30,095 bases of DNA, taken from positions 1-30,095 of IMG/VR virus record IMGVR_UViG_3300029448_000262, one strand, 5' to 3'. Below, piece by piece: positions 1 to 30,095 of the stretch (positions within the stretch are counted from its first letter, which is position 1; the number at the start of each line of letters is the position of its first letter). A program made the translations under genes and the position numbers. The notes beneath the pieces are model-generated. The model had not been told where the DNA came from, made no database searches, and saw only the letters and a list, made by a program, of their open reading frames with translations. Source of the stretch: a virus.

Positions 1-99
1 CCAGTTTAAGTTTACAGTTGGTTCTCATACTTATTTTTATAGAGAGTCAGACAATACTTATGTCAAAAATGCGACAGTTAATAATCAACTCACTTTTTT
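1..99. repeat. Terminal direct repeat, first copy (assembly overlap of a circular genome)
   Basis: Bases 1-99 are identical to 29997-30095. The repeat lies inside a protein gene and the reading frame continues across the junction. This is what an assembler produces for a circular or circularly permuted molecule, and 99 is a common k-mer overlap. A genuine short terminal repeat of the packaged DNA is less likely, because the ends would then fall inside a coding sequence. Confidence 0.93.
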
Positions 100-706
100 T
101 AAAGATGACATTAATAAATGGATTACACATGAAGTTAGCAATATACCAGTTGATGATGCATCTGATGACAACGATTCAAACACAAATACAACAATGATTT
201 TACAAATGTCAAAATTATCAAGCAACATTGAAGATGGTTTTAATGGTATTTATTTTGATGATGTATATTTTGCTTTTGAACCTTCAAGCCAAAACAACAT
301 TGTTTACAATCGTGAGGTATCTGATTCGTTTACAGGCAAAATTAATTTTGATTTTGATTATACCGGACATAATACAGCAAAGGCTTATTTTAGGCCAAGA
401 GACAACAACCCAAGTACTTACAAGCAACTCAATGAAATAACTTCACAACAAATTTTAAATGACAATCGTTCTAAAGTTACCAGTTTTGAAGGCACATTCA
501 GAAACAGAAAAAGTGATGGCGACCCAGTTGGATTTGAAAGTAAAGTGTTTGTAACTTTTTCAACACAGGCATCACAATTTGCGCCAGTATCGGGTATAAT
601 TGACCAAATGACTTACAGTGTAAAATCAAATCGTTATAAATTAAAATTTAGATTACCAAACCAAGACAACGACAAAACCAACACCCTGACAATCAAAGAA
701 GATTAA
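1..706 (+). CDS. Tail-tip / tail-associated protein, C-terminal part (gene begins at 28402)
   Basis: This is the 3' part of the gene that starts at 28402 and crosses the circle junction. Position 1 is the third base of a codon, the frame stays open from there, and it closes with TAA at 704-706. An internal ATG at 194 could be mistaken for a start, but nothing separates it from the upstream coding sequence. The joined gene is 2301 bases, 766 residues. This end is rich in beta-strand-like, Asp/Asn/Thr-rich sequence, suggesting a beta-sandwich domain at the distal tail. No hairpin terminator is visible after the stop, only a T run at 709-716. The function is assigned from position after the tape measure gene, not from a recognised motif. 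Confidence 0.85.
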   Translation, partial: QFKFTVGSHTYFYRESDNTYVKNATVNNQLTFFKDDINKWITHEVSNIPVDDASDDNDSNTNTTMILQMSKLSSNIEDGFNGIYFDDVYFAFEPSSQNNIVYNREVSDSFTGKINFDFDYTGHNTAKAYFRPRDNNPSTYKQLNEITSQQILNDNRSKVTSFEGTFRNRKSDGDPVGFESKVFVTFSTQASQFAPVSGIIDQMTYSVKSNRYKLKFRLPNQDNDKTNTLTIKED

Positions 707-747
707 AGTTTTTTTTAATAAATTGTAGTTTTTTAAAAATATAATTG

Positions 748-755
748 TAATATTG
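748..755 (+). promoter_or_regulatory. Possible -7 box for the early operon
   Basis: TAATATTG differs by one base from the Bacteroidota -7 consensus TAnnTTTG and lies 15 bases before the ATG at 771. A TTG at 723-725 lies 22 bases upstream of the box. The whole 707-770 gap is extremely A+T rich, so chance matches are likely. It is the only gap before the early gene chain, so a promoter is expected here. Confidence 0.4.
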
Positions 756-770
756 TGTAAAATTATAATT

Positions 771-983
771 ATGCAAGAAATCAATTATAGTGCTTTTAAA
801 ATTTATTTTGGGCACGAAATGAAACGTCTTGGTCTAAACAGAGGGGATATTTGTGAACTACTAGAAATGTCAAGACCAACGTTAAACACACGATTAATGA
901 ACCCCTCAACTTTACAGGTAAAAGAAATCAAAACATTAAAAGACAAAGGATTTATTTTGCCAATTGAACTATTAGAAAATTAA
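771..983 (+). CDS. Small helix-turn-helix protein, possible early regulator
   Basis: A 70-residue protein whose middle part (ICELLEMSRPTLNTRLMNPS) has the spacing of a helix-turn-helix. The second helix begins SRPTL, as in XRE/Cro-like DNA-binding proteins. I start it at the ATG at 771; an in-frame TTG at 753 would add six residues but overlaps the probable -7 box. It is the first gene of the early chain, with two bases between its stop and the next start. Its place suggests a regulator of early or late transcription, but no target is evident. It is too short and isolated to be called a lysogeny repressor, and no integrase is present. Confidence 0.7.
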   Translation: MQEINYSAFKIYFGHEMKRLGLNRGDICELLEMSRPTLNTRLMNPSTLQVKEIKTLKDKGFILPIELLEN

Positions 984-985
984 AC

Positions 986-1504
986 ATGGAAATAAACACT
1001 TTTAAAACATTAAATCAAATAAACGTTGACGATAAAACAGAAAAAAAAGGCAACCTTGATTATTTGCCTTGGGCTGATGCTTGGACTATTTTATCTAATA
1101 ATTTTACAGACATTAATTATTCTGTAATAAAAAGCAATGATGGATGTAATTACCATCATGATGGCAAAACTGCCTGGGTTGAAACTATGGTCTCTGTAAA
1201 TGGCAAAGATTTGCCCGAACAGTTGCCGATTATGGATAATAGAAATAAATCAATATTATTGGAAAACATCACTTCATTTGAAGTTAATAAAGCAATCAAA
1301 CGTTGTTTTTCTAAAAACATTGCTTTGCATGGACTAGGACTTTATTTGTGGACTAAATCAGGGCCACAAAAAGAAATGTTAACTGATTATCAATTCAGGG
1401 CTTTATTAGAAAAGGGCACAACAACCCAAGCCAAAACAGTTTTACAAAAATGGGATGCAACACCAGAACAGTTGCGAAAAATTAAAGATAAATTTAATAT
1501 ATAA
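986..1504 (+). CDS. Sak3-type single-strand annealing protein (DUF1071)
   Basis: A 172-residue protein matching the DUF1071/Sak3 family of phage annealing proteins (Rad52-like superfamily). The signature elements are YLPWADAWTIL near residues 26-36, the HDGKTAWVETMVSV strand near 58-71, and FEVNKAIKRCFSKNIALHGL near 99-118 followed by GLYLW. Such proteins anneal complementary single strands during phage recombination and concatemer formation. The neighbours fit: an SSB-like gene two bases downstream and a PD-(D/E)XK exonuclease shortly after, together an annealing/exonuclease recombination set. The C-terminal helical tail (residues 130-172) may mediate partner contacts; that is inference. The family assignment is from recalled motifs. 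Confidence 0.87.
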   Translation: MEINTFKTLNQINVDDKTEKKGNLDYLPWADAWTILSNNFTDINYSVIKSNDGCNYHHDGKTAWVETMVSVNGKDLPEQLPIMDNRNKSILLENITSFEVNKAIKRCFSKNIALHGLGLYLWTKSGPQKEMLTDYQFRALLEKGTTTQAKTVLQKWDATPEQLRKIKDKFNI

Positions 1505-1506
1505 AA

Positions 1507-1782
1507 ATGAGTGAAATAAATACAAACAATCAAAAGGTTTATGTCGGTAGTGGCAAAATCATCAATGGCCAATATGGTGCATTCAGAAATATAACTTTAA
1601 AGTTAGACGATTTAAAACCATATATTTATAAGTATAATGGTAAAAATTTAATTAACCTTACAGTTAGTGATAAAAGAGAAACAGACCAGTTTGGAAAAAA
1701 TGTTTCTGTTACAATCAATGATTTTAAGCCAGATGAAAATAAGTCAACTAAGGTTGACAATTCAAACGACTTACCTTTTTAA
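1507..1782 (+). CDS. SSB-like single-stranded DNA-binding protein
   Basis: A 91-residue protein that probably forms a single OB fold: alternating strands through residue 72, then a polar tail ending DNSNDLPF. The last residues match the acidic tip of bacterial SSBs (usually ending DDIPF or DDLPF), which docks partner proteins such as exonucleases, primases and helicases. It follows the annealing-protein gene by two bases and is followed at once by a strong intrinsic terminator. The body is much shorter than a cellular SSB (about 110-180 residues) and I see no clear family motif in it. The call therefore rests on the C-terminal tip and the neighbourhood. Confidence 0.75.
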   Translation: MSEINTNNQKVYVGSGKIINGQYGAFRNITLKLDDLKPYIYKYNGKNLINLTVSDKRETDQFGKNVSVTINDFKPDENKSTKVDNSNDLPF

Positions 1783-1792
1783 TTAAATCCAT

Positions 1793-1822
1793 AAGGCACA
1801 GACTAACACTGTGCCTTTTTTT
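1793..1822 (+). terminator. Intrinsic terminator inside the early gene chain
   Basis: AAGGCACAG (1793-1801) pairs perfectly with CTGTGCCTT (1809-1817) around a 7-base loop and runs into T1816-1822. The 9-bp stem is one of the strongest in the window. It lies after the SSB gene, so the first three genes can be transcribed in excess over the downstream replication genes, with read-through supplying the rest. Confidence 0.9.
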
Positions 1823-1825
1823 ATT

Positions 1826-2014
1826 ATGTCAATGAATATCAAAAGAACATCAAAGCAAATTTCATCTGCTCGTGAAGACAGAGAAAGAGAATTATATTAC
1901 ATGGTTCAATATTTAAGGGAACAGTTAAAAAAGAAAACCGAGGAACTTAAAGACAAGGAAATCATTATAAGGTTACTAAAAGCAAAAAACAAAGTATTGG
2001 ATGAAAAAATATGA
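1826..2014 (+). CDS. Small coiled-coil protein, function unknown
   Basis: A 62-residue highly charged protein that is almost entirely helical, with heptad-like Leu/Ile spacing from residue 20 to the end (YLREQLKKKTEELKDKEIII). I place the start at ATG 1826, just past the terminator T run; an in-frame GTG at 1811 lies inside the terminator stem and is unlikely. The gene overlaps the next start by 14 bases, so the pair is probably translationally coupled. No family is recognised. A coiled coil beside SSB and exonuclease genes could be a recombination accessory or scaffold, but nothing in the sequence shows this. Confidence 0.65.
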   Translation: MSMNIKRTSKQISSAREDRERELYYMVQYLREQLKKKTEELKDKEIIIRLLKAKNKVLDEKI

Positions 2015-2780
2015 AATTAAAATTATTAAATCTTGTTATGACAGCAATGCAGATTATCATTCTAATGATTCAATATCAGCATCAGGCCTTAAAGAAATAT
2101 CAAAAACCAATCCATCTGCTTACTTAAACAAACAGTGGCAAGAAACAGTGGATTTGGCAATAGGCACAGCCATACATACAGCCATATTAGAGCCAGAAAA
2201 ATTTTCTGATGAGATTTATGTAATGCCAGACTTAAATCTTAGAACAAAGGCAGGCAAAGAAGAAAAAGAGCAACACATTAAAGATGCTGGCCAAAAAACA
2301 GTTATTTCAGAAACTAATTATGATTTGGTAAAAAAAGCCAGTGAGTCGTTTTCTGCAAACAAAAAAGCAGTTGATCTTTTAAAAGAATCAGAAATTGAAA
2401 AGTCATATTATGGCCAAATTAATGGCATTCATGTAAGATGCCGGCCTGATATGTTAGGCAAAGATTTTATTTGTGATCTAAAAAGTTGCCGAAGTATATG
2501 GGCAAACGATTTTCGGCAAAACGCAAAGAACATGAGGTGGTTTTTGCAGGCTGTGTTTTATTCTGATTTTTTGTCAATACCGGCAGAAAACTTTCGATTT
2601 ATTGGTGTGTCAAAAGACAAAAACCCAAAAGTTGAAATATTTGGTCTGACAGAAAAACATATTGATCTTGGCCGATGGCAATGGCAAGAGGCATTTGATA
2701 GATGGTTTTTTTATAAAGAAACCGGTGTGTGTCCTGGTGAATATTGGAATGATTTTGATAATGAAATAAAATTAATATGA
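2001..2780 (+). CDS. PD-(D/E)XK exonuclease (exodeoxyribonuclease VIII-like)
   Basis: A 259-residue nuclease resembling the phage RecE/exodeoxyribonuclease VIII-type family (PDDEXK_1). Visible motifs in order: IGTAIHTAILEPE near residue 54; RPD at 148-150, supplying one metal-binding Asp; DLKS at 159-162, the D-x-K core; and QAVFYSD, the QxxxY motif typical of end-processing RecB-family nucleases. Such enzymes resect double-stranded ends to give single strands for an annealing protein, here the Sak3 homologue at 986. With the SSB-like protein they form a complete exonuclease/annealase/SSB set. It overlaps the preceding gene by 14 bases and the following gene by the 4-base ATGA. All key residues appear intact. 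Confidence 0.87.
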   Translation: MKKYEIKIIKSCYDSNADYHSNDSISASGLKEISKTNPSAYLNKQWQETVDLAIGTAIHTAILEPEKFSDEIYVMPDLNLRTKAGKEEKEQHIKDAGQKTVISETNYDLVKKASESFSANKKAVDLLKESEIEKSYYGQINGIHVRCRPDMLGKDFICDLKSCRSIWANDFRQNAKNMRWFLQAVFYSDFLSIPAENFRFIGVSKDKNPKVEIFGLTEKHIDLGRWQWQEAFDRWFFYKETGVCPGEYWNDFDNEIKLI

Positions 2781-3127
2781 CAACAAAAGAAAAAATAATA
2801 AAAATGTATTTGCTTGGCAAGTACAAATCAAAAAACAACATCAGTAATTTATTAGGTGTTAAAGAGTCTTATGTGAAAAAAATATTAAAAGAATTTAATG
2901 AGACCACAGTAATAAAATGTGATTTTGGTGTCTGTCAATCACTTACTGACACAAATAAATTTTATTTGTTTAGTTCGTCTGGTATCGAAAAAACACTAAT
3001 TTTGTTTACAAATGCTTTTTATTCTGAATGTGAACTGTCATATTCTGAAAAAAATTTTATAAAGCAAAACACAGGTTATAAAGTGTATGAGAGCAAAGAA
3101 TCATTATTACGATTATCTGGGCAATGA
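2777..3127 (+). CDS. HTH-containing hypothetical protein
   Basis: A 116-residue protein. Residues 3-42 look like a helix-turn-helix: an amphipathic helix, then NISNLLGVKESYVKKILKEF, with the spacing seen in sigma-factor or transposase-like DNA-binding heads. The rest is mixed and contains two Cys (residues 49 and 54) but no recognised motif. It overlaps the exonuclease stop by ATGA and the VRR-NUC gene by 41 bases. It could be a second phage transcription factor, or a sequence-specific partner of the neighbouring nucleases. The function is unknown. Confidence 0.65.
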   Translation: MTTKEKIIKMYLLGKYKSKNNISNLLGVKESYVKKILKEFNETTVIKCDFGVCQSLTDTNKFYLFSSSGIEKTLILFTNAFYSECELSYSEKNFIKQNTGYKVYESKESLLRLSGQ

Positions 3128-3467
3128 AGATAAAATGCAAAATAAATTAATGATTTATATTGACGAAAAATATCCAAATGCAATCATGACACACATTCCC
3201 AATGAAGGCAAAAGAACACCATTTGAACAGTATAAAATTAAAATGCTAGGCACAAAACCTGGTGTTCCTGATGTTATGATTTTCACACCATCAAAACAAT
3301 ATAATGGCTTTGCTTTGGAACTGAAATCAGGCTATAATAAACCAACTGAAAATCAAAAGAAATGGCTCGCAAAACTCAAAGATTGTGGATGGTTCGCCAT
3401 GTGGTCAAATGACTTAGAGGAATGTAAAACTAAAATTGATAATTATTTTAAAGATGCACTTGAATAG
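3087..3467 (+). CDS. VRR-NUC domain nuclease, possible Holliday-junction resolvase
   Basis: A 126-residue VRR-NUC (PD-(D/E)XK superfamily) protein. The motifs are EDKMQ at residues 14-18 (the alpha-1 acidic residue and Gln), HIPNEGKR, GVPDVMIF (catalytic Asp) and ALELKSG (E-x-K), followed by QKKWLAKLKDCGWFAMW, the typical C-terminal helix and strand. Phage VRR-NUC proteins are thought to cut branched DNA during replication or before packaging. I keep the start at ATG 3087 although it overlaps the upstream gene by 41 bases. The next Met (3135) would remove the conserved E-D of the first helix, and no other start lies between. It overlaps the next gene by 14 bases. Confidence 0.87.
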   Translation: MRAKNHYYDYLGNEDKMQNKLMIYIDEKYPNAIMTHIPNEGKRTPFEQYKIKMLGTKPGVPDVMIFTPSKQYNGFALELKSGYNKPTENQKKWLAKLKDCGWFAMWSNDLEECKTKIDNYFKDALE

Positions 3468-3705
3468 AGATATTTATTGGAACGAAAAAACTCAGAGAGT
3501 GCGTTGGACTTCTAATGCTAGTTTAGATATTGATTTTAAATATATAGGCCCATCCACACAGACTGAATTGGAATTGTTGGTAGAAAAACTTTTTGAGATA
3601 TATGAAGATGGTCATATCACTTTTGAAACGTTTTTAAAAATATATAATGATTTTAGGGTTTTTTGTGAGAATATAACTGTTTTGTTGGATGACGAAAATA
3701 TATAA
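3454..3705 (+). CDS. Hypothetical protein
   Basis: An 83-residue acidic protein with no recognised motif. Predicted elements are a short beta region (residues 5-25, WNEKTQRVRW then DIDFKYIG) and two amphipathic helices towards the C-terminus. I choose ATG 3454 over the in-frame TTG at 3436. The gene overlaps its neighbours by 14 and 17 bases, so it is part of the coupled early chain between the VRR-NUC nuclease and the replication initiator. A role in replication is plausible from position only. Confidence 0.6.
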   Translation: MHLNRDIYWNEKTQRVRWTSNASLDIDFKYIGPSTQTELELLVEKLFEIYEDGHITFETFLKIYNDFRVFCENITVLLDDENI

Positions 3706-4603
3706 GCCACCAAATTTTGACAACCAAATTGTTGTGCCAAAAGAAATATTCGGGCACAGTTTATCAATGTCATCAGTTGGTTTTTATTGTTGGTTATTTA
3801 CTCAAAAAGCCAATGTGCCAATTACATTTGACGTTATAAAAAAAACATTCAATGTGTCAAATCACACAATAAGAAAACAAATTAAAGAGTTAGAAAACAG
3901 TAAGTTTCTGTCAAAAATACCGATTAGAAATGCCGGGAAATTTGGGGGTTTTAGTTATTACATTGCCAACCCAACCATGTTAAAAAAACCGAACCCGGTA
4001 AATTTAATCCGGTCACAATCTCTTAGTAATATTATTAATAATACTAATAATAATATTAACAACACTAGTAATAATACTAATACTAGTAATATTAATAATA
4101 ATATAAATAATAATAATAATAATAGTGGCAAATTTAAAGATGAAAATTTATTTTCAGAAATTAATAAAAACATGGAACACTTCATGGCACTGTTTCCAAA
4201 AAAATATTGGCCGATCAGTGAGCAAGAAAAAACTAAATGGATTGACTGTATTTATAAAGCAGTGACGATTGACAAATATAAATTAAAAGAATTGTATGTG
4301 ATTATAAAAAAAATTAGGACAGATAATTTCTGGTCTGTAAATTTTTTGACTATTTTAAAGATCAGAAAAAAAAATAAAGATGGCATAAAGTATATTGATT
4401 TTTTCAATGAGTTATGCAAATCAAAAAGGCCTGATGCTTATTATAAAATAAAAAACTTAGAACGTTATTTTGTGTATGACGATAATAACAAAAAATGTTT
4501 AGGGGCTGTCGCAAACAATACAACATTGATGTCGTACAACTTAGAAAGGGTATTGACAGAAAAAGAAATAAAAGAGATAATTGAATATGTCGAAATAAAC
4601 TAA
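3689..4603 (+). CDS. Replication initiator-like winged-helix protein with Asn-rich linker
   Basis: A 304-residue protein in three parts. Residues 1-100 form a winged-helix DNA-binding head (FDVIKKTFNVSNHTIRKQIK, then LENSKFLSKI and a beta wing). Residues 113-146 are almost only Asn with Ile, Thr and Ser, a flexible linker. Residues 150-304 are a helical domain with Trp-rich segments, reminiscent of DnaD-like or lambda O-like C-terminal domains that load a helicase. It sits 11 bases upstream of the primase-helicase, the usual place for an initiator or helicase loader. The DNA encoding the linker is an A+T-rich repeat tract and might be the origin (see that feature). The family assignment is inference from architecture and position. 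Confidence 0.68.
   Translation: MTKIYKPPNFDNQIVVPKEIFGHSLSMSSVGFYCWLFTQKANVPITFDVIKKTFNVSNHTIRKQIKELENSKFLSKIPIRNAGKFGGFSYYIANPTMLKKPNPVNLIRSQSLSNIINNTNNNINNTSNNTNTSNINNNINNNNNNSGKFKDENLFSEINKNMEHFMALFPKKYWPISEQEKTKWIDCIYKAVTIDKYKLKELYVIIKKIRTDNFWSVNFLTILKIRKKNKDGIKYIDFFNELCKSKRPDAYYKIKNLERYFVYDDNNKKCLGAVANNTTLMSYNLERVLTEKEIKEIIEYVEIN
4024..4126. repeat. AT-only repeat tract within the initiator gene, candidate origin
   Basis: About 100 bases are nearly pure A/T with AAT-type triplets. TAGTAATA occurs at 4024-4031, 4066-4073 and 4084-4091; the last two lie in an 18-base direct repeat beginning ACTAGT (4064 and 4082). The tract encodes the Asn-rich linker. An easily melted, iteron-bearing tract between the DNA-binding and C-terminal domains of an initiator resembles the arrangement of ori inside lambda O. 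The repeats are seen directly; origin function is inference. Confidence 0.5.
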
Positions 4604-4614
4604 AAACAAAAACA

Positions 4615-6279
4615 ATGAATTTTAATGAACTAAACATTGACCTTAAAGGCAAAACATCTGGTCAGATAAAAACCAAGTGCCCAAAATGTCACCACAAAAG
4701 AAAAAAGAAAAATGACCCTAGCCTTAGTGTTGATATTGACAAAGGACTTTATAATTGTCATCACTGTGGTCATGCAGGGTCTATAAAATTTAAAAACAAG
4801 TCAGAATGGATATTGCCAAAAGAAAACAAAAACAAACTGTCAGACCCAATTGTTAAGTGGTTCAAGACTAGAAAGATTAACGCAATTACCTTGACTGCTT
4901 GGAAAATTACAGAATCAATCACTTATTTTCCACAAATCGAACAAAGAAAAAAGTCAATCAACTTTAACTACTATCGCGACAATAAACTAATCAATGTTAA
5001 ATACCGAGATAGAGATAAAAATTTTAAATTATCAAAAGGCGCAGAACTTATATTTTATGGTTTAGATTTTATCAAATCTTCAGACACTTGCTATATCGTT
5101 GAAGGCGAGATTGACGCATTGACATTGTATCAATGTGGATTTTACAATGTTTGTTCTGTTCCAAATGGCGCAAGTAAAGGGAATACCAAACTTGATTACT
5201 TAGATAATTGCTATAAATATTTTGAAAATAAAAAATCAATTATTATATGCACAGACAATGATGATGCTGGCTTGGCACTTAGAAATGAGTTAGCAAGACG
5301 ATTTGGCGCATATAAATGCAAATATGTCGATTTTAAGGACTGCAAGGATGCAAATGATGTGTTGGTGTCAAAAGATAAAGAAACGTTGTTAGAACTCATT
5401 AAATCGCCTAAAAACTTCCCTTTGGATGGTATTGTGAATATCAATGATATTTGGGATGATGTTTTAAACTATAATAAAAAAGGCATAAAAACTTATGACA
5501 TAGGCTTTGAGTGTCAAGATTTATTTAATTTATCACTTGCACAATGGACTGTGTTGACTGGCATACCCAATCATGGCAAATCAGATTTCTTAGATCAGTT
5601 GATGTGTAATTTGGCTGAGAAACATAATTTTCGATGTGCAATATTTGCCCCGGAGTCTTTTCCTTATGAGGGTCACATCAAACGTATTGCCAATAAACTC
5701 AATGGCAAAAACTGTGATAATGACATGCTAAATGCTACAAAAGATTTTATTTCAGAACATTTTTATTGGGTTAAAATTGATTTAAAAAACTTAACACTGG
5801 AATCAATCCTAAAAGAGTTTAGAGAATTGGTTTTTCAAAGAGGCATCAACATTTGTGTCATCGACCCTTGGAATATGCTAGATCACACCACACAAAGAGA
5901 TTATGGTTATATTGGTCATAAACTATCATTACTCACACAATTTGTGCAACAGACAAACACGCATCTTTTTTTAGTGGCACACCCAAAAAAAATAGAGTCA
6001 GAGAATGGTCAGTTTCAAAAGGTTGATTTGTATAAAATATCTGGTTCTGCTGACTTCTTTAACAAAACATTCAATGGTTTAGTTTGTGAGAGAGTTATTG
6101 GAGAGAAAACAGAATATGGCTCAGACCTTGTAAAAATACACATCCAAAAGGTCAAACGTAAAGAGAATGGGCAATTAGGAACATTCACATTAGCCCCTGA
6201 CTTTAATTCTGGTGGTGTTTATAAAAACGTTGTGCAAACTAAAATAAGACCTGCAATAAAAAACAATATACCATTCTAA
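4615..6279 (+). CDS. Primase-helicase, T7 gp4-like
   Basis: A 554-residue bifunctional replication protein. It opens with a zinc ribbon, Cys22/Cys25 (CPKC) and Cys48/Cys51 (CHHC), that would read the primase template. The TOPRIM domain follows, with VEGEID at 162-167 and CTDNDDAG from 212. The C-terminal half is a DnaB/RecA-type helicase: Walker A GIPNHGKS at 316-323, IDPWNMLD as the Walker B region, LVAHPKK (H4-type motif) and a distal arginine-containing KRKENGQLGTF loop. It should synthesise primers and unwind the fork in the cytoplasm. Its C-terminus, KNNIPF, resembles an SSB tip. The start is preceded by an A-rich sequence with no Shine-Dalgarno. Its stop TAA shares one base with the next ATG. 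Confidence 0.94.
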   Translation: MNFNELNIDLKGKTSGQIKTKCPKCHHKRKKKNDPSLSVDIDKGLYNCHHCGHAGSIKFKNKSEWILPKENKNKLSDPIVKWFKTRKINAITLTAWKITESITYFPQIEQRKKSINFNYYRDNKLINVKYRDRDKNFKLSKGAELIFYGLDFIKSSDTCYIVEGEIDALTLYQCGFYNVCSVPNGASKGNTKLDYLDNCYKYFENKKSIIICTDNDDAGLALRNELARRFGAYKCKYVDFKDCKDANDVLVSKDKETLLELIKSPKNFPLDGIVNINDIWDDVLNYNKKGIKTYDIGFECQDLFNLSLAQWTVLTGIPNHGKSDFLDQLMCNLAEKHNFRCAIFAPESFPYEGHIKRIANKLNGKNCDNDMLNATKDFISEHFYWVKIDLKNLTLESILKEFRELVFQRGINICVIDPWNMLDHTTQRDYGYIGHKLSLLTQFVQQTNTHLFLVAHPKKIESENGQFQKVDLYKISGSADFFNKTFNGLVCERVIGEKTEYGSDLVKIHIQKVKRKENGQLGTFTLAPDFNSGGVYKNVVQTKIRPAIKNNIPF

Positions 6280-6587
6280 TGAAACAGTCAGAATATAAAT
6301 CAATAAGAAAAGAGTTGTTTGAAATGTCAGAATCAATAATGAATGAGAAACAACCTGAATACACTAACAATAACCCTGACATCCTAAACAACTTTAAAAC
6401 AACAGCAGATGCCCTTAAAATAACCCCAATTGAAGTGTGGGCTGTGTTCTTTCATAAACACACACAATCAATCATGACTCATGCACAAAATAGCAAAACA
6501 AAAATGTCAGAGCCTATTGAGTCAAGATATGCTGATTTAATTAATTATTTAACACTGGGTCTGGCGATTATAAAAGATGGGAAATAA
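6279..6587 (+). CDS. DUF1599 / Nmad1-like protein
   Basis: A 102-residue protein resembling the DUF1599 family (nucleotide modification-associated domain 1) found in many phages. The supporting features are a central FKTTADALKITPIEVWAVFFHKHTQSI block with the conserved K-H pair, then SEPIESRYADLINYLTLGLAII, the acidic-helix/NYL signature. Family members are linked by comparative genomics to base modification or nucleotide-pool functions; the biochemistry is not settled. It overlaps the primase-helicase stop by one base and the next gene by 11. No methylase, hydroxymethylase or glycosyltransferase is visible elsewhere, so a pool or pyrophosphohydrolase-like role is as likely as DNA modification. 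I rely on motif memory only. Confidence 0.6.
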   Translation: MKQSEYKSIRKELFEMSESIMNEKQPEYTNNNPDILNNFKTTADALKITPIEVWAVFFHKHTQSIMTHAQNSKTKMSEPIESRYADLINYLTLGLAIIKDGK

Positions 6588-6813
6588 ATATTTTGACGCA
6601 CAATCCTGGTGCTTAAAACAAGGAATAAAAATCTACATTGTGCCAATGAGAAACAGAAAAGAATGTTTTATTGAAGTTGATGACAATGGTAAAATAACAA
6701 AGTCGCCAAATACTTACAAAAACCAGTCTATTGCATCTGACAAAATCTGGGATTTGTATTTACACATGTATAAAACAAATAAAAAACAAAATGAAAAAAA
6801 CAGGACATATTGA
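6577..6813 (+). CDS. Hypothetical protein
   Basis: A 78-residue lysine-rich protein, not recognised. Residues 18-50 suggest a small beta meander (IKIYIVPMRNRKECFIEVD, then NGKITKS), followed by an amphipathic helix and a charged tail. It overlaps the preceding gene by 11 bases and the next start by 23, as expected for a coupled gene in the early chain. Confidence 0.6.
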   Translation: MGNKYFDAQSWCLKQGIKIYIVPMRNRKECFIEVDDNGKITKSPNTYKNQSIASDKIWDLYLHMYKTNKKQNEKNRTY

Positions 6814-7276
6814 ATATCCACCCTTAATAAATGAACAGGCACTTTATATTGGTGGCCTTAGAGACACAGTGAATCAATACACAACAGCCAAATATCCTGA
6901 GTATGCCAGGCCTAATTTGCAGGTCGATCAACTAGGATGCAAGGCTGAAATGATTGCACAGTATTTTTTCTGGTCAAATAAAATAGAGCATCAACCCACA
7001 CAAATGCTTGGAGTTGACCCAATAAAAGATGCCGACATAATAGTTGGTAAAAAGAGAATCGATGTCAAGGGTTTGTGGTCATACATTAAAGAGTTACGAG
7101 TCAATAAAAAAGGACACCTTAAAGAAAAAAACATTACACATTATCTTTTCATACAGCCAAAATCAGACCATTTAAACAATGACGCAGCGCAGTGGTGGCT
7201 GTTTACACACCAAGAAATATCAAATTGGCAAATAAAAAAACTCACTTACACAGATGCTTTTGTGAGGGGTATATAA
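6791..7276 (+). CDS. Possible PD-(D/E)XK nuclease-fold protein
   Basis: A 161-residue protein with a restriction-endonuclease-like pattern: GCKAEMIAQYFF (acidic residue in the first helix), then KDADIIVGKKRIDVKGLW, which fits a D-x(n)-D-x-K core with IDVK as the catalytic strand. The C-terminal half is rich in Trp and aromatic residues (AAQWWLFTHQEI). I start at ATG 6791; an in-frame TTG at 6731 would place 60 more bases inside the previous gene. It is the last gene of the early chain and is followed by a terminator. It could process replication intermediates or degrade host DNA. The fold call is tentative, because the first acidic residue is assigned by eye. Confidence 0.55.
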   Translation: MKKTGHIEYPPLINEQALYIGGLRDTVNQYTTAKYPEYARPNLQVDQLGCKAEMIAQYFFWSNKIEHQPTQMLGVDPIKDADIIVGKKRIDVKGLWSYIKELRVNKKGHLKEKNITHYLFIQPKSDHLNNDAAQWWLFTHQEISNWQIKKLTYTDAFVRGI

Positions 7277-7308
7277 AAAAAATTAAAAAAAAACTTAAAA
7301 TTTGTTTG

Positions 7309-7334
7309 ACCCTTCATTGCAGGGGTTTTTTTTT
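7309..7334 (+). terminator. Intrinsic terminator ending the early block
   Basis: ACCCTT (7309-7314) can pair with AGGGGT (7321-7326), including one G-U pair, around a 6-base loop, followed by T7326-7334. It separates the early gene chain from the packaging genes. The stem is modest, so termination may be partial. Confidence 0.72.
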
Positions 7335-7344
7335 GTTATTTTTG
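7317..7344 (+). promoter_or_regulatory. Promoter for the packaging genes (TTG-N17-TATTTTTG)
   Basis: TATTTTTG (7337-7344) is a perfect match to the Bacteroidota -7 consensus TAnnTTTG, with a TTG 17 bases upstream (7317-7319) inside the terminator loop. It lies four bases before the ATG of the small terminase gene, so the transcript would be almost leaderless or the box may serve a different start. Promoter and terminator overlap here. Confidence 0.55.
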
Positions 7345-7348
7345 CAAT

Positions 7349-7702
7349 ATGACTAAACAAAATGTTACATATAAAAAAAGACAGATGATTACTGCAATGG
7401 AACAAAACCTATGTATTGTGACAAGGGCATCAGATGTCGTGGGCATATCTCGAAAGACGCATTATGACTGGCTTAAAAAAGATAAACGATATAAAGAGGC
7501 CATTGATGAATTACAAAACGTTACACTTGATCATGTGGAACTAAAACTTCATGAACTGATTGACGACTTAAATGTTCCTGCAATATTGTTTTATATGAAA
7601 ACAAAGGGCAAGGCTAGAGGCTATATTGAGAGATCAGAACTGGCTGTTGAAGGCTCTGTGGAATCTAAAATCATTGAGTGGACTCCGGCAAACAAACAAT
7701 AA
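7349..7702 (+). CDS. terS: Terminase small subunit
   Basis: A 117-residue terminase small subunit of the phBC6A51-like type. Residues 22-50 contain a helix-turn-helix (VTRASDVVGISRKTHYDWLK) that should recognise the packaging site. The central helices mediate oligomerisation, and VPAILFYMKTKGKARGYIER near residues 76-95 is a recurrent signature of this family. It binds phage DNA and hands it to the large subunit whose gene overlaps it by 25 bases. The start ATG is immediately downstream of a TAnnTTTG box. Confidence 0.88.
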   Translation: MTKQNVTYKKRQMITAMEQNLCIVTRASDVVGISRKTHYDWLKKDKRYKEAIDELQNVTLDHVELKLHELIDDLNVPAILFYMKTKGKARGYIERSELAVEGSVESKIIEWTPANKQ

Positions 7703-8868
7703 AAGAATATTGCAATAGACAGTTTTATGAGGCCTTAGAATCCAAGGCAAGGTTTAAGATATTTGTTGGTGGTTCAAGATCAGGCAAAACAATTGGCCTG
7801 GTTCAATATATCTTGTATCTAATTACAACAACACCCACACCTTTAACTATATCAATTGTAAGGGCAACATTACCTAGTCTTAAAAGGTCTGTGCTAAGGG
7901 ATTTTATTCAGGTCAGTCAGAAACTTGGAATCTTTGACAAGGGTGTGTTTAACAAAACAGAAAACATATTTAAGTTTGACAAACATAAGGTTGAGTTCTT
8001 TTCGTTAGATGATGCACAAAAAATCAAAGGGTCTAAAAGAGATATATGTTATTTCTGTGAGATTGATGAGTGTGGATATGATGAGTTTAATCAAATCATT
8101 ATGAGAACCACAGACCACATCTTATGTTGTTTTAACCCATCAGAACCGGTGCACTTTATATATGACATTATGGATGACAAAGATATGCCAGGGGGTGTTG
8201 ACGTTTTCCATTCAACATACAAGGATAATCATTTCTTAGAGCCATCAGTGGTTCAACAGATTGAATCAATGAAGGTAAGAAACCCTGATCTCTGGCGCGT
8301 ATATGGTGAAGGCCAGAGAGCAATGATAAGCAATAAACAAATCTTTAACAACTGGCAATTTGTGTTAAGGGATGAGTTTCCTGAGTTTGATGATATGTAC
8401 TTGGCCTGTGACTTTGGTTATACCATTGACCCCTGTTGTATCTTAGAATTTGCTAAAATAAAGGATAAAATATATGTGCATGAGATATTGTATAAAACAG
8501 GAATGACTAATGGTGACATTGCAGAATTTATTAAACAAAACAATTTGCAAGACAGAATAATATATTGTGATTCTGCTGAGCCTAAAAGCATTGAGGAATT
8601 AAGAAGGTGGGGTCTAACTGCTAAGCCTGCAATTAAAGGCCCTGGGTCAATATCTGCTGGTATATCCCTGTTAAAAGAATACCAGGTAATCTTGTCAAAG
8701 GAATCAAAGAATGCAATCAACGAATATTATAGTTATTCCTGGGATGAGTTAAAAGATGGCACTCTGATAAATAAACCAAAGCCAAATCAGGCCGACCACT
8801 TTTGTGACAGCCTCAGATATGGTGTTTATTCAAGATATAAAAACAGAACAGAATTTTATGTTATATAA
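7678..8868 (+). CDS. terL: Terminase large subunit
   Basis: A 396-residue ATP-driven packaging motor and nuclease. The ATPase half has Walker A GGSRSGKT at residues 31-38 and the Walker B region DICYFCEIDE. The nuclease half has LACDFGYTIDP, IIYCDSAEP and DHFCDSLRYGV, supplying the metal-binding Asp residues of the RNase H-like fold. The length is normal for the PBSX/Terminase_3 class. The start is GTG at 7678; an in-frame TGA lies directly before it and no ATG precedes Walker A, so this start is nearly forced. The 25-base overlap with the small subunit gene suggests coupled translation. Confidence 0.95.
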   Translation: MDSGKQTIKEYCNRQFYEALESKARFKIFVGGSRSGKTIGLVQYILYLITTTPTPLTISIVRATLPSLKRSVLRDFIQVSQKLGIFDKGVFNKTENIFKFDKHKVEFFSLDDAQKIKGSKRDICYFCEIDECGYDEFNQIIMRTTDHILCCFNPSEPVHFIYDIMDDKDMPGGVDVFHSTYKDNHFLEPSVVQQIESMKVRNPDLWRVYGEGQRAMISNKQIFNNWQFVLRDEFPEFDDMYLACDFGYTIDPCCILEFAKIKDKIYVHEILYKTGMTNGDIAEFIKQNNLQDRIIYCDSAEPKSIEELRRWGLTAKPAIKGPGSISAGISLLKEYQVILSKESKNAINEYYSYSWDELKDGTLINKPKPNQADHFCDSLRYGVYSRYKNRTEFYVI

Positions 8869-8882
8869 TGACAAATGTTTAT

Positions 8883-8900
8883 TTTGTATTTTTACATAAA
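8883..8900 (+). promoter_or_regulatory. Promoter-like box before the portal gene (18-bp repeat copy 1)
   Basis: TTTGTATTTTTACATAAA contains the -7-like box TATTTTTA (8887-8894) and recurs exactly at 12072-12089, with a two-base variant at 26341-26358. It lies 16 bases before the portal start. No TTG occurs at the usual -33 distance. Confidence 0.55.
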
Positions 8901-8916
8901 ATAATATCAAAATTTA

Positions 8917-11226
8917 ATGGCAACTCTTTACGACAGATTTAAAAATCTATTTACAAGCAAAAACTTACAAAGAACAGCAGAGGCATACAACAGGGCTGTT
9001 TTTAATTATATAGGCAATAACATTGTCTTTGCCAAGGAAAATGATGACACTTATATAAATCATGGTTACAGACGTAATGCAACAGTTTACTCTATCATAA
9101 ATATTATAGCAAAATCTTGTACGACAATCCCATTTATGATATATGAAAAAAAATCTAACAACGATCTAAAAAGATATAAGTCAATTACATCATCCGGTCT
9201 TGACACTAATACATTACTGAAAGCAGAGCAGTTAAGAAAGTCAGCATTGGTAGAATTAGAAGACACAGAACTGCATGAGTTACTGAATAGACCAAACCCT
9301 GCTCAATCTTATAATTCATGGCTTACAGAAATCGTTGCGTTTGGTAAACTAACTGGTAACAGGTATATTTATGGTATTGGCCCTGAGACTGGTGGCAATT
9401 CTAAAAAATACAAAGAACTATATGTGTTGCCTTCACAACTAATGGAAATCGTATCAGGGGGCATTATGAACCCGGTCAAGGCTTACAGACTTGATTACAA
9501 AGGTAGATACGATATTGATGCTGAGGACATATTACACATCAAAGATTACAACCCTTATTATGATGGCACAGGCTCGCACCTTTATGGCCAGTCACCACTC
9601 AAGGCAGGACTTAGAACATTAACAACAAACAACGAGGCTGTGACTACTGGTGTTAAGTTTTTACAGAACCAAACAGCAAGAGGTGTTTTATATGCAGACG
9701 AAGGTGATCTAACTGAAGTGCAAGCCCAGGCATTAAAAGATAAATTCAAACGATCACACCAAGGCTCAGCAAATGCAGGTGATGTCATTATTACACCAAA
9801 GAAGTTGTCATGGGTAAACTTTGGACTAGATGCCTCTGATCTTTCATTGATCGAACAATATAATGCATCAATCAAAGACTTAGCAAATATATTTTCTATT
9901 CCTGCAATTCTGCTCAACAACACAGAGTCAAGTACATACAATAATGTAAAAGAGGCCAAAAAGAGTTTATATCAAAACTGCGTGATGCCTGAAATGATAA
10001 AAATAAGGGATGAACTAAACAGATGGCTTGCCCCTAAGTATGGCGATAAAATTTATATTGACTTTGATTTCAGTGTCATCCCAGAACTGCAAGAAGAGAT
10101 GGACAAGGTTGTGCAACAACTGTCTCAATCCTGGTGGCTAACAATGAATGAAAAGAGGGGTGCCATGAATTATGGTGTTGACGAAGATGACGAAAAGTTA
10201 AACGATTACTATATTCCTGCAAACCTTATCCCTTTAAATGCTGTTGACAATGAGCCTGTTGAGCCTGTTGACTCTGACGTTGACAAGTCAATTGATAAAA
10301 TAAACCTAAAACGTAAAGTGCCAGGAATGACTGATGTGTTTACAACAAGAGGTGAGGCTGAAGATAGGGCTGAAGACCTTGGGGGTCGTGGTTTTCACAG
10401 ACACCAGTTTGATGGTGAAGATGTTTATATGCCCTTTGAATCGCATGAACAGTATGAGAGAGCCATTGAAAGACAGAAAGAGTATCACAACATGGAAGAT
10501 GATGACAAATACCATTATGGTGAACCCCATGAAGATGAGGATGACAAGTATTATCATGATGACGAAGACAAAGCACCAAGTATATCAGGCAGAGTCGAAA
10601 CTGCTCTTAGACGTATGGTCAGTGAACATAATGAAGAACATGGCGACAAAGCATCTTCAAGAGCAACTTATGGAATGTTAGCAAGTTCTTTTCGTAGGGG
10701 AATCGGTGCTTACAGAACAAACCCATCATCTGTAAGGCCAAACGTAAGGTCTGAAGAACAATGGGCCTTTGGTCGTGTATCTGGTTTATTGTATGCTCTT
10801 AGAAACAATAGATTTAGAAGAACACCTTATGACAGGGATTTATTACCTTCAGCGCACCCACTGTCGAGTAAAGAAAAATCATATACAAGAAAACAAATGT
10901 TTGATGATTACCCACAGAGTGCAACCAATAACGCAAGGAGAGTAAAAAACTGGATTGATAAATATGGCAGGGATGAGGTTGATGGAATGACAAAGGTTGG
11001 TCTTGCCAGAATGAATCAATTGATTGCAAGAGAATCATTATCATTATCAACATTAAAAAGAACTTATAGTTTCTTGTCAAGAACAAAAGGTGGTGGATAC
11101 AATAAAATAAACCCTGACTACAAAGACACACCTTGGAAAGACAAAGGTTATGTTGCTTTTTTAGGATGGGGTGGTCAATCAATGCTCAGTTATGCAGAAC
11201 GTAAACTTGACCAAATAGATGAATAA
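8917..11226 (+). CDS. Portal protein with three-part C-terminal extension
   Basis: A 769-residue protein. Residues 1-430 are an HK97-type portal: the N-terminal VYSIINIIAKSCTTIPFMIY region, the HIKDYNPYYDG strand and the SLIEQYNASIKDLANIFSIP helix that line the DNA channel. Most such portals end near 400-450 residues. Here an acidic linker leads to three extra segments: 471-515 (MTDVFTTRGEAEDRAEDLGG, then the FHRHQFDGEDVYMP strand), 557-654 (RRMVSEHNEEHGDKA, RRGIGAYRTNP, EQWAFGRVSGLLYALRN, DRDLLPSAHPLS) and 664-769 (YPQSATNNARRVKNWIDKYG, PWKDKGYVAFLGWGG). I recall similar segments in other marine phage structural proteins, but their function is unknown. The segment at 515-557 is His/Asp/Glu rich. 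The gene shares one base with the MuF gene. Confidence 0.9.
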   Translation: MATLYDRFKNLFTSKNLQRTAEAYNRAVFNYIGNNIVFAKENDDTYINHGYRRNATVYSIINIIAKSCTTIPFMIYEKKSNNDLKRYKSITSSGLDTNTLLKAEQLRKSALVELEDTELHELLNRPNPAQSYNSWLTEIVAFGKLTGNRYIYGIGPETGGNSKKYKELYVLPSQLMEIVSGGIMNPVKAYRLDYKGRYDIDAEDILHIKDYNPYYDGTGSHLYGQSPLKAGLRTLTTNNEAVTTGVKFLQNQTARGVLYADEGDLTEVQAQALKDKFKRSHQGSANAGDVIITPKKLSWVNFGLDASDLSLIEQYNASIKDLANIFSIPAILLNNTESSTYNNVKEAKKSLYQNCVMPEMIKIRDELNRWLAPKYGDKIYIDFDFSVIPELQEEMDKVVQQLSQSWWLTMNEKRGAMNYGVDEDDEKLNDYYIPANLIPLNAVDNEPVEPVDSDVDKSIDKINLKRKVPGMTDVFTTRGEAEDRAEDLGGRGFHRHQFDGEDVYMPFESHEQYERAIERQKEYHNMEDDDKYHYGEPHEDEDDKYYHDDEDKAPSISGRVETALRRMVSEHNEEHGDKASSRATYGMLASSFRRGIGAYRTNPSSVRPNVRSEEQWAFGRVSGLLYALRNNRFRRTPYDRDLLPSAHPLSSKEKSYTRKQMFDDYPQSATNNARRVKNWIDKYGRDEVDGMTKVGLARMNQLIARESLSLSTLKRTYSFLSRTKGGGYNKINPDYKDTPWKDKGYVAFLGWGGQSMLSYAERKLDQIDE

Positions 11227-12062
11227 TGCGAGTCTTAACAAAGCAATTCAAAGAAAACTGGAGAGCATCTTATGATGATCGTTTAGAAAAGTCAGAGAGA
11301 ACACACATAAGAATATTCAGAAAATATTACAAAGAAAATTATCAAAAGGCCATTGAAAAATATGACCAGGGAGTTATAAAACCAGATTTGATAATGACAA
11401 CTAAAAGCCTGACTGATCTATACATACAAATGTATCAGGACATCGGTATTAAACAGGCCAAATGGTATGCGAGTAATTTTGACAAGTTTATAAAAAAAAG
11501 TGTTGACCCAAATCAATTCTTAGATTATTGGAATCAAGCCTTTGCAAAAAAAGGTCGTGATATGGCTGGTGTCAGAGTCGTCAGTGTTATTGCAACAGCA
11601 AGAAGTGCGTTCCAAGATATACTTAAAAAATTAATGCAGGACGAGGCATTCATGGCTGAAGGCGCAGTGGTTCAAGCAAGAATACTAAGAAATAAATTTA
11701 ATCAAGTTGGTCAATATCAAGCCGAAAGAATCGTAAGAACAGAATCAGCCTTGGCCTCAAACTATGCCACACAACAATCTGCATTGCAAATTTTTCCTGG
11801 TAGTCAAATGTCAAAAGAATGGATTGCCGGAAGTGATGCAAGGGTTAGGCCTGACCACGCAAGAGCAGATGGGCAAATAGTAAAGTTTGATGAAATGTTT
11901 TTAGTAGGTGGTGAAAAATTAGAATATCCGGGAGACCCAAGAGGTTCTGCTGGTAATGTTATAAATTGTAGATGTTCCACAGCACCTATACCAGACGAAG
12001 ATGCCATATCGAATGTTGAACTTGAAGAAATAGGTTTTGGCATGACAGGTCTAAGAACCTAA
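11226..12062 (+). CDS. MuF-like minor head protein (head morphogenesis)
   Basis: A 278-residue protein. The N-terminal 180 residues are helical and charged. The C-terminal 85 residues carry the Phage_Mu_F signature: RIVRTESALASNYATQQSA, EWIAGSDARVRPDHARADGQ, YPGDPRGSAGNVINCRC. Such proteins join the portal during head assembly and can be ejected with DNA. The order portal, MuF, protease, capsid is the standard one. The ATG overlaps the last base of the portal stop. A 35-base gap with a promoter-like box follows. Confidence 0.92.
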   Translation: MRVLTKQFKENWRASYDDRLEKSERTHIRIFRKYYKENYQKAIEKYDQGVIKPDLIMTTKSLTDLYIQMYQDIGIKQAKWYASNFDKFIKKSVDPNQFLDYWNQAFAKKGRDMAGVRVVSVIATARSAFQDILKKLMQDEAFMAEGAVVQARILRNKFNQVGQYQAERIVRTESALASNYATQQSALQIFPGSQMSKEWIAGSDARVRPDHARADGQIVKFDEMFLVGGEKLEYPGDPRGSAGNVINCRCSTAPIPDEDAISNVELEEIGFGMTGLRT

Positions 12063-12071
12063 TTAAATTAA

Positions 12072-12089
12072 TTTGTATTTTTACATAAA
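12072..12089 (+). promoter_or_regulatory. Promoter-like box before the protease gene (18-bp repeat copy 2)
   Basis: This is an exact copy of the 18-mer at 8883-8900, holding TATTTTTA at 12076-12083, 14 bases before the ATG at 12098. It probably raises expression of the protease and major capsid genes. No -33 TTG is visible at the usual spacing. Confidence 0.6.
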
Positions 12090-12097
12090 TTTTTGTT

Positions 12098-12778
12098 ATG
12101 AATAAAATATTATTTAAACAATCACCCATTGGCGAAATAGTAGATGCTGACGAAAACAAGGGGATTGTCAAGGGTTATGCGAGTTATTTCGATAACATGG
12201 ATGCTGATAAAGACATCATAAGACCTGGTGCTTATAAAAAAACCATTATGGAAAATGGGTCAAGAGTTAAATATTTGTATCAACACGACATGAACAAACC
12301 AATCGGTAAAATGAACGAATTGTATGAAGATGAAAAGGGCCTTATGTTTGTGGCTGAAGTTCCTAAAACACAACTAGGAAAAGATGTCATTGAACTTATG
12401 AAGGCCGGTGTCATAACAGAAAACTCAGTTGGCATAATGCCAATCGTCAAAGAAGACAAAGGCAATTTCAGAGAAATCAGAGAGGTAAAACTTTATGAGG
12501 TTTCTGCTGTTACATTAGCCTCAAATGACGAAGCAAAAATATTAGATGTAAAGGGGAGTAAATCACTTGATTCTCTTTATTCTCGTTACGATAATCTAGT
12601 TAAGATCATTCGTAAAAACAATATTTCAGATGAACTGGCTTTTGCCATTGAGTCTGAAATTCTTAAACTCAAATCATATTTCCAAGAACTCACAGAGTCG
12701 CCTCAAAACACTTTGCCGAAAAAAGAAAACAATGACAGCGAGTTGTTAAAATATTTATATAACAATCTAAAAAAGTAA
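12098..12778 (+). CDS. HK97-type prohead protease
   Basis: A 226-residue serine protease of the HK97 prohead family (Peptidase_U35-like, herpes assemblin fold). Residues 1-155 are the protease domain, with VKGYASYFDNMDADKDII, the catalytic His63 in YLYQHD and Ser110 in TENSVGIMP. The remaining 70 residues are charged and helical and may act as scaffold or be removed on maturation. The enzyme cleaves the capsid delta domain inside the prohead. The capsid gene follows after nine bases, with no hairpin between them, so the two are co-transcribed. Confidence 0.93.
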   Translation: MNKILFKQSPIGEIVDADENKGIVKGYASYFDNMDADKDIIRPGAYKKTIMENGSRVKYLYQHDMNKPIGKMNELYEDEKGLMFVAEVPKTQLGKDVIELMKAGVITENSVGIMPIVKEDKGNFREIREVKLYEVSAVTLASNDEAKILDVKGSKSLDSLYSRYDNLVKIIRKNNISDELAFAIESEILKLKSYFQELTESPQNTLPKKENNDSELLKYLYNNLKK

Positions 12779-12787
12779 TTTTTCAAA

Positions 12788-13990
12788 ATGGAAAATAACA
12801 TAAAAAAAGAGTTGGATAACATTACAAATGAAATCGACTCTAAAATCGAAAAATCGTCTTTGTCTGCTATCGAGACAATGAAAGCAGAGACAGACGCAGT
12901 TGTCAAGTCTAGTGAGGAAAATCTCGCTAGTAAGATTACTGAAATCAATGACAGACTTGATAAGTCTGAAGTTGAAGCAAAAAAGAGATTTGAGGCAAGT
13001 CAACCGATGAGTTTTAAATCTGCTTTAAAAGATGCCCTAAATAAAGGCGCAATTGAGAGTTTTGTAAAAGGTAACTCAAGGTCAGCAAGATTTGATATGA
13101 AAGCCGACATGACTGTTGGTGCTGACTTTACTGGTGACGTAATTGCACCATTAAGGGTTCCCGGAGTTTATAAAGACCCGAGCAGACCTCAACACTTCAG
13201 ACAGTTCATCCCAGTTGGGTCAACTCAATCTGATGTGATTAGATATGTGAAAGAGTCAGGATATACTGATGGCGCTAGTGCAAAAGCCGAAGGCAATGCA
13301 CTTGGTCAGTCTGATTTTGATTTACAAGCAGTGGATGCAAATGTTCAATTGATTGGAACATACTTGAGAATTAGTAAGCAAATGGTTGAAGATTATGACC
13401 AACTATCATCTTATTTAAGTTCAAGAATTCCTTCAAAGGTTCTTACTGCTGAAGATGACCAAATCGTTGGGGGAAATGGTGTTTCACCAAACTTCCTAGG
13501 TTTGTTTAACTCTGGTACTGCATTTGATGTATCAACAAACAACCCATTGGCTGACTCAGTTGACAATGCTAATGAGTTTGACGTTTTAGTTGCATCAATG
13601 AACCAGTTGGCGATCAATGAATATTCTGCTGATAATATTGTTTTAAACCCATCAGATTTTCATAAGATTCTATTGTTAAAAGACACTCAAAATAATTATT
13701 TGAAAGATCAAGTATATCAAGGATTACAGCCTAACTTTATGGGAGTGCCTGTTATTCTAAATACTGAAATTCCAAATGGTCAATTTTTAGTGGCAAACTT
13801 TGCGCAATCTTGTCAATACTGGGTGAGAGATAATGTCAGCCTTGAATTCTTTGAGCAAGACAGTGACAACGTTCAAAAGAACTTTATTACTGTCAGAGCA
13901 CAATTAAGAGGTGCATTAGCGACTTATCTACCAAAAGGTATTATTCATGGAACATTCTCGACTGCAAAAGCAGCACTTGAGACACCATAA
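12788..13990 (+). CDS. Major capsid protein, HK97 fold
   Basis: A 400-residue major capsid protein. Residues 1-75 are a charged coiled coil (delta domain) that acts as scaffold and is expected to be cut off. The remainder has the HK97 layout: FRQFIPVGSTQSDVIRYVKE for the E-loop region, then a P-domain helix, and near the C-terminus NVQKNFITVRAQLRGALATYLPKGIIHG. The length is typical. Its high abundance is supported by the strong UUCG terminator directly after the gene. The exact protease cleavage site cannot be read off; the segment around residues 98-115 before TVGADFTGDV is a candidate. Confidence 0.94.
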   Translation: MENNIKKELDNITNEIDSKIEKSSLSAIETMKAETDAVVKSSEENLASKITEINDRLDKSEVEAKKRFEASQPMSFKSALKDALNKGAIESFVKGNSRSARFDMKADMTVGADFTGDVIAPLRVPGVYKDPSRPQHFRQFIPVGSTQSDVIRYVKESGYTDGASAKAEGNALGQSDFDLQAVDANVQLIGTYLRISKQMVEDYDQLSSYLSSRIPSKVLTAEDDQIVGGNGVSPNFLGLFNSGTAFDVSTNNPLADSVDNANEFDVLVASMNQLAINEYSADNIVLNPSDFHKILLLKDTQNNYLKDQVYQGLQPNFMGVPVILNTEIPNGQFLVANFAQSCQYWVRDNVSLEFFEQDSDNVQKNFITVRAQLRGALATYLPKGIIHGTFSTAKAALETP

Positions 13991-14012
13991 TAATATAATT
14001 ATATTGGAAATT

Positions 14013-14037
14013 AGAGGCCTTCGGGCCTCTTTTTTTT
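14013..14037 (+). terminator. Strong UUCG terminator after the capsid gene
   Basis: AGAGGCC (14013-14019) and GGCCTCT (14024-14030) form a perfect 7-bp stem closed by a TTCG tetraloop and followed by T14030-14037. It ends the head-gene transcript and opens the small accessory interval. Confidence 0.97.
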
Positions 14038-14079
14038 ACCTGTAAAACAAAATAATTTAAAGTTTTTTTATAATTATAC

Positions 14080-14109
14080 TTGTTTATTGAAAATTTATTT
14101 ATATATTTG
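14080..14109 (+). promoter_or_regulatory. Canonical Bacteroidota promoter TTG-N19-TATATTTG
   Basis: TTG (14080-14082), a 19-base spacer and TATATTTG (14102-14109) give a complete primary-sigma-type Bacteroidota promoter. It lies 22 bases before the ATG at 14132 and downstream of the capsid terminator. It is the only promoter in the window with both elements at ideal spacing, so this pair of small genes may be expressed by the host polymerase without phage help. Confidence 0.75.
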
Positions 14110-14131
14110 GGCATAATTAAAAACAATAAAT

Positions 14132-14287
14132 ATGAAAATAGATTTTACAAAATTAGAATTACAAGTTATAAATTACGCATTAGAACTTTCTTACTCAGAC
14201 AGAAAGCCAAAGTATCAAAAAATAATACACAGAGCACAATCTAAGATTCTTAAATTAGATTTTGAGCAGATATATGACATAGATTAA
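14132..14287 (+). CDS. Small hypothetical protein (51 aa)
   Basis: A 51-residue protein beginning MKIDFTKLELQVINYALELS. It is largely helical and basic in the middle (DRKPKYQKIIHRAQSKILKL), suggesting a small helical or nucleic-acid-binding protein. No family is recognised. Support for a real gene: a canonical promoter 22 bases upstream, an A-rich leader of the type used elsewhere in this genome, full use of the space up to the next gene (11-base gap), and normal codon use. It lies in the moron-like interval after the capsid gene. Confidence 0.68.
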   Translation: MKIDFTKLELQVINYALELSYSDRKPKYQKIIHRAQSKILKLDFEQIYDID

Positions 14288-14298
14288 AAACAAAACAA

Positions 14299-14553
14299 AT
14301 GAAAGTATTATCAAAAATTTTAAAAATGTTTTTCTTTGGCAAGGGTCTCCAATATTGGATATGTGTGCCGGAGTTCTTTGACACAAAAAAAGAAAAGGAT
14401 TATTTTATAAAAGAAACTAATTTGTTTCTTGAAAATAAAATTCAGATCAAACACCCTGCATTAGATGATGATTGGGAAACCATAAGCAGAGAGGAACAAG
14501 TTGATAGAATGTTATTTTGGAAACAGAAAATTAATAAAAAGAATAGTGCCTAA
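14299..14553 (+). CDS. Hypothetical protein in the accessory interval
   Basis: An 84-residue protein with a hydrophobic, basic N-terminus (MKVLSKILKMFFFGKGLQYW) that might touch a membrane, followed by a charged region with many Lys and Glu. No family is recognised and there is no clear transmembrane span. The leader before its ATG is A-rich (AAAAACAAAACAA). Its last codons form one arm of a 9-bp inverted repeat closed at 14591-14599, and an intrinsic terminator follows, so the gene and its RNA structure form a closed unit with the upstream 51-residue protein. Confidence 0.62.
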   Translation: MKVLSKILKMFFFGKGLQYWICVPEFFDTKKEKDYFIKETNLFLENKIQIKHPALDDDWETISREEQVDRMLFWKQKINKKNSA

Positions 14554-14599
14554 GATTTTTCTTTTCATATTTTAGTTAGTTGTTTTTAATTTAGGCACT
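14545..14599 (+). ncRNA. Long-loop hairpin directly upstream of a terminator (structured 3' region)
   Basis: AGTGCCTAA (14545-14553, including the stop codon of the preceding gene) is perfectly complementary to TTAGGCACT (14591-14599). The 37-base loop is very T-rich. Two bases further an intrinsic terminator begins. The fold is visible in the sequence. It could be a 3'-end stability element, a stop-codon-sensing attenuator or the tail of a small RNA; I cannot decide. Confidence 0.5.
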
Positions 14600-14601
14600 T
14601 G

Positions 14602-14629
14602 ACTGGGGTGAAAGCCCCAGTTTTTTTTT
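14602..14629 (+). terminator. Strong intrinsic terminator
   Basis: ACTGGGG (14602-14608) and CCCCAGT (14615-14621) form a 7-bp stem with a 6-base loop and a T run 14621-14629. It ends the unit of the two small genes at 14132-14553 and isolates the nuclease gene that follows. Confidence 0.96.
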
Positions 14630-14632
14630 GCG

Positions 14633-14640
14633 TAAATTTA
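14633..14640 (+). promoter_or_regulatory. -7-like box before the PD-(D/E)XK gene
   Basis: TAAATTTA, preceded by TTGCG and lying 13 bases before the ATG at 14654. It follows the terminator immediately, so the nuclease gene probably starts a new transcript. No TTG lies at -33. Confidence 0.5.
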
Positions 14641-14653
14641 TTGAGCAACCAAG

Positions 14654-15028
14654 ATGAACAGAAACCAAAAAGGATGTTTTGCTGAATATCATTTTTCAAC
14701 AACTGCAATGAAAAATGGTTTTAATGTTTCTGTGCCACTTTTAGACTCAAGCCCTTATGATTGCATCTTAGAAAAACAAGGTAAACTTTTTAAAATACAA
14801 GTCAAATATTTAGGTGAAAAAAGATATAAGCATGGTCGATCTGTGCAAGTTACATTGAAAAGAGAGGGGAAAAAAAACTACGACTTAGAACTTGTTGATT
14901 TTTTTGCACTGTGGCATGAGGTTAGAAATGGCTTTTACATAATTAAAAATATTGGTCAAAAAAGTTTTAAAATTACAGACAATGGTATTTATGAAAATAA
15001 TTTTAATAACTTTGTATTATTAGTTTAA
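14654..15028 (+). CDS. PD-(D/E)XK endonuclease-like protein
   Basis: A 124-residue protein of the PD-(D/E)XK group that includes small Holliday-junction-resolvase-like and intron-associated endonucleases. Motifs: NQKGCFAEYHFSTTAM (Glu in the first helix), DSSPYDCIL (metal-binding Asp) and FKIQVKYLG (Q-x-K core, a common substitution for D/E-x-K). A basic stretch (RYKHGRSVQVTLKREGKKNY) would contact DNA. It lies between two strong terminators with its own -7-like box, interrupting the normal order capsid then connector, as mobile or cargo genes do. It might be a free-standing homing-type nuclease, a defence or competition factor, or a resolvase. The role is not determined. Confidence 0.75.
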   Translation: MNRNQKGCFAEYHFSTTAMKNGFNVSVPLLDSSPYDCILEKQGKLFKIQVKYLGEKRYKHGRSVQVTLKREGKKNYDLELVDFFALWHEVRNGFYIIKNIGQKSFKITDNGIYENNFNNFVLLV

Positions 15029-15048
15029 TTTTTTTCATTGTTTTAAAG

Positions 15049-15076
15049 AGCACCATTCATGTGGTGCTTTTTTTTT
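15049..15076 (+). terminator. Strong intrinsic terminator after the nuclease gene
   Basis: AGCACCA (15049-15055) pairs with TGGTGCT (15062-15068) around a 6-base loop and runs into T15068-15076. It closes the accessory nuclease unit. Confidence 0.95.
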
Positions 15077-15083
15077 AACTTTA
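15076..15083 (+). promoter_or_regulatory. -7-like box for the connector/tail block
   Basis: TAACTTTA followed by C matches the recurring TAnnTTTAC box of this genome. Its first base is the last base of the terminator T run, and it lies 14 bases before the ATG at 15098. The long late operon would begin here. Confidence 0.5.
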
Positions 15084-15097
15084 CTTAAAATTTTATT

Positions 15098-15286
15098 ATG
15101 AAAATCAAAACAAAAAATAAATCTGTAATATTAGGTTCTGTTCAATATTGTGAGGACAGAGAATTTAATGTTTCTGATAAAATAGGTAAAGAACTTATTA
15201 AAGGTGGCTGGGCTATTGAAATCAAAGAAAACAAAGAAGCGAAAGAAACAAAAGAATTAAAAACAGATTCTAAGGAAACCAAATGA
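15098..15286 (+). CDS. Small head-associated hypothetical protein
   Basis: A 62-residue protein with a small beta-rich head (residues 1-45: VILGSVQYCEDREFNVSDK, then KELIKGGWAIEI) and a Lys/Glu tail. Short proteins with the pattern of a strand, a Val-Asp element, LI..G.A, often lie between capsid and gp6-like connector genes in siphoviruses, where they may decorate or stabilise the head. It overlaps the connector start by ATGA. The function is unproven; only the position and the small-domain pattern support it. Confidence 0.68.
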   Translation: MKIKTKNKSVILGSVQYCEDREFNVSDKIGKELIKGGWAIEIKENKEAKETKELKTDSKETK

Positions 15287-15825
15287 GACAAATAAAGATA
15301 AATTCTGTGACTGGTTCTGAAATCGTGAGCCTAACAGAAATGAAAAATTATTTAAGGGTTGATCATGCAGTTGACAATACGTTGATTACAGACATGATTA
15401 CTCAAGCCAGGCAGATTATTGAAAACTATCTGTCAAGAGACGTTGTTGCCAAAACTAGAACTTATTACTTGGATGAGTCAGATGGTTTAATTGACATACC
15501 CTTTGGCCCTGTTGCCTCAATACAATCTGTCACAGTTGATGGCACTTCAGCAACACACACTGTGATTGGCCTTGATAATGAAACGATTGAATTGCAAGCA
15601 TCACCATCATATGTTGTCTCTAATTTGTTTTCTGATGCATATAAAAAAATAAAAATAAATTATACAACTTCAGGTTTAACCGACATAGCCATTAAACATG
15701 CAATTATGCAAATGGTTTCAACCTTTTACGATAATAGAGCAGATTTTAAAGATGGCATCGTGGTGAGAGAAATACCAATGACATCTAAAAAAATGGTTGA
15801 CAGTTTTAAATCAATGTATGTGTAA
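15283..15825 (+). CDS. Head-tail connector, gp6-like adaptor
   Basis: A 180-residue protein with the Phage_connect_1/gp6-like signature: SLTEMKNYLRVDHAVDNTLITD, then MITQARQIIENYLSRDVV, followed by a beta region beginning IDIPFGPVASIQSVTVDG. This adaptor ring binds under the portal after packaging and receives the head-closure protein. The stop overlaps the next ATG by one base. Length and position are standard. Confidence 0.9.
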   Translation: MRQIKINSVTGSEIVSLTEMKNYLRVDHAVDNTLITDMITQARQIIENYLSRDVVAKTRTYYLDESDGLIDIPFGPVASIQSVTVDGTSATHTVIGLDNETIELQASPSYVVSNLFSDAYKKIKINYTTSGLTDIAIKHAIMQMVSTFYDNRADFKDGIVVREIPMTSKKMVDSFKSMYV

Positions 15826-16163
15826 TGGATGCCGGCAAACTCAATTCAAGGATTTTATTTTACAACGCAAATCAAGTCTCAGATGGTTTTGGGGGCTTTT
15901 CTGTGGCTTTTACGTCTTCAGGTAATGTTTGGGGTCACTATAAGCAAATAGATGGCTCTGTTGATGATGAAAATGGCTTGAGACAAAGGGCAATCACTGT
16001 TGAAGTAATATGTCGCAAAAAAAGTGTGGAAAACATAAGGATTGAAGATGTTTTTAGAATAGACAGCAGTAGTGGCTCAAATTATAGAATCACAAATATT
16101 TATGACTCTGAATATAAATATTTTGTAAAAATTGAAGGTGTCCTTGTTGACCAAAGTATATAA
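15825..16163 (+). CDS. Head closure protein (SPP1 gp16-like / head-tail joining)
   Basis: A 112-residue beta-barrel head-closure protein of the Phage_H_T_join type. It begins MDAGKLNSRILFY and has the usual DGFGGFSVAFTSSGNVWGHY segment and a C-terminal YRITNIYDSEYKYFVKIEG strand pair. It seals the portal-connector channel and provides the tail docking surface. It overlaps both neighbours by one base. Confidence 0.9.
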   Translation: MDAGKLNSRILFYNANQVSDGFGGFSVAFTSSGNVWGHYKQIDGSVDDENGLRQRAITVEVICRKKSVENIRIEDVFRIDSSSGSNYRITNIYDSEYKYFVKIEGVLVDQSI

Positions 16164-16606
16164 TGAAAATTGAGGCTAAAATAAACAGTGCTGATTTAGG
16201 TTTATTACAAAGTAAAATAAATTCATTAAAAAAGTTAGCCAGTCAAGAACTTTCCAATGAAATAGGAAAAACGGCATTTGGAATTGAAAGAAGGGCCAAA
16301 AGAACTGTGCCTGTTGATACTGGTGGCCTTAAACAATCAATAAAAACATTTCATTCTGGGAAAAAAGCATTTGTAGAGGCTGGAAAAAAATATGCGCCAT
16401 ATATTGAATTTGGCACTGGTTCAAAGGTTGATTTGACAGACATGCAAGAACTTGGCATCCCAAAATCTTATGCTTTACAATTTAAAGGCAAAGGCAAACG
16501 TAACGTTAATATAAGACCACAACCTTTTTTGTTTCCATCGGCAAGAATAGAATTTTTAAATTTGTTAAAGAAATTACAAAATAAAATCAATAAAATAATA
16601 AAATGA
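16163..16606 (+). CDS. HK97 gp10-like neck protein
   Basis: A 147-residue protein of the HK97 gp10 family: helices around ELSNEIGKTAFGIERRAKR, then TVPVDTGGLKQSIKTF (the VDTG.L..S motif) and KYAPYIEFGTGSK. It acts at the head-tail interface or in tail completion. The C-terminus is Lys/Asn rich. The ATG overlaps the previous stop by one base, and the stop overlaps the tail-terminator start by four. Confidence 0.92.
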   Translation: MKIEAKINSADLGLLQSKINSLKKLASQELSNEIGKTAFGIERRAKRTVPVDTGGLKQSIKTFHSGKKAFVEAGKKYAPYIEFGTGSKVDLTDMQELGIPKSYALQFKGKGKRNVNIRPQPFLFPSARIEFLNLLKKLQNKINKIIK

Positions 16607-17040
16607 AAGACCCGGCTAGATTTATACGTCAAAAAATTATTACTGCTCTTTCAGGAAACATCACCTACGATGGTTCTGCTGTGCCGGTTTATGGAACAGT
16701 GCCAAGCACGACAGGTTTTCCATACATTAGAGTGTATGGTGTGAACACTGTTGAAGTTGACCAAAACCGGTCATCATTCACCACAGAGGTTACAACAAGA
16801 ATAGAAGCAGTGAGTCGTTTTATAACAGATGATGGTGGTGAATTAACTACAAACTCATTAATTTCAGATTGCTTAAATTTGTTAAGAGTTAGATCAGGTA
16901 GTTACATAAACCTGTCTGGCGATGGTTTTAAGGTTTATACGAGTGTGATTGGTAATATTAATTATTTAAGAGAAGACACCAAAAACAACACTTATTATAG
17001 AGCGATATTGGAACTAGAAAACAGAGTTTTAGAAATATAA
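16603..17040 (+). CDS. Tail terminator / completion protein (DUF3168-like)
   Basis: A 145-residue protein with the DUF3168-like layout: an N-terminal helix, VPVYGTVPSTTGFPYIRVYG, a strand-rich middle and a C-terminal YYRAILELENRV strand. It should cap the tail tube and join it to the neck. The order gp6, closure, gp10, terminator is typical of HK97-like siphoviruses. What follows departs from that order: the lysis block and tail fibre separate it from the tail tube gene at 25202. Confidence 0.82.
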   Translation: MKDPARFIRQKIITALSGNITYDGSAVPVYGTVPSTTGFPYIRVYGVNTVEVDQNRSSFTTEVTTRIEAVSRFITDDGGELTTNSLISDCLNLLRVRSGSYINLSGDGFKVYTSVIGNINYLREDTKNNTYYRAILELENRVLEI

Positions 17041-17043
17041 GTT

Positions 17044-17352
17044 ATGTCAGATATAAATTCAGAATCAAAATTAAAATTAACTCTAAAAGAAGTGATTGCT
17101 GTTGTGATTGGTTTGGCGAGTTTGTTTGGTATTTATTTCACCTTGCAAGGCCAGGTTGATAATAATTCTGAAGACATCACAAGCCTACAAGATGAGGCTG
17201 TAAACCCTGTTGAGTTTCAATATAAAGACGAACTTGTTAGATCGTCAATACTTAGAATCGAAGATAAAACAAATTTTTTAGCAGATGACATTGAGTCAAT
17301 TAAATCATCGGTTGAAAAAATTGAGCAACGTTTATATGAAATTAAAAGATAA
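17044..17352 (+). CDS. Inner-membrane coiled-coil protein, candidate i-spanin or lysis accessory
   Basis: A 102-residue protein with one transmembrane helix at residues 17-34 (VIAVVIGLASLFGIYF). Lys residues precede it and acidic residues follow, predicting N-in, C-out topology. The periplasmic part ends in a coiled coil (residues 60-102, ILRIEDKTNFLADDIESIKS). This is the topology of an inner-membrane spanin subunit. It overlaps the gene for the exported Trx-fold protein by 17 bases and sits at the head of the lysis block. Against a classical spanin pair, no outer-membrane lipoprotein with a lipobox follows. It might instead be a holin regulator. Confidence 0.72.
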   Translation: MSDINSESKLKLTLKEVIAVVIGLASLFGIYFTLQGQVDNNSEDITSLQDEAVNPVEFQYKDELVRSSILRIEDKTNFLADDIESIKSSVEKIEQRLYEIKR

Positions 17353-17689
17353 AATATGTGTCCTGTTAACTGTCCTTTATGTATCTATTGCGAGTAGTCA
17401 AAATTATAAAAACAACGTCAGTGTCGTGGTTTTTAATGCTGATTTTATCGGGCAAAAAGTTGACGTCAAAGATTTCAAACAAGTTGACAAGTATCTGTTT
17501 ACATTTGAAAACGATAAACATAAAAAGCACTTTCAAAAAGAAAAAATAATCTACATGCCGACACTGTTGCTTTTTAACAATGGTGAAGAACTTATAAGAA
17601 TTGAAGCAGGTATTGACCTTAAATTACCTGATGGTTATAAAAATAAAATCAAAAATAAATTAGAACAACTTTTACAAAATAAATTTTAA
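17336..17689 (+). CDS. Exported thioredoxin-fold protein lacking CxxC
   Basis: A 117-residue protein with an N-terminal signal peptide (residues 1-22, hydrophobic CVLLTVLYVSIAS ending SSQ) and a mature thioredoxin-like fold: strand VSVVVFNA, helix, strand KYLFTFEN, helix, then IIYMPTLLLFNNGEELIR, where Pro75 is the cis-proline position. The redox CxxC pair is missing, so the protein is more likely a binding or chaperone module than an oxidoreductase. I choose ATG 17336, because the in-frame ATG at 17285 would put 17 residues before the signal sequence. It ends one base before the outer-membrane protein gene, and co-expression in the periplasm suggests the two act together. Confidence 0.75.
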   Translation: MKLKDKICVLLTVLYVSIASSQNYKNNVSVVVFNADFIGQKVDVKDFKQVDKYLFTFENDKHKKHFQKEKIIYMPTLLLFNNGEELIRIEAGIDLKLPDGYKNKIKNKLEQLLQNKF

Positions 17690-17690
17690 G

Positions 17691-18863
17691 ATGAAAAAAC
17701 TATATATCATATTCCTACTTTTTACAATCACAATTAATGGCCAAGTATTCAAAAAGGCTTATGATGAGATTTTTAAATATTCAACAGTCTTTGTTGCTGG
17801 TAGCGCGCAAAATTCATATGAGCCAGAAAGACGACAGTATTTTGTGAGAACCCCAGAGGGTGCTGGTTTGTACGACATTCCTGACGTATATGATGCCACT
17901 GTGGTGCATCCTTACAGGTATCGTTATGGTTTTGGTATTAGAAAAATTGGATTGTTTGATTTTGAAAAAAGAGATAAAAATTATTATGATGGTAATGAAA
18001 ATCTTGTTGCATTATCAGCACCAACATCAAGTGTGCCAGGAAATTTAGAGTATTTATTCTTTTGGCAAAAAGAAAGAGACAGGGGTGAACTTTTTACCAA
18101 TACCAGGTATTTCATAAGACACACAGGTAAATGGCACATTGTAAAAATAGAACAAAGATCAAATGAAAGAGTAAATTTTAAATACAATTCAGGTGAATTA
18201 AGGTTAAGAATTCCAATAGGCAAGAAACTAAGTGTTTCTTATGGTGGCATTTACAGAACACATACAAGAAGTTATGGATACAACCCTTTTGAAATATGGG
18301 TTAATGAGTTAGACGACAATGGTAATCCAATTAACCCCTGGTATTCTCTTGCATACGAATTTGGCTGGGTTGATGAGTTGTATCAATATACAAATCTTGC
18401 AACCGGTGAATCATCTTATGACTGGGTTTGGACTGACCCTGATGGTAATATTAGGGCAAGAACAGACTTAGAGTTCAGGGATGGCCCTTTTAAGTCAATC
18501 ATTGCAGAATATAACAACCAGCAATGGGATAAAATACCAGAATTTCAAATGATTTCACAGATTGTTGGTTTTGATTATTATTTACAAAATCAAAAATTTT
18601 GGGTGCATCTGTTTGGTTCTTACTTATTTTCACATAAATACATTGGTGGCTCTGATATTGAAAAGAGTTATTTGCACAGGAATAATTTTGGAAAAGGTGG
18701 ACTAATAAAAGATGCTCAACCAGAACAATGGGAAGACTTTACATTTGGTGCAACAATAGGATGGAAACTTAACAGATTTGGTATTTTCTTAGATGGTGAG
18801 TTTACAAGATATTGGTCGTCTGAAATATTTAATACACAGATTGGTGTTAATTTTAGATTATGA
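17691..18863 (+). CDS. Phage-encoded outer-membrane beta-barrel-like protein
   Basis: A 390-residue protein with a clear signal peptide (MKKLYIIFLLFTITINGQ, cleavage near residues 17-18). The mature part is strand-rich, with many alternating hydrophobic/polar segments (ELRLRIPIGKKLSVSYGGIY, FWVHLFGSYLFSH, FTFGATIGWKLNRFGIFLDG), aromatic girdle residues and a C-terminal strand ending IGVNFRL. These are features of an outer-membrane barrel; Flavobacteriia barrels often end in a hydrophobic or aromatic residue. Long Asp/Gly/Asn-rich segments (for example near residues 200-250) would be surface loops. It overlaps the amidase gene by ATGA. It might alter the host surface (exclusion of other phages, receptor masking) or act in lysis as an outer-membrane step. 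A structural role is less likely because of the signal peptide. Confidence 0.75.
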   Translation: MKKLYIIFLLFTITINGQVFKKAYDEIFKYSTVFVAGSAQNSYEPERRQYFVRTPEGAGLYDIPDVYDATVVHPYRYRYGFGIRKIGLFDFEKRDKNYYDGNENLVALSAPTSSVPGNLEYLFFWQKERDRGELFTNTRYFIRHTGKWHIVKIEQRSNERVNFKYNSGELRLRIPIGKKLSVSYGGIYRTHTRSYGYNPFEIWVNELDDNGNPINPWYSLAYEFGWVDELYQYTNLATGESSYDWVWTDPDGNIRARTDLEFRDGPFKSIIAEYNNQQWDKIPEFQMISQIVGFDYYLQNQKFWVHLFGSYLFSHKYIGGSDIEKSYLHRNNFGKGGLIKDAQPEQWEDFTFGATIGWKLNRFGIFLDGEFTRYWSSEIFNTQIGVNFRL

Positions 18864-19291
18864 GAAAAATCGACAAACTCATTGTGCATTGTTCTGCCAC
18901 CCCAGAGTTTAAATATTTTGATGTTGATGATATTACGGAATGGCATGTAAAGGGCAATAAATGGTCTGATTGTGGGTATCATTATGTGATTACATTAGAT
19001 GGTAAAATACAGGAAGGAAGGCCAATTGAAAAGCAAGGTGCTCATGTTGCCGGCATGAATAGGCACAGCATTGGTATATGTTATATTGGGGGCATGGATA
19101 AAAACATGGATTTGTGGCTAGACACCAGAACAACAGAACAAAAAGACTCATTATTTAATTTGCTTATGGATTTAAAATTTCAATTTCCTGAGGCTGTTGT
19201 TTATGGTCATAATGATTTTACTGATAAAAAAGTCTGTCCTTGTTTTGATGCTTTTAAAGAATATCGTGAAATCTCAAATTATACTGAATAA
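18860..19291 (+). CDS. N-acetylmuramoyl-L-alanine amidase (endolysin, T7-lysozyme type)
   Basis: A 143-residue Amidase_2 (zinc amidase) that cuts the bond between N-acetylmuramic acid and L-alanine in peptidoglycan. Catalytic features match T7 lysozyme: His10 (IVHCSATP), Tyr40 (CGYHYVI), His117 (YGHNDF), Lys124 and Cys126 in DKKVCPCFDA. No signal peptide is present, so release needs the holin. Its length is that of the bare catalytic domain, with no wall-binding module. It overlaps the outer-membrane gene by 4 bases and the holin gene starts two bases after its stop. Confidence 0.95.
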   Translation: MRKIDKLIVHCSATPEFKYFDVDDITEWHVKGNKWSDCGYHYVITLDGKIQEGRPIEKQGAHVAGMNRHSIGICYIGGMDKNMDLWLDTRTTEQKDSLFNLLMDLKFQFPEAVVYGHNDFTDKKVCPCFDAFKEYREISNYTE

Positions 19292-19293
19292 CT

Positions 19294-19692
19294 ATGTTAA
19301 AACTATTAATGTCACTTATTGGTAAAAAAGGCGATGGTCTTGGTGGTTTTGCCACAGACATTAGAGAGGCAATCAAAGGCAAAGAGATTGACCCAAACAA
19401 AGCACTTGAACTTGTAAAATTACAAAATGAGATCAACAAGGTAGAGGCACAGCATCGTTCTGTTTTTGTAAGTGGTTGGCGACCTTTTATTGGTTGGGTT
19501 TGTGGTGTGGCTTTGGCTTATAATTTTATAGTGCGCGATTTACTAACATGGTTTATGACAAATTATTATTCAGAGTTAGGAGTTACGATGCCACCTGCTT
19601 TACAAATGGAACATTTGATGACAGTGCTTTTGGGCATGCTTGGTCTTGGTGGTCTTAGAACTTATGAAAAACTAAAAGATAAGTCTAAGTAG
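19294..19692 (+). CDS. Holin (GTA-type three-helix family)
   Basis: A 132-residue protein matching the GTA_holin_3TM family. It has a charged N-terminal helical region (residues 20-55), the signature SVFVSGWRPFIGWVCGV at 56-72, membrane segments around 64-92 and a last one around 107-121 (MTVLLGMLGLGGLRTYEK). The GWRPfigW and GLGGLRTYEK blocks are diagnostic. It should form the inner-membrane lesion that releases the endolysin encoded two bases upstream. The stop shares one base with the small basic protein gene. Confidence 0.9.
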   Translation: MLKLLMSLIGKKGDGLGGFATDIREAIKGKEIDPNKALELVKLQNEINKVEAQHRSVFVSGWRPFIGWVCGVALAYNFIVRDLLTWFMTNYYSELGVTMPPALQMEHLMTVLLGMLGLGGLRTYEKLKDKSK

Positions 19693-19814
19693 TGGCAAAA
19701 AAAAACATTTTTACATTTTATAAAAAGCCAAGAAAAAAAAGGCCGGGTCGTCACTCAAAGAATCAATCACTGTCACAAAGGAAAAAAAAATATAGAGGCC
19801 AAGGTAAAAATTAA
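19692..19814 (+). CDS. Small basic protein (40 aa) between holin and tail fibre
   Basis: A 40-residue protein starting at GTG 19692, overlapping the last base of the holin stop. It is extremely basic (KKPRKKRPGRHSKNQSLSQR, ending KKKYRGQGKN) with one aromatic patch near the N-terminus (IFTFY). I recall very similar short KPRKKRPGRHKK-type proteins in other marine phages, which argues for a real conserved gene despite its size. The charge suggests nucleic-acid or membrane binding; the function is unknown. It fills the gap exactly between the holin and the promoter box of the fibre gene. Confidence 0.68.
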   Translation: MAKKNIFTFYKKPRKKRPGRHSKNQSLSQRKKKYRGQGKN

Positions 19815-19820
19815 AATGGT

Positions 19821-19828
19821 TAAATTTG
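19821..19828 (+). promoter_or_regulatory. -7 box TAAATTTG before the tail fibre gene
   Basis: This is a perfect TAnnTTTG match 22 bases before the ATG at 19851. No TTG is present at the -33 position. It probably gives separate control of the very long fibre gene. Confidence 0.55.
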
Positions 19829-19850
19829 TGATAATAAATTTATTCACTTT

Positions 19851-22800
19851 ATGGCAACACTTACAGGACAAACTATTGCCTCAACTTATGATGGCTTATT
19901 AAAATTATCGGACAATGATGGATTAACAGCATCGGTCAAAAACATACAAGATGGCCTGGGTGTAAGTTCGCCAGTAAACATTTCAACTGCTGTCTTATTT
20001 ATAAAACCAACATCTGACACTAGTTCGACACCAACATCAGGCAAAGAGTTTGAGGTTGTTGGTAATGCTTTAATTACAGGCGATTTACAGGTTGACAATA
20101 TCAATATTGATGGCAACACAATATCTGCCAGCAGTGGTGTTGTAACATTGGCTAGTGGTGCGATTGCGACAACTCAAACTCAAAATGACAATTCAACAAA
20201 GATTGCAACGACTGCCTATGTTGACTCAGCAGTGGATGGTGTTGACACACTTGCCGAGATTCTTGCAATAGGTAACACAACAGGTTCAACTAAAATATCG
20301 GTAAACAATTCAAGTAGTGGGATTGACTTTGTTGATAATGCAAAAGCAAGGTTCGGGACTGGAAATGACCTAGAAATCTACCACGATGGTTCTAATAGTT
20401 ATATAGATGATACGGCAGGTACAGGCTCACTATATATTAATACAAATGCCTTTAGATTAGTAAGTGCTAACAAAGGAGAAAATATGATTCGTGCTTTTGA
20501 AGATGGTGCAGTAATTTTATGTCATAACAATTTAGATAAACTAACAACCACAAGCACAGGTGCGACTGTTACAGGAAATTTACAGGTAACAGGCTCTAGT
20601 GGCGATACACTTACTTTAACAAAAGGATCAACAGAGCCATCTTTAAGAATCGAGGGGGATACAGACAAAGATTTTGTTTTAACTATTTCTGCAGAAACTT
20701 TTTCAATTACTCAAAATGATGGTGCGACTGACATTCTAACTTTAGATCACGATACTAAAAACGCAACTTTTGCAGGTGATGTAAAAATTGAAGAAGCATC
20801 AACACCTACGTTAGAATTAATTGACACTACCAATAATTATAATTTACTTATAAGACATAATAATACAAATGCAGTATTTGACACACACGCATCATCTTAT
20901 TATGAATTTAAAATTGGCGATAGTCAAAAACTTCTTATTGACAATTCAGGAAACGCAACTTTTGCAGGAAATGTTTCAATGGGTAAATTAACTGTTGAAG
21001 ATTCAGGTGCTGATTTAATTGATATGACACGAACTGGTGTAGGTACATATAGACTTGCAATTTCAGGTAGTGATGCGTTCAGTATTTTTGACGTAGGTGC
21101 TAATGCAGATAGAGTTATAATTGATTCGTCAGGTAATACAACTTTTGCAGGTGATGTAAATATTACAAATAGTAAACTACAAATAACTAGTGCTAGTCCT
21201 GAAATTATATTAAGTGTTCCTGGTGGTGGTTTAGATAGTCGTATATATAATGATGGAAGTGGAAATTTTATTATTGGAAATGGTACTAACTCAGCAACCC
21301 CAACAACTGCGTTAACTATTGATAGTTCACAAAACGCAACTTTTGCAGGTAATGTAGATTTACTTGATAATAAAAAAATACAAGTCGGTTCTAGTCAAGA
21401 TTTAAAATTGTATCACGATGGCAGTCATTCTATTATACAAGATTCGGGAACAGGTGTTTTAAAAATAATAACCTCAGGTGTAACTTTTCAAAACGAATCA
21501 GCATCTGCAAACACTTTAGTTCTTGATTCATCAGGCAACGCAACCTTTGCAGGAGATGTAAGTTTAGCAGATAGTAAAAAAGTATCACTTGGTGTATCTG
21601 ATGACTTCAATATGTCTCATAATGGAACAGACACAACTATTCAAAATATTACAGGACATCTAAATATTATAAACAAATCAAATGACTCGGACATTATATT
21701 TAGTAACGATGATGGAAGTGGTGGAATTACAGAATATTTTAAACTCGATGGTAATAACGTAAATGTAAGAGTCAGTCAAAATTTTAGTTTTAATGATAGT
21801 GTAAAATCGGCTTTTGGAAATTCAGGGGACCTACAAATCTATCACGATGGAAGTAATTCTTACATACAAGATACAGGAACAGGAAATTTAAGAATAAGAG
21901 GTACTAACTTAAGATTAGAAAGTGAAAGTTTAGTACATAATTTTTTAATTGCTACCGAATCAGCAGGTGTACAGATTTTTTATAATGATGTTCAAAAATT
22001 TACAACTACAAGTACAGGTGTTACGGTTACAGGTGGTGTAATAGCAAGTCGTGATGGTAGTTTTGGAACATCAGGTGCAACAAATAATTCAAGTGTAAAA
22101 GTTCTTGATGGTTCTATAATTACAAAAATTCAATCACAAACATCAGGCGATACAGCAGGAATACTTGGGACTGAAAGTAATAACGTTTTAAGATTAGTTA
22201 CAAATAACATATCTGCATTAACAATAGATGCATCACAAAATGTAGGCATAGGCACAACAGGTCCATCGGCTAAATTTGAAGTAAAAGCGAAAGGTAGCGC
22301 ATTAGGCTCTACTGGTTATTTTATAAATTCTCTTTTTAAAGATACAGGTCAAAATGTTGGTATTGTAACTGCTCACAATGACACAGATAATGGGGTTGGT
22401 GTTATTGCAGGTATTAATAGTTTAGCATTTGTTACCTATGGGTCAGATTGGACTCAAGCATTATTATTAGATACATCACAAAACGCAACTTTTGCAGGTA
22501 ATATTAGTTTAGCAGATAGTAAAATATTAAGAATCGGCTCAAGTAATGACCTTGACCTCCTGCACGATGGAACAAATACACAAATAAGCAACAATACAGG
22601 TGATTTACAAATAATAAATAACGCAAACGACAAAGATATTGTGTTTCTTTCTGATGATGGTTCTGGTGGAACTGCTGAATACTTTAAACTAGATGGCTCT
22701 GATGCAGTTTTAAGAATACATAAAAGAACTATAATAGATGACAATGTAAAATTAGATTTTGGTACTGGTCAAGACCTACAAATATATCACAATGGCTCAA

Positions 22801-24320
22801 ATTCTTTTATTGATGATGTTGGTACTGGCAGTTTGTTTATAAAAACAAGTGCTTTATTTGTTAGAAACCCAAGTGATGCTTCTATGATAGATGCACAAAG
22901 TGGGGGTGCAGTAAACTTATATTACAACAACAGCAAAAAGTTTGAAACTACAAGCACAGGTGTAAGTATAAGTTCGACAGGCGCAGGTGCTATTGCAACA
23001 GTTGAAGCAGGTGATGGCAACCAAGCAAGTTTAGATTTAAAAAATACAGAGGGGCATTACAGATTAATTACAGATGGTGGCGAATTTAAAGTATTTGACC
23101 AAACAGACTCTAATCAACCATTTACAATAAATACATCGGGTCAGATTGGCATAGGTACAACAAGCCCATCAAGTTTGTTGCATTTAGAAAGTGCATCTAG
23201 TCCGACTTTAAGATTAGTTGATACAACAAATAGTGTAACATTATTAGCATTTGCACAAAATACAAATACAGGTTTTGGAAATTTTTCAAATCATCCATTA
23301 ATTTTTTACACAAATAGCACAACTGCTTTAACAATAGATACATCACAAGACGCAACCTTTGCAGGTCAAATTAGTGGTATAGGTGGTAGTGCAGGATCAC
23401 CATCGTATATATTTGAGGGGAATACAGATACAGGGTTTTTTCATCCTGCAGTAGATGCAATAGGCTTTTCAACGGCAGGTTCAGAAAGAATGCGAATAAC
23501 ATCATCTGGTCTGGTAGGCATAGGCACAACAAGTCCATTACAAAAATTAGACACACCAAACATTATCATTGGTGGTACATCAATATCAGCAAGTTACAGA
23601 GCAAACGCAACTTTAATGGACAATTTAAGTGGTGTGGCAAGATTTTACTCTTTGGGTTCTGATAATTCAACAGGTGGTTCTTATCAATTTAACTCACTTT
23701 CTGCTGATGGATCGGCAGGTTCAGGCACAATACTAACAATCGCAAACGATGGAGACGCAACTTTTGCAGGTACAGTAACTTTGCTAGATACAAAACAACT
23801 TATTTTAGGTAATGCAAATGATTTTTCCATAGTACACGATGCAACTGAAACTTTTATTGCAAATGATACAGGAAACCTTACAATAGTCAACAACACAAAT
23901 GATGGCGATGTTATATTCAAATCTGATGATGGTTCAGGTTCTACGACAGAATATTTTAAACTCGATGGTAGTCAAACTATTCTTGATGTCGCAGTTAGAA
24001 CACTTTTTAGAGATAGTGTAAAAGCAACATTTGGCGCAGGTTATGACTTGGTTATATATCACGACTCAGCAAATTCTTATGTAGAACAACAAGGCACAGG
24101 GGATTTAATCATAAGAAATAGTGCAAATGACAAAGATATTAGGTTACAAACAGATAATGGTTCGGGCTTGGTGACAGATTATATATTACTTGATGGTAGT
24201 GATGTGTCAACAAAAATATTAACACAAAAAGTAATAATGTCTAATCTACCAACAAGTGACCCTAATAATGCAGGTCAATTATATCTTGAAAGTGGTTTTA
24301 TGAGGGTTTCGGCTGGTTAA
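19851..24320 (+). CDS. Large repetitive tail fibre protein
   Basis: A 1489-residue fibre, about 15 percent of the genome. The N-terminus (MATLTGQTIASTYDGLLKLS, then a GNALITGDLQVD strand) probably attaches to the tail. The body alternates two repeat types: LEIYHDGSNSYIDD(T)GTGSL units and DSSGNATFAGDVSL-like units, with VGIGTTSP repeats in the distal third. Both are common in marine phage fibres, where they form trimeric beta-helical shafts. The C-terminus is short, LPTSDPNNAGQLYLESGFM then RVSAG; no Peptidase_S74 chaperone domain is visible, unlike many fibres with the same repeats. It should bind the host receptor. The -7 box is 22 bases upstream and no terminator follows. Confidence 0.9.
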   Translation: MATLTGQTIASTYDGLLKLSDNDGLTASVKNIQDGLGVSSPVNISTAVLFIKPTSDTSSTPTSGKEFEVVGNALITGDLQVDNINIDGNTISASSGVVTLASGAIATTQTQNDNSTKIATTAYVDSAVDGVDTLAEILAIGNTTGSTKISVNNSSSGIDFVDNAKARFGTGNDLEIYHDGSNSYIDDTAGTGSLYINTNAFRLVSANKGENMIRAFEDGAVILCHNNLDKLTTTSTGATVTGNLQVTGSSGDTLTLTKGSTEPSLRIEGDTDKDFVLTISAETFSITQNDGATDILTLDHDTKNATFAGDVKIEEASTPTLELIDTTNNYNLLIRHNNTNAVFDTHASSYYEFKIGDSQKLLIDNSGNATFAGNVSMGKLTVEDSGADLIDMTRTGVGTYRLAISGSDAFSIFDVGANADRVIIDSSGNTTFAGDVNITNSKLQITSASPEIILSVPGGGLDSRIYNDGSGNFIIGNGTNSATPTTALTIDSSQNATFAGNVDLLDNKKIQVGSSQDLKLYHDGSHSIIQDSGTGVLKIITSGVTFQNESASANTLVLDSSGNATFAGDVSLADSKKVSLGVSDDFNMSHNGTDTTIQNITGHLNIINKSNDSDIIFSNDDGSGGITEYFKLDGNNVNVRVSQNFSFNDSVKSAFGNSGDLQIYHDGSNSYIQDTGTGNLRIRGTNLRLESESLVHNFLIATESAGVQIFYNDVQKFTTTSTGVTVTGGVIASRDGSFGTSGATNNSSVKVLDGSIITKIQSQTSGDTAGILGTESNNVLRLVTNNISALTIDASQNVGIGTTGPSAKFEVKAKGSALGSTGYFINSLFKDTGQNVGIVTAHNDTDNGVGVIAGINSLAFVTYGSDWTQALLLDTSQNATFAGNISLADSKILRIGSSNDLDLLHDGTNTQISNNTGDLQIINNANDKDIVFLSDDGSGGTAEYFKLDGSDAVLRIHKRTIIDDNVKLDFGTGQDLQIYHNGSNSFIDDVGTGSLFIKTSALFVRNPSDASMIDAQSGGAVNLYYNNSKKFETTSTGVSISSTGAGAIATVEAGDGNQASLDLKNTEGHYRLITDGGEFKVFDQTDSNQPFTINTSGQIGIGTTSPSSLLHLESASSPTLRLVDTTNSVTLLAFAQNTNTGFGNFSNHPLIFYTNSTTALTIDTSQDATFAGQISGIGGSAGSPSYIFEGNTDTGFFHPAVDAIGFSTAGSERMRITSSGLVGIGTTSPLQKLDTPNIIIGGTSISASYRANATLMDNLSGVARFYSLGSDNSTGGSYQFNSLSADGSAGSGTILTIANDGDATFAGTVTLLDTKQLILGNANDFSIVHDATETFIANDTGNLTIVNNTNDGDVIFKSDDGSGSTTEYFKLDGSQTILDVAVRTLFRDSVKATFGAGYDLVIYHDSANSYVEQQGTGDLIIRNSANDKDIRLQTDNGSGLVTDYILLDGSDVSTKILTQKVIMSNLPTSDPNNAGQLYLESGFMRVSAG
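20763..23770. repeat. Dispersed 14-bp repeats in the fibre gene
   Basis: GCAACTTTTGCAGG or a one- or two-base variant occurs at 20763, 20955, 21139, 21336, 21540, 22485, 23352 and 23757. It encodes the core of the NATFAG unit. Near-identical codon choice between copies suggests recent duplication or gene conversion and gives sites for recombination within the shaft. Confidence 0.8.
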
Positions 24321-24334
24321 TGATTATTTTATAT

Positions 24335-24346
24335 TTTGTAAATTTG
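24335..24346 (+). promoter_or_regulatory. Promoter-like box TTTGTAAATTTG
   Basis: TAAATTTG (24339-24346) is preceded by TTTG and lies 21 bases before the ATG at 24368. It has the same layout as the boxes at 8883, 12072 and 26341. It probably starts the transcript of the paralogue pair and tail tube region. Confidence 0.55.
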
Positions 24347-24367
24347 TAATAATTAAATCTTAAAATT

Positions 24368-24679
24368 ATGGCTATAAAATACGAATGGCATATAAATGGT
24401 TTTGATGCCAAAATTTCACACGACAGCAAATCAAATGTAATTTATGCTGTTCATTGGAAATATTGGGGAAAAGATGGCGACCACAGTTCTGACATTATCG
24501 GTTCAGAACATTTTGAATATAATGCAGATTCTTTTATTGAATATGATAAAATCAAAAAAGAAGATGTAATCGGTTGGCTTGAAGCAAAACTTGACATTGC
24601 AAAAATGAAAGAGTCTATAAAATCTGTTATTGACGATAAAAAAGACCCAAAGGACATCATGTTAATACCAGAATGGTAA
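24368..24679 (+). CDS. Small phage protein, paralogue A (DUF7936-like)
   Basis: A 103-residue protein with an N-terminal beta sandwich pattern (YEWHINGFDAKISHD, NVIYAVHWKYWGKDG) and a C-terminal helix, EDVIGWLEAKLDIAKMKESI, ending in IMLIPEW. The order of an aromatic strand, a V..VHW strand, then (E/K)(D/N)(V/Y)I.WL is shared with the next gene. It resembles a small family I recall from marine phages, tentatively DUF7936. The function is not known; a fibre assembly or structural accessory role is inferred from position between fibre and tail tube genes. Confidence 0.7.
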   Translation: MAIKYEWHINGFDAKISHDSKSNVIYAVHWKYWGKDGDHSSDIIGSEHFEYNADSFIEYDKIKKEDVIGWLEAKLDIAKMKESIKSVIDDKKDPKDIMLIPEW

Positions 24680-24680
24680 A

Positions 24681-24977
24681 ATGAATATTGATTACACTTG
24701 GGATATAGTAAAAGTTAATTATATCCTAAAAGAAGGTGATCTTTATTATGTTATAAAAAACATTGAATACAAATACACAGGTATTGATTCTGAGTCAGGA
24801 AACTCTTTTGTTGTGCCTGGTAATGTGGATTTAAAAAAACCAAATCCAAACAGTTTTATTGAAAGAGAAAACATCACAAAAGAAAATTATATTCAATGGC
24901 TTTTAAATTGTGGTTTATCTGAGCACTACCTGCAACAAATAATTTTCTTTGAAATTATGCAGAAAAATAAAATATAA
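24681..24977 (+). CDS. Small phage protein, paralogue B
   Basis: A 98-residue protein with the same layout as the gene one base upstream: DYTWDIVKVNYI strand, YYVIKNIEYKYTG strand, SFIEREN turn, then ENYIQWLLNCGL helix. The two align across their whole length but share few residues, so the duplication is old. The pair is probably translated from one mRNA. The function is unknown; two diverged copies may form a heteromer. Confidence 0.68.
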   Translation: MNIDYTWDIVKVNYILKEGDLYYVIKNIEYKYTGIDSESGNSFVVPGNVDLKKPNPNSFIERENITKENYIQWLLNCGLSEHYLQQIIFFEIMQKNKI

Positions 24978-25003
24978 TTTTTAATTTTAACAAAAATTTA
25001 ATT

Positions 25004-25156
25004 ATGCAATTATCACAGGAACAAATCAATCAAATCGTTAGTTTACTAAACGAATTACCTATCAAACACACACCGATTGCCCAGGCTATAAGTAAAGTTA
25101 TGCAAGAGGCGCAAGACAAGGAATCAGAAAAACCAACAGAGCCAAAGAAAAAATAA
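25004..25156 (+). CDS. Small hypothetical protein (50 aa)
   Basis: A 50-residue protein starting MQLSQEQINQIVSLLNELPI, then KHTPIAQAISKVMQEAQDK, ending in a Lys/Glu/Pro tail. Two amphipathic helices are likely. No family is recognised. Support for a real gene: an ATG after an A/T-rich leader like those of its neighbours, it fills most of the gap between paralogue B and the tail tube gene, and the tail-tube promoter box begins 16 bases after its stop. Confidence 0.62.
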   Translation: MQLSQEQINQIVSLLNELPIKHTPIAQAISKVMQEAQDKESEKPTEPKKK

Positions 25157-25172
25157 GTAAATATTTTATTCG

Positions 25173-25181
25173 TATATTTAC
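25173..25181 (+). promoter_or_regulatory. Promoter-like box TATATTTAC before the tail tube gene
   Basis: TATATTTA followed by C, 20 bases before the ATG at 25202, belongs to the recurring TAnnTTTAC group. It gives the abundant tail tube protein its own start. Confidence 0.52.
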
Positions 25182-25201
25182 AGTAATAAATTTTTAATCA
25201 A

Positions 25202-25612
25202 ATGGCTACAACTGGAATTTTTAATGGAACAATTTTAGTGCTTAAATACAACAATGGCATAATTGGTCACACAACATCATGTTCACTAAGTTTATCTGCT
25301 GACACACCTGAAGCAACTTCAAAAGACTCATCAGGTTTTTCAGAATTTATACCTGGTGTTATGTCAGGTGAAATAAGTTTTGAGGGTCTTATTAAGTATG
25401 ATGACTCAACAAGCATTATCACATTGACTGATGCGTTTTTAGCAAGAAATACTGTGACTGCTGTTTTTGGAACGACTGTTTCTGGTGATGCTGTCTATTC
25501 TGCAAGTTGTATAATCTCATCCTTAGAGCATAGCGCAGAAATGGAGTCACCTGCTACATTTTCAGGAACATTGACATTGACTGGCACAATTAGTAAATCA
25601 ACTAATGCTTAA
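25202..25612 (+). CDS. Major tail (tube) protein
   Basis: A 136-residue tail tube protein of the TP901-1/Phage_tail_2 type. Signature parts are GIFNGTILVLKY, then TTSCSLSLSADTPEATSKDS, FIPGVMSGEISFEGLIKYDD and the C-terminal PATFSGTLTLTGTI. The fold is the beta sandwich that stacks as hexamers around the tape measure. It is followed after 8 bases by the chaperone gene. Confidence 0.9.
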   Translation: MATTGIFNGTILVLKYNNGIIGHTTSCSLSLSADTPEATSKDSSGFSEFIPGVMSGEISFEGLIKYDDSTSIITLTDAFLARNTVTAVFGTTVSGDAVYSASCIISSLEHSAEMESPATFSGTLTLTGTISKSTNA

Positions 25613-25620
25613 AAACATTA

Positions 25621-26339
25621 ATGACTAAAAACAAAAAAAGAGGCTATGTCACAATAGACATAGGCAATAAAAAGCGCACCCTTCATTTTAGCATGAATTT
25701 CTGGGCTGAGTTCACAGACCAATTGGGTGTTGGCATTGACCAGATTGGCGATTTATTTCAGCAAGGTTTTACAATCAAACAATTAAGGTCTTTAATATAT
25801 TCTGGCCTTATTGCATACGATGCCGAAAACAACATTCCAGTTGATTACAATGAATATAAAGTCGGTATGTGGTTGAGTGATTTATCGCCTGACGCAATCA
25901 CTGAGGTGATTTCTGCTATGACACAATCAAAAATTCTTGGTGTTGATCTTGACAATGAATTAAGACAGCCAGAAAAAAAAAGTCAGAAAAAGACTTAGAA
26001 ATCACATTTGATACATTAATAGATTATTTTATTGGTCGTGTTGGTATTCTGCCTGATGTGTTTTGGCGCAGTACATGGGCTGAAAATGCATTGATGTCAG
26101 AGGCCTATCAAACAAAAGAGAACAAAGAATGGGAACGCACTAGATTGCTTGTCAGCATGATACATAATGTGAATTGCACAAAAAGGGCACAGATGATAAA
26201 ACCAAAAGATGTGATTGAATTACCTATTGATAAAATCAAAAGAAAAAAATCATTAGAGCCAAAAGGCGACCTTGCAAAAGTAAAAGCATTGGAAGAAAAA
26301 CTTAGCCGGGCAAAGTGGATGCCTATAAACAAACTTTAA
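25621..26339 (+). CDS. Tail assembly chaperone, short form (stop at 25998) and -1 frameshift fusion
   Basis: The zero-frame product (25621-25998) has 125 residues: a beta start (GYVTIDIGNKKRTLHFSMNF), a helical middle and a basic tail QPEKKSQKKT. A run of nine A (25973-25981) contains A AAA AAA in the zero frame. A -1 slip there continues from 25980 through KSEKDLEITFDTLIDYF to TAA at 26337-26339, giving a 239-residue fusion. The extension has no convincing start of its own; the first possible one, GTG at 26058, leaves 78 bases of open frame before it unexplained. The pair lies between tail tube and tape measure, exactly where lambda G/GT-type chaperones occur. They keep the tape measure soluble and recruit tube subunits. 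Confidence 0.88.
25973..25981 (+). promoter_or_regulatory. Programmed -1 frameshift site (A9 slippery run)
   Basis: GAA AAA AAA AGT in the zero frame offers the slippery heptamer A AAA AAA (25974-25980). Re-reading base 25980 puts the ribosome in the frame that is open to 26339. Transcriptional slippage on A9 could give the same product. No strong downstream stem is obvious by eye. Confidence 0.85.
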
Positions 26340-26340
26340 T

Positions 26341-26358
26341 TTTGTAAATTTACATAAA
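26341..26358 (+). promoter_or_regulatory. Promoter-like box before the tape measure gene (18-bp repeat variant)
   Basis: TTTGTAAATTTACATAAA matches the 18-mers at 8883 and 12072 except at two bases. Its TGTAAATTTACA core (26343-26354) is a perfect 12-bp palindrome. It begins two bases after the chaperone stop and lies 8 bases before the ATG at 26367. Confidence 0.55.
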
Positions 26359-26366
26359 TTCTCACC

Positions 26367-28400
26367 ATGGCTGAAAGTAAATTAAGAGTTGACATATTAG
26401 CAGACGTAAAAGGATTTGACAGGGCAATGAGCAAAGCCCAGAGTCGTTTGAGTTCTTTTGGTAAAAGTGCAACTAAAATTGGCAAAACAATGTCGATGAA
26501 TTTGACATTACCAATTACTTTAGCAGGAACTGTCGCTGTAAATCAAGCAATTAAATTTGAAAAGTTACAAACTACATTAAATGTATTGACCGGCTCTGCT
26601 GACGAAGGTGCAAAGGCTTTTGAAAGACTTGTTGCATTTTCAGCAGAAACTCCATTTCAACTGGCAGACTTGGTGCAAGTTAACAATGTACTTATGGGAT
26701 TTGGTCTCAATGCTGAAAGTGCTTTTGAAAACGTAAAAAGATTGGGGGATATTGCAGGTATCACAGGTGGTGATTTGAATGGAATTGCAATTGCATTTGG
26801 TCAAGCCTCTGCTGAAGGTCGATTGTTAACCAGAGACCTAAGACAGTTTATAAACAATGGTGTCCCGGTCATACAAATATTGGCACAAGAAATTGGAGTT
26901 GCTGAGGGTGAAATTATGGACTTAGCATCACAAGGAAAAATAACTTTTGATGTTTTAGAAAATGCTTTTAAAAACGCAACTAGTGAGGGTGGCAAATTTG
27001 CTGGTGGAACAAAAATTTTGAGTCAAACATTAGGTGGTCTTTTATCAACCCTAAAAGATAATGTAAACATTGCATTAGCAGAATTTGGTCAAGCAATAGC
27101 AGAGGCTTTTAATCTGTCAGAAAATATACCAAAAATCGCTAAATTTATACAAGATTTAACAGACAAATTTAAAAAATTAGAACCATCAACACAAAGAGTT
27201 CTAATCGTATTTACAGGAATAACTGCTGTCGCTGGGCCTTTGCTTATTTTGGTTGGCAAATTAGCAATGGGTATAACAGGTTTGATTAAAGTTGCAGGAT
27301 TTGCAAGAACTGCTTTTATCGCACTTACAACAGCCATGAGAGCCAATCCATTTATTTTGGTAGCAACTGCAATTGCAGGTGTTGTCTTAGCCTTACAAAA
27401 ATTAAAAAGAGAAAGCGACCAGGCTAAACTTGATGCATTTGGTGAGGGTTTAAAAAACTTGACACTCAATGAAGCAGAGCAAAAGTTAAGTAAATTAAAT
27501 AAAACATTTGAGGCAAATACAAAAATTTTAGATGAAAATAATGCTTTAGGCTTTGCTAGAAAAAAATTAATTATAGAAGATGCTGATGGCACAAAAAGAA
27601 AAACCAGTGAGTTAGCAAACGAAAACACCGAAATGGGTAATCAAATAAAATTATTAGAGGATTTTATTGCCCTTAAAAAAGAAGAAAAAAAAGTGCCACT
27701 TGAAACAGAGACAACAACAACAAGGACACCAATAACACCAATAACACCTGTAACATCAACAATGCCAGGTCTTGCACCTGTTGCTGGTGATCCTTTGGCT
27801 GGATTGACTAAAAGCATATTTACTGCTGATGATATGCTTGGGCCAAGAATTGACCATATGAAACTTAAAATGATGCAACTTGCAGAGGTCGCTGATATTG
27901 TAGGCACTGAGACTGCTAATGCCTTTGGTCAAATGGGTAATAATTTGGTAAATTCGCTTGGATTGGCTGATACTGGCTTTGAAGGTTTTGCAAAAAATTT
28001 AGCCGGAACAATAACTAAATTAATTTCAATGCTTTTAAGTAACGCCATGGCAAGCGCCATCGCTGGTGCCCAAGCCTCAGCCCTAGCGACTGGGCCGGGT
28101 GCTGTTTTTGCAGGGCCTGCTTTTATGGCCACTGCAATTGCTGGTGTTGTGTCTGCTTTTGCATCAATACCAAAATTTGCAAAAGGTGGCATGGTAACTG
28201 GTGCAACCTTAGGAATGATTGGTGAGGGTATCGGAACAAATAGAGGCAACCCAGAAATTGTTGCACCACTTGACCGATTACAAAGCATGATTCAACCAAG
28301 AAACCAAAGAGTTGAAGTTGGTGGTCAATTTTCAATAAATGGTCAAGATTTGGTTCTTGTTTTACAAAGAGCAAATTCAGACAGAACTCGACTAGTATAA
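26367..28400 (+). CDS. Tape measure protein
   Basis: A 677-residue tape measure protein. The N-terminal third has the family signature: FDRAMSKAQSRLSSFGKSAT, AIKFEKLQTTLNVLTGSADE, ETPFQLADLVQVNNVLMGFG and GRLLTRDLRQFINNGVPVIQ. Hydrophobic segments lie near residues 285-320, 330-350 and 560-600; these may insert in the host membrane for DNA entry. The C-terminus has the KGGMVTGATLGMIGEGIG motif common to such proteins. At about 0.15 nm per residue the length predicts a tail of roughly 100 nm, an inference from known tape measure ratios. The following gene starts one base after the stop. Confidence 0.93.
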   Translation: MAESKLRVDILADVKGFDRAMSKAQSRLSSFGKSATKIGKTMSMNLTLPITLAGTVAVNQAIKFEKLQTTLNVLTGSADEGAKAFERLVAFSAETPFQLADLVQVNNVLMGFGLNAESAFENVKRLGDIAGITGGDLNGIAIAFGQASAEGRLLTRDLRQFINNGVPVIQILAQEIGVAEGEIMDLASQGKITFDVLENAFKNATSEGGKFAGGTKILSQTLGGLLSTLKDNVNIALAEFGQAIAEAFNLSENIPKIAKFIQDLTDKFKKLEPSTQRVLIVFTGITAVAGPLLILVGKLAMGITGLIKVAGFARTAFIALTTAMRANPFILVATAIAGVVLALQKLKRESDQAKLDAFGEGLKNLTLNEAEQKLSKLNKTFEANTKILDENNALGFARKKLIIEDADGTKRKTSELANENTEMGNQIKLLEDFIALKKEEKKVPLETETTTTRTPITPITPVTSTMPGLAPVAGDPLAGLTKSIFTADDMLGPRIDHMKLKMMQLAEVADIVGTETANAFGQMGNNLVNSLGLADTGFEGFAKNLAGTITKLISMLLSNAMASAIAGAQASALATGPGAVFAGPAFMATAIAGVVSAFASIPKFAKGGMVTGATLGMIGEGIGTNRGNPEIVAPLDRLQSMIQPRNQRVEVGGQFSINGQDLVLVLQRANSDRTRLV

Positions 28401-28401
28401 A

Positions 28402-30095
28402 ATGAGTTATGGTGTTAAATATAGATTAAACTTCAGTGACGAGTCTGGGATTCCAAAAAAACTAGAAATACTTAAAAAAAATTATTCTGGCTCAGTGATT
28501 TCAATGGTTGGAAGTGGTGAACCAGTCGTCATAAAATGGACTGCAAATGATGACCAATATTCACCCATTATTGGTTCATCATGTGACATAACATTACTTG
28601 AAACACCAACAATAAATTATGACGAGTTTTTTGATGGCGATGAGAGAGAGTATTTGGTAAAAGTTTTTTATCAGTATGCGAATGCCGGCACTGCAATTTG
28701 GAACACAACACAAATTAATTGGAATGATGCCGATTTCAATTGGAATGAAACAAGTGTTGTTGAACAGCCTTATTGGTCAGGTTTTATTGTGAATGACAAT
28801 TACCAACAAGTTGTAAAAACACAACCATTTGAAATCAAACTCAAAGCATTTGATGGCCTTGGTCTTTTAGATGCTTATGATATGGCTTTGCCAACGACTG
28901 ATGCTGTAAGTGACGCGCAGAATATTTTTTATTATGTTTACACTATTTTACAAAACACTGGGCTTTCTTTTCCAATTTATTATTCTAATGACGTTAGTTT
29001 TGCTGGTGCAAATTTTACAATTGTCAATAATGACTCCAATGCAATAAATGCTAAATTTATAGACTATACGACAGATAGAGAGGTTTCAACAAACATTAGC
29101 GCAGGCGCAACATCAGTGATTAATAACGTTGTAAAACCAACACTTAAAATTAGTGGCGCAAGTGACATTAACAATGTTACACAAACAGAGTCGGGAACGT
29201 TGCCATCTTATAGAGCACTAGAGCATGTTTTTCCTGATGTTGAAAATTTATACAAGCCAGGTGAATTATTTAATGATGCAAAAAAACAGTTAGAAAATAT
29301 ACTAAAATCAATAAATGCCAGAATATTCCAATCAAGAAATCGTTGGTACATCATATCAAATTCAAGTTATTCTGCTCAAGCAGAAAAGGACTCAATCGCA
29401 TCTAGCGCATCTGGTGGCACAATACCGGCTAACATTAGGGCAACAGAACAGTTAGCGCTTGAAACCAATGATGTTGAACAAATCCAATTTATAACCTTTT
29501 CAGAACAAGGTATTTTTTCTGGTATTGTGTTGACAAACATATTGTATTTAGTAGAGACAGATTTACAAAACATTGGCAGTGATTTAGTAAAAATACAAGA
29601 CAAACCAGTCAAAACAGTAAATCTTAAAATGAACACACAGAATGAAAATAGAATAATTTTTTCACCAAATAACAGTTTTGAGTTTACGAATGGCTTTGGA
29701 TACACTTTGACAAACGATGCATCAACAACAGTTACAATGGGTACAAACTCAATAGTAAAAACTGGTAATAAATCGGTCAAAGCATCAGCAACCTCATACA
29801 ATCAGGCAAACAGTATTACAGGAACATATTTTGAAAACTCAGTAAACTTGCATCAAGCAGTATCAAATAATGTCATGCCTAATAAAGTAAGATTTTCTTT
29901 GTATTTGGATGTGGCCGATGATTTTTCTATTGATGCTGACGACCCACAAAACCAATCAAATGTTTTTGGTACTGATCTTAAATTTATTATAAGTTACCAG
30001 TTTAAGTTTACAGTTGGTTCTCATACTTATTTTTATAGAGAGTCAGACAATACTTATGTCAAAAATGCGACAGTTAATAATCAACTCACTTTTTT
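28402..30095 (+). CDS. Tail-tip / tail-associated protein, N-terminal part (continues at 1-706)
   Basis: The gene begins at ATG 28402, one base after the tape measure stop, and is open to the window end. Because 29997-30095 equals 1-99, it continues through 1-706 to a total of 766 residues. The first part is a beta-rich domain (YRLNFSDESGIPKKLEIL; INWNDADFNWNET) as found in distal tail or hub proteins of Bacteroidota siphoviruses. The middle has a helical stretch near residues 290-320 (AKKQLENILKSINARIFQSR, then NRWYIIS). The C-terminal half resembles a carbohydrate-binding beta sandwich. It is the only gene between the tape measure and the early block, so it probably combines distal tail and hub functions. 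The exact family is not recognised. Confidence 0.85.
   Translation, partial: MSYGVKYRLNFSDESGIPKKLEILKKNYSGSVISMVGSGEPVVIKWTANDDQYSPIIGSSCDITLLETPTINYDEFFDGDEREYLVKVFYQYANAGTAIWNTTQINWNDADFNWNETSVVEQPYWSGFIVNDNYQQVVKTQPFEIKLKAFDGLGLLDAYDMALPTTDAVSDAQNIFYYVYTILQNTGLSFPIYYSNDVSFAGANFTIVNNDSNAINAKFIDYTTDREVSTNISAGATSVINNVVKPTLKISGASDINNVTQTESGTLPSYRALEHVFPDVENLYKPGELFNDAKKQLENILKSINARIFQSRNRWYIISNSSYSAQAEKDSIASSASGGTIPANIRATEQLALETNDVEQIQFITFSEQGIFSGIVLTNILYLVETDLQNIGSDLVKIQDKPVKTVNLKMNTQNENRIIFSPNNSFEFTNGFGYTLTNDASTTVTMGTNSIVKTGNKSVKASATSYNQANSITGTYFENSVNLHQAVSNNVMPNKVRFSLYLDVADDFSIDADDPQNQSNVFGTDLKFIISYQFKFTVGSHTYFYRESDNTYVKNATVNNQLTF
29997..30095. repeat. Terminal direct repeat, second copy
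   Basis: This is the exact copy of bases 1-99. Removing one copy leaves a circle of 29,996 bases. The copy begins inside the tail-tip gene that starts at 28402. Confidence 0.93.

Follow-up and report, generated by a model that had tools for sequence, protein, structure and literature searches.

A probable moron-type cargo slot beside a core nuclease gene in the head module of an uncultured phage family

Between the major capsid gene and the head-tail connector gene of the virus IMGVR_UViG_3300029448_000262, whose record of 30,095 nt is hereafter called the window, lies an interval that quite probably has two components, namely a cargo slot of the moron type, located next to a promoter and with content exchanged through recombination at short homologies, and an independent core nuclease gene beside it. 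Comparison with relatives at the level of sequence indicates that the nuclease is fixed, that the slot is permanent, that its genes are replaced in a polar manner with sharp edges, and that cargo is shared across lineages. The original prediction, which had described a moron-like interruption of the capsid-connector order by about 1.1 kb with three terminators, a promoter, two small genes, a hairpin and a nuclease gene, was accurate as to the presence of these parts (Table 1).

Layout and control signals of the interval

The interval lies between the capsid stop at 13990 and position 15097, and the stretch 14013-15072 within it holds all three terminators (T1, T2 and T3). Its GC content is 25-30% as compared to 31-40% in most flanking segments, and values of 25-27% recur where the connector unit opens. 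By Pfam, the proteins neighbouring the slot in the window are protease, capsid, nuclease and connector proteins, and the gene of the 62-aa protein is located upstream of the connector gene in many relatives. An Rfam search of 13900-15300 gave no score near the gathering threshold. As a 99-nt direct repeat is present at positions 1-99 and 29997-30095 of the 30095-base record, the contig is probably complete, representing a circularly permuted or redundant genome.

Table 1. Features of the capsid-connector interval and its neighbours in the window.
Feature	Coordinates	Strand	Evidence or remark
Major capsid protein	12788..13990	+	PF05065 E=6e-33, phrog_10; left neighbour
Terminator T1 after the capsid gene	14013..14030	+	terminator scan
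Slot promoter TTG-N19-TATATTTG	14080..14109	+	left edge of exchanged DNA
p51, 51 aa, first-position cargo gene	14132..14287	+	family F79
p84, 84 aa, more stable slot gene	14299..14553	+	family F4
Hairpin with a long loop and a 9-bp stem, at the p84 end and upstream of T2	14545..14599	+	stems 14545-14553/14591-14599
Terminator T2 with -7-like box TAAATTTA (14633-14640)	14601..14640	+	terminator 14601-14622
Core PD-(D/E)XK nuclease, 124 aa, I-Ssp6803I-like	14654..15028	+	PF11645 E=5e-14
Terminator T3 with -7-like box TAACTTTA (15076-15083)	15045..15083	+	terminator 15045-15072
62-aa protein opening the connector unit, outside the slot	15098..15286	+	phrog_2616 E=8e-8
Head-tail connector	15283..15825	+	PF05135 E=3e-9, phrog_442; right neighbour

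Relatives were collected from IMG/VR by a capsid scan, in which 122 relatives were confirmed and 80 kept (81 loci with the window), and by a nuclease-side scan, which returned 80 loci with 74 new identifiers, many of which refer to contigs already picked up by the capsid scan. Every relative is a metagenome contig, and together with the window they provide 127 capsid-to-nuclease stretches, 102 of them distinct in sequence. Among phage records, a megablast search with 12.5-17.5 kb of the window gave zero matches, the nuclease gave 29 matches at 24-43% identity, none of which bears a Bacteroidota name, and the best-listed matches of the capsid were 29-33% identical; genome-contig scans for the nuclease and for the capsid confirmed no cellular homologue of either. 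Two gut phages with a terL match were uninformative on the locus. The phages form an uncultured family, the hosts of which are probably marine Bacteroidota.

In the scanned region 11000-19000, T1, T2 and T3 were the only plus-strand terminators; nine terminator-like sites were counted there as compared to 3.4 ± 2.1 in shuffled sequences, the other six being weak and located on the minus strand. T1 recurs in most relatives at about 20-25 nt past the capsid stop. The slot promoter that follows it, with TTG at 14080-14082 and the -7 box at 14102-14109, fits the Bacteroidota -33/-7 type, the -7 box of flavobacterial sigma-A being TAnnTTTG (PMC9723704). A strict -7 box was present 90-165 nt past the capsid stop in 77 of the 102 distinct slots as compared to 8.6% of random segments, and was not found within the searched range after the capsid stop in the other 25. 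The strict form TTG-N18-20-TAnnTTTG occurs only twice in the 34-kb contig G004, once in each of its two slots (the second one is described below), and in other contigs there are a few extra copies of the strict slot-type promoter or one slot is without it.

The boxes following T2 and T3 deviate from strict TAnnTTTG, and in the relatives the strict box was mostly not found upstream of nuclease and connector, boxes fused to the T-tract of the terminator being seen instead. A T-tract with TAnnTTT[AG] no more than 6 nt behind it was present at T2 in 71/102 and at T3 in 97/101 slots, as compared to 27/1515 T-tracts elsewhere; this enrichment argues that the boxes after T2 and T3, which had been postulated originally, are not due to chance, and the fused sites are described here as putative terminator-promoter hybrids. 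At both sites the next ATG lies close behind the box. The same kind of hybrid is located upstream of terS at 7326-7348 of the window, with an ATG 4 nt past the box. Nuclease, terS and connector hence fall into one promoter class, the hybrid, and the slot carries a host-type promoter. Since the nuclease has its promoter class in common with terS and connector, it may be called late and the slot separately controlled; its expression is probably late, and its probable task is DNA processing within the cycle of the phage itself. The claim that each unit has its own start and stop signals is upheld by sequence and conservation, which point to separate transcription units.

The nuclease gene in the head module

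The nuclease gene lies between capsid and connector in all 64 loci holding both (of 81, window included). In the other 17 loci no connector was found downstream, and those of them that also lack the nuclease end no more than 1463 nt past the capsid gene. Among the 74 further loci of the nuclease-side scan, the capsid gene was present upstream in 60 and the connector gene downstream in 70; the 14 loci without capsid extend at most 1073 nt upstream and the four without connector at most 706 nt downstream. An empty site, i.e., a capsid gene directly adjoining the connector gene, was seen neither in the 64 loci nor in the nuclease-side loci. Strict conservation, which the original prediction had named beforehand as contradicting a moron, is what was found for the nuclease part, and the moron-like description does not apply to the nuclease, but probably to the T1-T2 slot with its swapped cargo.

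The median dN/dS of the nuclease was 0.085, as compared to 0.077 for the capsid and 0.124 for the connector, and its distances correlated with those of the capsid at a Mantel r of 0.60, as compared to 0.75 between capsid and connector (84 loci with full genes). As judged from these sequence comparisons, the nuclease is a core gene under purifying selection rather than moron cargo. In one locus (L022:8477-8617) the nuclease frame is stopped after 46 codons, by a sequencing error or a real loss; this broken frame mis-set the right edge of that slot, giving 1415 rather than 1291 nt.

Besides the Pfam profile, the nuclease matches phrog_5018, and its AlphaFold2 model (pLDDT 86) is closest to I-Ssp6803I (2ost, TM 0.78, E 6e-8), followed by SPARDA nuclease domains and the archaeal Hjc. 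Residues G7, C8, E11, Y35, D36, K47, Q49 and K51 are invariant in 89/89 rows (88 distinct sequences plus the row of the window); the active site of I-Ssp6803I we take to be E11, D36, Q47 and K49. Fold, family profile (PF11645) and catalytic motif are common to both enzymes; unlike I-Ssp6803I, the nuclease described here is not intronic, has no empty alleles and occupies a fixed core position in the head module.

Content and edges of the slot

The slots are 604 to 2316 nt long and contain 458 ORFs in 99 families (127 stretches, 102 distinct), the families being single-linkage BLAST groups of ATG-start ORFs of at least 35 aa, a rough grouping in which some families are possibly merged and other genes missed. 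First positions are occupied by 56 families and last positions by seven. Close pairs were defined by at least 90% identity in both the capsid end and the nuclease (n = 92, not mutually independent as they fall into 16 clusters). Within them the last gene belonged to the same family in 92/92 cases as compared to only 15/92 for the first gene, which bears out the expectation of alternative cargo at this site; the 51-aa gene is among those swapped. A homologue in the partner was present for 24/92 first, 63/91 second, 129/152 middle and 91/91 last slot genes, and outside the slot for 51/51 called nucleases, 251/260 upstream and 393/400 downstream genes. To account for the 63 slots of the 16 close clusters, the first gene must have changed 33 times or more, and the last gene need not have changed at all. 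In three pairs a gene has been added ahead of an otherwise identical list, and the window and its relative L007, with 97% identity in the capsid end and 98% in the nuclease, have different first genes. As no relative has the capsid gene directly followed by the connector gene, these data argue for a permanent slot with changing content and not for an insertion that is present or absent; on this comparative evidence the T1-T2 stretch is a permanent slot with variable cargo. Whole-contig comparison revealed that several other places in these genomes vary too.

The family of the more stable gene p84 (F4) is found in 31/102 slots. Between the window and L007, p84 has 10 differences, distributed over codon positions as 2/1/7, with a dN of 0.014 and a dS of 0.196. 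The family of p51 is present in no other slot, and p51 has no match in Pfam or PHROG. First-gene families in general are nearly without matches in Pfam, PHROGs or PADLOC; among 56 first-gene representatives, PADLOC returned five single weak matches, the best with E=2e-4. A more stable slot family, F9 (L022:7906-8121 and relatives), resembles DUF3310, annotated as "nucleotide kinase" in PHROGs, the link to F9 being made by eye, as each of the scans gives a single member that it leaves unnamed.

Seven families (F11, F13, F14, F18, F22, F23 and F24) occupy the first position wherever they occur, and several of them are shared by distant backbones: F18 is 97% identical at the DNA level between L057 and L125, the capsids of which are 72% identical, F24 is 88% identical with capsids at 71%, and F22 77-79% with capsids at 55-67%. 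F14 and others are just 44-51% identical in protein, which suggests that they are old. A relative of p51 (73% amino acid and 80% nucleotide identity) was found in an unrelated phage (L176/L177), the terL of which is 33% identical, directly behind a hairpin terminator. Moreover, there is a second slot ahead of terS, and the promoter in front of it is of the same type as that of the capsid-side slot. In nine relatives the first genes of this second slot were alike only in G003 and G004 at the threshold used, and two families, F55 and F95, are represented in capsid-side as well as terS-side slots. The window carries there, at 6791-7273, a gene for a 161-aa protein that appears PD-(D/E)XK-like by eye, with no homologue at this place in the nine relatives compared and no Pfam match.

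At the left edge, median identity dropped from 1.00 within the -7 box to 0.55 over the 20 nt that follow and to 0.37 in the gene, as measured in 31 pairs selected for an identity of 90% or more over the 40 nt upstream; for instance, L062 and L057 are near-identical through TATCTTTGG and carry different genes beyond it. The leader past the -7 box is also common to some pairs, e.g., L056/L057. As read from these alignments, new genes replace or precede old ones directly behind the -7 box. At the right edge, perfect hairpins rich in GC and distinct from T1 and T2 were detected, which follow gene 1 in 32 slots and gene 2 in four, with three inside ORFs and none elsewhere; they were not found in about two thirds of the slots, including that of the window, in whose own clade p84 starts 11 nt past p51. 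Median identity at hairpins (23 pairs) was 0.33 at 40-10 nt before the hairpin, 1.00 in the adjoining 10 nt and 0.68 in the 40 nt after it. Hairpin stems vary among clades with the pairing kept (GGCGCG/CGCGCC, GGCCCG/CGGGCC), a result that is informative solely for the range of pair types, as the pairs were counted ungapped on 18-mers preselected for pairing. The hairpin type tracks the backbone and not the cargo, since the hairpin accompanying F14 differs among L074, L046 and L019 or is absent. The hairpin at 14545-14599, with a loop of about 37 nt, was compared by eye with its counterparts in the close relatives L001, L005, L006 and L007; the stems differ in L001, L005 and L006, yet they still seem to be paired. 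It is possibly the structured 3' end of the slot transcript.

Exchange of the cargo and comparison with known systems

Following this, we propose that the first unit (14013 to about 14622) consists of the capsid terminator, a host-type promoter that would be one of few such matches in the genome, one or two exchangeable genes, a more conserved gene and a terminator. Exchange would take place at short conserved sequences, namely terminator and promoter on the left and hairpin or next gene on the right, and might be performed by the phage's own single-strand annealing protein. The window encodes at 986-3464 a recombination set of SSAP_Sak (PF06378, E=6e-29), a DUF3799 PDDEXK-like protein and a VRR_NUC protein; the latter two are present in 9/9 relatives compared, and a tblastn search with the SSAP of the window gave no match in these nine. 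Cargo placed first behind the promoter would be expressed at a high level and probably early, which would suit roles against the host, against defence or in competition. The second unit (about 14623-15072) would comprise the core nuclease behind a terminator-promoter hybrid like those before terS and connector.

The locus resembles the morons of lambdoid and Mu-like phages, as these are described in PMC4378225, in that small genes of unassigned functions, with their own promoter and terminator (here by sequence and conservation), are located between two core genes and differ among relatives; the GC content, lower than in most flanking segments, may be a further likeness. Unlike the morons of that account, it has no empty-site relative, and shows instead a permanent slot, turnover at the promoter end, defined edges and an adjoining core nuclease. 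In the far relative HK97, capsid and gp6 are adjacent with an annotated terminator between them. Anti-phage defence hotspots are likewise small loci of high turnover between two conserved genes, of 1-5 kb as compared to 0.6-2.3 kb here, but the cargo described here consists mostly of single proteins below 165 aa without a convincing match to known defence. A literature search, which was not exhaustive, found no description of a slot of this kind. In integrons, newly acquired genes are inserted immediately downstream of a fixed promoter, and those acquired earlier lie further off; a hairpin marks the cassette end and a site-specific integrase is encoded beside the array. The slot is similar in that new genes are found behind a fixed promoter and, in some clades, a hairpin at the cargo end, but here the hairpin stays with the backbone rather than the cargo and no integrase was identified beside the slot, nor was any found in the annotated parts of the window, slot neighbours included.

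A more far-reaching reading, which we regard as rather doubtful, is that of a dedicated integrase-free gene-capture device, in which a fixed host-type promoter is nearly reserved for two sites (after the capsid gene and before terS), the -7 box serves as left joint and the hairpin or next-gene leader as right joint, small dark genes are drawn from a cross-lineage pool with the newest placed in front in the manner of an integron, and exchange is made more frequent by the linked nuclease of homing type. That the nuclease drives the swapping is unlikely; in this view it would be a homing-type endonuclease that has been domesticated and cleaves the slot, or the edges of the slot, of a relative infecting the same cell, the resident cargo and its flanks then being copied in during repair: despite the fact that its fold and family are closest to I-Ssp6803I, its active site is invariant and it always adjoins the variable slot, the slot gene next to it is the most stable and changes occur at the opposite end, near the promoter, the second slot is variable with no such nuclease alongside, and its universal, largely capsid-congruent distribution is unlike that of selfish homing genes. 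An aid of the nuclease to exchange might nevertheless exist, with the same two reservations of a varying second slot and of stable genes beside the nuclease.

It appears quite unlikely that the slot is a tolerated stretch between terminators, shaped by neutral drift and random insertion of small ORFs without any special boundary. The low GC content, the small ORFs without known family and the usual view of moron acquisition as illegitimate recombination followed by selection would be in accordance with such a stretch, but distant lineages have the same families in first position, at up to 97% nucleotide identity, the edges coincide with -7 box and hairpin, and the changes in p84 affect mostly third codon positions. 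Chimeric contigs with mixed cargo, generated by short-read assemblers switching between co-occurring strains at conserved DNA, are a very improbable explanation. The relatives are indeed all metagenome contigs with breaks adjoining conserved DNA, but the pattern extends over 102 distinct slots that come from many IMG/VR records, no switch of the last slot gene is seen in 92 close pairs despite the conserved DNA behind it, and cargo families stay at the first position across lineages.

For the proposed slot with exchange by short homology, the significance lies in the question of how morons are acquired, for which there is no agreed mechanism; in PMC4378225 the acquisition is called mysterious and no common flanking sequence is said to have been found. 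The locus offers many natural experiments, in which near-identical phages differ mainly in the first gene, with sharp edges on both sides; at this locus, direct tests can be made of the joint sequences, of the recombinase and of what the linked nuclease contributes. Furthermore, the slot provides a rule by which dozens of small uncharacterised proteins, possibly under arms-race selection, can be found.

Follow-up and report, generated by a model that had tools for sequence, protein, structure and literature searches.

A three-gene envelope module inherited together beside endolysin genes in uncultured phages

The genes P1, P2, and P3, which lie in front of the endolysin gene of a virus from IMG/VR, code for a coiled-coil protein of the inner membrane, a redox-dead thioredoxin that is exported, and a predicted outer-membrane barrel, and they are inherited together beside endolysin genes. 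The trio was analysed in a 30,095-base virus record (IMGVR_UViG_3300029448_000262), referred to as a whole as the window, and in its relatives. The best explanation, which we put forward tentatively, is that the trio forms an envelope-spanning lysis module that links the inner and outer membranes and is spanin-like in function, though not by membership. It is possible, but more doubtful, that the trio represents a new type of outer-membrane disruption system that is widespread among uncultured phages, with a barrel taking the place of the lipoprotein spanin and a redox-dead thioredoxin as the link between this barrel and an inner-membrane coiled coil.

How phages without spanins pass through the outer membrane has been an open question in print (PMC6139136). 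Such phages make up 91 of 677 Gram-negative phages (about 13%), and the Bacteroidota phages B124-14, P2559S, and P2559Y are listed among them (PMC6139136). The prediction that "an OMP could act as an o-spanin" was made by Kongari et al. (2018; PMC6139136), and in a later survey Bacteroidetes phages had only unimolecular spanins (PMC12596118). The trio is a concrete, conserved, and widespread candidate of the kind foreseen in PMC6139136, that is, an OMP in the o-spanin role, and it is carried by phages without a cultured representative. No published description of the module was found in the open-access literature. For annotation, the gain is three families to name.

Layout of the locus

An earlier note on the window had described three exported or membrane-bound products of an overlapping or nearly abutting gene run that is coupled to amidase and holin genes. 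Both points hold. The features are as follows:

16603..17040, + strand: tail terminator (phrog_176), which precedes the module and is given for context
17044..17352, + strand: P1, 102-aa inner-membrane protein with a transmembrane (TM) segment at about residues 16-36 and a periplasmic coiled coil of ~63 aa
17336..17689, + strand: P2, 117-aa exported thioredoxin-fold protein, redox-dead, without a lipobox
17691..18863, + strand: P3, 390-aa outer-membrane protein with a signal peptide and a predicted 12-strand beta-barrel
18860..19291, + strand: endolysin, N-acetylmuramoyl-L-alanine amidase (Amidase_2; PF01510, phrog_822)
19294..19692, + strand: holin-like 3-TM protein (PF11351 GTA_holin_3TM, phrog_3427)

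All of these genes overlap or abut; the overlaps are 17 nt for P1/P2 and 4 nt for P3/amidase, and a gap of 1 nt separates P2 from P3. The ATG at 17336 is favoured as the P2 start over position 17285, since relatives begin there and the signal peptide is then N-terminal. The trio is not a chance reading, because it is conserved in many divergent phages. Its position after the tail terminator might suggest virion proteins; this reading was rejected on account of the signal peptides of two of the three proteins and the TM segment of the third.

Several other genes of the window deserve mention. A portal-like gene (8917-11226, 769 aa) has a His/Asp/Glu-rich C-terminal extension of about 300 aa. 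Between the capsid and connector genes lies a 124-aa protein (14654-15028) that looks PD-(D/E)XK nuclease-like by eye and is retained in the relatives L002, L003, and L009-L013. A 1489-aa protein (19851-24320), probably a tail fibre, contains many 'ATFAGDV' repeats, which vary between the relatives L002 and L003, otherwise ~95-98% identical.

The three proteins

The expectation that P1 is an inner-membrane protein with a periplasmic coiled coil agrees with the properties of its family. An N-terminal TM segment, at about residue 15, is present in 111 of 118 relatives, and its N side is more positively charged than its C side in 102 of these 111, which places the N-terminus inside and the coiled coil in the periplasm. 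About 63 residues follow the TM segment, and the last 42 aa show a strong heptad pattern (median z 4). This predicted topology fits that of an i-spanin or a class III holin; in particular, the family shows what is expected of an i-spanin, namely type II topology in the inner membrane and a coiled coil in the periplasm. P1 also weakly matches phrog_1296, annotated as holin (E 4e-4).

P2 had been described as a signal-peptide thioredoxin-fold protein without CxxC, and its relatives bear this out. The P2 alignment profile matches PDB thioredoxins (E 7e-7), and 13 of 19 members match Pfam Thioredoxin (best E 2.5e-6), while the window copy alone stays below the cut-off. When 131 relatives were aligned to E. 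coli thioredoxin, the cis-Pro was kept in every one, whereas the active-site cysteines Cys32 and Cys35 occurred in none at either position, mostly with Asn instead (position 35 is Asn in 89/131). Thus, P2 resembles Thioredoxin (PF00085, TIGR01068) in fold and profile but differs from it by export and by loss of the redox CxxC active site. The signal peptides carry no lipobox (0/131), and in 108 of the 131 they end in a small-x-small cleavage site followed by Gln (Ala/Ser-x-Ala/Ser/Gly, then Gln). This pattern is common in Bacteroidota.

P3 matched no family above cut-off in Pfam, PHROGs, NCBIfam, or PADLOC, and a search of PDB sequences with its profile returned no match. An AlphaFold2 model built from 52 sequences (pLDDT 75, pTM 0.68), which superseded a poor model from 15 sequences (pLDDT 61), contains 12 long antiparallel strands. 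Its best structural match is Tsx (Z 15.4; 200 residues superpose with an rmsd of 3.8), followed by KdgM (Z 13.7), NanC (13.5), LpxR (12.3), OMPLA (11.1), and a designed 12-strand barrel (10.0); autotransporter barrels are also among the best matches, and many unrelated barrels score alike. The fold that the model shares with known barrels shows no function. In BFVD, the best structural match is A0A516LKJ4 (E 3e-23, 26% identity). Hydrophobicity alternates between the two faces of the strands, and conservation is higher on the polar, lumen-type face (3.82 vs 3.16 bits, p 5e-9). With a signal peptide, an even number of amphipathic antiparallel strands, and matches to solved barrels, P3 is predicted to be the signal-peptide outer-membrane barrel that the earlier note had seen in it. 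It has no lipobox (0/93).

Although Tsx, KdgM, NanC, LpxR, and OMPLA share the predicted 12-strand fold, P3 is only about 10% identical to them, is phage-encoded, and has a large conserved insert of ~90 aa (residues 192-284) between strands 7 and 8. If the N-terminus of P3 is periplasmic, as in other barrels, this insert is expected to lie outside the cell. The lumen and the outside loops are strongly conserved, the outer loops as much as the barrel, and lumen-side polar residues together with His144, His149, and His191 are invariant.

Relatives, spread, and host

An alignment-based scan of IMG/VR identified at least 469 stretches that encode P3 relatives; the search proceeded from two close copies through an amidase-anchored set and 22 loci found by alignment scan to the 469. 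Beyond the nearest kin, P3 relatives share 44-57% identity with the window copy. Among 50,697 sequenced phage records, no relative of P1, P2, or P3 was found at E values up to 10, with divergent members and the P3 consensus included.

The terminase of the window is nearest to those of Bacteroides/Phocaeicola phages (about 36% identity), and the P2 cleavage sites are Bacteroidota-like, which makes a Bacteroidota host plausible for the window phage. The earlier assignment to Bacteroidota phages thus agrees with terminase and signal peptides, but the sole match among GTDB genome records (L076, NZMJ01000013.1) is a contig in a metagenome-assembled genome labelled Maricaulis (Alphaproteobacteria). 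This contig has phage-like neighbouring genes and carries the trio, an M15 endolysin, and a holin; it is either a misbinned phage or a sign of an unexpected host.

Neighbourhoods and evolution of the trio

The earlier note had proposed a check for co-occurrence of the trio beside amidase and holin genes elsewhere. Neighbourhoods were sampled from the best 80 of the at least 469 P3 stretches, and 56 loci among these 80 distinct P3 copies had enough flanking DNA. The P1-P2 pair adjoined P3 in all 56, directly upstream in 47, and an endolysin lay within 2.5 kb downstream in 47 (14 amidases and 33 M15 peptidases, PF08291); these loci belong to related phages and are the best-scoring part of the set, so the counts are not independent trials. 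A PF11351-type holin was also present in 38 of the 56. After P3 copies at least 92% alike were dropped, 63 trios were left, 57 of which had an endolysin, either an amidase or M15, no farther than 3.5 kb away.

The order P1-P2-P3 was found in 43 of these 63 trios and P3-P1-P2 in 20; the latter occurs on contigs that include the largest ones (e.g., 61, 77, and 113 kb). Moreover, 13 cassettes have the order P1-P2-P3-P1'-P2'-endolysin, and in one locus (L105) the trio comes after an endolysin of a third type, PG_binding_1 plus Amidase_2. The trio is thus kept intact across two gene orders and three kinds of endolysin. Median gaps are -4 for P1/P2, +2 for P2/P3, and -4 for P3/endolysin. In a sample anchored on M15 endolysins, 56 loci had upstream room: 31 contained the trio, 8 only P1-P2, and 17 neither, and P3 without P1-P2 was seen in none of them. 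Together with the adjacency of the three genes, these counts tie the trio to lysis cassettes as one unit.

Homologues that occur apart from each other and away from lysis genes had been named in advance as evidence against this linkage, and such cases exist in part. P1-P2 pairs are found in endolysin cassettes without P3, and in one group (L054-L065) the intact trio is flanked by a tail-terminator-like gene on one side and a tail gene on the other, with the M15 endolysin and holin ~18 kb downstream on the same record.

The 64 P2 copies that immediately precede P3 fall into a single clade (SH-aLRT 96), and the second P2 copies of the same cassettes cluster with P2s from cassettes that lack P3 (support 98), in a tree with few columns whose deeper forks are weak. 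Evolutionary distances correlate best for P1-P2 (r 0.61) and also for P2-P3 (r 0.34), while the P3-endolysin correlation corrected for P2 is 0.09. Thus, the trio behaves as a unit that swaps endolysin partners.

Comparison with spanins

Like the two-component spanins lambda Rz/Rz1 and T4 PseT.3/PseT.2, the trio includes an N-in inner-membrane protein with a periplasmic coiled coil and an exported partner, is encoded by genes that overlap or adjoin in a lysis cassette beside endolysin and holin, and spans the envelope on paper. In contrast to them, it has three components, with a 12-strand barrel in place of the lipoprotein, a thioredoxin fold in between, and no lipobox. With the u-spanins (T1 gp11 type) it shares the presumed job of outer-membrane disruption and, presumably, the host type (PMC12596118), but P1, P2, and P3 all lack the lipobox and C-terminal TM segment that u-spanins combine in one protein.

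The earlier remark that classical spanins are not visible is supported by a scan for lipoboxes, which covered all frames and all starts of the coding strand. No lipobox protein that could be an o- or u-spanin was found on the coding strand of the window or of a complete 32.4-kb trio record (G001; L072, L055, L073), and the same scan picked up 37 of the 40 proteins of a lipoprotein family that occurs in related cassettes. The trio phages do not show the unimolecular spanins expected from PMC12596118. Since a lipoprotein component was sought and not found, also in none of the 131 P2 and 93 P3 proteins, by membership the trio does not count as a spanin.

It was considered as well whether the trio takes the place of lipoproteins. 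A Pro-rich lipoprotein (LPP) lies near the endolysin in 12 of 70 trio cassettes and in 6 of 24 cassettes without P1-P2-P3, a difference that is not significant. Functional replacement of lipoproteins is thus unsupported, and there is no clean replacement of an o-spanin, because LPP is not significantly rarer in trio cassettes.

Function

In the lysis module that we tentatively prefer, P1 would be the inner-membrane arm, P2 a periplasmic adaptor whose conserved cis-Pro groove may bind P1, P3, or both, and P3 an outer-membrane anchor standing in for the lipoprotein. Upon removal of peptidoglycan by the endolysin, the trio would assemble or collapse, and the outer membrane would thereby be destabilised, disrupted, or unseated, so that P1-P2-P3 would complete lysis there as spanins do, with other parts. 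The constant adjacency of the three genes, the nearby endolysin in 47 of 56 loci, the gene overlaps, the P3-linked P2 clade, and the distance correlations argue for this model, as do the negative lipobox scan of the window and G001 and the expectation that an OMP may serve as an o-spanin (PMC6139136). Against it stand the L054-L065 trio ~18 kb from lysis genes, LPP in 12 of 70 trio cassettes, P1-P2 pairs in P3-less cassettes, a sample made of related loci, and the strong conservation of P3 in its lumen and outside loops, which a mere anchor would not need.

The same conserved lumen and loops would suit a role in lysis timing, in which P1 would act as a T4 T-type holin (single-TM, N-in/C-out), P2 as an RI-type periplasmic antiholin that binds the periplasmic domain of P1, and P3 as an outer-membrane sensor of superinfection or envelope state that delays or triggers lysis. 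This analogy is one of topology: P1 has one TM segment and a periplasmic C-terminal domain, and P2 is its putative periplasmic partner. The match of P1 to the holin-annotated phrog_1296 is consistent with it, and so is the pair P1-P2, which coevolves most tightly and adjoins endolysins also without P3. Moreover, a small 2-TM protein (sTM, 46-66 aa) occurs in 9 of 24 cassettes without the trio and in none of the 70 with it, which may be a lineage effect. However, unlike the T4 system, trio cassettes usually have a separate 3-TM holin, located after the endolysin in 43 of 70, and a membrane-proximal coiled coil is no less in keeping with a linker than with a hole-forming holin. We consider a timing role somewhat unlikely.

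Phage outer-membrane exclusion proteins, such as lambda Lom and T5 Llp, are known, and they lend some weight to superinfection exclusion or progeny protection. Late P3 in the outer membrane, with P1 and P2, would then block a receptor or DNA entry, or stop released phages from sticking to debris. The conserved insert predicted to lie outside and the lineage with the trio away from lysis genes fit such a role, but adjacency to three endolysin types is hard to explain by it, and a receptor blocker should vary in its outer loops, which in P3 are as conserved as the barrel. The trio also had no match at E 0.01 in PADLOC, although that collection is not one of phage exclusion proteins. We consider exclusion unlikely. 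It is quite improbable that P3 itself attacks the outer membrane as an enzyme or a pore (an OMPLA/LpxR-shaped phospholipase or LPS deacylase, or an open channel), delivered or activated by P1-P2. The fold matches to LpxR and OMPLA and the invariant histidines and lumen-side polar residues would agree with this, whereas channels (Tsx, KdgM, NanC) and autotransporter barrels score best, many unrelated barrels give similar scores, and the OMPLA/LpxR catalytic motif was not recognised by eye.

The earlier suggestion of an alternative outer-membrane disruption system or an exclusion system is supported in part, by the tie to lysis cassettes, but the sequence cannot separate disruption, exclusion, and lysis timing. 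If exclusion or lysis timing should be true instead of the envelope-spanning lysis module, the trio would still be a new envelope-spanning phage module present in hundreds of genomes.

Additional genes of the cassettes

Related cassettes carry several further proteins. LPP is Pro/Tyr-rich ('HVLA.T..GDT..I....I.P'), lies beside endolysins (L014:6718-7101, L119:9570-9953, L127:10257-10763), and is a candidate o-spanin family. In P3-less cassettes, sTM (..DIKLYLINTTALAFSF..LRIILLVVTIVYTIKK; L007:4497-4655, L014:5864-6004, L020:246-422) is possibly the true holin. On a phage contig with a related cassette (L019:767-2607), the gene for a GroEL-like chaperonin of 527 aa comes before that for a GroES-like protein of 85 aa. 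Finally, a protein of 45-55 aa, termed s45 (...EYYPIDE..ELNIYLLLFVIHFKVY), is located between the endolysin and the holin in many cassettes (L007:5716-5853, L009:6420-6557, and others).
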